Source: Acinetobacter sp. YWS30-1 (GTDB taxonomy: Bacteria; Pseudomonadota; Gammaproteobacteria; Pseudomonadales; Moraxellaceae). From it: a stretch of DNA of 64,000 nucleotides. Below are positions 1 through 64,000 of the stretch, one piece after another. The stretch spans positions 744,001 to 808,000 of the forward strand of contig NZ_CP114606.1 in NCBI RefSeq assembly GCF_033558715.1. Reading direction: 5' to 3'. A program made the position numbers and the translations under genes. How positions within the stretch are numbered: the first letter of the stretch is position 1; every line of letters begins with the position of its first letter. The notes beneath the pieces are model-generated. The model had not been told where the DNA came from, made no database searches, and worked only from the letters and a program-made list of their open reading frames with translations.

Positions 1-24
1 AAATTAATAATTGAGTGTTTAAAA

Positions 25-987
25 ATGAAAAATTCAATGAAAAGAATTGCTGTATTTATTGTATTGGCTGGGATGTTAGGACATGTATCAGCGGCATCTA
101 ATGAGCAAATACCGCAAGACGTTAAAGTTAAACTGGTGGAACTTGAAAAAATAAACAGACAAACACTAGAGAAATTTGACCAGTTTAAAACAGATAGTCT
201 TAAACAACAAAAAGCTTTAACAGTAAAAATTAGTGAACAAGACAAACAGCATCAACTGGAAATTAAAAAGTTAAATGAAAATATTGGCATTTTAGAAAAT
301 AGATTACAGGAAAGCATCAAAGCTCAACAACAAACTGTAGATCAGCTCAATCAGCTTGATAAAACAACAGCACAAACTACGGCAACAATTTATGACAGCA
401 TTACTGCACGCACGATAGCTGCTTTGATTGGACTTATTTTTGCTGTGGGTTTAATTGCGGCAAGTTATCTTTTACTTCGTAAGAAGCAATCACAATCGAA
501 TGAAGATCTATCATCTCAGGTGAAGTTAGCGTTGGATAATGTGCGGCAAACTGAAGAAAATATTGTGAAGTCTGATATCCAACTTGCTGACCGTTTACAT
601 GAAGTATTAACTCAGTTAAAAGAACAAGCGAAGATAGTCCCAGTAGTTCAACAAAATAATGAACCGGATCATAGTTTGCCTTTAAAACTCGCAGATGAAA
701 TTCATCGTATGCGTAAACGTCTTGCAGCACTTCCTGAAGATACAAAAGGGTTGAAGCCACTAAGCAAGTCGTTAGAGCGTTTAGAAGATGAATTATCTGA
801 GCAAGGTTATGAAATTATTGATCATACAGGTATGGAATTCAGTGAGAATTTATCAATTCAATCACGATTCATTCCAAGTGATGATCTAGAACAAGGTCAA
901 AGTATTATTTCTAAAGTTGTTACGCCTCAAGTAAATTTCAAAGGTGTAATGATTCGTATGGCAGATGTAGAAGTCAGTGTGGGTTAA
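25..987 (+). CDS. Membrane-anchored protein with GrpE-like C-terminus
   Basis: 320 aa. The N-terminus looks like a signal peptide (hydrophobic core about 7-20, VSA cleavage-like site near 23), followed by a charged coiled-coil region (about 30-125), a transmembrane helix (about 130-150, ending LLLRKK) and a long cytoplasmic tail. The last 60 residues (261-320) follow the layout of the GrpE beta domain: an opening GYEII, a middle G before the MEF segment, and a closing MIRMADVEV that resembles the GrpE ending LRPAMV(x)V. The next gene, 12 bp downstream, encodes an Hsp70, the natural partner of GrpE. I infer a membrane-tethered nucleotide exchange factor with a periplasmic coiled coil. ATG at 37 is an alternative start. 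The family is not one I recognise by name, and the operon may begin upstream of the window. Confidence 0.6.
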   Translation: MKNSMKRIAVFIVLAGMLGHVSAASNEQIPQDVKVKLVELEKINRQTLEKFDQFKTDSLKQQKALTVKISEQDKQHQLEIKKLNENIGILENRLQESIKAQQQTVDQLNQLDKTTAQTTATIYDSITARTIAALIGLIFAVGLIAASYLLLRKKQSQSNEDLSSQVKLALDNVRQTEENIVKSDIQLADRLHEVLTQLKEQAKIVPVVQQNNEPDHSLPLKLADEIHRMRKRLAALPEDTKGLKPLSKSLERLEDELSEQGYEIIDHTGMEFSENLSIQSRFIPSDDLEQGQSIISKVVTPQVNFKGVMIRMADVEVSVG

Positions 988-999
988 GGAACTATAAAA

Positions 1000-3519
1000 A
1001 TGCGTCAAAAAATTGATTACGGTATTGATCTAGGTACTACGAATTCAGCAATTGCTCGGATGGAAGATGGTGAAGCAGTAATTATAAAAAGTGATGATAA
1101 TCAAATGGACACTACCTCATCAATTGTTTCTTTTAATAAAAAGCAAACAATTTTTGTAGGGTTGAGTGCAAAAAATGCGTTAGAACGAGAAGCAGCTTCA
1201 AATTTCCGGAATAGAAAGCAAATTGAGCCTAATGGCTATCAAGAATTTAAACGTACAATGGGAACAGACCATCAGTATGCGTCTTCTAATATGCATAGAA
1301 CATATTCTTCAGAAGAGTTGTCTGCGGAAGTATTAAAAAAACTGAAAGGTTATATCCGTGATGAAGAAATTATCTCTGCTGTTATTACAGTTCCTGCAAT
1401 GTTTAGACAGAGTCAATTAGATGCAACACAGAGGGCAGCTGAATTAGCGGGTTTTAATTATTGTGAATTATTACAAGAGCCGATTGCTGCTTCAATTGCC
1501 TACGGTATGAAAGCAAACAATGCAAATGGGTATTGGTTGGTATTCGACTTCGGTGGAGGAACTTTTGATGCAGCATTAATGCATGTTGAAGAAGGGATAA
1601 TGAAAGTAGTAGATACCGAAGGTGATAACCATCTTGGTGGTAAAAATTTGGATAATGCTATTGTCGATCAGTTATTAATTCCAGAATTAGAAAAACAATG
1701 TGAATTAAATGATACTCTCGAAAATGGAAGTACTAAAAAACTACTTCAAGATGCATTAAAAAAATATGCTGAAGAAGCAAAAATCACTTTATCTTCCAAA
1801 GAAAAATGGGGACATTTCCTTGAAGACCTAGGTGAAGATGATGATGGAGAAGAAATTCAAGCGGATCTCGATATTAGTTTAGAGCAGTATGAAAAAGTAT
1901 GTGTTCCAATTTTTCAGCGTGCAATCGATATTGTTAAAAATGTATTATCGCGTAATAACTTAAGTGGCCAAGATTTAGAGTCACTGATTTTAGTTGGGGG
2001 GCCAACTTTCCAGCAAACATTACGTAGAATGTTGAAAGAGCAAATCACCGAGAAGATAGATACTAGTATTGATCCAATGACAGCGGTTGCAAAAGGAGCT
2101 GCTTTATTTGCTTCAACAAAAGACATCCCTCGTGAATTACAAAAACGCGATAGTTCAAAAGCTCAGTTAAGTTTGAAATATCCAGAAACGACTGTAGAAA
2201 CCCAGGAAAATTTAGGGATACGTATCGATCGTGAACAATCAACAGCGAATTTACCCGCTACTTTTACTTTAGAAATCATTCGCGGAGATAGTGGTTGGTC
2301 TTCTGGTAAGGTGTTAGTTGAAGGCGATGTAGAAATTATAGAATTAATGTTGAATGAAGGAAAAACCAACCAATTTAATATTAAGCTCTCTGGTCCAGAT
2401 GGTTCGAATATTCCGTGTGAGCCAAACTCAATTACCATTATTCAGGGTATGAAAATTGCCAATGCAACACTGCCATATCACGTTGGTATTGAAGTTTACG
2501 ATACGGTAGATAATAAGCAAGGTGTATATCCTTTATCCGGACTAGAAAAAAATAAGACACTGCCAGCAAAAGGTAAAGGTTCTTTCAAAACCATGAAAGA
2601 TATACGTCCAGGTCTTAAGGAAGATCAGATTCTAATTCCAATATATGAGTTAAGTCGTGGAAATGATGGATCACGGGCAATTCTAAATACTTTTTTTGGT
2701 AAATTTGCTATAACAGGCCAAGATATTTCAGCTTTCCTTCCAGCAGGTAGCGATGTTGAAGTTACTTTAAATATTGATGCATCACGTCGTGGTAAGCTGT
2801 CGGTGTATCTACCTGCATTAGATGAAAGCTTTGATGTTGTGATTGAAACCACAATTGAAAAAGATATTAAAAAAGAAGAATTACAAAAAGAGATTGTGGT
2901 AGCAAAATCTACTGCACAACGTCTTGCTAATGAAGGGAGTTCAGAAGCTGAGAAGCAGCTTGTACAGTTGGATGAGGCTGAACAAGTGTTAAATGAACGA
3001 GGTCATGAGCGTTCTAGTAAAGAGGAAGTAAAAGCTAAACTTCAAGACTCCTTAATTGAATTGGATAAGCAAGAAGCAGAAGGCGAGTGGCCAAAAGTGA
3101 AGCAAGAGCTTCAAGAGGCACTGAACGATTTAATCATGCAAAATAAACGATATGGCAATGCTCAGACAAATCGCATCGTTGAAGAGTCAGAAGAGCATGT
3201 ACGTCAAGTAATTGCTGCTAGAGATATTCAGTCTGCGAAGAAGTTAACGGACCAATTATCATCAATGGCTTTTGAGCTACAGGGGCAAGATATTAGTTTC
3301 TGGGTAGGCGCTGTATATTATTTAGATGAGTGTTTTGAGGATATTAAATGGACAAATCGCTCAGAAGCCTATCGTGGAGTACAGAATCTCAAACAACTAC
3401 TCAATATGAACCCTAATAAAGATCGACTTGAGCAAGCTGTATGGGAAGTTGTGCAATTGATGAGTCCTGAAAGTAAAGCGGCTATGCAGAATGTAAATAG
3501 TGATCTGTTGAGACGTTGA
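1000..3519 (+). CDS. Divergent Hsp70 (DnaK-like) chaperone, 839 aa
   Basis: The Hsp70 nucleotide-binding domain fills about residues 1-385: phosphate-1 motif GIDLGTTNS, phosphate-2 motif FDFGGGTFD and adenosine motif LILVGGPTF. A region resembling the substrate-binding beta domain (ILIPIYELSRG through VTLNIDASRRG) lies near 545-610, so about 150 residues separate it from the ATPase domain where DnaK has only a short linker. A long helical, charged tail (about 630-839) replaces the normal lid. At 839 aa it is about 200 aa longer than DnaK and lacks dnaJ as neighbour. It is sandwiched 12 bp after the GrpE-like gene and 7 bp before the kinase-AAA gene, so the three are probably one transcript. 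It is likely a dedicated chaperone of this locus rather than the housekeeping DnaK. Confidence 0.88.
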   Translation: MRQKIDYGIDLGTTNSAIARMEDGEAVIIKSDDNQMDTTSSIVSFNKKQTIFVGLSAKNALEREAASNFRNRKQIEPNGYQEFKRTMGTDHQYASSNMHRTYSSEELSAEVLKKLKGYIRDEEIISAVITVPAMFRQSQLDATQRAAELAGFNYCELLQEPIAASIAYGMKANNANGYWLVFDFGGGTFDAALMHVEEGIMKVVDTEGDNHLGGKNLDNAIVDQLLIPELEKQCELNDTLENGSTKKLLQDALKKYAEEAKITLSSKEKWGHFLEDLGEDDDGEEIQADLDISLEQYEKVCVPIFQRAIDIVKNVLSRNNLSGQDLESLILVGGPTFQQTLRRMLKEQITEKIDTSIDPMTAVAKGAALFASTKDIPRELQKRDSSKAQLSLKYPETTVETQENLGIRIDREQSTANLPATFTLEIIRGDSGWSSGKVLVEGDVEIIELMLNEGKTNQFNIKLSGPDGSNIPCEPNSITIIQGMKIANATLPYHVGIEVYDTVDNKQGVYPLSGLEKNKTLPAKGKGSFKTMKDIRPGLKEDQILIPIYELSRGNDGSRAILNTFFGKFAITGQDISAFLPAGSDVEVTLNIDASRRGKLSVYLPALDESFDVVIETTIEKDIKKEELQKEIVVAKSTAQRLANEGSSEAEKQLVQLDEAEQVLNERGHERSSKEEVKAKLQDSLIELDKQEAEGEWPKVKQELQEALNDLIMQNKRYGNAQTNRIVEESEEHVRQVIAARDIQSAKKLTDQLSSMAFELQGQDISFWVGAVYYLDECFEDIKWTNRSEAYRGVQNLKQLLNMNPNKDRLEQAVWEVVQLMSPESKAAMQNVNSDLLRR

Positions 3520-3526
3520 GGTTAAG

Positions 3527-5239
3527 ATGACACGAGTCGGTACATTTCCAAAAGAATCTATTATTGCTAATCGATATCAAGTACAAACATATCTTGGTGA
3601 GCATGATTGCTGTGAAGTGTACCGCGTCGTTGATATTGAAACTTGTGACCTGAAGTTACTTAAAATTATTCAAAATAAACAGCTCCCAAGTATAGATTTA
3701 GATTTATTAGAAAAAACCTTACTTAAATATTCGAAATTACGACATCAAAATTTGATAATTCAATCTGAATTGAAAAATTTTATTGATAATCAAATAACAT
3801 ATTACTATTTTCTTAATAATTATATTTCAGGTGAACCACTCGAAGATTTATTAAGACGAAAACTTAAATTAAGTATATTTGAGAGTTCAGAAATTTTATT
3901 TCCAATTTTGGACACATTAGATTATTTGCATTCACAGAAAATAATGCACAAAAATATTAATCCTAGTTATATATACTTAGATTATAGTTTAAATAAAATT
4001 AATAGTTTTTTATGTTTGGTTAAAGTTAGTGAATTTAGTTCAGAAGAAGCTAAAAAAATTTACTTGGCATACCAATCTAATAACCGTCTTTTTAAAAAGA
4101 ATTATATTGGAAACGACGTTTTTTCATGGATGATTATATTTTATAAATCTATTACAGGTGTTCAACCATGGAATTATGATATTGATTGGGAAATTGACGA
4201 TATTATTTCAATTAGGCAGCGTATAGAACTTCATAGAGCTAGCTATTCATCAACCCCTTTATCTTTTTATGAAAGCACCTATGAAAAGGTAGATAATGTT
4301 TTTAAAATAGTTTTCGATAAAAATTGCCAAAATTTATTTTTAAATTTTCAAGAATTAAAATCAGATTTAATATCTGGATTTAATTTGGATTCTAAGTATC
4401 AGTTTTTAAAGATGATAAATAAAAAAGAATCTAACGCTAATTTTCAAATCAAAAATAGTAAGATCGAGAATAAAAAAGGATTACAGAAAATTGCTGGTAT
4501 GGATGATCTAAAACAACAGTTAGATATAGATGTTATTCAACCTTTAATCCAAAAGGATAAATATCAAAAATATGGAGTGGAACCATTAACCGGTATACTA
4601 CTTTATGGGCCTCCAGGTTGTGGTAAAACATTTATTGCACAATGTCTAGCAGAGGAAATAGGTTATTCATATTTTGAAATTAAACCATCTGACTTAGCTA
4701 GTGTATATATACATGGTACACAAGAAAAGATAGCTAAGTTGTTTAGAAAAGCGGAAGAGAGTAATCCTTCGCTTATTTTTATTGATGAAATTGATGCATT
4801 ATTACCTAACCGAAGTCAGGAAAATTTGACTCACCATTACGCAAGTGAAGTGAATGAGTTTTTATCACAAATAACAAATTGCGGTGAGAAGGGTATTCTT
4901 GTGATTGGAGCCACAAATCGCCCCAAAGCTATAGATCCTGCGATGTTAAGAACAGGACGATTAGAAAAGCATATTTATATAGATTTTCCAGACTTTAATG
5001 CTCGATTGGGAATGCTAAAACAGTATTTAGAAAATAGACCTTGTTCTGATGATTTGGATTTGTTCAACTTAGCTATATTAATGGTTGGTTATACTTCTAG
5101 CGATCTCAGATATATAGTAAATGAGACTGCTAAATTAGCATTAAAGGAAGATTGTCAGATTAACGATATATTCTTTAAAACGATCATTGAGAAGTATAAA
5201 CCATCTGTAAGAAATGATGATAGGTTCAGTCAGTTTTAA
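3527..5239 (+). CDS. Degenerate Ser/Thr kinase-like domain fused to AAA+ ATPase
   Basis: 570 aa. Residues about 15-270 have the outline of a eukaryotic-type protein kinase (NRYQVQTYLGE start, LDYLHSQKIMHKNINPSYI catalytic-loop region). The key residues are changed: HRD reads HKN, no DFG is seen (SEF lies at the expected place) and the glycine loop is eroded, so this half is probably a pseudokinase. Residues about 325-565 are a Cdc48/FtsH-type AAA+ module: Walker A GPPGCGKT near 361, Walker B LIFIDEID near 417, sensor/arginine-finger region ATNRP and LRTGRLEK. It follows the Hsp70 gene by 7 bp. I infer an ATP-driven remodeller whose N-terminal domain binds a partner or substrate rather than phosphorylating it. 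The gene is very AT-rich, as expected for acquired DNA. Confidence 0.85.
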   Translation: MTRVGTFPKESIIANRYQVQTYLGEHDCCEVYRVVDIETCDLKLLKIIQNKQLPSIDLDLLEKTLLKYSKLRHQNLIIQSELKNFIDNQITYYYFLNNYISGEPLEDLLRRKLKLSIFESSEILFPILDTLDYLHSQKIMHKNINPSYIYLDYSLNKINSFLCLVKVSEFSSEEAKKIYLAYQSNNRLFKKNYIGNDVFSWMIIFYKSITGVQPWNYDIDWEIDDIISIRQRIELHRASYSSTPLSFYESTYEKVDNVFKIVFDKNCQNLFLNFQELKSDLISGFNLDSKYQFLKMINKKESNANFQIKNSKIENKKGLQKIAGMDDLKQQLDIDVIQPLIQKDKYQKYGVEPLTGILLYGPPGCGKTFIAQCLAEEIGYSYFEIKPSDLASVYIHGTQEKIAKLFRKAEESNPSLIFIDEIDALLPNRSQENLTHHYASEVNEFLSQITNCGEKGILVIGATNRPKAIDPAMLRTGRLEKHIYIDFPDFNARLGMLKQYLENRPCSDDLDLFNLAILMVGYTSSDLRYIVNETAKLALKEDCQINDIFFKTIIEKYKPSVRNDDRFSQF

Positions 5240-5240
5240 A

Positions 5241-5278
5241 AATAATAGATAGTTTGATATTACAAACTATCTATTATT
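5241..5278. terminator. Bidirectional terminator between convergent genes
   Basis: A perfect 16-bp stem (5241-5256 with 5263-5278) closes a 6-nt loop just after the kinase-AAA stop codon and before the 3' end of the convergent 115-aa gene. The stem is A/T-rich at its base, giving A and T tracts on either strand. Confidence 0.75.
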
Positions 5279-5286
5279 ACTATTAA

Positions 5287-5634
5287 TTATTTTATCAGTC
5301 TATCAATACTGTCTCTGAGTCCATCTGCGCTGCGGCCTTCTTCGAGACTGATTTTTTCACGTAGTCTTGTGAGAGCCCGTTTTGCGTCTTCATCATTTCT
5401 TAATAGTTCACGAGCTTTATATTGATTTTGGTTATTTATGGCTGCTAAAGCTAAAGCTCGGTTACTTGCATTACTACGTTCTGAAGTATTATTTTGCTTA
5501 TAGAAATCAATAAGTCTACTTTCTGATGCGCGCTCCATTTTATCCCATTGCTCAAGCTGCTTTTTTGTTACAGCATCAGTCATTGCCTTTCCTGCAGCTT
5601 TTCCTGCACTTACTAAAGAATCAAAAAAACCCAT
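5287..5634 (-). CDS. Small helical hypothetical protein
   Basis: 115 aa starting MGFFDSLVSAGKAAGKAM, a short amphipathic or weakly hydrophobic segment with small residues spaced like a glycine zipper, followed by a charged, predominantly helical body rich in E, K, R and N. No known family recognised. An ATG preceded by AAGGAG (reading the minus strand, about 5640-5645) makes the start convincing. It lies 165 bp downstream of the 475-aa glycine-zipper gene on the same strand and ends against the terminator of the Hsp70/AAA operon, so it belongs to the same accessory cluster. It could be a substrate, adaptor or immunity partner; nothing in the sequence decides between these. Confidence 0.6.
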   Translation of the reverse strand: MGFFDSLVSAGKAAGKAMTDAVTKKQLEQWDKMERASESRLIDFYKQNNTSERSNASNRALALAAINNQNQYKARELLRNDEDAKRALTRLREKISLEEGRSADGLRDSIDRLIK

Positions 5635-5799
5635 AATTACTCCTTATTTCATAGTTAATTGAATTTTATTTTTTAATAAAATTATCAACTTAATTTAACT
5701 TTAGATCCCATTTCAATCAAGTAATTTTGTTGAAAAATATATATTAAAATTTGCGGTTTTTTTACCTTAGTTCATTTACTTTGCATATGTCTAATTGTT

Positions 5800-7227
5800 T
5801 TAGTCAAACAAAAAACTTTGTAAATCATTTTCATTTTTCAATATTTTTGATTCTTCGACTCCATAAGCACGAGCTAACATAATACTGGACTCTACAATTG
5901 AAATATTTGTACTCAAGTCAAAAGCTTTACTTCTTAAATCAGCAATTTTTTCAAATTCAGTATTAATTTTATTTATGACATTTATATAAACTTCATCAAC
6001 CTTAGCTACAAAAAGTTGCATGGAAGCTTCCATCTTCTGTGCTAGCTTTTTATCTTCACCTAATAAAATTTCACATACAAACTTTCCTGCGATTGAACCA
6101 ATGACAGCGCCTAAGACTGGTATAGGGATAAATGTTTGTCCTGCTAGGGCAGCAAGACCAACACCTGCGCTATCAGCACAAACAAAAATTGAATTCATTT
6201 GAAACTCTTCGAAAGTTAATTTCCCTTGGTAAAAGTCATGTACTAATGAGCTTACCCCTTTTGATGCGGTAACAAATGCACCGGCTAAGGGGGCAGCTAA
6301 CCCCGCACAATTAGTCAAACTATAAACTGCAGCACCAGTTACACCTGCTAATGCGGATGCTTTAGCTGTATCTAATCCAACTTCTTTCCAGTCTTCTTTA
6401 GTTAGCTCGCCCTTAAATAAATTTTTTCCTTCATTTTTATATTTAAGATATAAAGAGGAACTCAAGGCAATAGCACCACCAACAGCTGCTGCAGCTCCAG
6501 CTGCTTTTAGCCCTTCTGTTAAGTTGGCTTGATGTTTATCGTGAATAATGTCTTTCAGTTTTTCATTTTGTTGTTCTAGGTCAACACTGTGCTTATTTAA
6601 TGTTTCATGCACTTGTCCTTGTTGAACTTCAGCATAATCAGATACCCCAGGACGAACCACCTCATTAAATGGCTGTCCAGACTTGGTTTGGATTTCTTCA
6701 ATTTTTGCTTGAACAGAATTGATAGTCTTTTGACTTAAACCTTCAATAGATTCACCGCGATGAATTTTAGAAATCAATTCATAATGATCTTTTGGAATAT
6801 GATAATAAGATCCGTCACGACCAAAGTTTTCATACTTGTCCATGTGTTTGAGCACATGATCAAGGTTGTTACGCAAACCATTAATAAATTTTGATTGAAC
6901 CTGAATCCCATCAATCAAATAATCTTCGGGCGCAGTGCGTCCCACTCCTTCAAAGGTAGCTCTGACTGTATCACCTGCAAGAGCATCTCTTGCATTACGA
7001 ATACCTACTTCGACTTGTTCTGCAATTTCTCCATGTTTAGTAAGATCGCTACCTAAAATATTTTCAGGTGTTCCAATAAACTCTCGAACTTGATCAACAT
7101 GCTTCATTGAATTAATAAAGCATTGATCCTGCAAATTAAGTTGAGTAATTTCGTCGTGCAGTCGAGCAACATTAATGCCATCGACTATGGCACTAGAAAT
7201 CTGGTCTTGTACTGAAGTTGTTTGCAT
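5800..7227 (-). CDS. Glycine-zipper membrane protein with possible PD-(D/E)xK-like region
   Basis: 475 aa. Residues about 50-160 hold a conserved-looking block: GSDLTKHGEIAEQ, then EDYLIDGIQVQSKFING. The D-x3-QxK arrangement plus an upstream helix glutamate resembles the QxK variant of PD-(D/E)xK nucleases, but I cannot prove this by eye. The second half (about 235-390) contains several A/G-rich hydrophobic segments with glycine-zipper spacing (AAGAAAAVGGAIALSSS, ALAGVTGAAVYSL, IPIPVLGAVIGSIAGKF), typical of membrane-inserting or pore-like proteins. The C-terminus is helical. It is 26 bp downstream of another glycine-zipper gene, probably co-transcribed, and converges on the Hsp70/AAA operon. 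Candidate effector of the cluster. Confidence 0.6.
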   Translation of the reverse strand: MQTTSVQDQISSAIVDGINVARLHDEITQLNLQDQCFINSMKHVDQVREFIGTPENILGSDLTKHGEIAEQVEVGIRNARDALAGDTVRATFEGVGRTAPEDYLIDGIQVQSKFINGLRNNLDHVLKHMDKYENFGRDGSYYHIPKDHYELISKIHRGESIEGLSQKTINSVQAKIEEIQTKSGQPFNEVVRPGVSDYAEVQQGQVHETLNKHSVDLEQQNEKLKDIIHDKHQANLTEGLKAAGAAAAVGGAIALSSSLYLKYKNEGKNLFKGELTKEDWKEVGLDTAKASALAGVTGAAVYSLTNCAGLAAPLAGAFVTASKGVSSLVHDFYQGKLTFEEFQMNSIFVCADSAGVGLAALAGQTFIPIPVLGAVIGSIAGKFVCEILLGEDKKLAQKMEASMQLFVAKVDEVYINVINKINTEFEKIADLRSKAFDLSTNISIVESSIMLARAYGVEESKILKNENDLQSFLFD

Positions 7228-7253
7228 TAATATTGCCTGATGATTTAATTAAA

Positions 7254-8108
7254 TTAGAGCTCAACTTTCTTTTTCATAAGTAGACATAAGCTCTCTACAT
7301 GATTTTTCAATGAAATCATAAGTGCTTTTTGGCCGCCATCTAGTTGATTATAATCAAGTGTGGTGAGTGTTGAATCTAGCGTTCTTAATTGAGATTGCAT
7401 CCCCACAATATGCTTCTGTGTCTCTTCCGTAAGTTTTTCCACTTCTAAGGACGCGGCTTTAAATTGTCTATTTAGAACTTCGATTTCCTTTCTTTTTTCA
7501 TCAGCTTCTTTAGCAATTTTCTCATTTCTACTGCGTGCAAAAAGTGCACTTCCGACTAATGCTGTACCACCAATTGCCCAGCCTACTGGTCCTGCAAGTG
7601 CCAATAAAGCATTACCTGCAGCCATACCACCACCACCTGCAGCAAGAGCTCCTCCACCTAACCAAGCTAATGCAGCATTAGTAGCTGCAGCACCACCTAA
7701 TGCAGAAATGGCCGTGCCCGTAGATGCTGTGCCAAAAGTAGTTGCAATGGCCATAGCTGCAGTAGGTGCAAATGCAGCAACTCCAGCGCCAGCAGCAACT
7801 CCAGCTCCCGCAGTGCTACCAGCTTGTAGGTCGACCAAGCGAGCATTTTCTCGAATCTTCTCTAAGATGTCGCTAAAGACTTTAAATTCAGCTTTGTATT
7901 CAGTAAATGTTTTATCAAATTCTTTAGGCTTATTCGCAATTGCACTAAATAGAGCCTCAATTTTTGAAATAATTTTGTGGGCATCATTTTTTCTGAGATT
8001 CATTAACTTTTCAGACTTTGAACCTACTTCTTGCCCTAGGTCTTCATAAATCTTTTTAGCATTTTCAAATTTATCGATAGCATTTTTTTTTAAATCACCG
8101 TTTAACAT
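7254..8108 (-). CDS. Glycine-zipper hypothetical protein
   Basis: 284 aa in three parts: an N-terminal coiled coil (about 1-90), a long Ala/Gly-rich hydrophobic centre (about 95-195) including NAALAWLGGGALAAGGGG and GPVGWAIGGTALVGSALFA, and a C-terminal coiled coil (about 195-284). The LAWLGGG(x)LAAGGGGMA motif recurs in many uncharacterised bacterial proteins of defence-like neighbourhoods; I know no assigned biochemical function. The architecture suits reversible membrane insertion with helical flanks controlling it. First gene of the minus-strand operon, 26 bp before the 475-aa gene; its promoter lies in 8109-8433, shared divergently with the 621-aa gene. Confidence 0.65.
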   Translation of the reverse strand: MLNGDLKKNAIDKFENAKKIYEDLGQEVGSKSEKLMNLRKNDAHKIISKIEALFSAIANKPKEFDKTFTEYKAEFKVFSDILEKIRENARLVDLQAGSTAGAGVAAGAGVAAFAPTAAMAIATTFGTASTGTAISALGGAAATNAALAWLGGGALAAGGGGMAAGNALLALAGPVGWAIGGTALVGSALFARSRNEKIAKEADEKRKEIEVLNRQFKAASLEVEKLTEETQKHIVGMQSQLRTLDSTLTTLDYNQLDGGQKALMISLKNHVESLCLLMKKKVEL

Positions 8109-8433
8109 TTTGTACCCTTACATATTTATGTGATTTTTGTGAAGTCTGTTTTATATATATTATTATTTTTTATCAGAATTGTAATTCAATATTTTTTTAA
8201 TATTCACATTTTGGCTTGTTGACAAAAAGTTTTAGTTTGCCTATGCTTCAAATGAGCAATCATGCTTAGGTTGAGTTTTAGCCTGCGGTTAAGAGTTCAT
8301 ACTCTCTTAAACAAAAAAACCTCATCTTATATTCTTAAATAAGACCAAATCCGTTATTTCGTAAGTATGTCTCTAAATCAAAAGATTTAGTTGAAGGCTT
8401 TTTATTTCCTGTCGAAATATAACGGATGTTAAT
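8109..8433. promoter_or_regulatory. Divergent promoter region with structured leader
   Basis: 325 bp without a gene between two divergent genes. On the plus strand the last 85 bases can fold: CTAAATC (8373-8379) pairs with GATTTAG (8384-8390) around a 4-nt AAAA loop, and CCGTTATTTCG (8351-8361) can pair with CGAAATATAACGG (8413-8425) with a 2-nt bulge. The outer 3' arm contains the only purine-rich stretch (ACGGA, about 8422-8426) at ribosome-binding distance from the ATG at 8434. The fold would mask it; that part is inference. Confidence 0.45.
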
Positions 8434-10299
8434 ATGTTAAAAGCATTTTCTAAAAGACATTTTTTTACCCAATTACCTGTTGTGGGTTATTTACCTCTTA
8501 AAAAATTTCATATTCTGCCAATATTTGGTTTAGAACCTAAATTAATTAAACAATCGGTTGACAGCGTAGCTCGCGATCGTGAAAAAATAGGTCATTGCAC
8601 GCTCTTAAATGCTCTTGTTCATTCATTGGGTTTTAAAGGTGGTTTTTCAGGATTTTTGGATGCCTATGAGCAAATCCTAAAACCTTTTATGGAAGACCAT
8701 AACTTAAGCCAATATGCGGATTTGATTGAGCCAAGGTTTCCATGTGATGGAGCAAGTCGTTTAAAACATCAACGTCAAGATGTATCTGATCGACTGTTTT
8801 ATAGCGATAGCCCTATTCCAGACAAAATTTTTACAGGATATAACTTTCGTTATGATCAATACTTCGATGATGGTATAGGTATCTACAATTTTGAAATTGA
8901 TCATTCTGATTATGGATTACATCAGAACCCCTATGATGAAAATGATTCATCAAATGTAGATGTAGCTCTTCAAAACCCTACATTAGAAGTACCTCTGAAG
9001 CGTAAACAGCCAAATACGAGATCACTGATTGATATCGTGATTGGTGGAGATTTATTTTATATCCAGGCTGGTTTCAACCTGCTTGGAGATCAGCTGATTC
9101 AACCTAGGGAAAAAGAGCTAGTTTTTCAAATTTATAATAACAATGAATCAGCTTTAGAAAAATGTCTGATACATTGTAATAAAAAGATGAACTTGTTTAT
9201 TCAGCGCATTGAGGAAGTCAATCAAGGTTGGATTGAAGTAATCCCTTTTAATGAAAATCTTATTTTTTTAAAAGGTGAAAAAGGTGAATATGACTTCCTT
9301 TTTAAAAATCAACGTGATGAAGAATTTAAACATCAAATTTACGAACCGTACTTGAAAAGAGCTGACGTACCTAAATTTGATGATGAATATCATTTTAAGC
9401 GTTGGTTCTACTTTGAATTTAAGGGAAATAGGCAACAGCAGTCACATCAAGCAGAAACAGAGTATTATTTTTCTGGTGGTAAAGCATGTGACTATCCTGG
9501 CACAGAAGAGTTATTAAAACGCTCTTTGTATATTGATTATGCCAAAACACTCGTAGATTTGGGCTCTTCTATTGAATTGCCAAAATTTCAAAAGATTAGG
9601 TTAGAAAATGGCAAATGCTTGATGGTCTCAGATTTAATCCCAATTGAAGACTTTCAGGAATTTTTAATTTCAAACCCATTGTACTTAGAAGGTAGAGCGG
9701 ATGTTTTTGAGCAAGAAGGTTTGCTTGATAATCTAGAATCAGTAAATGCTGATGAAGATACGTCGTTGCCTGTATCATTGACTTGGTATGATGTAATGGC
9801 ATTTATCAGTTGGTTTAATCGGAAGAATAAAGTCGAGAGCCGCTTATTAACTTATGATGAGTTTATAGAGGTTTCCCCCTTTTCTGAAAAGATCGATGAT
9901 GATTCGGGATTGAGTTTTTATTCGCCACCTTTAAACAGAACTTTTAATGGAGAAACATCTTTTATAGGTCAACCTAATGAAGAGTTCGAATACAACTGTC
10001 TGAGTTTTTATGATGAAAATGGAGACAAGATTTTTGGTCATCCACCTTATATGAAGGAAAAATCTTTCCAAAAAATTCAATTGAAATTTGAAGATGTGAA
10101 ATACTTAGAAAAGCACGAACTTAGATTTATTGATTCCAAAAATTTTGGAGAATGGTTAAATAATAAAACTTGTGTTTGTTGTAAAACATTAACGGGATTT
10201 TATAACTATATTGCCAAACCAACTCCAGTATTGGATTCTACAGGTAAATATAAAGGTAGAAAAACTGGCTTTAGACTTTGCTATGAATTAAAAGATTAA
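8434..10299 (+). CDS. Large hypothetical protein with C-terminal FGE/sulfatase-modifying-like domain
   Basis: 621 aa. The N-terminal 400 residues match no family I recognise. The C-terminal part (about 400-621) has marks of the formylglycine-generating enzyme (SUMF1) fold: LTWYDVMAFISWFN followed by RLLTYDEF (compare the usual VsWydAxaFcxWl...RLPTEaEWE) and the closing KTGFRLCYEL (compare GFRxv). CVCC near residue 586 is present, but whether it corresponds to the catalytic cysteines of true FGE is unclear. Such domains also serve as carbohydrate-binding or variable-recognition folds without enzyme activity. Divergent from the glycine-zipper operon and closed by its own terminator, it is probably part of the same accessory cluster. 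Confidence 0.6.
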   Translation: MLKAFSKRHFFTQLPVVGYLPLKKFHILPIFGLEPKLIKQSVDSVARDREKIGHCTLLNALVHSLGFKGGFSGFLDAYEQILKPFMEDHNLSQYADLIEPRFPCDGASRLKHQRQDVSDRLFYSDSPIPDKIFTGYNFRYDQYFDDGIGIYNFEIDHSDYGLHQNPYDENDSSNVDVALQNPTLEVPLKRKQPNTRSLIDIVIGGDLFYIQAGFNLLGDQLIQPREKELVFQIYNNNESALEKCLIHCNKKMNLFIQRIEEVNQGWIEVIPFNENLIFLKGEKGEYDFLFKNQRDEEFKHQIYEPYLKRADVPKFDDEYHFKRWFYFEFKGNRQQQSHQAETEYYFSGGKACDYPGTEELLKRSLYIDYAKTLVDLGSSIELPKFQKIRLENGKCLMVSDLIPIEDFQEFLISNPLYLEGRADVFEQEGLLDNLESVNADEDTSLPVSLTWYDVMAFISWFNRKNKVESRLLTYDEFIEVSPFSEKIDDDSGLSFYSPPLNRTFNGETSFIGQPNEEFEYNCLSFYDENGDKIFGHPPYMKEKSFQKIQLKFEDVKYLEKHELRFIDSKNFGEWLNNKTCVCCKTLTGFYNYIAKPTPVLDSTGKYKGRKTGFRLCYELKD

Positions 10300-10308
10300 A
10301 GCTATTAA

Positions 10309-10337
10309 ATATGGGCAAGTAAGTAACTTGCCCATAT
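10309..10337 (+). terminator. Terminator after the FGE-like gene
   Basis: A 12-bp perfect stem (10309-10320 with 10326-10337, arm ATATGGGCAAGT) with a 5-nt loop lies 10 bases after the stop codon and is followed by a short T-rich tract. Confidence 0.75.
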
Positions 10338-10456
10338 TGTTATTAAGTCGTCAAAGGCTAAGTTTTTCAGTTGCTGAAGGAGCTATCGAACTCGGTGGCT
10401 ATTCAGGCTTGCCTACACCCAAAATTTGATATTTTTTGTGTACAAGCTGAGCTTCT

Positions 10457-11197
10457 TTAAAGACCTAAAATAACTTGATACGGTTTAAATCCTTCTAATA
10501 CAGCATCGGAAACTAGTTTGATAAAAGATTCTGTTTTTCCGAAAGCCATCCATTGATCCAATGCCTCATAATATGCCAATCGATTTTCAACTGTGATGAC
10601 ACAGGGTGGATAACCAGCTTTAAGCAATTCGAGGTTCATCAATAAGCGTGATGTACGACCATTCCCATCAATAAATGGATGAATGCCTACAAAGTCTGCA
10701 TGTACTTTAGCTGCACGTTCAATAGGATGTAGCTTATGTGCCTCAGTATTGTACCAATCGACAAGCTGAGCCATTTTATCATTCAACAGTGTATAGTCGG
10801 GTGGGTTAGTCGTAGCACCTGAAATCAACACGTTTTGTTGGCGATAACGTCCTGCATTGTCATCATCGATATTTTTTAGAATGAGTTGATGGATATTACG
10901 AATCTGCCATTCAGAAAAAGGTTCTTCTTTACGAATAATATCTTCAACATAATAGATCGCATTTCTATGGTTAATTGCCTCGAAATGTTCTCGTAATGCT
11001 TTTCCACCAACGGTAATGCCTTCCAAAACCACTTTTGTTTCTAGCAATGTCAGTGTATTGCCTTCAATTGCATTTGAATGATATGTCCAGCGAACAATAA
11101 GATCTTCTTGTAGATTTTTTACAATTGCAGGAGAAAGAGGACGATGCTGATCTAATTTTGTTTTTAAAGCATCTATATTGTCAAACATAACTTTCAC
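10457..11197 (-). CDS. Fic family protein (probable AMP transferase), class II
   Basis: 246 aa. The Fic catalytic motif HPFIDGNGRTSR is intact (His, the acidic residue and both Arg present). An N-terminal inhibitory-helix motif, SNAIEGN, precedes it in the same chain, which marks a class II self-inhibited Fic protein in which the Glu blocks the ATP site. Family members usually transfer AMP to a hydroxyl of a target protein; the target here is unknown. No antitoxin gene adjoins it, consistent with intramolecular inhibition. The start is MKVMFDN; the internal ATG at codon 4 is an alternative. A perfect 26-bp palindrome about 46 bp upstream suggests transcriptional control. Unlike many Fic proteins it shows no obvious extra C-terminal DNA-binding domain. 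Confidence 0.88.
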   Translation of the reverse strand: MKVMFDNIDALKTKLDQHRPLSPAIVKNLQEDLIVRWTYHSNAIEGNTLTLLETKVVLEGITVGGKALREHFEAINHRNAIYYVEDIIRKEEPFSEWQIRNIHQLILKNIDDDNAGRYRQQNVLISGATTNPPDYTLLNDKMAQLVDWYNTEAHKLHPIERAAKVHADFVGIHPFIDGNGRTSRLLMNLELLKAGYPPCVITVENRLAYYEALDQWMAFGKTESFIKLVSDAVLEGFKPYQVILGL

Positions 11198-11242
11198 CCT
11201 GAAGTTGTACTCTTGAATGATACATGAAAAAAATAAATATAA

Positions 11243-11268
11243 AAAAGTAATGTTATAACATTACTTTT
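11243..11268. promoter_or_regulatory. Perfect 26-bp palindrome in fic promoter region
   Basis: Two 13-base half sites (AAAAGTAATGTTA and its exact complement) meet without a spacer. The palindrome lies about 46 bp upstream of the fic ATG, a normal place for an operator of a dimeric repressor. No T-run follows on either strand beyond the stem itself, which argues against a simple terminator. Confidence 0.5.
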
Positions 11269-11305
11269 AATATTGAATGCGTACGTGTTAATATCGGGAC
11301 ACCAT

Positions 11306-11330
11306 TTCAAATCCTGTTAATGGATTTGAA
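11306..11330. repeat. Inverted repeat, 9-bp arms
   Basis: TTCAAATCC (11306-11314) and GGATTTGAA (11322-11330) flank a 7-nt centre. It is adjacent to the dispersed repeat at 11345-11373 and could be part of an integrase or regulator site. Confidence 0.4.
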
Positions 11331-11344
11331 CAAAATAAATTTTG

Positions 11345-11373
11345 TGATTCAATGCACTAAATCTAATTTGGGT
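11345..11373. repeat. Dispersed 29-bp repeat, copy 1
   Basis: The same 29 bp, with one mismatch, occurs at 32960-32988 next to a tmRNA/tRNA 3'-end-like scar. The sequence begins TGATTCAATGCACTAAATC. Likely a remnant of the attachment or downstream region of related integrative elements. The rest of 11374-11843 holds no gene I can support. Confidence 0.45.
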
Positions 11374-11686
11374 AAAAAATGGGTACAGGAAAAATGCTAT
11401 TGGCTTTATGGTTCACTAAATCAATAGCTTAGGAGTTGAGTTCAATTGACACCATCTCAATCTTGCTCTTATCAACTTATTGACTTTTATTAAGAGAAAT
11501 ACAATTAAAAAAATTCCTTAAGATATTCAGTTTGTTAGATGATGGATATTCCTAAGGTGAGTTGTGAATCCGAGAAGATGCTTTAGCTTATTTTTTAATG
11601 ATCTTTATGCACCTATACAGCTGAGAAATTTCAATTATTAAAAGTTGGTGCGCAGGTTTTAATATAAGCTAATGAAATACAAAAGG

Positions 11687-11710
11687 CTCCGACAAACCCG
11701 GTACGATTCA
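11687..11710. repeat. 24-bp direct repeat, left copy
   Basis: CTCCGACAAACCCGGTACGA and the next four bases recur at 16262-16285 in the same orientation with two mismatches. The pair brackets the IS nest, the tandem array and the helicase gene. Confidence 0.45.
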
Positions 11711-11801
11711 AGAAAAGAAAAAACCCGCTCAATAACTTGAAGGGGCTGTTAGTGCCGGAAGAATTTCGGCTAGGAGAGAAATAATTTTTTTCAAGAAAAA
11801 A

Positions 11802-11831
11802 ATCTGTTTAACTCTCCCAAATTAAACAGAT
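11802..11831 (-). terminator. Minus-strand terminator
   Basis: ATCTGTTTAA (11802-11811) and TTAAACAGAT (11822-11831) form a 10-bp stem with a 10-nt loop; on the minus strand the stem is followed by a run of seven T. It would stop transcripts leaving the IS region leftward. Confidence 0.6.
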
Positions 11832-11968
11832 CAATTTATAGTAGACCTCTTGCGAAAGTAAAAACTGCCTCAATATAGATTTCATGAAATATCAGAAATT
11901 AAATCGTTTTTCAGATTCTGAATTCCAGCGCTTGGTTGGTGTACCTCGAGCAGTTTTTAGTGAAATGG

Positions 11969-13007
11969 GGCTTTGTTGCACAAAGATTTGAAATGCAAAG
12001 CGCCCCTAATTGATCCAAATTTAAGGCGTAACTTGGGTAAGTGGGCGACCTAATTCCGTAAATCTGTTAAGGACTGCTACACGTGCATGGATCTCATTCA
12101 CCTGACTAGGAAAGCTTCTTGCCATTAATTTATCGCCTAATAATTTGATGCAATGCATCTTGGTTTCCACCAAACTGCGGCGATGATAGCCTGACCATTT
12201 TTTCCATAATGTCCTGCCTAAATGTTTAACTGTTCGAAGTAATTCATTTCGCTCTAGCGAGCTACTCTTTGTATCTTTCCATGGTTTCGCATTTTTTCTA
12301 GGTGGAATCACCGCATGCGCTTGCCGATCTGCAATGACCTGACGGCATTGCTTGGTGTCATAAGCTCCATCGGTATAAACAGAGTCAATCTGCTCATCTT
12401 GTGGAATCTGATTAAGTAAATCACCAAGCACCTGTGAATCACTGACATTATTGGTTGTGAGCTGAATAGCGCGTATTTGTAGGGTTTTGGCATCTATACC
12501 AATATGTAGTTTACGCCATTGGCGACGATATTCAGCTCCATGTTTCTTGCGTTTCCATTCGCCCTCACCTAGAAACTTCATGCCTGTAGAGTCTACGAGT
12601 AGATGCAGCCCATCGCTACTTTTTTGGTAGCTGATTGCAATATCAATATGCTTTTGTCTTCTACAAAGCGTACTGTAATCTGGTGCGGTCCAATTTAATC
12701 CGCAAAGTTTAATCAGACTTTGCACAAAGCCAGTGACCATACGTAAAGACAAACGGAATAGAGATTTAATCATTAAGCAGCATTGGATAGCTGCGTCGGA
12801 GTAGGTTTGATTTCGCCCTTGTTTGCCTTTTGATGGAGCATACCATTGCGTAGCAGGATCAAACCAAATGGCAATATTTCCGCGACTCATGAGTGCTCGG
12901 TTATATGCGGGCCAATTGGTTGTGCGGTAGATTTTGTGTGTAGGCTTCTTCATTTGAAAATTATATCGCTGAAAAAGCCTTTACAGATAGGTTTGTGCAA
13001 CAAAGCC
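11969..13007 (-). mobile_element. IS5-family (IS903/IS17-like group) insertion sequence
   Basis: 1039 bp bounded by perfect 16-bp inverted repeats, GGCTTTGTTGCACAAA (11969-11984) and its complement (12992-13007), enclosing a full transposase gene. The 9-bp flanks (GTGAAATGG and AATAAATAT) do not match, so the expected 9-bp target duplication is missing. An insertion-adjacent deletion that removed most of the host IS explains this. Confidence 0.88.
12021..12953 (-). CDS. IS5-family transposase (DDE)
   Basis: 310 aa, full length for the IS903-like group. The DDE domain is visible: LLVDSTGMKF carries the first Asp, VYTDGAYDTKQCR the second, and RSLVETKMHC the Glu with the usual downstream K. 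The N-terminal DUF4096-like region (NRALMSRGNIAIWFD) is typical of this group in Acinetobacter (IS17-like). It catalyses cut-and-paste movement of the surrounding 1039-bp element. No frameshift or internal stop is seen, so the element may be active. Confidence 0.9.
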   Translation of the reverse strand: MKKPTHKIYRTTNWPAYNRALMSRGNIAIWFDPATQWYAPSKGKQGRNQTYSDAAIQCCLMIKSLFRLSLRMVTGFVQSLIKLCGLNWTAPDYSTLCRRQKHIDIAISYQKSSDGLHLLVDSTGMKFLGEGEWKRKKHGAEYRRQWRKLHIGIDAKTLQIRAIQLTTNNVSDSQVLGDLLNQIPQDEQIDSVYTDGAYDTKQCRQVIADRQAHAVIPPRKNAKPWKDTKSSSLERNELLRTVKHLGRTLWKKWSGYHRRSLVETKMHCIKLLGDKLMARSFPSQVNEIHARVAVLNRFTELGRPLTQVTP

Positions 13008-13064
13008 AATAAATATCAAAGTCTAAAATAGTCAAAAATGATACTTTCGCAAGAGGTTTAAAAA

Positions 13065-13313
13065 TTAAAGCTTTCTAAATAATTCTTTTGCATTTAGATA
13101 TTCTTGTTGGTCAATATCTAAATATCTTAATAAAGCAGGTGTTTTTATTGAATCTAAATTATATAAAGCCCAATAAAATGTTTCATATCTATTTTGCTTT
13201 TTAAAATCTTTTATTTTTCCATTTATATAGGATTCATCTAAATCATCTTCAATAAATAATTCAATTATTTTTAAAGCGATACGGTTTAAATTATTGATGT
13301 CAATATTTTTCAT
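13065..13313 (-). CDS. Small hypothetical protein
   Basis: 82 aa, beginning MKNIDINNLNRIALKIIEL, strongly charged and predicted helical, with no signal peptide or membrane segment. I do not recognise a family. The ATG is followed by a coherent, Lys/Asp/Glu-rich reading frame of AT-rich codon use like that of the helicase gene nearby. A purine-rich AGGTGAAAAA stretch precedes the start on the minus strand, a plausible ribosome-binding site. Its 3' end is 7 bp from the IS remnant, so its downstream context has been altered. Confidence 0.5.
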   Translation of the reverse strand: MKNIDINNLNRIALKIIELFIEDDLDESYINGKIKDFKKQNRYETFYWALYNLDSIKTPALLRYLDIDQQEYLNAKELFRKL

Positions 13314-13446
13314 TTTTTCACCTATTTGGATGAATTTTAATACACAGAATTATGTATTGCCAATTATTGTTATTTAAAATTCATTGAAAAGTGAAATAGT
13401 TTTTTTTGGTTAATATTTAGAAATTGACAGGGTTTTTAAATATTGT

Positions 13447-13777
13447 CACATTTACCACATTTACCACATTTACCACATTTACCACATTTACCACATTTAC
13501 CACATTTACCACATTTACCACATTTACCACATTTACCACATTTACCACATTTACCACATTTACCACATTTACCACATTTACCACATTTACCACATTTACC
13601 ACATTTACCACATTTACCACATTTACCACATTTACCACATTTACCACATTTACCACATTTACCACATTTACCACATTTACCACATTTACCACATTTACCA
13701 CATTTACCACATTTACCACATTTACCACATTTACCACATTTACCACATTTACCGCATTTACCGCATTTACCACATTT
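13447..13777. repeat. 9-bp tandem array (CACATTTAC), 36 full copies plus a partial
   Basis: 34 identical CACATTTAC units run without a break, followed by two CGCATTTAC units and a 7-base partial unit. The array keeps all six frames largely open, creating long but meaningless repetitive ORFs (Thr-Phe-Thr, Pro-His-Leu, Asn-Val-Val). The near-perfect identity means recent expansion. It lies about 260 bp before the helicase start. The rest of 13314-14033 holds no gene I can support. Confidence 0.97.
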
Positions 13778-14033
13778 CAGTGAATTGATTTTGGTATTTT
13801 TATTAGTGGAAGTGTAATGCGTAAATCTGTTGTGCCGCAGTTGTTTGGTTTTTTATAAAACATTGATTATTAAATTAAAAAAAACTTTATATATACTTTT
13901 TTTTGATTTTACGAACCAAATTAATCATTGAATTTCTAAGTTTGATTTAATGCTCCTGCAGACTGAATTGAAATATAAGTATGTTGGTTAGTCTGTCTAC
14001 TAAATATTTGTTTTTTAATTATTTGAGGTAAAA

Positions 14034-15767
14034 GTGAATAATTTGATTAATGGTTCGGATTCTAAGCAAGATTTAATGATTGATGGGGATGTATTTTTTT
14101 CTATTATTAATAAGAGGAATGAGGTTGAGTATTTTAAATCAATTGAGGATTTTGAAAATAATTTTTTAATTGAGGATTATGATAGTGGATTATATAAGGT
14201 TAATCAGATGAGTAATATATATGCAAAATATCCTGATTTTGATTGTGAAGGTTGTAATGCTATAAAGTTATGTGATGAAAGTGATATTAATAAAGCAACA
14301 GGATATTTAATTAATGGTGTTGCATCTAAATGGGATGAGTTAAGTGAGCCTCAAAAAAAGATTGAGGAAATTAACGTTAATTTTTCAATCGGTAAAGGAA
14401 TTCCAGTTGCTAATTTAGATATCAAATATAAATCTTGGGTTTTTACAACAGATGATGTCTCTATTTTTAAGCTTTTCGCTAAAAACAGACAGCCTATTGT
14501 CTATGTTTCTGATAATGATGATGGTTTTTATATAATTAATAATAATTTTGGAGAAGATATTTTTAAAGTTATGCTTGGCACGCAACCGCCAACAATGAAT
14601 GAGGATTTATTTATTAGTAGTAATAATCTTCAACATCTTAATGATGAGCATAAATATAAATACCTAATGGAACAGGTAAGTCATTTAAAAAATATTGAAG
14701 ATGCAAGATTGAACATGATAGGTCAGGAGCCACCAATTGAAGCAACAATGCAGCTGAACACTGCATTAGTTGTAAGAACACTGTCTCAAATTGAAGAAAA
14801 GCCAACTGATTGGATTTGGGAGGGATGGTTAGCTGCTAGAAAAATAACTGTATTAGCCGGTATTGGAGGTTGTGGTAAGACGAATCTCATGCTTTCAATT
14901 GCAGCAACAATTTCAGTTGGGGGGGTATTTCCTGATGGCAGTAAATGTGAGAAACCTGGAAAAGTATTAATTTATTCAACAGAAGATGCTGCAGATGATA
15001 CGCTTAAGCCTCGGATTATGTCCTATGAAGCTAATTTAGATAATATAGCTGTGATGGATGGAGTAGTTGATAGAAAGGGAAAAATCAGGTCGTTTGGGAT
15101 AGAGGATATAACAGCATTAGAAAACTATGCCAAAGCAAATCCTGAACTTCGGCTTTTAATTATTGATCCTGTCGTAGGGTTAGTACAAGGTGATTTAAAT
15201 AAAGCCAATACGGTGCGACAAGCGTTAGATCCCTTGAGTAAATTTGCGGAAGATTATAACTGTGCGGTTGTCTGTATTACTCATCTATCTAAAAGTGCAG
15301 GTAAAGAGAATATGCCTTTAGTTGAAAGATTTTTAGGATCTCAAGCATTTACAGCAAAAGCAAGAATGGCACTATGTGCTTTAAAAGATGAAAGTGAAGA
15401 TAATTTTTATTTATCTAGAGTGAAAACGAATACAACTAAACAATCGGATACTCACATGAGATATCGAATTGAATCAGCTACTGTTGGCAAACGGATAGAA
15501 ACGTCTAAAACTACTTGGCTTGAACCTTTCATTGGCTCATTTGACACTAAATCAGGTAATAAAAAGGAAAAAGCAACTGAAATTAATAGGGCAAAAAAAC
15601 TTATATTAGATCTATTGTCTAAAAATGAGATTATAGCGTCTAAACACTTGAAATCATTATGTTCGGAAGAAGGTATATCAGATGCCACTTATGGTAGAGC
15701 AATCAGAGATATAGGCGCAATAAGCTTTAAAAGAGAGCAAGCGTGGTATTGGAGACTACCTACATAA
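14034..15767 (+). CDS. RepA/DnaB-like AAA (RecA-fold) helicase of a mobile element
   Basis: 577 aa from a GTG start preceded by GAGGT at 14025-14029. The N-terminal 240 residues are unrecognised, without primase motifs. From about 255 comes a hexameric-helicase RecA fold: WIWEGWLAARKITVLAGIGG, Walker A GIGGCGKTN, STEDAADDT, Walker B LLIIDPVVG, then VVCITHLSK. This is the RepA (RSF1010-like)/AAA_25 family found in plasmids, prophages and integrative elements. The last 70 residues look like a winged helix (KHLKSLCSEEGISDATYGRA). No integrase or relaxase is nearby. Short tandem arrays lie on both sides (13447-13777, 15784-15842, 15913-15967), reminiscent of iterons. A replication role is inferred from the family. 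Confidence 0.8.
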   Translation: MNNLINGSDSKQDLMIDGDVFFSIINKRNEVEYFKSIEDFENNFLIEDYDSGLYKVNQMSNIYAKYPDFDCEGCNAIKLCDESDINKATGYLINGVASKWDELSEPQKKIEEINVNFSIGKGIPVANLDIKYKSWVFTTDDVSIFKLFAKNRQPIVYVSDNDDGFYIINNNFGEDIFKVMLGTQPPTMNEDLFISSNNLQHLNDEHKYKYLMEQVSHLKNIEDARLNMIGQEPPIEATMQLNTALVVRTLSQIEEKPTDWIWEGWLAARKITVLAGIGGCGKTNLMLSIAATISVGGVFPDGSKCEKPGKVLIYSTEDAADDTLKPRIMSYEANLDNIAVMDGVVDRKGKIRSFGIEDITALENYAKANPELRLLIIDPVVGLVQGDLNKANTVRQALDPLSKFAEDYNCAVVCITHLSKSAGKENMPLVERFLGSQAFTAKARMALCALKDESEDNFYLSRVKTNTTKQSDTHMRYRIESATVGKRIETSKTTWLEPFIGSFDTKSGNKKEKATEINRAKKLILDLLSKNEIIASKHLKSLCSEEGISDATYGRAIRDIGAISFKREQAWYWRLPT

Positions 15768-15783
15768 ATAGTAAATTAATAAG

Positions 15784-15842
15784 ATGCAATACATGCAATA
15801 CATGCAATACATGCAATACATGCAATACATGCAATACATGCA
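15784..15842. repeat. 9-bp tandem array (ATGCAATAC), 6 copies plus partial
   Basis: Six exact ATGCAATAC units (15784-15837) followed by ATGCA, starting 16 bp after the helicase stop codon. The unit differs from the upstream array although the period is the same. Confidence 0.92.
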
Positions 15843-15912
15843 CTAATACAACTAATTAATTGGCTTATTGTCTTAGGGGACTTCATATTGATTATAGTCC
15901 CCTTAATAATTT

Positions 15913-15967
15913 CAACTTTTCAACTTTTCAACTTTTCAACTTTTCAACTTTTCAACTTTTCAACTTT
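15913..15967. repeat. 8-bp tandem array (CAACTTTT), 6 copies plus partial
   Basis: Six exact CAACTTTT units (15913-15960) and a seventh of seven bases, about 70 bp after the previous array. Between here and 16658 I see no gene. Confidence 0.92.
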
Positions 15968-16261
15968 GCTAATTAAGTAATTATTAAACGTTAAAAATCA
16001 GCTATAGCTAAATTCTAAGAACACTAGCACATGGAAATATCTGTAAAACCTCATTTCCTATGGTTTTAGGTGTGATAATAAATTAAGTATTCAGCTATAT
16101 AATTTATATATAAGTACAATTTTATAGGGTCTTGGGTTTCGGAAGTTAAATATTGGTATTCAGGTTTATATAAACAGGAAATTAATGCTGAAACGCTCTT
16201 TCTCTGATTTCAGGGGTATATTTTAATTTTGTCATCGGGATAGTCTCTCAGAATATTGACT

Positions 16262-16285
16262 CTCCGACAAATCCGGTACGGTTCA
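16262..16285. repeat. 24-bp direct repeat, right copy
   Basis: Matches 11687-11710 in 22 of 24 positions and the same orientation (CTCCGACAAATCCGGTACGG then TTCA). The two copies enclose about 4.6 kb with the helicase. Confidence 0.45.
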
Positions 16286-16449
16286 CTTTTTTGAATCCGT
16301 CAATGCGTAAGTCCTATACTCCATAAACCCTTTAAATTAATTAGGTGGTTTATGTCGCACTTCAAGTTTTACTCTGCCATGCATTCAAAATATTTATAAA
16401 TTTTAAAAATAGTTTCATGATTTCTTATAAATAAATTATATGAATATTA

Positions 16450-16500
16450 GACCTCTCGCGAAATTATCATTTTTGACTATTTTAGACTTTGATATTTATT
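16450..16500. mobile_element. Solo end of the IS seen at 11844-13058
   Basis: GACCTCTCGCGAAATTATC and the following bases are an inverted, slightly diverged copy of the right end at 13008-13058, preceded by TA. No transposase reading frame follows, so it is a decayed remnant. Confidence 0.6.
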
Positions 16501-16658
16501 TAAAAATCAACGCTTATCACTGATTAAATTTTGACTAACACAAGAGGTGTATTCTACTTTTGAATAATTGTTCTAAGATTTTTTTTAATTATAATTAAAA
16601 TTATATATTTGTTTTAAATAATTATATATTTATTTTAATTGAAAAATAGGGGTGTTGA

Positions 16659-19509
16659 GTGTTCAATAATTTCTTTACAAAAACGGTTTTATCAGTAGCA
16701 ATAACCTCCATTTTAATTGGTTGTGGTGGTGGCGGAGGTAATTCTGCATCAAATGGTCCAAATGTAACCACACCACCAGTGGGTGGGGTTGAGAATCCAG
16801 ATACAGGCACTGGTTCAGATACAGGTACTGGTTCAGGTGATAAAGAACCAACTACAACTCCTGAACAAGATTATGTGTATAAGAAAGAAAACTTTAATGT
16901 TGTAGAACCTGATACATCTGCAAATAAAGTGAAAGTTGGTGTTATCGACTCTGGCGTTCGAAAAAATGATATTTTAGAGCATGCAGTTAAAAAAGTTTAT
17001 AAATACATTGAAGATTATGAAGCAGGTGAGATCACTGTTACCGATCTCACAAACGCAGGAATTGATATTCAGGATTTAAGTATTAACAATCACGGTACTT
17101 TAGTTGCAAGCGTTATTGCTGCTAAGTCAAATGGTGATCCAGAGTACGAAAATATTCCTGAGGGTGCTGCTAAAGATATTGCTGAAATCTATGGCGCACG
17201 CACTTCAGATCAAAATGGTGGTCTGGGCTATACATCAGGTGCTCTCCTTGCTATGCAAGACTTGCATGATAAGCATGGTGTGAAATTGTTTAATGGTTCA
17301 TTTGGGACACGTACTGCCGAAACTGAATACAAGAAAACACTTACTAAATATGCAATGAATTTGGCCGATGGTGGTTCATTGATTGTTTTCTCAACAGGTA
17401 ATGATGGTTCTTCTACGCCTAATATTGAAGCCTTGCTTCCAACCTTCGTTGGGGGGGGAGGGTATTGAGAAGGGGCTTTTAGCTGTAACTGGTCTAGATT
17501 CTACCAAAAAAGCTCTTTACCGTGCAAAAGATGGTACGGGTGCAAATGCGTGTGGGGATGCTGCTCGCTGGTGTATTGCTGCTGATTATGAAGTTCCTGT
17601 TTATAGCGAAAATTTAAATGGTAATGCTGTTTTTGTAGGTACATCTGCATCTGCACCTCAAATTACTGCATTGGCTGCTCAAATCTGGTCTAAATATCCT
17701 TGGATGACAGCCGATCAAGTGCGTCAAACTATTTTGACTACTGCTGATTATGTTGATGATGGTTCAGGCCAAAAATTATTTAATAAAACTTTTGGTTGGG
17801 GTTATTTTAATCAAGCTTCGGCTTTGAAAGGCCCTGAAATGTTCAGCCAAATTTTTGGTGAAACTTTTAATGCGGAAGTTAATTCAGGTCTAGCTATTTT
17901 CTCTAACAACATCACTGGTGATGCAGGGTTAGTAAAAGGCGGTAAGGGTACATTGGTACTAAGTGGCAACAATACTTTCTTTGGCAATACTGTTGTAAGT
18001 GATGGTGAATTGCGTGTGAATGGCAGTATTGAATCTCCATTAACTGCTGTATATAGCACAGGTTTATTAACAGGTGCTGGTAAGGTTGGTGCTGTTGATA
18101 ATGGTGGTACTGTTTCAACGGAAAAAGGTCGCTTAACTATCGCTGGTGACTACAATCAGTATGAGCAAGCAAAATTAGTGTATGGCTTGGAACACTATTT
18201 AACTGTTACTGGTGTTGCTAATCTAGATGGTGCGTTAGAAGTTACTGCTCAAGATCAAAAAATGGTTACTGCTGGTAAACATGATGTAATTAAAGCAGGT
18301 TCTATTACAGGTGATTTTGATACGGTTACTGCTAAGAGTGCATTCTTGCAAGTCGGTGAAACCACTAAGGATGCTAATACTTATTCAGTAGATGTTCAGT
18401 TAAAAGATGCTAAAGTAGCAGGTACTTTGAACGGTGGTCTGTCTAATGCTTCTGGTGATTTAGTTAACCAACTTATGGCTAAAGCGAATGCGCAAGCTGT
18501 GAATGGTGAATCAACTGAATTAACCAGCTATGTAGCGAAAGTACAGCAAGCGGTGACTGCTGAGCAAGCACAAGCTGTCTTGAATACTAATGCGGGGGCG
18601 TTATTTGCGGAAACACCATCTGTATTATTGCACAACGATGCAATGACCAATGCGCAAGTCGCTCAACGTGCATTCCAAGTATCTAAACAAGGTGTAACAG
18701 GTGCGTGGGTAAATGGCGCTTATCAGGAGACTTCTACAAAAGCTAAAGGATGGGATAAGGTTGATTCAGAAATCTCAACTTTGACCGCTGGTTCGGATTT
18801 CCAAGTGGCTGATAATGCGATTTTAGGTGCTTATGTTTCAACTTACAAAGATGACTCTAAGTTTTCAGAATCAAATGGTACAAGTGAAACTGACCTGACT
18901 ACCTTTGGTGTTTATGGTAAATGGAATACCGCATCAGACTTGTATTTCGCAGCTAATGCTCAATATGGTTTTGGTGATGTTGAATTTAAACGTAGCGTAA
19001 CAAACGGTGTGGATTCAGAGCAAAGCAATGCTAAATCTGATTTAGATAAGTATGGTGTATACGGTGAAGTAGGTTATAGCTTCATTAACAATCAATGGTC
19101 TGTATCCCCATATGCTGCACTAAGCTTTAACAGTGTTACTTTGGACAAGGTTAATGAATCTAGTGAAATGGGTGTTACTGTTGATGATGTAACAGCTAAA
19201 GAAAATAAACTGCACGTAGGTGTTCGATTCGACTATCAAGTTACTAAAAACTTGGCGCTAGGTGGTTATGGTGAATATGCTAATGCGGTAGATCGCTCTT
19301 TACCAAATGTTAGCTTGGCATCAAACGTAGATAATACTGTTGGTGTGAGCTACCAAGCACCTGCTTACGACAAGGATTACTTCTTGTATGGCATTACATT
19401 CAACTATCTAACAAACAACTCTAAATGGAATATGTTTGGTGATGTAGCAGGAAATGCGAAAAATTCTGATGATATACAAGCTCAATTAGGGCTTAAGTAT
19501 ATGTTTTAA
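16659..19509 (+). CDS. Subtilisin-like (S8) autotransporter lipoprotein, out of frame at a G8 tract
   Basis: From a GTG at 16659 (GGGG-rich ribosome site just upstream) the first frame gives a lipoprotein signal (VAITSILIGC, lipobox Cys) and a subtilase domain: catalytic Asp in VGVIDSGV, His in NNHGTLVAS. It stops at 17468 soon after eight G (17451-17458). The rest continues in the next frame: catalytic Ser in GTSASAPQ, an autotransporter-type passenger repeat (GGKGTLVLSGNNTF), and a beta-barrel domain ending in Phe (LGLKYMF). With seven G the protein reads through (PTFVGGEGIEKG) at about 950 aa. Layout and repeat-tract control resemble NalP, a phase-variable lipoprotein protease autotransporter of Neisseria that cleaves surface proteins. 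As sequenced it is OFF, or broken, or a sequencing miscount. Confidence 0.85.
17451..17458 (+). repeat. G8 homopolymer at the frameshift (contingency-type tract)
   Basis: Eight consecutive G inside the subtilase coding region; losing one restores the frame exactly. Flanking bases are GTT and AGGG. The position, between catalytic His and Ser codons, makes any out-of-frame product inactive. Confidence 0.8.
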
Positions 19510-19670
19510 TGTGAAATTATTTTGTAAAATTTAATCATTAATCAGATTGTTGGGCGAGTTTAAGGCTATTGAAATATCTTATAAATTTTAAATAAATAGG
19601 TATTGAAATTTCAATTATGTATGCTTTATTGACTAACATCAAATGTTAACTTAGATAAATTAGTATATAA

Positions 19671-19702
19671 AAAAGGCTATTTTCTAGGAAAATAGCCTTT
19701 TC
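19671..19702 (+). terminator. Terminator after the autotransporter
   Basis: AAAGGCTATTTTC and GAAAATAGCCTTT form a 13-bp stem with a 3-nt loop, preceded by A and followed by TTCTCTT. Confidence 0.8.
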
Positions 19703-19836
19703 TCTTCAAATTGAATGAGAAGACATGTCGAAATTTTGGGAGAAATTGGATTAGCTACTTTTCTAAGAAAGAACGTCTGTTTCTATGAAAAGGTTATGCA
19801 AACTTAAGATTTATTAGTTCTAAGCTAAATAAATCT

Positions 19837-19950
19837 TTGCCACATTTTTTGCCACACTTTTTTTAATGGCTATCACAAACTATCATATGCAAGTAATTGA
19901 ATAATAGATAATTCAATAACTTATATTAGATAGAAATTGATAGGGTTGAG
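19837..19950. repeat. att-like repeat, copy A
   Basis: Its first 30 bp (TTGCCACATTTTTTGCCACA and on, 19837-19866) are identical to 33009-33038. Both copies are followed by a TATCAnAAACTATCA block, then about 50 AT-rich bases, then a second ATAG...TTGATAG block. The paired short repeats look like integrase arm sites of related elements. The rest of 19703-20097 holds no gene I can support. Confidence 0.5.
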
Positions 19951-20097
19951 TTCTAGTGAGTGAATAGCCACCAATTTTGTAGACATCTTTTAATTAGATA
20001 TGGAGGTTAAGTTGACCTTAAATATTATTACTTCCTATATTCCTTAGAAAATTTAGCTTTATGAGAGTAATACGAATAATCAGAAACAGTTTGACTT

Positions 20098-20262
20098 AGC
20101 AAGGACTTAGTTTTAGTCTCTGCACCTGCTTCAGGTGCTTCTATAGAGAAGTGAAACTGGGAAGTTAGTACAATTCAAATTGTAAGCTAACACTGCCCCC
20201 GCAACGGTGAATAGGTTATTTCAATATCCTTAAGTCCGGAGACCGGCCTGTTGCATAACCTA
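20098..20262 (+). ncRNA. Cobalamin (B12) riboswitch
   Basis: Carries the conserved core in order: GAAACTGGGAA (near 20152), CACTGCCCCCGCAACGGTGA (20190-20210), and the B12-box AAGTCCGGAGACCGGCCT (20232-20249), with GCACC-GGTGC arms before them. It precedes the btuB-like gene by about 130 bp. Adenosylcobalamin binding would shut down the receptor. The platform before the ATG contains a small GCAC/GTGC hairpin (20362-20374) and no clear terminator, suggesting control of translation. Confidence 0.93.
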
Positions 20263-20392
20263 ACTAATGCGGCGGGCGTTAAAGAAGGGATTGCATACTT
20301 CTATTATATTGAGTTGGTATTGCTTACCCAAAATCCGTCCGCGCGCTTCACATTTATATTTGCACGGGCGGTGCGAAATTTTGGGGTATATC

Positions 20393-22201
20393 ATGAATAA
20401 AATGTATACAATCGCTTTAGGTGGTTTGTTAGTCTTATCTCCATTGTCTATGGCAATGGCAGCAGAAAAAACTGTTTTCCAACTTCCTAAAATTAATGTC
20501 GTTGCTAACTTGGTTGAGCAAGCAAATACTGATACGTTAGCTGCTGTAACAGTGATTGAACGTGAAGAAATTGAACGTAAACAGTTTAGCTCTTTACAAG
20601 ATTTATTACGTACGATTCCTAGTATTAGTTATGTCAATACAGGTGGATTAGGTCAGACAACGGGTCTTTCAATTCGCGGTACAAACTCCAATGCTGTATT
20701 GGTTATGGTTGATGGGCAAAAACTAGCATCAGCAACAACTGGTCAAACAGCAATTGAACATCTACCAATTGATCAAATTGAGCGTATCGAAGTTGTTCGT
20801 GGCCCACGTTCTAGTTTGTATGGTTCTGAAGCTGTAGGCGGCGTTATTCAAATTTATACACGTAAAGGTACTGCAGACGGTATTAAACCTTACGCATCAT
20901 TAAAATATGGATCACACGAAACTTATGATGCGAATGTGGGTGTTGATATCCGTAAAGAGAATACCTGGATGAGTGCGAGTTTAGCTGGCCTAAAAACGCA
21001 AGGTCTAGATGTTCTTACGTCAAAAACCGAAGAAGATAAAGATGGCTATAAGAATGTTTCTGCATCTTTAAAAGCGGGTCATCAATTCAATGAACTCTTC
21101 GCTATCGAAGTCAATGCTTTACATGTTCAAGGGGAAGCTGAGTATGATGGTGGAGTGAATCCTGAAAATGAGATTCAACAGAATGTATATGGTGCTGGCT
21201 TAACGTTTACTCCAAATGATATTTGGACAAGTAAATTCAATGTTGGCATTAGCCAAGATAAGTACGAGACTTTCGATTCAAAGAAAACAACCGGTAAGTT
21301 TGATACAGAAAAACAAACTGTTTCATGGTTAAACACGATTGAATTTAATAAAAATCATAGCTTGGTGGCAGGTGTTGATTATCTAAATGATAAAGTAACC
21401 AGTTCAACCGACTATGATGAAAAAGAACGTAATAACATTGGTTTGTTTACACAATATATCGGTCAATTTAATGCAGTAAATTTACAAGCTGCTTTACGTT
21501 CGGATGATAATGAGCAATTTGGACAGCATACGACAGGAAATATTGCTTTAGGTTATCAATTTAATGATTACTATAATGCTTATATGTCTTATGGAACGGC
21601 TTTCCGCTCACCAACATTTAATGATCTTTACTATCCTGGTTGGGCGAATCCAAACTTAGAACCTGAAGAATCTGAAAATATTGAAATTGGATTCAAAGGC
21701 TCGCAGTTAATAGATTGGGAACTTATTGGTTTTGTAAACAAAATTGATAACCTGATTGCCAACCAAAATAACGGTCAAGCAAAAATTAAAGGTATTGAAC
21801 TCAGCTTGGGGCAAAATTTTGATGCTTTATCATGGAATGTAAACTATACCTACCAAGATCCGGAGAATCAAAATCCAAATGCTAAAGGTAAACAGCTAAC
21901 ATTTAAACCTGCACAATTATTTAATGCGAGTCTCGATTATAAAGTTGAAGATTGGACAATTGGTGGCTCGGTACATGCAGAAGAAAAGCGTTATACAGAT
22001 GCGCTAAACACAGCAAAATTAGCAGGTTTTGCAATCGCGGATGTGCGTGTAGCGTACCAAGTAACACCTGAATTTAGTGTACAAGCTAAATTAGCAAATA
22101 TGTTTGATAAAGAGTATTACACCAACAACTCTTGGAACGGTGATGTTTATCGTCAAGATGGTCGTACTGCTTGGGTGACCTTGCGTTATGCGATGAAATA
22201 A
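20393..22201 (+). CDS. btuB: BtuB-like TonB-dependent vitamin B12 receptor
   Basis: 602 aa from ATG at 20393 (GGGG upstream; the frame is open further 5' but that stretch is leader RNA). A signal peptide (LVLSPLSMAMA) is followed by a TonB-box-like segment (KINVVANL), the plug domain (LQDLLRTIPSISYVNTGG, VLVMVDGQKL, IERIEVVRGPRSSLYGSEA) and a 22-strand barrel. TonB-ExbBD energy drives import of cobalamin through the outer membrane. The riboswitch upstream supports cobalamin as ligand. It ends LRYAMK, not the usual terminal aromatic residue. The genes after it are methionine-related, so B12 supply and methionine synthesis lie side by side. Confidence 0.88.
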   Translation: MNKMYTIALGGLLVLSPLSMAMAAEKTVFQLPKINVVANLVEQANTDTLAAVTVIEREEIERKQFSSLQDLLRTIPSISYVNTGGLGQTTGLSIRGTNSNAVLVMVDGQKLASATTGQTAIEHLPIDQIERIEVVRGPRSSLYGSEAVGGVIQIYTRKGTADGIKPYASLKYGSHETYDANVGVDIRKENTWMSASLAGLKTQGLDVLTSKTEEDKDGYKNVSASLKAGHQFNELFAIEVNALHVQGEAEYDGGVNPENEIQQNVYGAGLTFTPNDIWTSKFNVGISQDKYETFDSKKTTGKFDTEKQTVSWLNTIEFNKNHSLVAGVDYLNDKVTSSTDYDEKERNNIGLFTQYIGQFNAVNLQAALRSDDNEQFGQHTTGNIALGYQFNDYYNAYMSYGTAFRSPTFNDLYYPGWANPNLEPEESENIEIGFKGSQLIDWELIGFVNKIDNLIANQNNGQAKIKGIELSLGQNFDALSWNVNYTYQDPENQNPNAKGKQLTFKPAQLFNASLDYKVEDWTIGGSVHAEEKRYTDALNTAKLAGFAIADVRVAYQVTPEFSVQAKLANMFDKEYYTNNSWNGDVYRQDGRTAWVTLRYAMK

Positions 22202-22398
22202 TAATTCGTATTGGAAACTGAGGGATCTTCATTTATACGTGAAAATCCTTCAGTCAAAGCTCATGTAATAATAGTTATAATTCATTGTTACTATTGTTTT
22301 TTATAGTGTTTTTTAGCCAAATTTACCTAAGCAAACACCAGTACAGTTTTGTTGTTATACCTTCAATACTCCCGTTTTGAAGGTAATGCACCTGAAAG

Positions 22399-22423
22399 CC
22401 AGACGATTCGTCGTCTGGTTTTT
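22399..22423 (+). terminator. Terminator after btuB
   Basis: CCAGACGATTCGTCGTCTGG (22399-22418) is a fully palindromic hairpin followed by TTTTT. It closes the btuB transcript; being 120 bp before the next start it could also attenuate it. Confidence 0.85.
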
Positions 22424-22544
22424 CATTCATAGCTACAAAATACTGGAAAGACATCTTTTTCCGTTGGGGGAGTATATCCATCAACGATAATTCTATTTTT
22501 TACAAAATGTGCTTTTCAGAAGTCATTTTTCATTTGGTTTATTT

Positions 22545-23678
22545 ATGCAAAGTAATACATCTCCTAAAGCGAAGGCTCAATATGCGAATAATAAGGTGGA
22601 ACATATCGGTAGTTTTTTAAGAGCGTTGAAACTCAAAAAAGCACGTTACGATTTTGCTGATCGAGTGATTTATGAGGAAACTTTAAGACAAGTTGAAGAT
22701 GCAGAAATTGATAATCTGATTGATATTCAGCTTGATCTAGATTGCTCTGTAGTGACTGATGGTGATTTTCGCCGTACTTGGTGGCATTTCGATTTTCTTG
22801 AGCAATTGCAAGGCATAGAAAGCTACAAAACACGTGATGGATTGAAATATAAAGATGCGATCAGTAAACCGATTGACATCCGTATCACAGGGAAAATTGC
22901 TTGGTCAGAAGAACACACAAGTCTGATTCATTATCGTTATCTACATAAAGCAATTGAAGGTTTTGCAACTGCTAAATATTGCATACCAAGTCCAACTATG
23001 TTGCTTTTTCCACACTTAAGAAACAATCGGTTCTATGCAGATCGTATCAATGACTATATTGCAGATATTGGGCAATCTTATCGAGAAGCAATTCAAGCGC
23101 TTTACCAAGAAGGTTGTCGATATTTACAACTGAATGATGAGTTTTGGGCCTATTTAAGTGATGAAGAATATAGAGCAACTGAAATCACTTCTGGTATGTC
23201 AGATCATGACTTAGCAATGCTAGGTGTAGAAATACTCAATCTTGCACTCAAAGATAAACCAGAAGATTTATTTATATCGTTGCATATTGACCGTGGCAAC
23301 TTTAGTTCGAGCTGGTTGTATCAAGGTGATTATCACTTTATCTCTACATATATTTTCAAACAGTTGACCAATATCGATCGTTACTTATTGGAATTTGATA
23401 CAGATCGGGCAGGTGGATTTGAACCTATTGCGCTACTCAAAGGCACACAAACAGAAGTATTTTTGGGCTTAGTCTCTTCGAAAAAAGAGTATGTGGAAAG
23501 TGAAGATGACATTTCACAGCGTATCCATGACGCAACTCAATTTTTACCCATTGAGCAATTAGGGCTGTGTTTACAGAGCGGTTTTGCTTCAACTGAGGAG
23601 GGCAACAAAATTTCCTATGATACCCAGTGGGAAAAAATCAAGTTAATGAATAAGGTCGCAAAAAAGTTCTGGCCTTAA
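22545..23678 (+). CDS. MetE C-terminal-like protein (YxjG/YxjH group) lacking zinc cysteines
   Basis: 377 aa from ATG 22545 (a GTG at 22509 is less likely). It is a TIM-barrel of the cobalamin-independent methionine synthase family: VVTDGDFRRTWWHFDF, RYLQLNDEFWA, LISLHIDRGNF-like LFISLHIDRGNF, LLEFDTDRAGGFEPI, QSGFASTEEGN. In MetE and YxjG-type proteins zinc is held by His-x-Cys, a Glu and a later Cys. Here His-x-Cys reads HID, the Glu is kept (LEFD), and the usual QCGFAS reads QSGFAS. Both cysteines are therefore missing, so ordinary zinc-dependent homocysteine activation is doubtful. It could have another substrate or metal. Confidence 0.8.
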   Translation: MQSNTSPKAKAQYANNKVEHIGSFLRALKLKKARYDFADRVIYEETLRQVEDAEIDNLIDIQLDLDCSVVTDGDFRRTWWHFDFLEQLQGIESYKTRDGLKYKDAISKPIDIRITGKIAWSEEHTSLIHYRYLHKAIEGFATAKYCIPSPTMLLFPHLRNNRFYADRINDYIADIGQSYREAIQALYQEGCRYLQLNDEFWAYLSDEEYRATEITSGMSDHDLAMLGVEILNLALKDKPEDLFISLHIDRGNFSSSWLYQGDYHFISTYIFKQLTNIDRYLLEFDTDRAGGFEPIALLKGTQTEVFLGLVSSKKEYVESEDDISQRIHDATQFLPIEQLGLCLQSGFASTEEGNKISYDTQWEKIKLMNKVAKKFWP

Positions 23679-23837
23679 TTTCATCATGGATGTCTTGTAA
23701 AAGTGATCAGTCAAAGTATGCGTATTATTGCCTTGGTAATAACTGTAAATGCTTTAATTAATCCTTTTGCAAGATATTCAAATTAATCAGCATGTTTAAA
23801 AGTTTTAAGTAAGTTATCCGTTGGTTTGAGAGTAAAT

Positions 23838-24134
23838 ATGTTAAAGGATAAAGAGTTTATTGGTCGTGTATGTCGAATGATACATAGCAATAACCCAATT
23901 GATTTTAGTGTGTTCAAGGTAATACGTTCGAAAGAGAATTCGATTCTAGGTTTTGAGATAGCTAGAAAAAATACTAATGATGAGCAATCTGAAATTGTTC
24001 TAAAGGATGAGTTGAGATTTCAGGATCATGATACTTGGATCAGTGGTTCTGACTTGATTATTCAATTACTTGAGCAAAAAATTAACACGCTACGCCGTCA
24101 AGTGAAGATCAGCTCATCCCAAAGGAAAAAATAG
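23838..24134 (+). CDS. Small conserved-looking hypothetical protein
   Basis: 98 aa from ATG 23838 (a TTG 12 bases upstream is open but has no better ribosome site; TTGAGAG lies just before). Charged, soluble, ending in a helix with a basic tail (LLEQKINTLRRQVKISSSQRKK). I recognise no domain. It sits between the MetE-like and MetF-like genes on the same strand, about 80 bp before the latter, so it may share their control. Function unknown. Confidence 0.55.
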   Translation: MLKDKEFIGRVCRMIHSNNPIDFSVFKVIRSKENSILGFEIARKNTNDEQSEIVLKDELRFQDHDTWISGSDLIIQLLEQKINTLRRQVKISSSQRKK

Positions 24135-24215
24135 AATTTTGGTTGAGTTCATCAGAATATCTTTAAATGGGCTAGGTAGCGATAGGCCTTTAAGCCATTG
24201 AGCGTTTTTTAATCA

Positions 24216-25631
24216 ATGATGTTGGATAGATCAAGGCACATGCTTAATTTTTCACAATACCTATCTAAAAATCAATTCTGTATTTTGTTGGAATATTTAA
24301 CGACATCTCAAGATACTGCTGTGCCACAGTCTTTGGCAGGATATCCTGTAGTGACGACATTGGCAGATCGCGTGCATGCAGATGATGACCTTGCACCACT
24401 TGAAGTAGCCAAGTCATTCCCATCACACATTGAAAAGCTGCTGCATTATTCAGGAAAAGGGCGAGATATCCAAGATTTTGAGATGTTTCTTCAACGAGCC
24501 CAGAAAGCGAATATTCAAAATTTGTTATTACTCACTGGAGATAAACTGAAAAACCATAGTGATGGGTGTGATGGTAGTTCTCGTACACGCTATTTAGAGT
24601 CAGTTAATGCTGTTATGGTTGCTAATAAGCATGGAGGTTTTCATATTGGTGTCGCCTTTAACCCGTTTAAATATGCAGAAGCTGAACGTGACGCACAGTA
24701 TCTAAAACTGCATAAAAAACTCAAAGCCGGTGCAGGCTTTATCATTACTCAATTAGGTTATGACATAGATGCTTTAAAACAGGCAAAGGCATTTTTAAAG
24801 CATCACCATTATCCTCAAAAAATGCTGGTTTGTGTCATGCCACTCAGTTTTGCACGTGCCAATTTTATGCTGAAAAATAAAGTGGCTGGAATTGTGATTA
24901 CACCACATATGTTGCAAGTCTTATCTGAAGAAAAACAAGCAGGATTACAAGAAAATGCCTATAAACGCTGTGCTTTACAAATTTTAATCTGTAAACAGCT
25001 TGGATTTGCAGGAGTACATTTATCAGCCTGTCATAAGCCTGAAGAGCAGATACTTTTGGAAAGCTATATAGAACAATATCAGCATCTGGATTTGGAGGCA
25101 CTTGAAGATATCTGGAATTCACTATGGCAAGTGAAGACTGGAAAAGAATTTGTACCGGAATTACCGTATTATTCACGTCAACCGACATCCACTCAGCTGA
25201 TTAAATATCAACACCTGCATTTCATGCATGAGACGTTGTTTGAATCTAAAATTGCTAAGGGGATTGGAGGTTTTATTTTTAAAGCTTCATTTTGGGAAAA
25301 TAAGTCTGTAGCAAAAGCATTACTGCAAACTGAATTTATCAGTAAGCATGGTGTCGTGGGCTGTGAAAGCTGTGGACAGTGTCGATTAGCGGATACACTT
25401 TATATTTGTCCTGAAACTTGCCCAAAAGGCTTGGCCAATGGTCCTTGTGGAGGAACCTGTTTAGATCGTTGTGAATTTGGTGATCGGGAGTGTATTCACT
25501 CGGTGAAAGCGCGACTTGCCAAGGCAATAGGGCAAACAGAGCTTTTAAAACAACAACTGATTCCAACTGTACCCATTGAAGTGCGTGGAACCAGTTCTTG
25601 GAAAAATTGGTACTTGGCAACAGAGGCTTAA
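24216..25631 (+). CDS. MetF-like methylenetetrahydrofolate reductase domain fused to MTHFR_C
   Basis: 471 aa. The first 300 residues resemble the MetF TIM barrel (ILLEYLTTS near the start, [32 protein letters not shown]), which reduces methylene-THF to 5-methyl-THF with FAD. The end is the cysteine-rich MTHFR_C module ([34 protein letters not shown]), possibly a metal or Fe-S site. Together with MetE-like and MesD enzymes nearby it fits the supply of methyl groups to methionine. The ATG at 24240, with AAGG close upstream, is an alternative start. Its stop overlaps the 3' end of convergent queH by 4 bases. Confidence 0.75.
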
Positions 25632-26296
25632 GTCTCGTCATCCATTGCATTTGAATAGAATTTTACACCGAGTTTGATGCGATCACGTCCTTGGCTCATA
25701 CGCCAGCGATTGGTATCACGCAAGGAATACACACAACCACAATATTCTTGTTGATAGAACTCTTCTTTTTTACTGATTTCAAGCATACGAACAGCACCGC
25801 CATTTTTACGCCAGTTGTAATCCCAATAGGATATTCCGTCATAATGTGAAGCAGAGCGATGACCACAGTCATTAATTTGCTTCATATCTTTCCAACGGGA
25901 AATGCCAAGTGAGCTACTGATGAGGCTAAAACCATTTTCGGCGGCATACAGGGCTGTACGTTCAAAACGCATATCAAAACACATGGTACATCGAATGCCT
26001 TTTTCAGGCTCATTTTCCATACCTTTCGCACGTGCAAACCAATTATCTGTGTCGTAATCGCAGTCAATAAACGGAATATTATGCTTTTCCGCAAAGCGAA
26101 TATTTTCTTCTTTACGGATAATATATTCCTTAATAGGATGAATGTTTGGGTTATAGAAAAAGATTGAAAAGTCGATACCTGATTCAATCAAGGTTTCCAT
26201 CACTTCACCTGAGCACGGCGCACAGCAGGAGTGAAGCAGGAGTCTGTCATGACCTTCTGGGAGAGTCAGTTTTTGACGTTCAAGTTTATTTGACAT
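25628..26296 (-). CDS. queH: Epoxyqueuosine reductase QueH
   Basis: 222 aa, the DUF208/QueH family. It removes the epoxide from epoxyqueuosine in the last step of queuosine synthesis in tRNA wobble positions, using Fe-S and metal centres. Cysteine motifs are intact: [11 protein letters not shown] near the N-terminus, [15 protein letters not shown] in the middle and [13 protein letters not shown] near the end. QueH replaces B12-dependent QueG in many bacteria. The start MSNKLERQ fits the family length. It converges with the MetF-like gene, overlapping by 4 bases. Confidence 0.92.
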
Positions 26297-26399
26297 GGAA
26301 ATAGGGCTTAAATCTAAACCCTACATCTTAACAATCTAATCTCATGGTTAAGGTGATTTTTGCTCATGTTTAAATGAGTGATCTTCAGGATGTAAGTTG

Positions 26400-26412
26400 T
26401 GAATTAAATTCA
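26400..26412. promoter_or_regulatory. MetR-consensus-like palindrome
   Basis: TGAATTAAATTCA is a perfect match to TGAA-N5-TTCA, the known MetR operator form. It lies 104 bp upstream of queH and 328 bp upstream of the MFS gene. A MetR-like regulator is encoded at 31985. Confidence 0.4.
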
Positions 26413-26427
26413 TCTTTTGGTGAGGAA

Positions 26428-26443
26428 ATATCGTTTTACTCAT
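26428..26443. repeat. 16-bp repeat shared by two promoter regions, copy 1
   Basis: ATATCGTTTTACTCAT occurs here and exactly at 28308-28323, upstream of the MFS gene and of mesX respectively. Its core TTTACTCAT appears once more at 28285-28293. Confidence 0.45.
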
Positions 26444-26532
26444 GTATTGGTGTGGGTATAAATTGCACTGGTGAAATATGATTAGAGCTTAAACAAATCA
26501 ATTGAATGAAGCCAAATTTTAAAATTGAAGGC

Positions 26533-26570
26533 TGAGCTATTTTTTCTTTGGAAAAGCTAAAAATAGCTCA
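26533..26570. repeat. 12-bp inverted repeat upstream of the MFS gene
   Basis: TGAGCTATTTTT (26533-26544) and AAAAATAGCTCA (26559-26570) form a 12-bp stem with a 14-nt loop in the divergent queH/MFS region. It may end a leader transcript or serve as an operator. Apart from this and the sites listed, 26297-26739 contains no gene. Confidence 0.4.
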
Positions 26571-26739
26571 TTAATTTGAATACTTAAATTTCGCTAAAAG
26601 TCATAAAAAAATTGAATCGGGTTCTAAACATATTTTGTTCAGTGTATATCTAAGCCGTCATCATTTTTTTTGTACAAATATAAATGAGAGCCGACTTATT
26701 TATATCTTTTGATTTTTTATCGAATGATGATGGTCTTTC

Positions 26740-28041
26740 ATGGAATATGTAGAACACAACACCTCCACGGTCAATCCAAATTCTAAAACACGTGTTTTAT
26801 TTGCGAGTCTGGTAGGTACAACAATTGAATTTTTCGACTTTTATATTTATGCCACGGCTGCTGTACTGGTTTTCCCGCATTTATTTTTCCCTGAAAGTAG
26901 TGGTAGTGCCGCATTACTGCAATCTTTAGCCACTTTTTCAATTGCATTTATCGCACGTCCAATTGGCGCTATTATTTTTGGACATCTTGGTGATCGAATT
27001 GGCCGTAAAGCCACACTCGTTTCTGCATTGCTATTAATGGGGATTTCTACAGTTTGCATCGGACTATTACCGACCCATGCACAAATTGGTGTGGCTGCAC
27101 CCATCTTGTTAGCATTGTGTCGTTTAGGGCAAGGGCTTGGTTTGAGTGGCGAGTGGAGTGGTGCGGTATTATTCGCCACAGAAAATGCACCAAAGGGTAA
27201 ACGTGCATGGTATGGCATGTTCCCACAGCTCGGTTCTCCAATTGGTTTTATTCTTGCGGCAAGCTCATTTTTATTATTAGGTGCATTTTTATCAGATGAA
27301 GCCTTTATGCAATGGGGTTGGCGAATTCCGTTTATTGCAAGTGCATTGCTAGTATTCGTTGGCTTATATATTCGATTAAAACTACACGAATCTCCAGCTT
27401 TTCAAAATGTTTTAAACAAGCAATCAGCAGTTAAAGTACCTTTGAAGGATGTGCTCACCAAACATATTGGAAAAGTGGTATTGGGTATGTTGGCGACAGT
27501 ATGTACCTTGGTTGTATTTTATTTGATGACGATATTTGCATTGAATTGGGGGACAACCGCATTAGGGTATAGTCGAGATACTTTTTTAAAAATCCAACTG
27601 ATTGCAACAGTGTGTTTTGGTCTGTGTATTCCTATCTCTGCATTATCCGCTGAGAAGTTTGGTAGAAAAATAACATCCATTGCCATTTGTATTCTGACCA
27701 TGATCTTTGGATTGTTCTTCTCAACATTTTTTGTTGCTGATAACGTATTATCAGTATTGGTGTTCCTGTGCCTTGGTTTAAGTATTATGGGCTTAACTTA
27801 TGGACCACTTGGGACCATTTTGTCTGAAATTTTCCCTGTTTCAGTTCGATATACAGGAACAGCCTTGTCTTATAATTTTGGTAGTATTTTAGGCGCATCA
27901 TTTGCCCCTTTGATTGCAACTCAATTGGCTCAAAATTATGGTTTGCATGCTGTGGGATATTATTTATCTATCGCGGCAGGTGTTTCTCTATGTGCTTTCA
28001 TGTGTATTCGTGAAACAAAAAATGAAAACATTATGAGCTGA
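26740..28041 (+). CDS. MFS transporter, metabolite:H+ symporter (MHS) family
   Basis: 433 aa, 12 predicted membrane helices. Family marks include TTIEFFDFYIYATAA at the first helix, GDRIGRKATL in the loop between helices 2 and 3, and GQGLGLSGEWSGA. MHS members import organic acids, shikimate, proline or betaine with protons. The substrate cannot be read from sequence. It lies upstream of mesX and shares a 16-bp promoter element with it, which hints at a methionine-related or sulfur-related solute; that is inference. The divergent neighbour is queH. Confidence 0.85.
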   Translation: MEYVEHNTSTVNPNSKTRVLFASLVGTTIEFFDFYIYATAAVLVFPHLFFPESSGSAALLQSLATFSIAFIARPIGAIIFGHLGDRIGRKATLVSALLLMGISTVCIGLLPTHAQIGVAAPILLALCRLGQGLGLSGEWSGAVLFATENAPKGKRAWYGMFPQLGSPIGFILAASSFLLLGAFLSDEAFMQWGWRIPFIASALLVFVGLYIRLKLHESPAFQNVLNKQSAVKVPLKDVLTKHIGKVVLGMLATVCTLVVFYLMTIFALNWGTTALGYSRDTFLKIQLIATVCFGLCIPISALSAEKFGRKITSIAICILTMIFGLFFSTFFVADNVLSVLVFLCLGLSIMGLTYGPLGTILSEIFPVSVRYTGTALSYNFGSILGASFAPLIATQLAQNYGLHAVGYYLSIAAGVSLCAFMCIRETKNENIMS

Positions 28042-28307
28042 TTGTTTTATTGCACATGATGCTCAATTTCGGGCTTATTCAATCGTATATTTTAAAATGA
28101 ATAAGCCCACAACTCAGATACACCTTATCCCAACTCGTTTTCTCATTATTAAATGTTCATCATTGTATCGATATACAGATGCATTCGATTTCTATTTAAT
28201 ACGTGTCCAACACTTGATCTTTCAATATGGATATTTGATGAGGCGATCTCATCCATTGCATGTTAAAAAAACACCAACATGAGATTTACTCATCTTATCC
28301 TGAATTT

Positions 28308-28323
28308 ATATCGTTTTACTCAT
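28308..28323. repeat. 16-bp shared promoter repeat, copy 2
   Basis: Exact match of 26428-26443, located about 72-87 bp before the mesX start. A related TTTACTCAT at 28285-28293 lies 23 bp further upstream. No convincing gene is present in 28042-28394. Confidence 0.45.
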
Positions 28324-28394
28324 TTTATGATTCACGTTTAAATAAAGCCATTCAGAAATTTAGATTTTGTAAAATTTTTTAGGTGGCAATCTCC

Positions 28395-29393
28395 ATGAGT
28401 CAGAAATTTGCATGTTCAATCAAACGCATTCGTTTCGATGAAAACTATGAACCAGCAAACAATACCCGTTTAACCACGAATTTTGCTAACTTGGCCCGTG
28501 GTGAAAGCCGCCAAGAAAATCTGCGCCGTACATTGGCGATGATCAATAACCGTTTCAATAGCCTTGCAACTGTAGATAATCCTAAAGGCGATCGCTATTC
28601 ACTTGAAATTGATATTATTTCAGCGGCGATTGATATTGAAGGTAATGGTCAAACTTTCCCATTCATTGAAACTTTAAAAAGCACCGTGATCGACCATAAA
28701 ACCGGTGAACGTCTTGAGGGTATGATTGGTAACAGTTTTTCTTCTTTTGTGCGTGATTATGACTTCAGCGTGGTACTGCCAGCACATGGTTGTAAGTTCA
28801 ATGAGCAACCTGAAGGCTTTGGTGATCTACACGGTAAATTGTACTTACACTTGGTGAATTCAGACGTATTTAAAGCAGAATTTAAGCAAAACCCAGTGAT
28901 TTGTTTAAGTATCTCAACCACGAAAACCTATTACCAAACAGCCAATGTGCATCCAGTACTCGGGGTTGAATATACCAATGACGATTACTCACGTACCGAT
29001 GCCTATTTTGCCAAAATGGGTTTAAGTGTTCGTTACTTTAAGCCTCAAGGTGCCAATGCACCGCTCGCATTCTACTGCGCCGGTGATTTATTACGTGATT
29101 ACACTGATTTTGAATTGATCAGTGCGATTGCGACCATGGAAAGTTTCCAAAAAATCTATCGTCCTGAAATTTACAACACCAATTCACCTGCAGGTGTGGA
29201 ATATCAACCAAGTCTCAGCTATGGCGATTATTCTTTGACTCGTGTTGTCTATGACCGTGTAGAACGTGGCGAATTGGCAGTGAAACAAGGGAAATGGACC
29301 GAAGAAAACTTTATTAAGCCTTATAAAGACATTCTTGATGAATGGGCAGCCAATTTTAAAGTTGAAACAGCACAACAAGATACTGCTGCTTAA
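28395..29393 (+). CDS. mesX: MesX (DUF1852), partner of methionine synthase MesD
   Basis: 332 aa from ATG 28395, with AGGTGG 8 bases upstream (a GTG at 28383 is part of that site). The protein, MSQKFACSIKRIRFDEN at its start, is the DUF1852 family, always found beside a short MetE-like protein. Work on folate-independent methionine synthases showed that MesD of Acinetobacter needs this protein, named MesX, and oxygen for function. No known catalytic motif is visible. mesD follows after 43 bp, so the two are co-transcribed. Confidence 0.9.
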   Translation: MSQKFACSIKRIRFDENYEPANNTRLTTNFANLARGESRQENLRRTLAMINNRFNSLATVDNPKGDRYSLEIDIISAAIDIEGNGQTFPFIETLKSTVIDHKTGERLEGMIGNSFSSFVRDYDFSVVLPAHGCKFNEQPEGFGDLHGKLYLHLVNSDVFKAEFKQNPVICLSISTTKTYYQTANVHPVLGVEYTNDDYSRTDAYFAKMGLSVRYFKPQGANAPLAFYCAGDLLRDYTDFELISAIATMESFQKIYRPEIYNTNSPAGVEYQPSLSYGDYSLTRVVYDRVERGELAVKQGKWTEENFIKPYKDILDEWAANFKVETAQQDTAA

Positions 29394-29436
29394 GCTGACA
29401 CAATTTAACGATATACAAATTTAGAGAAAGAAGACT

Positions 29437-30465
29437 ATGGCTATTTTACTCCCAACATCAACAGCAGGCAGCTTACCGAAACCCACTTGGCTGGCAGAAC
29501 CGGAAAAATTATGGTCTGCTTGGAAACTTGAAGGTGAAGAATTATTGGAAGCAAAACGTGATGCTTTAAAATTATCACTTCATGAGCAAGTGACTGCGGG
29601 TATTGATATTGTCAGTGATGGCGAGCAGACCCGTCAGCACTTCGTAACCACGTTCATTGAACATCTTGAAGGTGTGGATTTCGAAAAGCGTGAAACCATG
29701 CGTATTCGTAACCGTTATGAAGCAAGCGTACCTTCAGTGGTCGGTGAAGTATCACGTAAAAAAGCTGTATTTGTAGACGATGCTAAATTCTTACGTAGCC
29801 AAACCAATCAACCGATTAAATGGGCGTTGCCTGGTCCGATGACCATGATTGATACACTTTTTGACGGTCACTACAAGAGCCGTGAAAAATTGGCTTGGGA
29901 ATTTGCCAAAATTCTGAATCAAGAAGCTTTAGAGCTCGAAGCGGCAGGTGTCGACATTATTCAGTTTGATGAGCCTGCATTTAATGTGTTCTTTGATGAA
30001 GTAAATGATTGGGGTATTGCGACATTAGAGCGTGCGCTTGAAGGACTCAAATGTGAAACAGCTGTCCATATTTGCTATGGCTACGGCATCAAGGCAAATA
30101 CGGATTGGAAACAAACATTGGGTAATGAATGGCGTCAGTATGAAGAGTCCTTCCCTAAATTACAAAAGTCAAAGCTAGATATCATTTCGTTAGAGTGCCA
30201 AAACTCACGTGTACCGATGGATTTAATTGAACTGATTCGTGGCAAAAAAGTCATGGTTGGTGCAATTGATGTAGCAACCAATCAAGTTGAAACTGCAGAA
30301 GAAGTCGCAAATACCTTACGTAAAGCATTGCAATTTGTTGATGCAGACAAGCTGTATCCTTCAACCAACTGTGGTATGACACCTTTATCTCGTAATGTTG
30401 CACGTGGCAAGCTTGAGGCGTTAAGTGCAGGTGCTGCCATTGTTCGTAAAGAATTAGAGGCTTAA
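29437..30465 (+). CDS. mesD: Core methionine synthase MesD
   Basis: 342 aa, equal to the MetE C-terminal catalytic barrel without the N-terminal folate-binding half. Zinc ligands are present: His and Cys in AVHICYGYG, Glu in ISLECQNSR, and Cys in PSTNCGMTPLS. DGEQTRQHF and FDEPAFN are further family marks. It methylates homocysteine to methionine, together with MesX and oxygen. A purine-rich AGAGAAAGAAG precedes the ATG. A small hairpin (ATCAAAC/GTTTGAT, 30466-30482) follows the stop codon. Confidence 0.92.
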   Translation: MAILLPTSTAGSLPKPTWLAEPEKLWSAWKLEGEELLEAKRDALKLSLHEQVTAGIDIVSDGEQTRQHFVTTFIEHLEGVDFEKRETMRIRNRYEASVPSVVGEVSRKKAVFVDDAKFLRSQTNQPIKWALPGPMTMIDTLFDGHYKSREKLAWEFAKILNQEALELEAAGVDIIQFDEPAFNVFFDEVNDWGIATLERALEGLKCETAVHICYGYGIKANTDWKQTLGNEWRQYEESFPKLQKSKLDIISLECQNSRVPMDLIELIRGKKVMVGAIDVATNQVETAEEVANTLRKALQFVDADKLYPSTNCGMTPLSRNVARGKLEALSAGAAIVRKELEA

Positions 30466-30553
30466 ATCAAACGTAGTTTGATGCTGAGCAGGGTAAATGG
30501 TGACTGAATCATTTGTCCTGTTCTAAGCAAAAGCACGTGATTATACATTTGAG

Positions 30554-31057
30554 ATGAAAGAGATGATTGAAGCAACAGACTTTAGAAATGCAATGTCTTT
30601 ACTCACCACAGCAGTGAATGTTATTACGACTTCGGGTGAAACAGGTATGCATGGATTTACTGCATCTGCCGTATGTAGCGTGACGGATACACCGCCAATG
30701 TTATTAGTCTGTATGAATCAATCCTCCCGTTCACATGCCCATTTTGTTGAAAATAAAGTCTTGGCTGTAAACGTACTAAGTACTCAGCATGAACAGCTTT
30801 CAAATGCTTTTGCTTCAAGTAAATTCAGCTCAGAAGATCGTTTCAAACTCGGTGATTGGAGTACGATGGAAACTGGTTCACCTATTTTGAAAGATGCCTT
30901 GGTCAGTTTTGACTGTGAGATTCAAGATATTCAGCAAGTCGGTACACACAGTGTTTTCATGTGTCGTGTTCTTAAAGTTCAACAAAGCGATCAAGAAGAA
31001 AGTCTGGTGTATTTTAACCGTGCTTATCATCAAGTGGGTCAATTGGAACACGTTTAA
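30554..31057 (+). CDS. Flavin reductase-like domain protein
   Basis: 167 aa, the flavin reductase/RutF-HpaC family: DFRNAMSLLTTAVNVITT at the start, GFTASAVCSVTDTPPMLLVCMNQ for the flavin-binding region and FNRAYHQVG at the end. Such proteins reduce FMN or FAD with NAD(P)H and hand it to a partner oxygenase. No oxygenase is adjacent, but MesX/MesD need oxygen, so reduced flavin for MesX is an attractive idea (inference). The gene is 88 bp after mesD, in the same direction, and 43 bp before the TauE/SafE gene. MKEM and MIEA are both possible starts. Confidence 0.85.
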   Translation: MKEMIEATDFRNAMSLLTTAVNVITTSGETGMHGFTASAVCSVTDTPPMLLVCMNQSSRSHAHFVENKVLAVNVLSTQHEQLSNAFASSKFSSEDRFKLGDWSTMETGSPILKDALVSFDCEIQDIQQVGTHSVFMCRVLKVQQSDQEESLVYFNRAYHQVGQLEHV

Positions 31058-31100
31058 CCCAATGCCTTAATTCCTTCATCTTTTTAAAAGTTAGTCTATT

Positions 31101-31901
31101 GTGGAACTTATAACCTTTTTAATCATCGGTGCTTTTGCTGGTTTTGCAGCAGGGTTATTTGGTGTTGGTGGTGGAACGATCATCGTCCCATTACTCTTTA
31201 TTGTTTTTACTCAGATGGACTACAGTCCTGATGTGATCATGCATTTGGCATTAGGAACCTCATTAGCCACCATTGTTGTGACATCAATCAGTTCATTCAT
31301 GGCACACCATAAAAATGGTGCAGTGATGTGGCCGGTATTTAAAAATCTGGCGCCACCGATGGCGATTGGCTGTTTTGCCGGAGCTGCGATTGCGGGATGG
31401 CTCTCAGGAATACATCTTCAACTCATCGTTGGTTTATTCTTGATTTGGGTGGCATATACTATGTTCATGGGGGCTAAAAAGGTCGTGGACTCAAGTAGAA
31501 CACTGCCTTCAACCGGTAAACAGGTTGCTGCAGGTTCAGTGATTGGAGTGGCTTCAGCTATTTTTGGGATCGGTGGTGGCAGTTTAACCGTCCCGTATCT
31601 CAACCGTTATGGCGTCGTCATGCAAAAGGCAGTGGGAACATCCGCTGCCTGTGGTTTACCCATCGCGATTGCAGGTGCGTTAGGTTTTATGCTTTTTGGA
31701 GTGAAAGCGCATGCTGCTGTACCTAACAGTATCGGCTATGTACATACTTACGCATTCTTAGGCATTAGCCTGATGAGTTTCTTTACAGCTAAGTTGGGTG
31801 CAAAAGCGGCACATGCTTTATCACCGCAAATGCTGAAAAAATGTTTTTCGGTATTGTTGAGTATCGTTGGATGCTTTTTCCTGTTTAAAGGGTTGAGTTA
31901 A
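31101..31901 (+). CDS. TauE/SafE (TSUP) family membrane transporter
   Basis: 266 aa with about eight membrane helices. The two internal-repeat signatures are clear: GLFGVGGGTIIVPLL and IFGIGGGSLTVPYL. TSUP proteins move sulfite, sulfoacetate or other sulfur anions. Its place in the mesX-mesD-flavin reductase-metR run supports a sulfur substrate. GTG is used as start (31101), followed at codon 2-10 by ELITFLIIG. A hairpin terminator follows at 31934. Confidence 0.85.
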   Translation: MELITFLIIGAFAGFAAGLFGVGGGTIIVPLLFIVFTQMDYSPDVIMHLALGTSLATIVVTSISSFMAHHKNGAVMWPVFKNLAPPMAIGCFAGAAIAGWLSGIHLQLIVGLFLIWVAYTMFMGAKKVVDSSRTLPSTGKQVAAGSVIGVASAIFGIGGGSLTVPYLNRYGVVMQKAVGTSAACGLPIAIAGALGFMLFGVKAHAAVPNSIGYVHTYAFLGISLMSFFTAKLGAKAAHALSPQMLKKCFSVLLSIVGCFFLFKGLS

Positions 31902-31933
31902 GAGATATTCAATTAATTTGATATGAAGAACAG

Positions 31934-31954
31934 GCTCACTCAGTGTGGGCTTTT
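31934..31954 (+). terminator. Terminator after the TSUP gene
   Basis: GCTCAC (31934-31939) pairs with GTGGGC (31945-31950) and is followed by TTTT; it separates the TSUP gene from the regulator gene. Confidence 0.6.
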
Positions 31955-31984
31955 CTAACATTATAGTTATTGTCTGGGATTTAC

Positions 31985-32902
31985 ATGATAGAAATACGAC
32001 ATTTAAAAACACTGACAGCCTTGAGAGAGCACGGTTCATTGGTTGCAGCAGCAGGTGAACTATGTCTGACTCCTTCGGCTGTATCTCACCAGTTGCGAGA
32101 GCTAGATCAATGGTTTGGTGTAGAAGTAGTAAATCGTCGTACACGTCCTATCAGTTTCTCTAATGTTGGCTTACGTCTATTGAAATTGGCCGATGAAGTA
32201 TTGCCACAAGTTCAAATTGCACAAAGCGACATTACCCGTATTATTCATGGGCAAACTGGTCGGATTACTTTTTCTTCTGAATGCCATAGTTGTTTCGATT
32301 GGCTCATGCCCTTACTCAATCAATACCGTATTCAATATCCCGATGTCGATTTGGATTTTGCATCAGGATTTGAAGAAAATCCACATGAGTTATTGCAAAA
32401 TGGCGAATTTGATTTATTGATTACTGCAGATCCGATTGCTTTGAAAGGTGTTGAATACTTTCCAGTGTTTGAGTATGAGTCTCGACTTGTCTTATCGACA
32501 ACACATCCATTGGTGCGTGCAGAACACATTACTGTTCAAGAGTTAGCTGAAGAAACGCTTATTACATATCCAGTGGATAAACATCGTTTAGATATCATGT
32601 CGAAGCTATTTATTCCTGCAAATATTCAGCCGAAAAATATTCGAACTACAGATTTAACCCAAATGTTGATTCAACTTGTTGCTAGCGGTCGTGGTATTGC
32701 CGCATTGCCTGATTGGGTGGTGAATGAATATGAGCAAAAAGGTTGGGTCACTTCACGACGTCTTAATTGTGTTGCACCTGAAGGTTTACGTCGTACCTTA
32801 TATGCTGGTTTTAGAACGGATGAAAAAGACAAAGATTACTTTGATGGTTTCTTAAAGCAGCTTGAGCGATTCTCAAAGAAAAGAATCTCTTACTACAGTT
32901 AG
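31985..32902 (+). CDS. metR: LysR-type regulator, MetR-like (copy 1)
   Basis: 305 aa from ATG 31985 (TGGGA upstream; a TTG at 31970 is less likely). LysR winged helix at 1-60 (LKTLTALREHGSLVAAA, LTPSAVSHQLRELD) and an effector domain that follows MetR (FSSECHSCFDWLMPLL, LLITADPI, LVASGRGIAALPDWV). MetR binds homocysteine and activates methionine genes, so mesX/mesD and the genes around are its likely targets. A second copy of about 85% identity by eye is at 55348. Confidence 0.88.
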   Translation: MIEIRHLKTLTALREHGSLVAAAGELCLTPSAVSHQLRELDQWFGVEVVNRRTRPISFSNVGLRLLKLADEVLPQVQIAQSDITRIIHGQTGRITFSSECHSCFDWLMPLLNQYRIQYPDVDLDFASGFEENPHELLQNGEFDLLITADPIALKGVEYFPVFEYESRLVLSTTHPLVRAEHITVQELAEETLITYPVDKHRLDIMSKLFIPANIQPKNIRTTDLTQMLIQLVASGRGIAALPDWVVNEYEQKGWVTSRRLNCVAPEGLRRTLYAGFRTDEKDKDYFDGFLKQLERFSKKRISYYS

Positions 32903-32959
32903 TTCTCTGAGTCTTTATCATTGCATTATCCTAGGGGGATTTAGACAATAATAGTTTTA

Positions 32960-32988
32960 TGATTCAATGCACTAAATCAAATTTGGGT
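32960..32988. repeat. Dispersed 29-bp repeat, copy 2
   Basis: One mismatch to 11345-11373. It lies just before the second att-like block. Confidence 0.45.
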
Positions 32989-33008
32989 TCACATTGGGTA
33001 AAAAATAA

Positions 33009-33154
33009 TTGCCACATTTTTTGCCACACTTTTTTTAAATCCTATCAAAAACTATCAAATGAAATTATATAAATTATTGAAAATACAAACAATTATATTT
33101 GATAGATTTTGATAGAGTTAAGCTTTAGCGGGTTCAACTCCCGCCATCCCACCA
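33009..33154. other. att-like scar with tmRNA/tRNA 3'-end-like sequence
   Basis: Begins with the 30 bp shared with 19837-19866 and ends with GCGGGTTCAACTCCCGC (33128-33144), a perfect T-arm, followed by CATCCCACCA, which nearly matches an acceptor strand plus CCA. The sequence is close to the 3' end of tmRNA (ssrA), a common integrase target. No 5' part of a tRNA or tmRNA is present, so it is an attachment-site remnant, not a gene. Confidence 0.55.
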
Positions 33155-33294
33155 AAATTCTTGTTATAAATCAGACACTTATATAAGTGGTTTTTTTATT
33201 GGCTACATGTTTATTTTAAGCGTTTACCAAATTCAGTTTAAGATGAAAAAGTTTTTTAATATTAGCTGATTACTTAAAGTATTTAATTAATCAT

Positions 33295-33663
33295 ACCCGA
33301 ATCGCGGATAAAAAATTGACTTGAAAAATAAGAGGACTAGAGCCATCAGTTGAGTTACCACACAAAACTTAAAACTCTAGTCCCGATGTTTAATAGTACC
33401 GAATTATTTTGCGTAATTGATGATTTCTTTCTTAAATTTGAAGCAACCTACTGGAATTTCCTTAAACAAAGTCGTCGTTTCTCCAGAGTCCGAACCGCTC
33501 ACTTGAGTATCTCAGAAATCACTTTTATCGCGATCTGGTATAAATGTTCTCATTTCACTAATTTCAAAGCATTTTTCACATGGTTGAAACAGGATAAAAA
33601 TCATTTATTTAAAAGCTTACCCTGTTACCAACGGATGATTCATCTGATTAATAGACATCTTAA
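33295..33663 (+). pseudogene. Truncated IS982-family transposase
   Basis: A left-end-like ACCCGAATCGCGGAT at 33295 is followed by a transposase start at 33386 (MFNSTELFCVIDDFF) with the IS982 N-terminal pattern (LFCxIDDF, then LSISEITFIAIWYKCSHF and FKAFFTW). The reading frame runs about 90 codons to NRHLNQ and then enters the 3' end of scoB on the other strand. The catalytic domain and right end are missing. It marks the border between the AT-rich accessory part and the tyrosine cluster. Confidence 0.7.
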
Positions 33664-34311
33664 TCAGGCAGCCTTAAGTCTATCTGTAATCAGCTTAACT
33701 CCAGTCGCAGCTTTAATCTGGTCCAGTGTGACATCTTGAGCGAGTTCTACCAGAACCACTCCGCGTGAAGTAATATCCATAACGCCGAGATCCGTAATGA
33801 TCCGATTGACGACACCTTTACCGGTCAGCGGCAGGGTACATTGAGGAACGATTTTCGGTGAACCGTCTTTCGCCGTATGCTCCATGAGCACCACGACTTT
33901 CTGCACACCTGCCACCAGATCCATGGCGCCGCCCATACCTTTGACTTTCTTGCCCGGAATCATCCAGTTGGCCAGATCGCCTGTTTCGGAAACTTCCATT
34001 GCGCCTAAAATCGCGATATTCACGTGGCCACCACGGATCATGGCAAAGGATTCTGAGCTGGAGAAGAAAGCCGCACCTTTTCGGGAAGTGACTGTCTGTT
34101 TACCAGCATTGATCAGGTCTGCATCAACTGTTTCTGCAGTCGGGAATTCATCAATGCCTAGCAGGCCATTTTCAGATTGAAGCCAGACATTGATATTTTC
34201 TGGAATATAGTTAGCTACTAGAGTGGGTAGACCAATACCGAGATTGACATAGAAACCATCTTCCAGTTCCTGTGCCGCACGCTGAGCCATTTCATTTCGA
34301 GTCCAGGCCAT
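33664..34311 (-). CDS. scoB: 3-oxoacid CoA-transferase subunit B
   Basis: 215 aa. Family marks are [17 protein letters not shown] and SENGLLG, whose Glu is the catalytic residue that forms the CoA thioester, and [12 protein letters not shown]. With subunit A it transfers CoA from succinyl-CoA to acetoacetate, the end product of tyrosine breakdown. Two bases separate it from scoA. It is the last gene of the fahA-led operon; its stop codon abuts a truncated IS982, so any native downstream gene has been lost here. Confidence 0.9.
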
Positions 34312-34313
34312 GA

Positions 34314-35015
34314 TTATGCTCCTGCCTTTAAGGTCATCTGTTCAATGCGCTTTTCCGGTGCAGCATTGACAACAATTCGGTTTACATAAATTCCAGGGAG
34401 ATGAATATCATCCGGATCAAGTTCACCAATCTCTACAACCTGTTCAACTTCAGCCACAGTGATTTTACCGGCCATGGCACATTCAGGATTGAAATTACGC
34501 GCAGTTTTACGGAAGACCAAATTGCCGGCCTTATCCGCTTTATAGGCTTTAACCAATGCCACATCTGCGGTTAATGACTTTTCCAGAATAAACTCTTTAC
34601 CATCAAATTCACGGACTTCTTTGCCTTCGGCAATCAATGTGCCAACACCTGTTTGAGTGTAGAAAGCAGGAATTCCAGCACCGCCAGCACGTAATTTTTC
34701 TGCCAGTGTGCCTTGAGGTGTCAGCTCTACTTCCAGTTCACCATTCAGATATTGGCGCTCAAATTCCTTGTTCTCACCGACATAAGAAGAAATCATTTTT
34801 TTGATCTGTTTAGTTTGCAGCAATTTGCCCAAACCAAAATCATCCACACCGGCATTATTGGAAATACAGGTCAGGCCAATCACACCAGTATTTTTTAAAG
34901 CTTCAATGAGTGCTTCAGGAATACCGCATAAACCAAACCCACCAACGGCGAGCGTTTGATGATCTGCCACGATATCCGCTAAAGCTTCCTGCGCATTAGC
35001 AACGACTTTATTCAT
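34314..35015 (-). CDS. scoA: 3-oxoacid CoA-transferase subunit A
   Basis: 233 aa, with [16 protein letters not shown] near the start (glycine-rich CoA region), [13 protein letters not shown] and [18 protein letters not shown]. Alpha subunit of the succinyl-CoA:3-ketoacid CoA-transferase. It could instead belong to beta-ketoadipate metabolism, but neighbours (fahA, maiA) release acetoacetate, which supports the Sco assignment. It starts 22 bp downstream of the VOC gene in the same operon. Confidence 0.88.
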
Positions 35016-35036
35016 CAGAAATCCTTTTCTTAAAAT

Positions 35037-35612
35037 TCAAGCGTCCATCTTGGCTTCGCGAGCGCTATGGTCTAATTCATCCGCATGCAGGAAGTGGGTA
35101 TGTGAAGGCGCGCGTTTGGTTTTGCTCCATTGTTCCAGCATGTCATATTTCATTTCTTCAGTAATCATGGCGATTTTCTGAGGTGCTTTTTCATCATCAT
35201 AAGCCAGCTCCAGACGGTGACCATTTGGGTCGAAGAAGTAAATTGAATGGAAAATGCCGTGATTAGTAATGCCCAGTACATCTACGCCATTGGCTTCCAG
35301 ATGCTCTTTGGCCTGAACCAGTGCCTGACGATCTTTCACTTTTAAGGCAATATGCTGCACCCATTTCGGGGTGTTTTCATCGCGGCCCATTTCCGGTTGG
35401 GTGGGCAATTCAAAGAAAGCTAATACATTGCCATTGCCTGCATCTAAAAACAGGTGCATATATGGGTCGAAAGCCTTGGTAGACGGGACATGATCCTCAG
35501 CAAAAGCCAGAATAAAGTCCATGTTCAGGTTTTTTTTATACCATTCCACGGTTTCTTTGGCATCTTTACAGCGGTAGGCGACATGGTGAATTTTTTCGAT
35601 TTGAATGGTCAT
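35037..35612 (-). CDS. VOC family protein, candidate ring-cleavage dioxygenase
   Basis: 191 aa with two vicinal-oxygen-chelate halves. Probable metal ligands are intact: His in KIHHVAYRC, His in WVQHIALKV and Glu in GHRLELAYD, so it can bind Fe(II), Mn(II) or Zn(II). SIYFFDPNGHRLEL is typical of glyoxalases and type I extradiol dioxygenases. It lies inside the tyrosine operon between maiA and scoA. The operon lacks the cupin-type HmgA that should convert homogentisate to maleylacetoacetate, and this gene occupies the matching position in the pathway; assignment as the dioxygenase is inference. Confidence 0.8.
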   Translation of the reverse strand: MTIQIEKIHHVAYRCKDAKETVEWYKKNLNMDFILAFAEDHVPSTKAFDPYMHLFLDAGNGNVLAFFELPTQPEMGRDENTPKWVQHIALKVKDRQALVQAKEHLEANGVDVLGITNHGIFHSIYFFDPNGHRLELAYDDEKAPQKIAMITEEMKYDMLEQWSKTKRAPSHTHFLHADELDHSAREAKMDA

Positions 35613-35632
35613 AGTTATATCCTTATATGTTC

Positions 35633-36277
35633 TTATGCTGCATCGGGCTGCGCTTCAGGTGCAGCTTTTTGAAATGCGTCCAGTGAATTGCAATGTTCAT
35701 AAATCGATTCAATTTTCGGAAAATCCGAAAGATCGATGTTGAAACGTTTGGCGTTATATACCTGTGGAATCAAACAGCAATCTGCAAGGCTAGGCTGATC
35801 TCCAAAACAGAATTGGCCATTTGAATGCGTTAATTGAGCTTCAAGCGCTTTTAAGCCGGTGACGACCCAGTGTCTGTACCATTCAGTTTTCTGTTCGTCG
35901 CTGGCATTCAGGATTTTACTGAGGTACTGAAGTACACGTAGGTTGTTGAGTGGATGAATGTCACAGGCAATATTCAGACTAAAGGCCCGAATCAGCGCAC
36001 GCTGTTGCAAATCCTTGGGTAACAGGGGAGTTTCCGGAAATTTTTCTTCCAGATATTCAATCATGCTGAGCGACTGGGTCAGTGTGAAATCATCTTCAAT
36101 TAAGGCAGGGACCAGTTCACCTGGATTGACCTGACGAAATGTTTCACTATGCTGTTCGCCGCCATTGTTCACCAGATGAACCGGGATATGTTCTGCTTCG
36201 AGTCCTTTCAGGTTGAGCGCAATACGAACCCGGTAAGCGGCTGAACTACGAAAATAGGTATACAGTTGCATGGTCAT
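35633..36277 (-). CDS. maiA: Maleylacetoacetate isomerase (zeta-class GST)
   Basis: 214 aa. The thioredoxin-fold start carries YFRSSAAYRVRIALNLKGL, the zeta-GST active-site pattern SS-x(2)-RVRIAL (here SSAAYRVRIAL), and the C-terminal domain has FCFGDQPSLADCCLIPQVYNA. It isomerises maleylacetoacetate to fumarylacetoacetate with glutathione. It follows fahA after 14 bp and precedes the VOC gene by 20 bp, all on the minus strand. Confidence 0.93.
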   Translation of the reverse strand: MTMQLYTYFRSSAAYRVRIALNLKGLEAEHIPVHLVNNGGEQHSETFRQVNPGELVPALIEDDFTLTQSLSMIEYLEEKFPETPLLPKDLQQRALIRAFSLNIACDIHPLNNLRVLQYLSKILNASDEQKTEWYRHWVVTGLKALEAQLTHSNGQFCFGDQPSLADCCLIPQVYNAKRFNIDLSDFPKIESIYEHCNSLDAFQKAAPEAQPDAA

Positions 36278-36291
36278 GATTTCACCCCGGA

Positions 36292-37575
36292 CTATTCAGT
36301 AAAACCGAAATCAATCGCCGGCAGGATTTTGCCGCTCACAACACCAAAACCGATACGCAGGCCATCTTTTTCACAATGACCTTTCATGATCACGGTATCG
36401 CCGTCCTGAATGAATGTGCGCTGTTCACCATTCGACAACGTCAGTGGCTTGGTAGCATTCCAGGTAATTTCCAGCAATGAACCATAAGAATTAGGTGTAG
36501 GACCGGAAATTGTGCCTGAACCCATCAGATCACCGACCTGAACATTACAGCCGGCAATCGTGTGATGAGCCAACTGCTGTGCCATGGACCAGTACATATA
36601 TTTGAAGTTAGTTTCACAGATCACATCAGCCTGGTCTGAATTTTCAGGCTGGATTTCAACCGACAGATTGATGTCATAACTATTACTGCTGTTATCTTCA
36701 CGCAGATAAGCCAGAGGTTTTGGCTCCTGAACAGGTGAACTGATTTTAAACGGTTCAAGCGCTTCCATGGTTACGATCCATGGCGAGATCGAAGAGGCAA
36801 AAGTCTTGGCATTAAACGGGCCTAGCGGTACATATTCCCATTGTTGCAGATCACGTGCGGACCAGTCATTGAATAGCACCATGCCAAAAATATGATCCCA
36901 GGCATTTTCAATCGCAATAGGTTCGCCTAAGTTATTTGGCTTGCCGATGATAAAGCCGGTTTCCAGTTCGAAGTCGAGCTTGCGACATGCTGAAAATACT
37001 GGACGATCAGAATCCGGTAATTTGATCTGTCCTGATGGACGCACGATTTCTGTCCCGCTAACAATCACGGAGCTGGCACGGCCGTTATAACCGACTGGAA
37101 GTTCTGACCAGTTTGCTAACAATGCATTTTTCGGATCACGGAACATACAGCCGACATTAGTGGCATGTTCTTTGGATGAATAGAAATCGGTATAGCCTGG
37201 GATATGCACCGGTAGATGCATTTTGACATCTGACTGTTTCAAGAAAACCAGATCACGTAGCTCTTTATTGTCACGTAATTCGGCATGATCCGCTGACAGT
37301 AGCTTTTGTAATTCCGTACGTACTTTAGACCAGTTGGCTTTACCCGACTCAATAAAACTATTCAAAGTTGGCTGATTAAAAAATTGCTGATCTTGTTCCA
37401 GCTTTAAATAACCCTTTGCTTCCAATGCTGCTAGATCAACCACCCATTCTCCAAGTGCCACCCCAGCACGTGGTTGGGTGTTTTGCTCATTACTGAAAAT
37501 ACCATAAGGCAAGTTTTCTAAAGGGAAATCTGAATCAGGAGCGATGTCGATAAATGACTTTAAACGCGTCGTCAT
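36292..37575 (-). CDS. fahA: Fumarylacetoacetase
   Basis: 427 aa, full length for FAH. The N-terminal domain starts SFIDIAPDSDFPLENLPYG; the catalytic part has DFYSSKEHATNVGCMFRDP, with the His and metal-binding acid expected, DFELETGFIIGKPN and NDWSARDLQQWEYVPLG, and later GDLMGSGTISGP. It splits fumarylacetoacetate to fumarate and acetoacetate. First gene of the operon fahA-maiA-VOC-scoA-scoB. Divergent iclR-type gene at 37797, with a shared operator candidate between. Confidence 0.95.
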   Translation of the reverse strand: MTTRLKSFIDIAPDSDFPLENLPYGIFSNEQNTQPRAGVALGEWVVDLAALEAKGYLKLEQDQQFFNQPTLNSFIESGKANWSKVRTELQKLLSADHAELRDNKELRDLVFLKQSDVKMHLPVHIPGYTDFYSSKEHATNVGCMFRDPKNALLANWSELPVGYNGRASSVIVSGTEIVRPSGQIKLPDSDRPVFSACRKLDFELETGFIIGKPNNLGEPIAIENAWDHIFGMVLFNDWSARDLQQWEYVPLGPFNAKTFASSISPWIVTMEALEPFKISSPVQEPKPLAYLREDNSSNSYDINLSVEIQPENSDQADVICETNFKYMYWSMAQQLAHHTIAGCNVQVGDLMGSGTISGPTPNSYGSLLEITWNATKPLTLSNGEQRTFIQDGDTVIMKGHCEKDGLRIGFGVVSGKILPAIDFGFTE

Positions 37576-37635
37576 AAATATGAATCCTTTCCATGGAAAA
37601 TTTAAGTTCTATACAGAATCATACTTATATTTTTA

Positions 37636-37655
37636 AATTACGCAATAAATAATTT
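37636..37655. promoter_or_regulatory. 20-bp element shared with the hppD promoter
   Basis: AATTACGCAATAAATAATTT lies between divergent fahA and the iclR-type gene. The same 20 bp with one mismatch (T for C) is at 44864-44883 upstream of hppD. A candidate operator for the IclR-type regulator encoded next to it. Confidence 0.55.
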
Positions 37656-37796
37656 GATTATGTATAATGTAAATTTGTTAATATGCGGCTATGATCTGAA
37701 TCTGGAATCAGATTTGGCCGAACAAGATTTTTGATTTCGGTAGTACAATGGTTTTATAGAGCCATGAAAATTAATGCGTATATGCAGGATGAAACG

Positions 37797-38585
37797 ATGA
37801 GCGTTGAGGAAGAAAAATTACAGGGAGGGGTGCAGTCTCTAGAAGTAGGATTAACTGTACTCGATGCATTGACTGAACATAATGCACCGATGATGTTAAA
37901 AGAGCTGTCGGAAGTCCTGTCCATGCATCCTGCAAAAGTGCATCGTTATGTGGTCAGTCTGATACGTAAAGGTTATGCCCAGCAGCTCAGTGACGGGCGA
38001 TATAGCCTGGGTGAGCGTGCTCACGCATTTGGCGTTAATGCCTTAAAGCGTACCGATATGCTGGAATTAACCCAAAAATATATTACGCAGATTCAGCAGC
38101 ATTTAAATTGCAGTATTCATGTCAGCAAATGGTTCGCCGATGGTGCTGTCGTGGTTCAGTCGCTTGAATCCAATCATGTATTTAATATTATTACCCGGGT
38201 CGGCTCGCGTATGCCTTTGCTAAAATCGGCAACTGGTCGTTTACATGCTTGCCTCCAGCCAGAATACATCATCAAGCCTCTGCTGGAAAAAGAGTGGGCG
38301 AGTAGCGCGAAAGCAGGTCAATATCCTGCGAACTGGGAAGAATTCTTGCAACTTAAAGAGAAAATCCTGCAACAGGGCTATGCTTCAGTAACCGGTGATA
38401 TGATGGCAGGCATCCATGCGGTGGCGATTCCGGTATATAACTTCAGCCGACAGCTTGATCATGTTATTACCTGTATTGGCACCGAAGACCAGTTGCCAGC
38501 AGACCAGATGCAACAGGCTATTGATTATCTGCTCGGGATTCAGCAACAGATTGATGCCTTGTTTAATCCACAAGTGGCTGTCTAA
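37797..38585 (+). CDS. IclR family regulator of the tyrosine/homogentisate genes
   Basis: 262 aa from ATG 37797, chosen because AGGA lies 7 bases upstream; several start codons further upstream (37731 TTG, 37764, 37782) are open. N-terminal winged helix about 15-75 (LEVGLTVLDALTEHNAPMML, SEVLSMHPAKVHRYVVSLI) and a C-terminal GAF-like effector domain (RVGSRMPLLKSATGRLHACL, GDMMAGIHAVAIPVYNF). Divergent from fahA, the arrangement of HmgR-type repressors that answer to homogentisate. Effector here is inferred. A terminator follows. Confidence 0.85.
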   Translation: MSVEEEKLQGGVQSLEVGLTVLDALTEHNAPMMLKELSEVLSMHPAKVHRYVVSLIRKGYAQQLSDGRYSLGERAHAFGVNALKRTDMLELTQKYITQIQQHLNCSIHVSKWFADGAVVVQSLESNHVFNIITRVGSRMPLLKSATGRLHACLQPEYIIKPLLEKEWASSAKAGQYPANWEEFLQLKEKILQQGYASVTGDMMAGIHAVAIPVYNFSRQLDHVITCIGTEDQLPADQMQQAIDYLLGIQQQIDALFNPQVAV

Positions 38586-38620
38586 CACTTTATTTTACAT
38601 ATAATTTATAGTCATTACAT

Positions 38621-38655
38621 AGGTCCAGACCTGATTGAGGTACTGGATCTTTTTT
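38621..38655 (+). terminator. Terminator after the IclR-type gene
   Basis: AGGTCCAG (38621-38628) pairs with CTGGATCT (38643-38650, one wobble), followed by six T. Confidence 0.8.
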
Positions 38656-38839
38656 ATATCTAACTTTTGATCGTTAGAGAGAAATTAAAAAGGTGGCTTA
38701 ATTATGAAAACTAGAATTCTTATTTTAATGGATACGAAAGAGAAGAGTTGAACAGAGGCTCTTACCTCTTAGATGCTTTAGAGTTTGTATAACAGCCTTT
38801 ATTTTAAATTAAAGTATCAATTTGGTTTAACTCATTTAT

Positions 38840-39888
38840 TTCTTAGATTAGCATTTGAAGTGCAACACCATGTTGTTGCCATAATACCTGACTCGGACTT
38901 TTAAAGCCGAGTCTTTTTCTTGGACGATGATTCAAGCGTTGAGTAATTTCTGCAATATATGAATCCGTATAGTCATTCAAGTCACTGCCTTTTCTAATAT
39001 ATTGTCTGATCAATCCATTCGTATTTTCATTTGTTCCACGCTGCCAGGCGCTATAGGGATCAGCGAAATACCAATCTATATCTAATTCCTGAGCAGCATA
39101 CTCATGCAGGCTGAACTCTTTACCATTGTCCGCGGTAATTGTTTTTAGATGCGCTTTGATGGGTTCCAATAATCTGATCGTAGCCTGGCAAACTTCCTCA
39201 GCCTTGCGCGTGCTGCACTTTTTCAGCCAAAGATAACCTGTCTTCCGATCTACAATTGAAACCAGGGATTGTTGGTGGTTCTTGCCAACTATCGTATCTA
39301 TTTCCAAATCACCAAAGCGAGAGCGCTGCTCAATCTCAGCAGGTCGATCATGGATACTTTTGCGGTTTGTCAGTTGACCACGAGTTTCAATAGAGCCATA
39401 TTTTCTCTTTCTTTGATTTCTGAAACGTAAGTTGTGGAAGAGCACACCACCTCTGCTTTTATCCTGCTGTATAAACCTGTATATGGAATGCAGACTGACT
39501 GAAACATGAGAAGCAATCTGTTCGGGACTCCATTGGAGATCAAGATAAGCTATGACTTGTACCCAAGTATCATAAGGGATTCTTTTGGGATTAGGACAAT
39601 GCCGTCTGCGAGCTAATTTATGGGCATGTTGAGCGAAATAACCATTCCTTGCCCGATTGCGTGCTATTTCTCTGGAAATAGTGGAAGGTGAGCGATTTAG
39701 CCTCCAGGCGATATAACGTTTAGAAAAACCTTCACGTAACAATGTGGAAATCTGATATCTTTCTTCTTGAGTAAGATGAGTATAGTTCATGATGCAACTT
39801 TGACTTTGGTCGGTCGGAAGCAAAATGCTAGCTCATCTTGCTTCCTTCCAATAATTTAATCTCTGTTGCACTTCATTTGAGAATCCAA
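38840..39888 (-). mobile_element. IS30-family insertion sequence
   Basis: About 1.05 kb. The ends carry imperfect inverted repeats sharing TGAAGTGCAACA (38856-38867 and its complement at 39863-39874, extended by GATT...). The left repeat overlaps the transposase stop codon. Exact outer borders and target duplication are not certain by eye. It sits between the two halves of the tyrosine locus. Confidence 0.8.
38843..39790 (-). CDS. IS30-family transposase
   Basis: 315 aa from the ATG giving MNYTHLTQEERYQIS (an in-frame ATG 33 bases upstream is less likely). The helix-turn-helix at the start reads RYIAWRLNRSPSTISREIARN, standard for IS30. The DDE domain has FGDLEIDTIVGKNHQ (first Asp), ITADNGKEF (second Asp) and WQRGTNENTNGLIRQY with the catalytic Glu. 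The frame is intact, so the element may be mobile. Similar elements are common in Acinetobacter; I do not name it further. Confidence 0.92.
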   Translation of the reverse strand: MNYTHLTQEERYQISTLLREGFSKRYIAWRLNRSPSTISREIARNRARNGYFAQHAHKLARRRHCPNPKRIPYDTWVQVIAYLDLQWSPEQIASHVSVSLHSIYRFIQQDKSRGGVLFHNLRFRNQRKRKYGSIETRGQLTNRKSIHDRPAEIEQRSRFGDLEIDTIVGKNHQQSLVSIVDRKTGYLWLKKCSTRKAEEVCQATIRLLEPIKAHLKTITADNGKEFSLHEYAAQELDIDWYFADPYSAWQRGTNENTNGLIRQYIRKGSDLNDYTDSYIAEITQRLNHRPRKRLGFKSPSQVLWQQHGVALQMLI

Positions 39889-39977
39889 GTTTTTAAAAAA
39901 TTAAAAATTATGTCGCAATATAGACAATTTTTATAATAACTTTTATTTTTATAATTCAATATTAAAGAATAAAAATT

Positions 39978-40409
39978 ATGACCTTATTAAAAACACATAT
40001 AGAGTTTCGATCTGATAACTTTCCTCCAACCTCTGAAGAGAAAGAAGAGTGGGACAGACAAATTTGGGGACATACATTAGCAAAATACTTATCAGAAGAA
40101 CTTCCTAAGTATGGCTTAAATGTATCAGATTTCATAAATGAGGATTGGGGATATTTAATACCCTTAGCGGACGAAAAATTTAAAGGTATTTGGGTTGGAT
40201 GTAATCATTATCAAGAGTATGAAAATGGTTTTTGGGTTTTCATAGATCCTTGCAGGCCAATAATTAAGAAAGGATTTTTTAAGAAAATTGATATATCAGA
40301 GCAACTAACATTTGTAGCTGATATTTTGAATGAGATACTTACAAGTAATCCTGAAATCTATGCTCAACATTGGTGGGATGAAAAGGATATGAAATTGATT
40401 GGAGAATAA
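39978..40409 (+). CDS. Hypothetical protein next to a dif-like site
   Basis: 143 aa, acidic and Trp-rich (WGHTLAKYLSEELPKYG, NEDWGYLIPLADEKFKG, FWVFIDPC), apparently soluble. It has the feel of small uncharacterised proteins of accessory DNA; no family recognised with confidence. It starts about 90 bp from the IS30 end and is followed by a dif-like site and then a good terminator. It separates iclR/IS30 from the tyrB operon, so it is probably a late insertion in the tyrosine locus. Confidence 0.6.
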   Translation: MTLLKTHIEFRSDNFPPTSEEKEEWDRQIWGHTLAKYLSEELPKYGLNVSDFINEDWGYLIPLADEKFKGIWVGCNHYQEYENGFWVFIDPCRPIIKKGFFKKIDISEQLTFVADILNEILTSNPEIYAQHWWDEKDMKLIGE

Positions 40410-40425
40410 TCTTAAGATCTCCTAA

Positions 40426-40453
40426 AATTAACATAATACACGTTATACTTAAT
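40426..40453. other. dif/pdif-like XerC/XerD site
   Basis: AATTAACATAA, a 6-nt spacer TACACG, and TTATACTTAAT make the 11-6-11 layout of Xer sites. The left arm resembles the XerD half (TTAACATAA) and the right arm the XerC half (TTATACGAAAT, two mismatches) seen at Acinetobacter plasmid dif sites. I found no second copy nearby. Confidence 0.35.
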
Positions 40454-40495
40454 TATTTTTATTTATATAAATCATATATTTAAATTGTGATAAGA

Positions 40496-40525
40496 AGCTC
40501 GATCATCTTAGATTGGGCTTTTTTT
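40496..40525 (+). terminator. Terminator after the 143-aa gene
   Basis: A 9-bp stem with two wobble pairs (40496-40504 with 40511-40519) around ATCTTA, followed by a T-run. Confidence 0.75.
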
Positions 40526-40711
40526 ATGATTTTTTATGTTTCACGAATAATAAAGAAGTAATGTCCCACGGTTTCATACAATCTCATTAATTCCAAATCA
40601 AAAAGTATCCAGATGAAATAAGAATAGATATCCAAGTGGTTACGGATTTTGCCCAAGAACATGACCTGACTCTATTTTTATTTAAAAAGATCAAAGTGCC
40701 ATTTATAAAAA

Positions 40712-40741
40712 AAGCCTTCGAGCACTCAAGCTAGAAGGCTT
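40712..40741 (-). terminator. Terminator after tyrB
   Basis: AAGCCTTC (40712-40719) and GAAGGCTT (40734-40741) form an 8-bp stem; the minus strand continues into a T-run (A-run at 40705-40713 on plus). It ends the hppD-side genes tyrB and aroP. Confidence 0.8.
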
Positions 40742-40759
40742 CTAACAACTTAATTATTT

Positions 40760-41986
40760 CTAAGCGATCAGTGGTTCTGCTTCATTTTGCATTTTGATCA
40801 CTGCAGCCATCGACTCGGCAACATAATCAATATTGCTGAGGTTCAGGCCTGCTGTACACATCCGGCCACTACGGACCAGATAAATACCATAATGCTGTTT
40901 TAACAGATCGACCTGTTCAGCAGTTAAGCCGGTATAGCTGAACATGCCTTGTTGCTGGGTCAGGTAACTGAAATCAAGTTCTGGCAATGCCTGAGATAAT
41001 TTTTCTTTGAGTAAGCCACGCATGCGTAAAATACGCTGGCGCATTTCTTCAACTTCAGTTTGCCATTGTTTAAATAGTTCAGGATCATTTAACACCTGGC
41101 TCACCAATAGGGCACCATTGGCCGCTGGACTTGAATAAATCCGGCGAACAGTAGCTTTTAACTGGCCTAAAACATTTTGTGCGCTTGTAGCGTCATCACA
41201 GACAAAACTTAAGCTACCAATACGTTCCCCATATAAAGAGAAGATTTTGGAAAATGAATGACTGACGATAAAGTTCATACCGGCTTGATCAAGTGCACGA
41301 ATGGCATAGGCATCCTGTTCCAGACCCTGACCAAAACCTTGATAAGCCATATCCAGGAAGGGAATTAAGGATTGGGATTTCAAGACTTCAATGACCTGAT
41401 CCCATTCATGTGGCTGTAAGTCTGCCCCAGTCGGGTTATGACAACATGGATGTAATAACACAATACTTTGAGCGGGCAGCTGTTTTAAGCAATCCAGCAT
41501 CGCCGGGACATTAACGGCATTGGTCTCTGCATCATAATAAGGATAGAAATGGGTTTGAATACCAGCGCCATTAAAGATCGCAATATGGTTTTCCCAAGTC
41601 GGCTGGCTCACCCAGATTTCAGATTCTGGAAAATATTTCTTTAAAAAGTCAGCGCCGACTTTTAGTGCACCTGAGCCACCCAAAGTCTGAATTGTGACCA
41701 CACGGCCTTGCTCACGGGCAGGACCGGAAGTTCCAAAAATTAATTCCTGTGCAGCCTGGTTAAAGCTGTTCAGTCCATCCATCGGTAAGTAAACACGAAC
41801 TTTATTATAGTCAGGGGTTAGATAAGTATAGGCTTTCTGCACTGAGTCTAGCTGCGGCACAATATTGTCTTCGTTGTAATATAGGCCGATGCTTAAGTTG
41901 ACTTTGTTATTACGCTGATCTTTGTTGAATTCTTCCATTAAAGAGAGAATCGGATCACCGGCATAAGTATCAATATGTTGAAACAT
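40760..41986 (-). CDS. tyrB: Aromatic amino acid aminotransferase
   Basis: 408 aa, class I PLP aminotransferase of the aspartate/tyrosine subgroup. [17 protein letters not shown] matches the substrate loop, [12 protein letters not shown] the Asn-Pro region, and [16 protein letters not shown] carries the PLP-binding Lys. It deaminates tyrosine (and phenylalanine) to 4-hydroxyphenylpyruvate, the substrate of HppD encoded two genes away. About 30 bp separate it from the permease gene upstream. TyrB fits better than AspC by context. Confidence 0.9.
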
Positions 41987-42015
41987 GAATCTATCCTAAT
42001 CTAATCAATATGCGA

Positions 42016-43416
42016 TTACGCTTCTGGTAAGGTGCTAATTTTGCTGTTGTCTAATATTGCAGTCTGAGATTCCTGTTTGCGCTTAAAGAAGTAGGCAACT
42101 AAGAGAATACCAATCCAGACCGGAATCATGATGACAGCAACACGCATATCCGGGGTACTGCTCATAATCAGCAGAATACCGCCCATAAATGCGATACATA
42201 AATAGTTGGTGAATGGATAAGCCACACTTGGAAAATCGGTTTTGGTCTGCGTACGATTCATGGATGTCTTGAATTTCAAATGGGTATAGGAAATAACAAG
42301 CCAGTTAATCACGATGGCAGCAACTACCAGCATCATCAGCATGCTAAAGGCTTTTTCCGGCACCAGATAATTTAATAAAACGCACATCAAGGTGAAAAAT
42401 GCTGAAACCATCACCGCATTCACAGGGATGCCACGCTGATTAATTTTGCTTAAGAACTTCGGCGCATTACCTTGCTGGGCTAAACCTAACAGCATACGGC
42501 TGGTACAGTAGTTAGTACTGTTATATACTGAAACCGCCGCGGTTAACACCACGAAATTCAAAACTCCGGCAACTGTCTGACTGCCGAGAGAATCAAAAAT
42601 CATCACAAATGGACTACCACCTTGCGCCATCATGTTCCAAGGGTAAAGTGATAAAATCACTACCAGACTCAGGATATAAAATAACAGGACACGGTAGACA
42701 ATCTGGTTGACTGCTTTAGGCAAAGTCTTTTTCGGATTATCGGTTTCAGCGGCTGCGATCCCAACCAGCTCAATGCCGCCAAAAGCAAACATGATCATGG
42801 CCATCGCCATAATCAGGCCCATGATTCCATTCGGGAAGAAGCCGCCGAGTTGCCATAAATTTTCCAGACTGGACTGGCTATGGCCGCTACCACTGGCAAG
42901 CAGATAACTGCCGAACGCAATCATGGCAATAATTGCACCAACTTTAATGATCGCCAGCCAGAACTCCATTTCACCGAATAATTTCACGTGAAGCAAATTA
43001 ATGATATTGATGAAAATGAAGAAGCCGAGGGCAGAGACCCAGGTCGGAATTTCTGGCCACCAGTAATGGATATAAAGACCGACGGCACTTAATTCGGCCA
43101 TACAGACCAGAATATTCAGCACCCAGTAATTCCAGCCCGACATAAATCCGGCAAACTTGCCCCAGTATTTATAAGCAAAATGACTAAAAGAACCACTCAC
43201 AGGTTCATGGACAATCATTTCACCGAGCTGGCGCATCATTAAGAAGGCAATCAAGCCTGCAATGGCATAACCTAAAATAACGGAAGGCCCGGCAAGCTTG
43301 ATCGTTTGTGAAATTCCAAGAAACAGTCCGGTGCCAATTGAACCACCGAGTGCGATGAGCTGAATATGCCGGTTACTTAAACCTTTTTTCAGGTTTCCTT
43401 GTTCAATATGCTGCAT
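42016..43416 (-). CDS. aroP: Amino acid permease, aromatic amino acid (AroP-like)
   Basis: 466 aa, APC superfamily AAT family with 12 helices. It begins LKKGLSNRHIQLIALGGSIGTGLFLG, the standard AAT signature, followed by GPSVILGYAIAGLIAFLMMRQLGEM and HEPVSGSFSHFAYKYWGKFAGFMSGWNYW in the order expected; only short parts are needed for recognition (GGSIGTGLFLG, GYAIAGL). It imports an amino acid with protons. Placed between hppD and tyrB it most likely carries tyrosine or phenylalanine. Could also accept other amino acids. Confidence 0.88.
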   Translation of the reverse strand: MQHIEQGNLKKGLSNRHIQLIALGGSIGTGLFLGISQTIKLAGPSVILGYAIAGLIAFLMMRQLGEMIVHEPVSGSFSHFAYKYWGKFAGFMSGWNYWVLNILVCMAELSAVGLYIHYWWPEIPTWVSALGFFIFINIINLLHVKLFGEMEFWLAIIKVGAIIAMIAFGSYLLASGSGHSQSSLENLWQLGGFFPNGIMGLIMAMAMIMFAFGGIELVGIAAAETDNPKKTLPKAVNQIVYRVLLFYILSLVVILSLYPWNMMAQGGSPFVMIFDSLGSQTVAGVLNFVVLTAAVSVYNSTNYCTSRMLLGLAQQGNAPKFLSKINQRGIPVNAVMVSAFFTLMCVLLNYLVPEKAFSMLMMLVVAAIVINWLVISYTHLKFKTSMNRTQTKTDFPSVAYPFTNYLCIAFMGGILLIMSSTPDMRVAVIMIPVWIGILLVAYFFKRKQESQTAILDNSKISTLPEA

Positions 43417-43533
43417 TTTTATTCATCATCCATGTGAGATTAAGCGCTGAACTATGATGTGCTTTATTATTTTTATGCCGTCATCGATGCAGAATCTTAA
43501 GTGTTATACGAGCGTATACGTTGAAACAGAGGC

Positions 43534-43577
43534 AACCATACCGATGCATATGAGACTACATAGACACCGGTATGGTT
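43534..43577. repeat. Inverted repeat between aroP and hppD
   Basis: AACCATACCG (43534-43543) and CGGTATGGTT (43568-43577) form a 10-bp stem with a 24-nt loop directly after hppD. It may stabilise or end the hppD message; no long T-run follows on the minus strand. Confidence 0.5.
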
Positions 43578-43586
43578 TTAAAAAGG

Positions 43587-44648
43587 TCAGGCTTTAGAAA
43601 TGTCTAAAACACCACGTTTGATCTGATCACGTTCGATTGATTCAAATAAGGCCTTAAAGTTACCTTCACCGAAACCATCATCGTCTTTGCGCTGGATAAA
43701 CTCAAAGAACACTGGGCCAATCATATTTTCAGAGAAAATCTGTAATAGCAGGCGTTTGTTACCATCTTTGGTATTGCCATCGAGCAGAATGCCGCGTTTT
43801 TGCAGCTCATCCGCTGGCTCACCATGATTTGGCAGACGTTCATCCAGCATTTCATAATAAGTGCTTGGCGGTGGCGTCATGAACTTGGTGCCTAAAGCTT
43901 TCAGCTTGTCCCAAGTTTCAAGCAGGTCATCACAGATAAAGGCAATGTGCTGAATGCCTTCTCCATTGAATTCGTTCAGGAACTCAGCGATCTGGCCATT
44001 ACCTTTGTCTGAATCTTCATTCAGTGGAATACGGATCTTGCCATCTGGTGCTGTTAGTGCCTTAGAAGTCAGGCCAGTGTATTCGCCTTTAATATCGAAG
44101 TAGCGGATTTCCTGGAAGTTGAAAATCTTTTCATAGAAATCTGCCCAGTACTGCATACGACCTTTATAAACATTATGCGTTAAATGATCGATTTCATTCA
44201 GGCCAGTGCCGACTGGACGCGATGGAACATTATCAAAGAAGATAAAATCATTTTGGTAAATGTCACAATCGACCAGGAAGATTGGAGAACCACCGATTCC
44301 TTTAATCGCAGGGATGTTAAGTTCCATAGGGCCGACTTTGCTGTAAATCGGTTCTGCGCCGATTTCGATCGCCTTTTGAAAAGCTTTTGCCGCATTCTTG
44401 GTACGGAAGCCCATTGCGCAAGCAGAAGGACCGTGCTCTTTATAGAAATAGGCTGCATATGATTCAGGCTGATAATTCAGAATGATATTAATATTGCCCT
44501 GGCGCCATAAATAGACATTTTTCGATTTATGCTTCGCCACTTTAGTGAATCCGATGGCTTGGAAAACAGGATCCAGCTGGCCATCTTCAGATACAAATTC
44601 AATAAATTCGAATCCACATAGTTCTAATGGATTGGCTAATTCATTCAT
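43587..44648 (-). CDS. hppD: 4-hydroxyphenylpyruvate dioxygenase
   Basis: 353 aa, full length for bacterial HPPD. The three Fe(II) ligands are visible: His in [11 protein letters not shown], His in GIQHIAFIC and Glu in [10 protein letters not shown]. The C-terminal helix region [18 protein letters not shown] closes the active site as in the family. It converts 4-hydroxyphenylpyruvate to homogentisate. It is upstream of aroP and tyrB, though 170 bp and an inverted repeat separate it from aroP. Upstream lies the 20-bp element shared with the fahA promoter. Confidence 0.95.
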
Positions 44649-44853
44649 ACAACATCCTCATTTTTTAGAAGCAATCCTATTGCTCATCTTTTACTGTCTG
44701 TTCAGGCTCTACGGAGGTATCACTGCCGTTTTATATTGAGAAGACAAATCCGTTTGCCTGACTTCTTTGACTTGCTGAACTGCATCGATTCCTGATGCAC
44801 ACAAGAAAAAGAAGGAATTTAACTCATCATACTGGATCTTGAATATTATTCAA

Positions 44854-44883
44854 TACGTAATTTAATTACGTAATAAATAATTT
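44854..44883. promoter_or_regulatory. 19-bp palindrome overlapping the shared tyrosine-locus element
   Basis: TACGTAATTTAATTACGTA (44854-44872) is a perfect 9-1-9 palindrome; its right half begins the 20-bp element AATTACGTAATAAATAATTT (44864-44883) that is also found at 37636-37655. Location about 205-235 bp upstream of hppD suits a regulator site. Confidence 0.55.
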
Positions 44884-45183
44884 AGTAAAATATGGGGTTA
44901 ATTTATAACATAAATTAATGTTATTCATAAAAAATATTTTTTAGATAATTCCAGGAAATTAACGCACTGGAAATGTAGCTTTTTGTAAGGCTAAGTCGTC
45001 TTGAACGAGCTATTTTGCAAGGCTTGCTGAGCTCAGGTTTTTAGGAAAAGAACCTGAAAAATTGAAATATCCAGACCTTGGTTTTAAATTGATTTTTCAC
45101 AAAGAAAGAAAAAACCCTTAAATGATTGAGGGCCTTACTGTGGGGAAGGAATTTAATCTGTCAGTTTTTCCACTTCTATACTT

Positions 45184-45330
45184 TCACGATAGATACTGGC
45201 AGCCTTTATACATTAGGAAAACACCAATTACCCCAGCCATCGCATTGACGATAGAAATGGAGTTTCCGACCATTAAGGTATTTTTAAAGTAGCAGTCTGT
45301 AATCAGTGCAAATGAAAAAAAGGCATATTT
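45184..45330 (-). pseudogene. C-terminal fragment of a membrane protein
   Basis: On the minus strand a frame reads KYAFFSFALITDCYFK and then SIVNAMAGVIGVFLMYKGC to a stop at 45184, with the look of one or two membrane helices. I see no start codon or upstream continuation, so it appears to be a decayed remnant. The rest of 44884-45583 holds nothing else I can support. Confidence 0.35.
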
Positions 45331-45583
45331 TCGACTTGGACATCGACAATTTTATAGACATTTTAGTGGCTTATAACAGCTACAAAGCATTTTATAAAAT
45401 CTGCAGCAGATCAAGAAATACCTGCTATTACAATTCGAAGAATAAAAACACAACAAAGAAACTGGCCTTTTGCCAGCTTAGGTCGAATATAGAACGCATA
45501 GATAAATTTGTTTAGCCACTCAAAAGCGTAAAGCAGGGTTAAACAAATGCGTCATCTCTTAATCTCTAAGTAGAGGTGAGATC

Positions 45584-46066
45584 ATGAATATTGCAAAAAA
45601 TACCATTTGCCTTTGGTACGATCACGATGCTGAAGAGGCTGCACGCTTTTATGCAGAAACCTTTCCAGACTCGTCAGTAGGAGCAATAGTCCTTGCGCCT
45701 GGAGATTATCCGTCAGGAAAAGAGGGAGATGTCATTACAGTCAATTTTACGGTATTGGGTATTCCATGTATTGGTTTAAATGGTGGACCAGAATTTAAGC
45801 ATAATGAAGCTTTTTCCTTTCAAGTGGCCACACAAGATCAGGAAGAAACGGACCGATACTGGAATGCGATTGTGAACAATAGTGGGCAAGAAAGTGAATG
45901 CGGCTGGTGTAAGGATAAATGGGGAATTTCCTGGCAGATTATCCCAATGGCTTTACTTGAAGCATCTTACAGTTCAGATCCTGCAGTAGCAAAAAGGGTA
46001 TTTGATGCCATGCTTAAAATGAAGAAAATTGATGTAGCAATAATTCAGGCAGCGGTTCGTGGTTAA
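45584..46066 (+). CDS. VOC family protein, PhnB-like (copy 1)
   Basis: 160 aa beginning MNIAKNTICLWYDHDAEEAA, with GIPCIGLNGGP, FSFQVATQDQEETDRYWNAI and CGWCKDKWGISWQIIP. This is the PhnB/3-demethylubiquinone methyltransferase-like VOC group, mostly of unknown function. A good GAGGTGAG ribosome site precedes the ATG. Nearly the same protein is encoded at 56471, with an identical upstream stretch GAGGTGAGATCATGAATAT, so the pair arose by duplication. Followed by a strong terminator. Confidence 0.85.
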   Translation: MNIAKNTICLWYDHDAEEAARFYAETFPDSSVGAIVLAPGDYPSGKEGDVITVNFTVLGIPCIGLNGGPEFKHNEAFSFQVATQDQEETDRYWNAIVNNSGQESECGWCKDKWGISWQIIPMALLEASYSSDPAVAKRVFDAMLKMKKIDVAIIQAAVRG

Positions 46067-46238
46067 GTTATGTGGACTGATACAGCTTATATATCTGATG
46101 TTTCCGATGAAGCGAGTCACTTTATGAATAGACATAGATTGAGCTAAATTTTAAAAATCTCGCGCTTTTTATTTGTACCGACTCAGATTTAAACTTTAAT
46201 GAATTGTCAGCTTGAGTTAAACAATACTTTTATAAAAA

Positions 46239-46266
46239 AGCCCTTGGATTTTTAGAGCCAAGGGCT
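46239..46266. terminator. Terminator before bioB
   Basis: AGCCCTTGG (46239-46247) and CCAAGGGCT (46258-46266) form a perfect 9-bp stem, with A-runs on the left and T-rich sequence on the right; works on either strand. The remainder of 46067-46571 is promoter space for bioB with no gene seen. Confidence 0.75.
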
Positions 46267-46571
46267 CTAAATTTTCTGCCATAAGCTTGGTTTTACTGGC
46301 TTTTGGGAGCTTGATAGTGAGTAAGTTGCAAATTCATTATTAATCTTTATCAAGACAGAAATTGAGAATTTTATTTATAATTTTTATATATAAATAATAA
46401 GGATTAAAGCAGCTTAAATCATAAAATCTTGCAGCATAAAATTGTAATTGATTGAAAAGCTCAGCTTATAAATTAGCGCCATTCCTTCAAATTTTGATAG
46501 AAAAGGCTAAACCATTTTTTAAAAAACCGCGTATTATTTCTGCATTCTTTTTTAACATTGATGTTGAGACT

Positions 46572-47561
46572 ATGATTCGCAATGACTGGACGCGTGACGA
46601 GATTCAGGCACTTTATGATCAACCACTGATGGATCTGCTATTTCAGGCACAGCAAATTCACCGTGAGCATTTTGATGCCAATACCGTACAGGTCAGCACC
46701 TTGCTCTCTATTAAAACCGGTCGTTGTCCGGAAGACTGTAAATACTGTTCCCAGTCTGCCCATTACGATACTGATCTGGAAATTGAAAAAAGAGTAGAGG
46801 TACAAAAAGCCATTGCTGAAGCAAAGCAGGCGAAAGAATCAGGATCGACCCGTTTCTGTATGGGCGCAGCATGGCGGAATCCGCACGAGCGCGATATGCC
46901 TTATGTACTGGAGTTGATCCAAGAAGTAAAAAAGCTGGGTATGGAAACCTGCATGACCTTAGGTATGTTGAATGCCTCCCAGGCAGAACGTTTAAAAGAT
47001 GCTGGACTGGATTATTACAATCATAACCTCGACACTTCGCGTGAATACTACGCGAATGTCATTAGCACCCGAACTTTTGACGATCGCTTAAATACTTTAG
47101 ACCATGTTCGTTCAGCTGGAATTAATGTATGTAGTGGCGGGATTGTCGGCTTGGGTGAAGGTAAACAGGACCGTGTGGGATTATTATTTGAACTGGCGAC
47201 CATGCCAATTCACCCAGAATCGGTGCCAATTAATATGCTGGTGCCAATCGAAGGAACACCGCTCGCCGATGTAGAAAAACTGGATGTGATTGACTGGATC
47301 CGGACGATTGCCGTAGCACGTATCATCATGCCAAAAAGCTATATCCGTCTGTCTGCAGGCCGTGAATCTCTATCTGATTCCGATCAGGCCCTGGCATTCA
47401 TGGCAGGTGCTAACTCACTGTTCTCAGGTGATAAATTACTGACTGCACCGAATAGTGGTGAAGGCAAGGACAAAGCCCTGTTTGCCAAACTAGGACTAAA
47501 AGCTGAAACACCGAAGAAAACCGGCCGTGAGCTTGCTATGGATGCCATGCAGCCTGCTTAA
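46572..47561 (+). CDS. bioB: Biotin synthase
   Basis: 329 aa from ATG 46572 ([12 protein letters not shown]); the frame is open 40 codons further but that part is unlike BioB. Radical-SAM motif [10 protein letters not shown] (CxxxCxxC) binds the 4Fe-4S cluster; [19 protein letters not shown] and SAGRESLS are further BioB marks. It inserts sulfur into dethiobiotin, the last step of biotin synthesis. A terminator follows, so it is transcribed apart from the bioH-bioA-F-C-D genes downstream. Confidence 0.96.
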
Positions 47562-47580
47562 ATTTTGCAGCTGTATATCA

Positions 47581-47613
47581 GGGATCATTCCGAAAGAGAT
47601 TGGTCCCTTTTTT
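47581..47613 (+). terminator. Terminator after bioB
   Basis: GGGATCA (47581-47587) pairs with TGGTCCC (47601-47607, one wobble) followed by six T. Confidence 0.85.
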
Positions 47614-47648
47614 ATTGAATAGATGACAAAAAATAGGGAACAAGATTG

Positions 47649-48371
47649 ATGAAAATTCTGCTCATCAGCGGCTGGGGACTGGGGACTCAGGTACTGAATG
47701 AATTTGTACAGCAGCTAGAAGAGCAGTTAATGCCACAGCATCAGATCGAAGTCTGGGATATCTTTGATCCGAATAATGCAGCAATACTGGCAGAAAAAGT
47801 ACAGGTTGCAGCTGATAAAGATGTACTGATTGGCTGGTCACTTGGTGGACAATTAGCTTTATTATTGGCTAATGCAATCTATCAGCAGATACAAGTCACC
47901 AAACCTGTAATTGCCTGTATGTCAAACCCCTGCTTTGTGGCACAAGAAAACTGGCCTCATGCTATGCCCAAAGTGCAGTATGAGCAATTTAAGCATGCGG
48001 TGATGTTACAACCTCAACAGGCTCTAAAACGTTTCTGTGCACTGGTTACTTTAGGTTCAGTAGCACCACGAGAACGAGCGAAACATTTACAAGAGCAATT
48101 GGTAAATATTGATTTATCCTATCAGCATTCTCATCTCTATCTTTTAGAACAATTAAATTTGGTAGATATCTTAAAAAGCTATCCTGGCAAGATGCTATTT
48201 ATAAATTCTGAGAACGATATGTTAGTTCCCTACAAAGTTATACAAAATATTGCACATTTCAATGCAGATCATCTGAACTTGGTAAAAATTTCAGCTGCGC
48301 ACGATGCTATCCTGTTCGATACCAGTTTGGTCATTGAGCCAATCTTGCAATTTTTACAAAAACTTAGTTAA
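47649..48371 (+). CDS. bioH: BioH-like alpha/beta hydrolase
   Basis: 240 aa from ATG 47649. Alpha/beta-hydrolase fold with nucleophile Ser in IGWSLGGQLA, Asp in NSENDMLVP and His in SAAHDAILF; the start LLISGWGLG supplies the oxyanion region. By family and place ahead of bioA it should be the pimeloyl-ACP methyl ester esterase that ends pimelate synthesis begun by BioC. The sequence is divergent from E. coli BioH, so another esterase type (BioG-like) is possible. It lies 70 bp before bioA. Confidence 0.75.
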   Translation: MKILLISGWGLGTQVLNEFVQQLEEQLMPQHQIEVWDIFDPNNAAILAEKVQVAADKDVLIGWSLGGQLALLLANAIYQQIQVTKPVIACMSNPCFVAQENWPHAMPKVQYEQFKHAVMLQPQQALKRFCALVTLGSVAPRERAKHLQEQLVNIDLSYQHSHLYLLEQLNLVDILKSYPGKMLFINSENDMLVPYKVIQNIAHFNADHLNLVKISAAHDAILFDTSLVIEPILQFLQKLS

Positions 48372-48440
48372 TCAGAAAAATGCTAAAGGTCAGCTAGATG
48401 TTCATTTCAGAATTAAACCGTTAAGATCAGGACAGCGCTA

Positions 48441-49739
48441 TTGTTTAGGTTATTTTCCGTGCACGATTCTTTTGATCAGCAGCATATCTGGCATCCATAT
48501 ACTTCCATGACTCATCCTTTGCCTTGTTACAAGGTGAGGGCGGCACATGGTGCTGTAATTGAACTGGAAGATGGCACACAGCTGATTGACGGGATGTCGT
48601 CCTGGTGGTGCACGATCCATGGTTATAACCATCCAGAGCTGAATCAGGCGGTGCAGACCCAGTTGCAATCCATGTCCCATGTCATGTTTGGTGGCCTGAC
48701 CCATCAGCCGGCGATTGATCTGGCTAAATTGCTGATTGAGATTACTCCAGAGCCACTGGATCGGATTTTCTATGCCGATTCCGGTTCGGTTGCTGTGGAA
48801 GTGGCTTTGAAAATGGCGGTGCAATACTGGCATGCCCGTGGTCAGGCACAGAAAAGCAATTTTGTGACTACACGTTCTGGCTATCATGGCGATACCTGGA
48901 ATGCCATGTCAGTCTGCGATCCGGTCACGGGTATGCACCAGATTTTTGGTTCCAGTCTGCCAAACCGTTATTTTGTTCCGGCACCACAAAGCCGCTTTGA
49001 TGGGGAATGGCAAGCTGATGATATCCAGCCACTGGAACAATTGTTAGCAGAAAAGCATGAACAGATTGCAGCCATGATCATTGAACCGATTGTGCAGGGA
49101 GCAGGTGGTATGCGCCTGTATCATCCAGAATACCTGCGCCAGGTACGTCAGCTGTGTGATCGTTACAATATTCTGTTAATTCTGGATGAAATCGCGACTG
49201 GTTTTGGTCGGAGCGGCAAACTGTTTGCCTGTGAACATGCGGGTGTTAGCCCGGATATCATGTGTCTGGGCAAGGCGCTGACTAGCGGTTATATGACTTT
49301 GTCAGCCACACTGACGACTGCGCATGTCGCAGAAACCATTTCCAGTGGTGAAGCAGGCGTATTTATGCATGGCCCGACCTTTATGGCGAATCCACTGGCC
49401 TGTGCAGTGGCACTCAAAAGCACCCAGCTTTTATTGTCACAGGACTGGCAGGCAAGAGTGCAACAGATTGAACAAGTATTAAAAGACCATTTACAGCCAT
49501 TAAATGCCTTGCCGCAGGTTGCGGATATCCGCGTACTTGGCGCGATTGGAGTCGTGGAGTTACAGCAATCTGTTGATCTGGCTAGCTTCCAGGCAGAATG
49601 TGTACGCCGTGGCGTATGGATTCGTCCCTTTGGTCGGTTGGTCTATGTGATGCCACCATTTGTGATTTCTGCTGAACAACTTAAAACTTTACTGGTGCAT
49701 ATGTGCGAGATGATTCAGGCAATGGGAGCAACAGCATGA
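48441..49739 (+). CDS. bioA: Adenosylmethionine-8-amino-7-oxononanoate aminotransferase
   Basis: 432 aa. IWHPYTSM near the start, [28 protein letters not shown] and [10 protein letters not shown] with the PLP Lys identify BioA, which makes 7,8-diaminopelargonate with SAM as amino donor. No ATG is available at the 5' end: TTG at 48441 or GTG at 48459 ([11 protein letters not shown]) must be used. A GTG start would give 426 aa, closer to the family. The stop overlaps the bioF start as ATGA. Confidence 0.93.
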
Positions 49740-50905
49740 AGCATCTGGAATATTTTCAGCAGCAACTGGATGATTTGAAACAGCAGGGCCAGTATCGCCA
49801 GTTTAAGCAGGGGATTTCCAGCCAGCCTTATCTTCAGCTGAATGGAATTGAGATGCTGAATCTGGCATCCAATGACTATCTTGGTCTGGCGGCCGATCTG
49901 CAGCTGCGGGAAGAGTTTTTTGATCTGACACCGCTTGCTGAACGACAGATGAGTGCCAGTTCTTCGCGCCTGCTGACTGGAAATTTCCCGGCCTATGAAC
50001 AGCTGGAGACCAGCATGGCGCAGGCTTTTGGTCGTTCGGTGCTGTTATTTAATAGCGGCTATCATATGAATATCGGGATTCTGCCAGCATTGGCGGATAG
50101 CAAGACCGTTATTATTGCCGACAAGCTGGTACATGCCAGCATCATTGATGGTATCCGTTTATCCAATGCCAGCTATGTACGCTACCGGCACAATGATCTG
50201 GAACATCTACAGCAGCTTTTAGTAAAGTATCAGGCAGATGAAAATATTCAGCGCATCATTGTCGTCACTGAATCCATTTTTAGTATGGATGGTGATGAAA
50301 CGGATCTCGGTGCATTAGTGGCACTCAAACAGCAATTTGATAAGGTTATGCTGTATGTGGATGAAGCCCATGCCATTGGTGTGCGTGGTGAACACGGGCT
50401 GGGTTGTGCTGAGGAGTATCAGGTCATAGACCAGATTGACCTGCTGGTCGGGACTTTTGGCAAGGCGCTGGCTTCAGTCGGTGGCTATCTGGTCTGTCAT
50501 CCGCTCATTCGTGAATATCTGATCAACAGCATGCGTCCGCTAATTTTTAGTACTGCACAGCCCCCAATCTGTATGGTCTGGACGCATTTTATTTTCCAGA
50601 AAATGCAAGCAATGAGGGAAGAGCGCCAACAGCTTGCCAGTCTGGCCAGTCGCTGTCATCAGGGCATTCAGGCCTTGGGTTATGTCTGTCCATCCAGTTC
50701 TCAAATTGTACCGGTAATTATTGGCGATGCAGCTAAAACCGTCGCTGCAGCAGAATATGTACAGCAAAAAGGTTTTTATGTCCTGCCAGTACGTCCACCG
50801 ACTGTACCTAAAAACACTTCCAGATTGCGAATCTGTTTACATCAGCAGGTCAGTCCGGCACAGTTGCAACAGTTGCAGGATGCTCTGCAGGAGTTGCCAC
50901 GATGA
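49736..50905 (+). CDS. bioF: 8-amino-7-oxononanoate synthase
   Basis: 389 aa from the ATG at 49736 that overlaps the bioA stop by four bases. [12 protein letters not shown] near the N-terminus, [16 protein letters not shown] and [12 protein letters not shown] (PLP Lys) are standard. It condenses pimeloyl-ACP with alanine. Length matches the family. Its own stop overlaps bioC in the same ATGA manner, showing translational coupling. Confidence 0.95.
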
Positions 50906-51654
50906 AAACTGATCAGGTCGCGCAGCGCTTTGCTCAGGCACAGTCTAGCTATGAACAGCATGCTATTGCCCAGCGTCGGGTAGCAATGGAACTGGTCCAG
51001 TATATGCAAGCGCATATTCCGGTAAATTTACAGCGTATCCTGGAAATTGGCTGTGGTTCAGGTCTGTTTACCCGCCAGCTGATGCAGCATTACAGTTTCG
51101 ACCAGTTGTTTTTAAATGACCTTTATCCAGAAGTTAAACAGCATTTTGAGGAAGATGGCCGGATTTACTGGGGAATTGGCAATATTGAAACTTTGCCACT
51201 GCCACAATCGCTGGATCTGGTGGTGTCCTGTTCTGCCTTGCAATGGGTGCAGCATCTGGACGCTTTATTTGTGAAAATTTATCAGGCTTTAAATCCCTCT
51301 GGTTTGTTCTGCTTTGCCAGCTATGCACAGGATAATTTAAAAGAAATTAAGGTACTAACTGGACAGGGGCTGGAATATCGCTCACCTCCACAAATGGTTG
51401 AACTGCTGGAATCTTGTGGTTTTGAGGTCCTGATGCAGGAGGAACAGCATCTGATTCTGGAGTTTGAACATCCTCGCGAGGTACTGAAACATATCAAAGC
51501 CACCGGCGTACAGGCAACGGCAGAGGGTTTCCGCTGGAGCAAATCTTCCTTACAGCTTTTTTATGAGCGATATCAAAAATTCCAGCTATCAGATAGCCAG
51601 AAGTATCCTTTGACCTATCACCCGATTTATCTCATTGCACGGAAGCACCCATGA
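50902..51654 (+). CDS. bioC: Malonyl-ACP O-methyltransferase
   Basis: 250 aa. Starts [20 protein letters not shown], typical of BioC, followed by the SAM-binding motif [15 protein letters not shown] and [11 protein letters not shown]. It methylates malonyl-ACP so that fatty acid synthesis can make a pimeloyl chain; the BioH-like enzyme removes the methyl group later. ATGA overlap with both bioF and bioD. Confidence 0.93.
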
Positions 51655-52301
51655 ACGCAAACATCTATTTTGTCAGCGGTATAGATACCGGTATTGGCAA
51701 GACCTATGCCACCGGTTTTCTGGCCAAAATCTGGAATGCGCAGGGCATTCGTACTATCACCCAGAAGTTGATCCAGACTGGCAACACTGATCTGTCTGAA
51801 GATATCGAACAGCATCGCAAGATTATGGGCTGCGGCTTGCTGCCAGAAGATCAGCAAAAGCTGACTATGCCGGAAATTTATAGCTATCCGGCATCGCCCC
51901 ATCTGGCAGCACGTTTGGACCAGCGTCCAGTAGATTTTCAAAAAATTGAACAGGCTACACAGCAACTGGCCGCACAGTTTGACCGTGTTCTGCTGGAAGG
52001 AGCAGGTGGCCTGATGGTACCACTAACAGAAGACCTGCTCACCGTAGACTATATTGCCGCACAGCAGTTTCCTGTTATTCTGGTGACCTCAGGTCGTCTT
52101 GGCAGTATCAACCACACTCTGCTCAGTCTGGAACTGCTCAAGCAGCGTAAGATTGAGCTGTATGCGCTGGCATTTAACCATGCCGATGATGCTCAGGATG
52201 CAGTCATTGCACAGGATACTATTCAGTATCTGCAGCAATGTTTGCAAAAGGATTTTCCAAATGCACAGTGGCTAGATATTCCGGTATTTCAGGAAATCTG
52301 A
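51651..52301 (+). CDS. bioD: Dethiobiotin synthetase
   Basis: 216 aa. P-loop [13 protein letters not shown] at the N-terminus, [10 protein letters not shown] in the middle and [16 protein letters not shown] toward the end. It carboxylates and closes diaminopelargonate using ATP. Last gene of the bioA-F-C-D run, coupled by a 4-base overlap. The following 367 bp up to the IS at 52669 hold no gene that I can see. Confidence 0.95.
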
Positions 52302-52668
52302 ATTTCTGTTTTAGCCTGGTAGTATGGCGCTATGCAATAAAGAAAATTCATCTGAAACAGTTTCTGTTGACCGGAATTGAGCTATCGAGAATGTGAAATT
52401 TATAGCGTATTGCAACAAAAGCCAGCCTGATCCGGACAGGGTGGTCATTCAGCTAAACTTTTTTCTGCCAGAAAATATTTTAAGTTGAAGCGTAGCTCTC
52501 TGTCTGATCCTGCTACTGTAACAAGATGAAATTCTCAATTTAGATATTATTTTTGTGGCTCGGCGCATTCCTGTTCAAAGTATGCGGTTGTGCTTTTCCT
52601 GAGATGAATAAGCTCTGGAACATGAAAATTAATTTCTTATATTCAAAAATCTATAAAAATTAAGAATA

Positions 52669-53582
52669 GGCCTCTTTCATAAATCAAAAAACAAACAGTC
52701 TCTTGCTGATTATTTGTACCGAAGAATTTTAAATATTCATGCATAATCTGCGGATGAAATACATCGATTCAAAGAAGCTTTCTGATCCTCAGTTCAAGCG
52801 ATACACAGGCATCTCATGGTCAACTTTCTATTTGATGGTTGAGCAATTGCAGAAGCATGTCTCTGCCAAAGGCAGACTGCCCAAGTTAAGCCTGGAGGAT
52901 CAGGTCCTGCTCTGTCTGAGCTATTGGCGGGAATACCGAACCTTATTTCACGTTGCGACGAGTTACGGGGTTTCAGAGCCCACAGCCTCAAGAATTGTCC
53001 GTCATGTTGAAGACTGCCTGATTCGGTCCAATCTGTTTAATTTACCCAAAGATTTACCCGAGGGCGAAGGCATCGACTGGAATGTTGTAATCGTGGATGC
53101 CACGGAAATTCCAATCCAAAGGCCTAAAAAAACAGAAGAAAAGCTATAGCGGCAAGAAAAAGACCCATACCTTTAAAGTACAGGCCATGATTCACTACAA
53201 AACTCAGCAAATTCTGAGTTTATGTACGAGTCGTGGTGCAGTGCATGATTTCGAGTTGTTCAAACGCAATTTAAACCAGATTCCTTTTGGGGCTTTTATC
53301 CCTGCAGATAAAGGCTATCAGGGGATTTATGTGTTGTATCCGAATAGCCTGTTGCCATTAAAAGCCAAAAGACACTGTAAATTGGATCCTGAATTGAAAA
53401 TCTATAATCAAGAAATCAATAAAAGAAGAATCGGAATTGAGCATGTATTTGGCAGCCTGAAAACCTTCAAAATCCTTGCTGAGCGTTATCGAAATAGAGG
53501 TAAAAGGCTTGGTTTGAGATTCAATTTAATCGCTGGAATCTACAACTTGGAACTGAGCAAAAAATGATTTATGAAAGAGGTC
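52669..53582 (+). mobile_element. IS5-family (IS427-like group) insertion sequence
   Basis: 914 bp with 18-bp ends GGCCTCTTTCATAAATCA and its complement (one mismatch at the outer end), flanked by TA on both sides (52667-52668, 53583-53584), the target duplication of the IS427-type group. The single inside gene is split into two frames at an A7 run. It lies between bioD and ampC, 330 bp upstream of the latter. Confidence 0.9.
52739..53567 (+). CDS. IS427-type transposase in two frames
   Basis: Frame one (52739-53149) has the N-terminal helix-turn-helix-like part (SLEDQVLLCLSYWREYRTL, SYGVSEPTASRIV) and the first catalytic Asp in VVIVDATEIPIQRP. Frame two, to 53567, has the remainder with ADKGYQG (second Asp) and KRRIGIEHVFGSLK (Glu). 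They join at A7 (53126-53132): dropping one A yields RPKKQKKSYSGKKKTH, a continuous family-typical sequence. Either a slippage-based fusion, known for this group, or an inactivating one-base change. Confidence 0.88.
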
Positions 53583-53911
53583 TATTGAAATTCGATTTAA
53601 TAATTTTTTAGTCAATAAAATAAAAGCTTAAGTTTAGAGATATAGCTAAATTTAGCTTATTTTTATTTAACTCTTATATTTTATTTTCAAATTTTATAGG
53701 TATGGCAATTCTACCATTTTTATAAAAAAATGGAGAAAGCTTGGAAGGACTATATGTCCTCTATGAGGGAGCAACTTATAGACAAGAGAGATTGAATAGT
53801 TCAGAAATTGAATTCACTAATTAATAGAAAGAGAAATAAAGAATCTATTAAGGATGAGTGGGGAAATAAGTGAGAAGATAACCACTTTCTTAAATGGGAT
53901 AAAAAATAAGA
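53583..53911. other. Gene-free stretch upstream of ampC
   Basis: 329 bp, AT-rich, between the IS end and the ampC start. No reading frame or clear hairpin seen; it should hold the ampC promoter. Confidence 0.4.
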
Positions 53912-55073
53912 ATGGTTTTAAGTACTGTGAAAGGATTTAAGGCAGGAATCATTGCCTTGGCTATAGGATGGAGCGTTCAGGCAAATGCAGATGACACAAA
54001 GGGAAATTATATTAAGGCTGCTATTGATCAGTCATTCAAGCCGCTCATGCAACAATATGATGTATTGGGAATGGCAGTCGGGGTGATTTATCAGGGAAAA
54101 AATCATGAATACTATTATGGCCTGCAATCTCATATCGACCATAAAGCTGTAAATCGGCAAACAATTTTTGAATTAGGTTCTGTAAGTAAAATTTTTACGG
54201 GCATTGCAGGGGGCTATGCCAAGAGTCAGAGCCAAGCTTTCTTTTAATGATCATCCAGCTAAGTATTGGCCTGATTTAAAGAATTCAGAAATCAACAAAG
54301 TCAGTTTGCTGGAATTAGCCACTTATACGAGTGGCAATTTACCTTTGCAATTTCCGGATCAGGTTAAGACAGAACAGCAAGTTTTAGAGTATTTCCAAGA
54401 TTGGCAGGTTAAGCATCCGCCTGGCCAATATCGGCAATATTCAAATCCCAGTATTGGCTTATTTGGTGAGTTAAGTGCAAGATCAATGAATGTTCCTTTT
54501 AGCGTATTGCTGGAACAGACGATTTTTCCAAAACTCAATTTAAAGAATACCTATATTAATGTTCCGAAAGCACAAAGGGTTCATTATGCTTTTGGTTATG
54601 ATCAGAACAATCATCCGGTGCGAGTAACCCCGGGAGCTTTGGATGCCCAGGCCTATGGAGTGAAATCTACACTTCCCGATATGCTGAAATTATTAGATGC
54701 CAATCTGAATCCGAAAAAGAACAAGACTGATATTAAACAAGCGCTTCTGGAAACTCATCATGGATATTTTAAGCTTGGAAAAATGACCCAAGCACTCGGT
54801 TGGGAGAACTTTTCATATCCGACGACGCTCGATATTTTGCTGGAAAGTAATTCTGAAAAAGTCGTGATGCAAGCAAATCGGGTAGTCAAAAATACTGTTC
54901 AGGAAAAATCACAAGTTTTTCATAAAACTGGTTCAACCAATGGCTTTGGAACCTATGTGCTGTTTATTCCGGAAGAAAATTTTGGACTGGTGATGATGAT
55001 GAATAAAAAAATTCCCAATGCAGAGCGAATTAAGGCAGCCTATCAAGTCTTTCAGTCCATAAAAAACAGTTAA
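53912..55073 (+). pseudogene. ampC: Class C beta-lactamase (ADC-like), frameshifted
   Basis: The first frame (53912-54247) has a signal peptide ([12 protein letters not shown]) and the catalytic SVSK motif in [11 protein letters not shown]. The second (from about 54230 to 55073) continues [17 protein letters not shown] with the YSN motif in RQYSNPSIG and KTG in [12 protein letters not shown]. Removing one C of the CC at 54232-54233 restores a protein of about 386 aa, typical for the family, which hydrolyses cephalosporins in the periplasm. As written it is disrupted; a sequencing error would look the same. An IS lies 330 bp upstream, and a terminator follows. Confidence 0.88.
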
Positions 55074-55176
55074 GTTTATTAAGCCTGAGTAGAAGGAAAT
55101 GTCTCATGATTTTTGAGCTAGGGTATTTCCTTCTTTTGAAAAGAGGTTGATTCTTAAACTCTAACTGAAGTAAAAG

Positions 55177-55199
55177 CCTCCTAATTTCGGAGGTTTTTA
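55177..55199 (+). terminator. Terminator after ampC
   Basis: CCTCC (55177-55181) and GGAGG (55189-55193) with a 7-nt loop, followed by TTTTT. Confidence 0.7.
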
Positions 55200-55347
55200 T
55201 TTTGTATCGATAAGAGTGGTAGATTTTACTGGTTGAGAAAAATTCATCCTATAAATTTTAAAATGAAATTTAATAATATTAAAGTTCAAAATAGGGTAAG
55301 CTTATTTAATTAAGATTGAATCAGATTAGATAGATTTCAGGTCATTC

Positions 55348-56265
55348 ATGTTAGAACTTCGTCATTTAAAAACCTTAGTCGCGTTACGGGAACATGGTTC
55401 ACTGGTTGCAGCAGCAGGAGATCTTTGTCTCACGCCTTCAGCTTTATCCCATCAGCTTCGTGAATTAGATCAATGGTTCGGAGTCGAAATCGTCAATCGC
55501 CGTAGTCGCCCGGTCAGTTTTTCCAATGTCGGGCAGCGCTTACTGAAGCTGGCAGATGATATTTTGCCTCAAGTCCATGTTGCACAGAGTGATATCATTC
55601 GCATTGTGCATGGGCAGACAGGACGGATCATTTTTTCTTCCGAATGCCATAGCTGTTTCGACTGGTTGATGCCTTTACTGAATCAATATCGTATTCAATA
55701 TCCAGATGTAGATTTGGATTTCGCTTCTGGCTTTGAGGCCAATCCGCATGAACTGTTACAAACTGGGGAATTCGATCTACTTATTACCGCCGATCCGATT
55801 GAACTAAAGGGCATAGAGTATTTCCCGATTTTTGAATATGAATCGCGTCTGGTTCTTTCTAATACCCATCCTTTAGTGCGTTCCCAAAGTATTAGCGTCC
55901 AGGAATTGGCGGAAGAAACACTGATTACTTATCCAGTGGATAAGCACCGTCTGGACATCATGTCACATCTGTTTATTCCAGCGAATATTTTACCGAAACA
56001 GATTCGAACCACCGACTTAACTCAAATGTTAATTCAGCTGGTTGCCAGTGGTCGGGGAATTGCAGCCTTGCCAGATTGGGTAGTGAATGAATATGAACAA
56101 AAGGGCTGGGTGACTTCATGCCGTTTGGAGTGTGTAGCACCTAAAGGATTACGTCGGACTTTATATGCAGGTTATCGAACTGAAGAAAAGCAGAAAGATT
56201 ATTTCGAAGGATTTTTAAAGCAGCTTGACCGATTCTCTAAAAAGAGAACCACATATTATGATTAA
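55348..56265 (+). CDS. LysR-type regulator, MetR-like (copy 2)
   Basis: 305 aa, colinear with the MetR-like protein at 31985 and the same length, with the same marks (SLVAAAGDLCLTPSALSHQL, FSSECHSCFDW, VASGRGIAALPDWV). Differences are spread through the protein, and the codon use here is more GC-rich than in copy 1, so this is not a recent duplication. The nearest neighbours (ampC, VOC copy 2) are not methionine genes. Which copy regulates methionine synthesis, or whether they form mixed dimers, is open. Confidence 0.87.
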   Translation: MLELRHLKTLVALREHGSLVAAAGDLCLTPSALSHQLRELDQWFGVEIVNRRSRPVSFSNVGQRLLKLADDILPQVHVAQSDIIRIVHGQTGRIIFSSECHSCFDWLMPLLNQYRIQYPDVDLDFASGFEANPHELLQTGEFDLLITADPIELKGIEYFPIFEYESRLVLSNTHPLVRSQSISVQELAEETLITYPVDKHRLDIMSHLFIPANILPKQIRTTDLTQMLIQLVASGRGIAALPDWVVNEYEQKGWVTSCRLECVAPKGLRRTLYAGYRTEEKQKDYFEGFLKQLDRFSKKRTTYYD

Positions 56266-56470
56266 GGGGTGATTAAGGTTTCTTCTCGACTCTTTAAAAA
56301 TATTCTTTCAGATGATGCTCTCGGCCAATTAGATCAATAAATATACAATTCTAAAACAGGCTTATCTTAATTTTGGGTGAAAGATGGGAAGAATAGGACT
56401 CAACTAATAGATGAGATATTGAAGAGTTCTTAAGTAGTCTAAAACCTATTCTGAAAGAAGAGGTGAGATC

Positions 56471-56953
56471 ATGAATATCGCAAAGAATACCATTTGTCTT
56501 TGGTATGATCATGATGCTGAAGAAGCTGCACGATTTTATGCAGAAACTTTTCCAAATTCATCTGTAGGTGCCATCGTTCTTGCACCTGGAGATTATCCCT
56601 CTGGTAAAGCAGGTGATGTCATCACAGTAGACTTTACCGTACTAGGTATTCCATGTATTGGTTTAAATGGAGGACCTGTATTTCAACATAATGAATCTTT
56701 CTCATTTCAAGTCGCCACAGAGGATCAGGAAGAAACTGACCGCTATTGGAATGCGATCGTCAATAATGGTGGTCAGGAAAGTGAATGCGGATGGTGTAAG
56801 GATAAATGGGGAGTATCTTGGAAAATCATCCCTAAAGCTTTACTTGAAGCGTCATACAGTTCAGACCGTGATGTTGCTAAAAGAGCCTTTGATGCCATGA
56901 TGACTATGAAGAAAAGTGATGTCGCTGCAATTGAAGCTGCCATCCGAGGCTAA
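56471..56953 (+). CDS. VOC family protein, PhnB-like (copy 2)
   Basis: 160 aa, colinear with the protein at 45584 with about 90% identity by eye; most changes lie in the last 40 residues (KSDVAAIEAAIRG against KIDVAIIQAAVRG). The ribosome-binding stretch GAGGTGAGATCATGAATAT is the same in both. Function unknown; the family includes proteins binding small substrates through a metal. No shared operon partner. Confidence 0.85.
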   Translation: MNIAKNTICLWYDHDAEEAARFYAETFPNSSVGAIVLAPGDYPSGKAGDVITVDFTVLGIPCIGLNGGPVFQHNESFSFQVATEDQEETDRYWNAIVNNGGQESECGWCKDKWGVSWKIIPKALLEASYSSDRDVAKRAFDAMMTMKKSDVAAIEAAIRG

Positions 56954-57283
56954 GAAGTAGTGTTGATATCAATTATTTGATGCAATGCATTTAGTTCAAG
57001 CTTTTGACCTTATTACTTATCTAAAGTGAAAGGTCATTGTTAATAATCAGAAGTTCATCCTTTAAGGTATAACCAGTGAGTTGCTTATGGCGGCCGCTGG
57101 CTAAAATCTATTTAAGCCTTCACAATAAATAATTTTTCTTTTTTAAAATAAGTAGATGAAACTCGAAGATATCTCTGAAGGTGAAGATTCATATTTGAAA
57201 TATTTGGCTTAATGTAAGATGATAAAATAGTAAGTGGCTAAAATTTAAAATCTTATTTCATCAGCTAGAAGAACGAGAAAGAC
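56954..57283. other. Gene-free stretch upstream of the VIT gene
   Basis: 330 bp with no supported gene, terminator or repeat. A GC-rich patch (GGCGGCCGCTGGC, about 57088-57101) stands out from the AT-rich surroundings, cause unknown. Confidence 0.4.
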
Positions 57284-57985
57284 ATGCCTCATTCCCATCA
57301 TCATGAAAAACACTATATACAACGTTCTGGCTGGTTGCGTGCCGCAGTGCTTGGTGCCAATGATGGAATTATTTCCGTGACCAGTCTGGTTGTTGGGATG
57401 GCAGCCAGTGGTGCTTCCTCACAAACACTTTTGATTGCTTGTGTTGCTGGCCTGATTTCTGGTGCAGCCTCGATGGCAGCTGGGGAATATATCTCGGTCA
57501 AATCGCAACAGGATATTGAAAAAAATGATCTCGCCATGGAAGAGCGGGAATTAAATCTGCATCCCGTACATGAATTAAAAGAGCTAAAAAATATTTATAT
57601 CAAGCGAGGTTTAGAAGCTGATCTGGCCGAAGAAGTGGCAAAACAGCTTACTGCACATAATGCATTGGATGCGCATGCGCGTGATGAAATTGGAATTCTG
57701 GAACAGACAGCTGCCCGGCCCTTTACGGCGGCATTTTCTTCAGCATCAGCATTTACGGTAGGTTCTTTATTTCCATTGGTATCCATTTTGGTTTTGCCTT
57801 CACATTTGCTAGATCAGGGCGTCATGCTGGTGGGAGTGCTTAGTCTGGGAATGATGGGAGCATTAGCCAGTTATGCAGGTGGTGGCAGCATGTGGAAAGG
57901 CGCACTGCGTGTCATGATTTGGGGCATCGTTGCCATGCTATTCAGTTTCTGGATTGGCTCTCTATTTAATATTGCTACCACCTAA
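57284..57985 (+). CDS. VIT1/CCC1 family transporter
   Basis: 233 aa. Begins with a His-rich segment (PHSHHHEKHY), then the VIT signature WLRAAVLGANDGIISVTSL and GAASMAAGEYISVKSQ, a charged cytoplasmic stretch with acidic metal-binding helices (about 85-140), and three further membrane helices. Relatives in plants and yeast load Fe(II) or Mn(II) into vacuoles; bacterial members are thought to export these metals. A standalone gene with 330 bp of gene-free sequence upstream. Confidence 0.9.
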   Translation: MPHSHHHEKHYIQRSGWLRAAVLGANDGIISVTSLVVGMAASGASSQTLLIACVAGLISGAASMAAGEYISVKSQQDIEKNDLAMEERELNLHPVHELKELKNIYIKRGLEADLAEEVAKQLTAHNALDAHARDEIGILEQTAARPFTAAFSSASAFTVGSLFPLVSILVLPSHLLDQGVMLVGVLSLGMMGALASYAGGGSMWKGALRVMIWGIVAMLFSFWIGSLFNIATT

Positions 57986-58365
57986 TCATTTAAAAAATAT
58001 GGAATAAATTTTTATTAATCTAGATATATCCAAAATTTAATTGAAGTAGATAACTTGAAATTAAAATTTTCCAAATTTAATTGTATTAGACACATTTAGA
58101 TGCTTAATTAGCTAACTCATTTAAAAAATTTAAATTTTAACTACAAGTTTTTCTTTAATTAAAAATACTTAGTTTAATTATGTTCTTCCTTGCACTAAAG
58201 CTGTGCCAAAAGGTGCATTGAAGTGGCAATTTTAAAATCCAAATATAAATATGCTGAGAAAAATAAGAGAGAGCTTGGTTCTCAGTCACTATAATTTAGA
58301 AAAAATATAAAAGTACCTCTCGATAATTAATATAAATACAAATACTTATTCGTATAACTATTTTA

Positions 58366-58382
58366 TTGGCACGCTTTGTGCT
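58366..58382 (+). promoter_or_regulatory. Sigma-54 promoter of the nitrate assimilation operon
   Basis: TTGGCACGCTTTGTGCT fits the -24/-12 consensus TGGCAC-N5-TTGCW with one mismatch, and the invariant GG and GC are exactly 10 nt apart. Transcription would begin near 58392-58394, directly before the first leader hairpin. Nitrogen control through NtrC is the usual partner. The rest of 57986-58365 holds no gene. Confidence 0.75.
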
Positions 58383-58393
58383 TATTAGAATTT

Positions 58394-58443
58394 GAGTCAA
58401 AGACGACTCTAAAGAAATTTGTAAGACGGCCAATGACGTCCGT
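58394..58443 (+). ncRNA. Two-hairpin ANTAR-type (NasT) leader element
   Basis: Hairpin 1: GAGTC, hexaloop AAAGAC, GACTC (58394-58409). Hairpin 2: ACGGCC, hexaloop AATGAC, GTCCGT (58426-58443, one C-U mismatch). Both hexaloops have A at position 1 and G at 4, as required by ANTAR-domain RNA-binding antiterminators. A further ATCGC/GCGAT stem follows (58448-58469), but no classic T-run is visible, so the read-out mechanism is unclear. Confidence 0.65.
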
Positions 58444-58516
58444 TCTGATCGCATCTGGTGTGCAGCGATTCGCATAGCAGATAAGCCTATACGTTCAGTT
58501 CTGGAAGGAGATGGTG

Positions 58517-59857
58517 ATGTCTTCAAATTTATATGAAAAGAAAGCAACAAAAATAAGTCTTTTGAATTTCAGCAGCGCAGCAATGAGAGCCTTCCATATG
58601 AGTTGGCTCGCGTTTTTTGTCTGCTTCTTTGCCTGGTTCGCCTGTGCACCGCTGATGCCTGTAATCGCAGGTGAATTCAGCTTAACCAAAGATCAAATCG
58701 CCAATATCAATATTACAGCAGTCGCAATCACCATTCTGGTTCGACTGATTGTCGGTCCGCTATGTGACAAATATGGTCCACGGAAAACCTATACCGCATT
58801 ACTCGTGCTCGGCAGTATCCCGGTTTTTGGTGTTGCCTCTGCGAATAGCTATGAATCCTTCCTGTTTTTCCGCTTACTGATTGGTGCCATTGGTGCCAGT
58901 TTCGTCATTACCCAATATCACACCAGCATCATGTTTGCGCCGAATGTAGTGGGTACAGCGAATGCAGCATCTGCAGGCTGGGGTAATGCCGGTGGTGGTG
59001 CGACTCAAGCTCTAATGCCATTACTTCTGGCTGCACTGGTAATGTTCGGTGTTGAACAGGCGATGGGCTGGAGAATTGCCTTAATTGTTCCAGGCCTGAT
59101 GATGCTGATTGTCGGTGCCTTGTACTGGAAATTCACTCAGGACTGCCCACAAGGCAACTTTAAAGAACTGCGTGCAGCAGGAATTCAGGTTGGTAGCGAG
59201 AAAAAAGGTGGCATGGCAATTCTGATGCATGCTGCACGTAACTACCGTGTCTGGATTCTATTTGGCGCTTATGCGGCCTGTTTCGGTATCGAAATCTTCA
59301 TTCATAACATCGTAGCTATGTACTACGTAGAAAACTTCAGCTTTGGTTTAAAAGAAGCAGGTATGACGGCCGGGATCTTCGGTCTGCTAGCACTGTTTGC
59401 CCGTGCACTGGGCGGCATTGTTTCAGATAAAGTCGCCATCAAAAAAGGCTTGGACGGACGTACCAAAGTGCTGTTTGCCATGATCTTGATGGAAGGCTTA
59501 TTCCTGATTTTATTCTCGCAAATGAACAGTGCCATGCTGGCCATCATCACAATGACTGTCTTCGCATTATTTACCCACATGGCATGTGGTGCAACGTATG
59601 CGCTGGTGCCATTTATTGACCGTGATGCCTTAGGTGGTGTGGCCGGCATTATCGGTGCAGGCGGTAACGTGGGTGCGGTCGCAGCAGGATTCTTACTCAA
59701 AGGTATGCTGGATATTCAAACTTGCCTGATGGCGCTTGGCGGCCTGGTCGTGATTGCAGCAAGTTTTGTTCTGATGATTCGCTTCTCGGTTGAGCATAAG
59801 GCCAAAGAGCAAAAGCTATATGAAGAAGCTGTTCTTGAACGAAACAACCTGGCTTAA
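58517..59857 (+). CDS. nasA: Nitrate/nitrite transporter, NarK/NasA family
   Basis: 446 aa from ATG 58517, with GGAG 6 bases upstream (ATG 58511 lies too close to it). MFS protein with the nitrate-porter marks: WLAFFVCFFAWFACAPLMP, RLIVGPLCDKYGPRKTY, ASAGWGNAGGGATQALMP and later GAGGNVGAVAAGF, which supply the two glycine-rich nitrate signature segments and conserved Arg residues. It imports nitrate for assimilation. First gene of the operon; nirB follows after 40 bp. Controlled by the sigma-54 promoter and ANTAR-type leader. Confidence 0.93.
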   Translation: MSSNLYEKKATKISLLNFSSAAMRAFHMSWLAFFVCFFAWFACAPLMPVIAGEFSLTKDQIANINITAVAITILVRLIVGPLCDKYGPRKTYTALLVLGSIPVFGVASANSYESFLFFRLLIGAIGASFVITQYHTSIMFAPNVVGTANAASAGWGNAGGGATQALMPLLLAALVMFGVEQAMGWRIALIVPGLMMLIVGALYWKFTQDCPQGNFKELRAAGIQVGSEKKGGMAILMHAARNYRVWILFGAYAACFGIEIFIHNIVAMYYVENFSFGLKEAGMTAGIFGLLALFARALGGIVSDKVAIKKGLDGRTKVLFAMILMEGLFLILFSQMNSAMLAIITMTVFALFTHMACGATYALVPFIDRDALGGVAGIIGAGGNVGAVAAGFLLKGMLDIQTCLMALGGLVVIAASFVLMIRFSVEHKAKEQKLYEEAVLERNNLA

Positions 59858-59897
59858 AACACAAGATACAAGATTTAGAAAATTTAGGAGAAGGAAT

Positions 59898-62444
59898 ATG
59901 AAACTGGTAATGATTGGCCATGGCATGGTAGGACACAAATTTATTGAATCTGTGCTTGAGCATGCAGGTGATGACGTTGAAATCACGATTCTGGCAGAAG
60001 AGCCGCGTCTGGCTTATGACCGTGTGCATTTAACTGAATATTTCACTGGAAAATCAGCCAAGGATTTAACCCTTTGCCGTAACGATTTTGCAGATGCGTA
60101 TGGAATTGATCTGCGTTTGAGTACCAAAGCGACTGCAATCGATACTGTTAATAAAACAGTCACCACTAATCATGGCGATGTGATTACTTATGACAAACTA
60201 GTTTTAGCTACCGGCTCCTATGCTTTTGTTCCACCAATTCCAGGCAACGACCGTGAAAACTGCTTTGTTTACCGTACCATTGAAGATCTGGATGCAATCC
60301 GTGCAGCGAGTCTGAATGCCAAAAACGGTGTCGTGATTGGTGGTGGTTTGCTGGGTCTGGAAGCGGCAAAAGCGCTGCGTGACCTGAATCTGGAAACGCA
60401 TGTGGTCGAATTCGCACCACGTCTAATGGCAGTTCAGATTGATGATCTTGGCGGTAAAGTATTACGCAGCAAAATCGAAGATCTAGGCGTTAAAGTCCAT
60501 ACCCAAAAAGCTACCTCGTCTATTGAAGATGGCGTAAATGCTAAACATGTGATGAAGTTCGGTGATGGCGCTGAGCTGGAAACAGACATCATCCTGTTCT
60601 CTGCAGGGATCCGTCCACGTGACGAACTGGCACGTCAAAGTGGCCTGGCGATTGGTGAGCGCGGCGGGATCATGATCAATGATTACTGCCAGACTTCGAA
60701 CTCGGACATTTACGCAATTGGTGAATGTGCACTGTGGAATAACAAGATTTTTGGTCTGGTTGCTCCAGGCTACGACATGGCACGTATTGCTGCGAAACAT
60801 GTCCTGCAAGAAGAATGTGCAGCATTTGCTGGCGCAGACATGAGCACCAAGTTGAAACTTATGGGCGTTGATGTTGCATCAGTTGGCGATGCACATGCCA
60901 TGACACCAGGTTCACTAAGCTACTTCTATGCCGATGAAGCGGCACAGATCTACAAAAAAATAGTGGTCAATGCAGAAAAAACCAAACTGCTCGGTGCAGT
61001 GCTGGTCGGTTGTGCCAAAGAATATAACGACCTGCTGCAAATGATGCTGAATGGTCTGGAAATTCCAGAAAATCCGGAAAGCCTGATCATGCCGGGCTTT
61101 GATCAAGCGACTGCAAAAGCAGGCGGTAGCGGTGTAGATCTGCTCCCAGACAGCGCAACGATCTGTTCATGTAATAACGTATCTAAAGCGGATATCTGTT
61201 CAGCGATTGCCGATGGTTCAACTTCACTAGGCGCTCTGAAAAAATGCACCAAAGCAGCTACTGCATGTGGTGGTTGTGCACCTTTAGTCACTCAAGTATT
61301 GAAGTCTGAACTGCAACGCCAAGGCGTGACAGTGAATAACCATCTGTGTGAACACTTTGCTTATTCACGCCAAGAGCTGTATCACCTGGTGCGCGTCAAT
61401 GAGATCAAAACTTTTGATGACCTGATCCAGCAACATGGTCATGGTCTGGGCTGTGATATCTGTAAGCCAACAGTGGCCAATATTCTTGCATCTTGCTGGA
61501 ACGACTTTGTCCTGAAACCAAGCCATGCCGGCCTGCAAGACAGTAACGACTACTACCTCGGTAACATTCAAAAAGATGGTACTTACTCTGTCGTTCCTCG
61601 TATGGCAGGTGGTGAAGTCACTCCAGATGGTCTGATCGTAATTGGTCAAATTGCTAAAGAATATGGTCTGTACACCAAATTGACTGGCGGCCAGCGTGTC
61701 GATATGTTTGGTGCGCAACTGCATCAATTACCAGAAATCTGGGAAAAACTGATCAATGCCGGTTTTGAATCGGGGCATGCTTACGGTAAATCGCTGCGTA
61801 CCGTTAAATCTTGTGTCGGTAGCACCTGGTGCCGTTATGGTGTAGATGATTCTGTGGGCTTGGCGATCTATCTGGAAAACCGTTACAAAGGTCTGCGTTC
61901 TCCACACAAACTGAAAATGGCGGTATCTGGCTGTACTCGTGAATGTGCCGAAGCACAAAGCAAAGACGTCGGTGTGATTGCCACTGAAAAAGGCTGGAAC
62001 CTCTATGTCTGCGGTAACGGCGGTATGAAACCGCGTCATGCTGAACTACTGGCTTCTGACCTGGATACTCAAACCCTGATCCGTTATATCGACCGTTTCT
62101 TCATGTTCTATATCCAGACGGCTGATCGTCTGCAACGTACTTCAGTATGGCGCGACAATCTCGAAGGTGGCCTGGATTATCTGAAAGATGTCATCGTGAA
62201 TGACTCGCTTGGTCTGGCAGCAGAACTCGAGCGTCGTATGGAGCATGTGGTGGGCACTTATCAGGATGAATGGCGTACTGCAGTTGAAGATCCAGAAGTC
62301 CGTAAACGTTTCAAAACCTTTATTAATGCCAAGGCTGAACAGCAAAACGATCCGCACGTTCAATTTACTGAAGTGCGCGGTCAGATCCGTCCAAAAACTG
62401 AAGCTGAACGCAATGCCAGCCGTATTCCGGTAGTTGAAGCCTGA
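59898..62444 (+). CDS. nirB: NADH-dependent assimilatory nitrite reductase, large subunit
   Basis: 848 aa from ATG 59898, with GGAGAAGG just upstream. Order of domains: FAD/NADH oxidoreductase (MIGHGMVGHKFIE, AYDRVHLTEYF, VIGGGLLGLEAAKAL), a BFD-type [2Fe-2S] module (ICSCNNVSKADIC and CTKAATACGGCAPL), and siroheme/[4Fe-4S] halves (SCVGSTWCRYGVDDS, MAVSGCTRECAEAQSKDVG) with the four cluster cysteines. It reduces nitrite to ammonium. The next gene is 24 bp downstream and supplies a NirD-like domain. Confidence 0.95.
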   Translation: MKLVMIGHGMVGHKFIESVLEHAGDDVEITILAEEPRLAYDRVHLTEYFTGKSAKDLTLCRNDFADAYGIDLRLSTKATAIDTVNKTVTTNHGDVITYDKLVLATGSYAFVPPIPGNDRENCFVYRTIEDLDAIRAASLNAKNGVVIGGGLLGLEAAKALRDLNLETHVVEFAPRLMAVQIDDLGGKVLRSKIEDLGVKVHTQKATSSIEDGVNAKHVMKFGDGAELETDIILFSAGIRPRDELARQSGLAIGERGGIMINDYCQTSNSDIYAIGECALWNNKIFGLVAPGYDMARIAAKHVLQEECAAFAGADMSTKLKLMGVDVASVGDAHAMTPGSLSYFYADEAAQIYKKIVVNAEKTKLLGAVLVGCAKEYNDLLQMMLNGLEIPENPESLIMPGFDQATAKAGGSGVDLLPDSATICSCNNVSKADICSAIADGSTSLGALKKCTKAATACGGCAPLVTQVLKSELQRQGVTVNNHLCEHFAYSRQELYHLVRVNEIKTFDDLIQQHGHGLGCDICKPTVANILASCWNDFVLKPSHAGLQDSNDYYLGNIQKDGTYSVVPRMAGGEVTPDGLIVIGQIAKEYGLYTKLTGGQRVDMFGAQLHQLPEIWEKLINAGFESGHAYGKSLRTVKSCVGSTWCRYGVDDSVGLAIYLENRYKGLRSPHKLKMAVSGCTRECAEAQSKDVGVIATEKGWNLYVCGNGGMKPRHAELLASDLDTQTLIRYIDRFFMFYIQTADRLQRTSVWRDNLEGGLDYLKDVIVNDSLGLAAELERRMEHVVGTYQDEWRTAVEDPEVRKRFKTFINAKAEQQNDPHVQFTEVRGQIRPKTEAERNASRIPVVEA

Positions 62445-62468
62445 TTCAAAGAATAAAGGAGCAAGAAT

Positions 62469-64000
62469 ATGACAATGTTTAAAGATATGAATGAACTGAA
62501 TTGGGTTGAAGTGTGTGCACTGGATGACATCACGCCTAATACTGGCGTTGCAGCGTTGGTGGAAGATCAGCAAATTGCGATCTTTCGTGTAGGTTCAGAA
62601 AAACGTGTTTATGCACTCAGTAACCAGGATCCATTTAGTAAAGCATTTGTGATGTCACGCGGCATCATTGGTGACTTGCAAGGCGAGCGTGTTGTCGCTT
62701 CACCAATTTACAAGCAGCATTTTAGTTTGGCGACTGGCCGCTGCCTGGAAGATAAAGATCAAAAACTGCTGGTTTTTCCAAACAAAATTGAAAATGGCAA
62801 GGTGTTCATTAGCCCCGTGCCACAAAAAACCTATATCACCAACAACGGTGTTTCACCGGAAAAAATGAAACTGGTACTGGTCGGTAATGGTCTGGCAGGC
62901 ATGCGCTGTCTGGAAGATCTGCTGGATATGGCACCAGAACGTTATGAAATTACTGTGATTGGTGAAGAGCCTTGGGGCAACTACAACCGCATCATGCTGT
63001 CGCCAGTGCTTTCTGGCGAGAAAACCATTGATGACATCATGCTGCATCCACATGCCTGGTATGCCGACAAAGGTATCCGTCTGATTGCTGGTGATCCAGC
63101 AGTACGTATTGATCGTCCGCGTAAGCAGGTGTATACCGAAAAAGGCGAAATGATCAGTTATGACCGTTTGATTCTGGCGACGGGTTCCAAGCCATTTGTT
63201 CCGCCAATTCCAGGTAGCGACTTAAAGGGCGTACTTAGCTTCCGCGACATTTATGACGTGAACAACATGCTGGACTACTGCAAAACCAAACAAAATGCGG
63301 TCGTCATCGGCGGTGGCTTACTGGGCCTGGAAGCTGCTTATGGCCTGAAACAGCAAGGCATGAATGTCACAGTATTGCACCTGATGGATCGTATCATGGA
63401 TCGTCAGCTGGACAGCAAAGCCAGTCAGATGCTGAAAACAGCGATTGAGCAGAAAGGTATCACCATCCTGACTGAAGCCAATACCGAATGCTTAATTGGT
63501 GAAGAAGGTCATGTGACCCAAGTGAAACTAAAAGATGGCACCGTGCTGGCTGCTGATTTGGTGGTCTTCGCAGTTGGTATTCGTCCAAATATCGCATTGG
63601 CGCAAAGTGCCGGTCTGCGTTGCAACCGTGGTGTGCTAGTGAATGACACCATGCAGACTTTTGACCCAAGTATTTATGCGATGGGTGAATGTATCGAGCA
63701 CCGTGGTCAAACCTTTGGTCTGGTTGAACCACTTTGGGGCCAGGCGTTCATTTGTGCATCACATCTGGCCGAGCATGGCAGCCTGACCTTTAAATCGCCA
63801 ACGGTTCCGACTCAGCTGAAAGTGAGTGGTTGTGATGTGTTCTCTGCAGGTGACTTCGAACCAAAAGATGATTTTGAAGATATCGTACTGAATGATGAAA
63901 AGCGTCAGATCTATAAACGCATTATTATTCAAAAGGATAAAGTCATTGGTGCGGTGCTGTTTGGTGATACGGAAGACGGTACCTGGTATGCCGAACTGAT
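62469..64000 (+). CDS. NirD-like domain fused to FAD-dependent oxidoreductase (cut by window end)
   Basis: At least 510 aa, no stop before the window end. AAAGGA precedes the ATG. Residues 1-120 are a NirD small-subunit domain (Rieske fold without cluster ligands: SNQDPFSKAFVMSRG, ASPIYKQHFSLATGRCLED). From about 137 a NirB-type FAD/NADH oxidoreductase follows (LVGNGLAGMRCLEDLL, NRIMLSPVLSGEK, VVIGGGLLGLEAAYGL, YAMGECIEHRGQTFG). NirD usually is a separate protein of about 110 aa. The fused oxidoreductase may act as an electron donor to a nitrate reductase encoded just outside the window. Confidence 0.88.
   Translation, partial: MTMFKDMNELNWVEVCALDDITPNTGVAALVEDQQIAIFRVGSEKRVYALSNQDPFSKAFVMSRGIIGDLQGERVVASPIYKQHFSLATGRCLEDKDQKLLVFPNKIENGKVFISPVPQKTYITNNGVSPEKMKLVLVGNGLAGMRCLEDLLDMAPERYEITVIGEEPWGNYNRIMLSPVLSGEKTIDDIMLHPHAWYADKGIRLIAGDPAVRIDRPRKQVYTEKGEMISYDRLILATGSKPFVPPIPGSDLKGVLSFRDIYDVNNMLDYCKTKQNAVVIGGGLLGLEAAYGLKQQGMNVTVLHLMDRIMDRQLDSKASQMLKTAIEQKGITILTEANTECLIGEEGHVTQVKLKDGTVLAADLVVFAVGIRPNIALAQSAGLRCNRGVLVNDTMQTFDPSIYAMGECIEHRGQTFGLVEPLWGQAFICASHLAEHGSLTFKSPTVPTQLKVSGCDVFSAGDFEPKDDFEDIVLNDEKRQIYKRIIIQKDKVIGAVLFGDTEDGTWYAEL

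Follow-up and report, generated by a model that had tools for sequence, protein, structure and literature searches.

A Conserved Four-Gene Operon Encoding a Predicted Membrane-Associated Hsp70/AAA+ Set in an Accessory Island of Acinetobacter

Results

Organization of the locus

The 64,000-nucleotide stretch of Acinetobacter sp. YWS30-1 analyzed here (the window; its base 1 is genome position 744001) opens with three closely spaced plus-strand genes: A (25-987; 320 aa) codes for a GrpE-like protein with one transmembrane segment, B (1000-3519; 839 aa) for an Hsp70, and C (3527-5239; 570 aa) for a protein with Pkinase (3.6e-15) and AAA (1.7e-35) matches. An earlier note, made from the letters alone, had described this trio at 25-5239 with gaps of 12 and 7 bp in AT-rich DNA, and all of this holds, the GC fraction being 0.339 across the trio compared with 0.39 for the whole window. 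The genes lie where they were placed, but the operon has four members and not three. The first, J (genome 742364-744007, L005:14364-16007; plus strand, 547 aa), is mostly upstream of the window, to which it contributes its last 7 bases (window 1..7), and has type I restriction-modification genes upstream of it. As judged from its organization in several genomes, J-A-B-C is a conserved predicted four-gene operon, of which the trio is only the part visible in the window.

Three minus-strand genes follow: D (5287-5634; 115 aa), which is helical and has no family, E (5800-7227; 475 aa), and F (7254-8108; 284 aa), whose product has glycine-rich hydrophobic segments. Gene G (8434-10299, plus strand; 621 aa) also belongs to no family. 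Both a Fic gene (10457-11197, minus strand; 246 aa; PF02661 at 1.4e-23, PDC-S04/SoFic-like in PADLOC) and, beyond it, a transposase gene (12021-12953, minus strand) are found near the locus, as had been noted. The two glycine-zipper proteins reported earlier are present, but they are not new families: E is PDC-M09B (PDLC04409, 3.6e-199) and F is PDC-M09A (PDLC04407, 1.6e-113), both nearly full-length matches to the PADLOC candidate system PDC-M09.

Products of the J-A-B-C operon

The product of gene A is predicted to have a hydrophobic N-terminus, a periplasmic coiled coil, a single transmembrane segment at about residues 125-153, cytosolic helices, and a GrpE-like head at 216-320. Profile comparison bears out the GrpE-like tail, with an hhalign probability of 84.7-84.9 (E ~6.5e-6, about 100 columns), while three unrelated families and 20 column shuffles used as controls all score 0.7 or lower. 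Single-sequence searches give a Pfam GrpE match of 9.1e-4, below the cut-off, for the A homologue of L097, and none is listed at E 0.1 for the window's own A; the A profile finds only coiled-coil chance matches in the PDB. The head of A thus matches GrpE at the profile level, and its exchange activity is putative.

Gene B encodes a long Hsp70, as had been proposed (PF00012, 2.3e-74, residues 8-372), with ATPase motifs that are intact when its phosphate and adenosine motifs are aligned with those of DnaK and HscA from the same genome, and with an insertion separating the nucleotide-binding and substrate-binding parts. PADLOC has no family for B. All six B sequences have glutamate at the position of DnaK R167, which we take, in both numbering and role, to be the arginine that docks J domains; DnaK and HscA of the same genome retain the arginine.

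The product of gene J has a J-like N-terminus without the HPD motif, a helical-repeat middle, and a PspC-type membrane tail (PspC, 3.6e-12), and a C-terminal hydrophobic segment is present in 113 of the 117 J members that are at least 490 aa long. None of the 120 listed members carries the HPD motif expected of a J-domain protein (PF00226), and 118 of them contain ExGK; the H. hydrossis homologue has neither ExGK nor the C-terminal transmembrane segment, although its B has the glutamate. Comparison of the N-terminus with the J domain gives an hhalign probability of 23.7 over just 24 columns (15 shuffles reach at most 1.5), the predicted helices there lie at residues 8-12, 20-35, 56-65, and 69-76, and no DnaJ match occurs among the Pfam families shown for 29 J members. 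We therefore reject J as a plain J-domain protein, since HPD is absent and support for the fold is weak, and these data give a faint indication that J carries a J-domain-like N-terminus. A Foldseek search of the PDB with a J model, a test bearing on the protein outside its J-like N-terminus, returns no match at E<=0.001; the VIA-align alignments span residues 83-468, with Z values that, by the program's own notes, are common among helical repeats. Like B, J is without a family in PADLOC. The J alignment (A2) excludes L095 because J is split at that locus.

Gene C encodes a fusion of a pseudokinase (about residues 1-310) and a single AAA domain (Pfam AAA, 357-486), in agreement with the earlier description. 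The AAA+ motifs (Walker A, Walker B, sensor 1, and the arginine finger) are intact, while HKN and SEF replace the HRD and DFG of active Ser/Thr kinases. The Walker A lysine and Walker B DE are kept in 111/111 C relatives, of which 50 keep both HRD and DFG, 58 have lost both, and three are mixed. The known system IetAS was considered and rejected as an identification: IetA models match the AAA half of C only (3.1e-30, residues 320-558), and no IetS match occurs among the seven proteins scanned with PADLOC.

Across five loci the kinase half of C is 21-53% identical and the AAA half 44-79%, and the periplasmic part of A is 16-64% identical and its head 40-98%. The periplasmic part of A and the kinase half of C diverge fastest, as would be expected of sensors.

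Distribution of the operon

The order and strand of J-A-B-C are kept in the window's genome and in 5/5 relatives from a search of 249 family genomes, with J split in L095, and the same arrangement is present on plasmid pHALHY02 of H. hydrossis, a member of the Bacteroidota. The set is scarce: A is found in three of 175 genomes of the window's genus, and searches of the phylum with C (E<=1e-60; 398 genomes) and with the J profile (349 genomes) each recover the window's own genome only. Among plasmid records, near full-length C or J occurs solely in H. hydrossis, two others matching the AAA half alone, and a megablast search of plasmids with window positions 1-10400 yields no match. No relatives of A, J, or M09B were found in viral contigs, nor J in phage records. 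J-A-B-C is a rare, patchy accessory set that recurs in distantly related bacteria.

The M09 pair and other island genes

The earlier note envisaged seven genes acting as one system, with the Hsp70 and AAA+ proteins releasing or assembling the glycine-zipper proteins. In 80 M09 loci from other genomes (51 with at least 5 kb on both flanks) M09A adjoins M09B in 78, the arrangement of PDC-M09, and J, A, D, or G is present in none of the 80, any Hsp70 in one, and a generic AAA protein in five. Conversely, the four J-A-B-C loci outside the genus (L095, L096, L097, and L098) have no match to D, E, F, or G. The seven genes were not found to recur as a set, and co-occurrence of the trio with the glycine-zipper genes fails as a general rule. 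We reject a single seven-gene system, since E and F are seen elsewhere in the absence of the other genes, as is J-A-B-C in the absence of E and F.

In a narrower form of the idea, the M09 pair would be under the control of the Hsp70/AAA+ proteins, which would hold the two glycine-zipper proteins or assemble them into an effector acting on membranes or as a nuclease; it draws on three observations. M09 and J-A-B-C are adjacent in all three genomes of the genus with A, although M09B is present in only six of 173 genus genomes; two of these three islands are, however, 99.9% identical. In L070, a Bacteroides MAG, M09A begins 40 bp past a 544-aa Hsp70 (PF00012, 1.3e-62) and forms a same-strand run with it and a double AAA protein. 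This Hsp70 differs from B, and the L070 operon favors the coupling proposed in the earlier note; two small L070 proteins resemble GrpE by eye, a likeness that profile comparison does not bear out (probabilities 0.4 and 0.3). Finally, the residues HGE...E..E...D...QxK in the N-terminal part of M09B are invariant in 121/121 sequences and by our reading resemble a D-QxK nuclease set, but an M09B model (pLDDT 72.8) has no PDB match at E<=0.001. By our estimate, proximity alone could account for roughly one Hsp70 among 80 loci, and, with each module standing without the other elsewhere, we consider control of M09 by J-A-B-C improbable.

In L093 and L094, F and Fic have no G between them, so in the window G is an insertion. 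Four of 249 family genomes, the window's among them, carry homologues of G, of which two have in-frame stops and were set aside; in another genome of the genus a homologue sits before a viperin gene. The FGE-like identity given to G was by eye and is not upheld: at a Pfam cut-off as loose as E 10 G matches no family, FGE-sulfatase included, and its best PDB sequence match, at E 0.16, is not significant. Fic accompanies M09, also in L007, a locus without J-A-B-C. D is found solely in the three genus genomes that have both modules, and in one of these, G079, D and E lie beyond two inserted ORFs within a 20-kb stretch. We take the M09 pair, G, and Fic to be island neighbors separate from J-A-B-C, and D may be likewise.

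Genes flanking J-A-B-C

Several of the J-A-B-C loci adjoin defense genes, which we list locus by locus and without a random-locus baseline: the type I restriction-modification genes adjoin J in the window's genome, PsyrT and PsyrA adjoin J in L096, a ResIII helicase lies near the operon in L093, an MkoC-like (Mokosh-like) gene in L097, and BREX and SIR2 in L098 (from the record annotation). The proposal of a conflict system accordingly stands as regards anti-phage neighbors in several hosts, although not as regards coupling to the glycine-zipper proteins.

The alternative to a conflict role is an accessory chaperone for envelope quality control or stress tolerance, clearing or refolding membrane-proximal proteins and present in islands as mobile cargo only. 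All four parts are of chaperone type, the PspC-type tail of J is reminiscent of phage-shock-protein C of the envelope stress response, the libraries recognize no toxin domain and no nuclease, pore, or NADase domain in the operon, and L095 has no recognized defense neighbor (the one neighbor scanned is lipoyl-synthase-like). The patchy presence in the genus and the fast-evolving outer parts nonetheless fit conflict better than housekeeping, as do the defense genes beside several loci, and we regard quality control as rather unlikely.

Discussion

The Hsp70-centered membrane set that the earlier note considered unnamed is real and conserved, and neither the libraries nor the papers searched contain a named system corresponding to it; no known, different machine of which the trio forms part was found, and among open PMC papers, none describing J-A-B-C and none naming PDC-M09 was found. 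PDC-M09 itself is a neighboring module, distinct from J-A-B-C. Like DnaK-DnaJ-GrpE with ClpB, J-A-B-C combines an ATPase-intact Hsp70 with GrpE-related, J-like, and AAA+ parts, but A and J have membrane segments and the set is accessory and rare. It also departs from DnaK-DnaJ in the lack of HPD in J and in the glutamate of B at the J-docking arginine position, and from the disaggregase ClpB/Hsp104, which has two AAA+ domains, in that C has one, joined to a kinase-like half without the motifs of an active kinase.

Three described systems invite comparison. In the portions of PMC7159879 drawn on here, predicted conflict systems centered on GAP1-N2 GTPases act near the membrane, mainly in actinobacteria and firmicutes, and about 14% of their neighborhoods contain HSP70 together with GrpE, a DnaJ domain being carried there by an FNIII protein; the Pfam matches of J-A-B-C include no TRAFAC GTPase, FNIII, or GAP1, and those portions describe no pseudokinase-AAA+ protein. 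The excerpted account of CoCoNuT type III places Hsp70-like proteins in predicted defense operons, often near type I RM or BREX, but ties these Hsp70 units to McrB/McrC-like proteins and gives them degenerate ATP sites (PMC11090510), unlike the intact motifs of B; no match to a CoCoNuT McrB-like GTPase or CnuC/McrC occurs in J, A, B, or C. The sections of PMC12169576 on bNACHT25 with host DnaJ provide a precedent for a chaperone partner contributing to phage sensing, although there, as those sections have it, a host DnaJ serves a NACHT effector with no dedicated Hsp70 set.

On balance we lean towards J-A-B-C being a private Hsp70/AAA+ machine at the inner membrane that probably acts against phages through AAA+ unfolding of an invading complex. 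The fast-changing periplasmic coiled coil of A would act as the sensor of an event at the envelope, for instance adsorption of a phage or entry of DNA. Anchored in the membrane, J and A would bring B to the same site and run its cycle, with J substituting for DnaJ and the head of A serving as nucleotide exchange factor; B would then pass the client to C, whose kinase-like half may select it and whose AAA+ half may pull it apart. With no recognized nuclease, pore, or NADase domain in the operon, unfolding itself is therefore taken as the attack.

More tentatively, and with some doubt, we suggest that this could be innate immunity by a second, membrane-held Hsp70 cycle, in which a transmembrane exchange factor senses phage entry, a J-like/Hsp70 pair is insulated by replacement of HPD and by a reversed charge where the two would dock, and an AAA+ unfoldase guided by a pseudokinase destroys the phage complex without recourse to a nuclease, a pore, or a suicide toxin.

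With the locus split into modules, separate tests of PDC-M09 and J-A-B-C become possible. With their apparently swapped interface, J and the Hsp70 would offer a naturally insulated chaperone pair in which to study Hsp70 partner choice. If the proposed mechanism is true, signaling across the membrane from a transmembrane exchange factor to an Hsp70 would be new chaperone biology, and bacteria would have, besides cutting, modifying, and suicide, protein unfolding as a further means of stopping phages.

The operon and its distribution

The open reading frames described in the earlier note are all present, with the spacing claimed for them. Inspection of the upstream genome DNA shows that the left edge of the window falls within a longer operon, in which a 547-aa open reading frame (gene J) ends 17 bases before gene A (the GrpE-like anchor), ahead of genes B (Hsp70) and C (a pseudokinase-AAA+ fusion). 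A search with C (E≤1e-60) found matches in six of 249 family genomes, the window's own and five others (L093 to L097), and the order and strand of J, A, B, and C are the same in all five relatives. The islands of L093 and L094 are 99.9% identical to each other and are thus a single transfer. In L095 (positions 6467–9026) J is in two open reading frames with a 289-aa reading frame between them, and in L093 (6632–9073) two near-identical reading frames (396 and 410 aa), which by eye resemble transposases, lie on opposite strands between genes D and C.

Outside the family, plasmid pHALHY02 of Haliscomenobacter hydrossis (L098) carries J, A, B, and C, and a TerB-family gene (15,525–16,064; PF05099, 8.8e-6) lies immediately 3' of C, possibly as a fifth component in this organism. 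The system is rare. C (E≤1e-60) was found in one of 398 phylum genomes and the J profile in one of 349 genomes, in each case the window's own. A class search with a four-row J profile matched five of 369 genomes: the window's own, which is the sole true full-length match, three that match on the PspC tail and one that matches on the N-terminus. Gene A is present in three of 175 genus genomes.

Features of the four gene products

Gene B encodes an Hsp70 (Pfam) with all ATPase motifs intact and an insertion ahead of the substrate-binding part. All six B proteins have glutamate at the position corresponding to Arg167 of DnaK, the residue that docks J domains, where the DnaK and HscA of the same genome have arginine. 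Gene C encodes a kinase-like/AAA fusion (Pfam), and among 111 relatives of suitable length (out of 120 listed) the AAA lysine and Asp-Glu are invariant; 50 of these relatives retain both kinase motifs and 58 have lost both, and the window's C has lost them.

All six A homologues have a single transmembrane segment, with an N-terminal hydrophobic segment above the cut-off in two. The C-terminal head of A aligns with GrpE (hhalign 84.7–84.9, compared to at most 0.7 in controls with three unrelated families and with columns shuffled 20 times), and the L097 homologue has a Pfam GrpE match (9.1e-4).

The tail of J is a PspC-type membrane segment (3.6e-12), and 113 of 117 long J members have a C-terminal hydrophobic segment. 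None of the 120 J homologues listed contains HPD; ExGK occupies that position in 118 and two are gapped, and the H. hydrossis J departs from this pattern. Alignment of J with the J domain (probability 23.7; at most 1.5 in 15 shuffles) is only suggestive of homology, and the remainder of J is modelled as helical repeats (pLDDT 83.9).

We found no description of the J-A-B-C set in open papers. The nearest described relatives are the predicted GAP1-N2 systems in which HSP70, GrpE and DnaJ occur (PMC7159879), and the CoCoNuTs with Hsp70-like parts (PMC11090510); Hsp70 is absent from the main text of a BREX survey (PMC12839542). We rate J-A-B-C as a new form of the Hsp70/AAA+ machine, which as such is already known.

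Defence neighbours were recorded locus by locus, as raw observations rather than enrichment over matched loci. In the window's genome, type I restriction-modification genes lie upstream of J, as does a YgjP-like gene. PsyrT (1046.7 bits) and PsyrA (1.9e-173) adjoin J-A-B-C in L096, an MkoC-like protein in L097 (7.5e-280; residues 4–780 of 1220), and a ResIII-type helicase and T5orf172 protein in L093. On pHALHY02 the five-gene set is flanked by a SIR2-type gene and BREX genes according to the record annotation, the SIR2 protein having no PADLOC match, and no defence gene was recognised in the one neighbour scanned in L095.

The glycine-zipper pair, gene G and Fic

The earlier note proposed a single Hsp70-centred system that included the glycine-zipper proteins and an FGE-like gene. 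The glycine-zipper genes E and F correspond to PADLOC PDC-M09B and PDC-M09A, and across 84,980 species genomes the search identified 113 M09 loci, 80 of which were retained, 51 with 5 kb or more on each side. M09A is beside M09B in 78 of the 80; J, A, D, and G are in none, any Hsp70 in one, and a distant AAA in five. The proposed co-occurrence does not hold generally across the M09 loci; within the genus, D-E-F adjoin A in all three genomes that have A. M09B is present in six of 173 genus genomes, five of them at 94% identity or more, and the genus locus L007 has Fic-F-E without J-A-B-C.

The exception favouring a joined Hsp70 is a Bacteroides MAG (L070), in which positions 35–16,490 encode on one strand coiled-coil proteins, a double AAA protein, a zinc-ribbon-like coiled coil, two small proteins, Hsp70, M09A (40 bp after Hsp70), M09B and a UvrD-like protein. 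This Hsp70 set differs from J-A-B-C. Comparison gave no support for the two small proteins as GrpE-like. In M09B (window 5800–7227), H65-G66-E67, E70, E73, D102, Q111, and K113 are present in 121 of 121 sequences, and we read these residues as resembling a D-QxK (Mrr-type) nuclease site, a reading that no search confirmed.

The window's locus alone has gene G between F and Fic; these two genes are adjacent in L093 and L094. Another genus genome (L126, 1495–4339) has a G homologue with a viperin gene 46 bases downstream (pVip 5.3e-88), and G may be a viperin-associated gene. The G homologues in two family genomes (L127 and L128) have in-frame stops. Fic matches PDC-S04 and SoFic. The stretch therefore looks like several distinct defence candidates lying side by side.

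Elsewhere in the window, a tandem array at 13,447–13,777 (9-base unit CACATTTAC, 36.8 copies, 99% matches) is open in all three frames, and a subtilase-autotransporter gene spans two overlapping open reading frames in different frames (16,659–19,509) and is broken or frameshifted.

A possible role for J-A-B-C

The sequences establish the gene order, motifs, homologies and transmembrane segments; assembly at the membrane, sensing, a client and a defence role are inferred. As membrane proteins, A and J would position Hsp70 B at the inner membrane face, J loading it and the head of A resetting it, and C would unfold the client delivered to it. The attack would be the unfolding of a phage entry complex; unfolding is taken as the attack because no killing enzyme was recognised in the operon. 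Compared with the window's proteins, the homologues at five loci have 16–64% identity in the periplasmic part of A and 40–98% in its GrpE-like head; for C the values are 21–53% in the kinase half and 44–79% in the AAA half. Such a constant engine with quickly changing outer parts would be expected of a sensor in an arms race.
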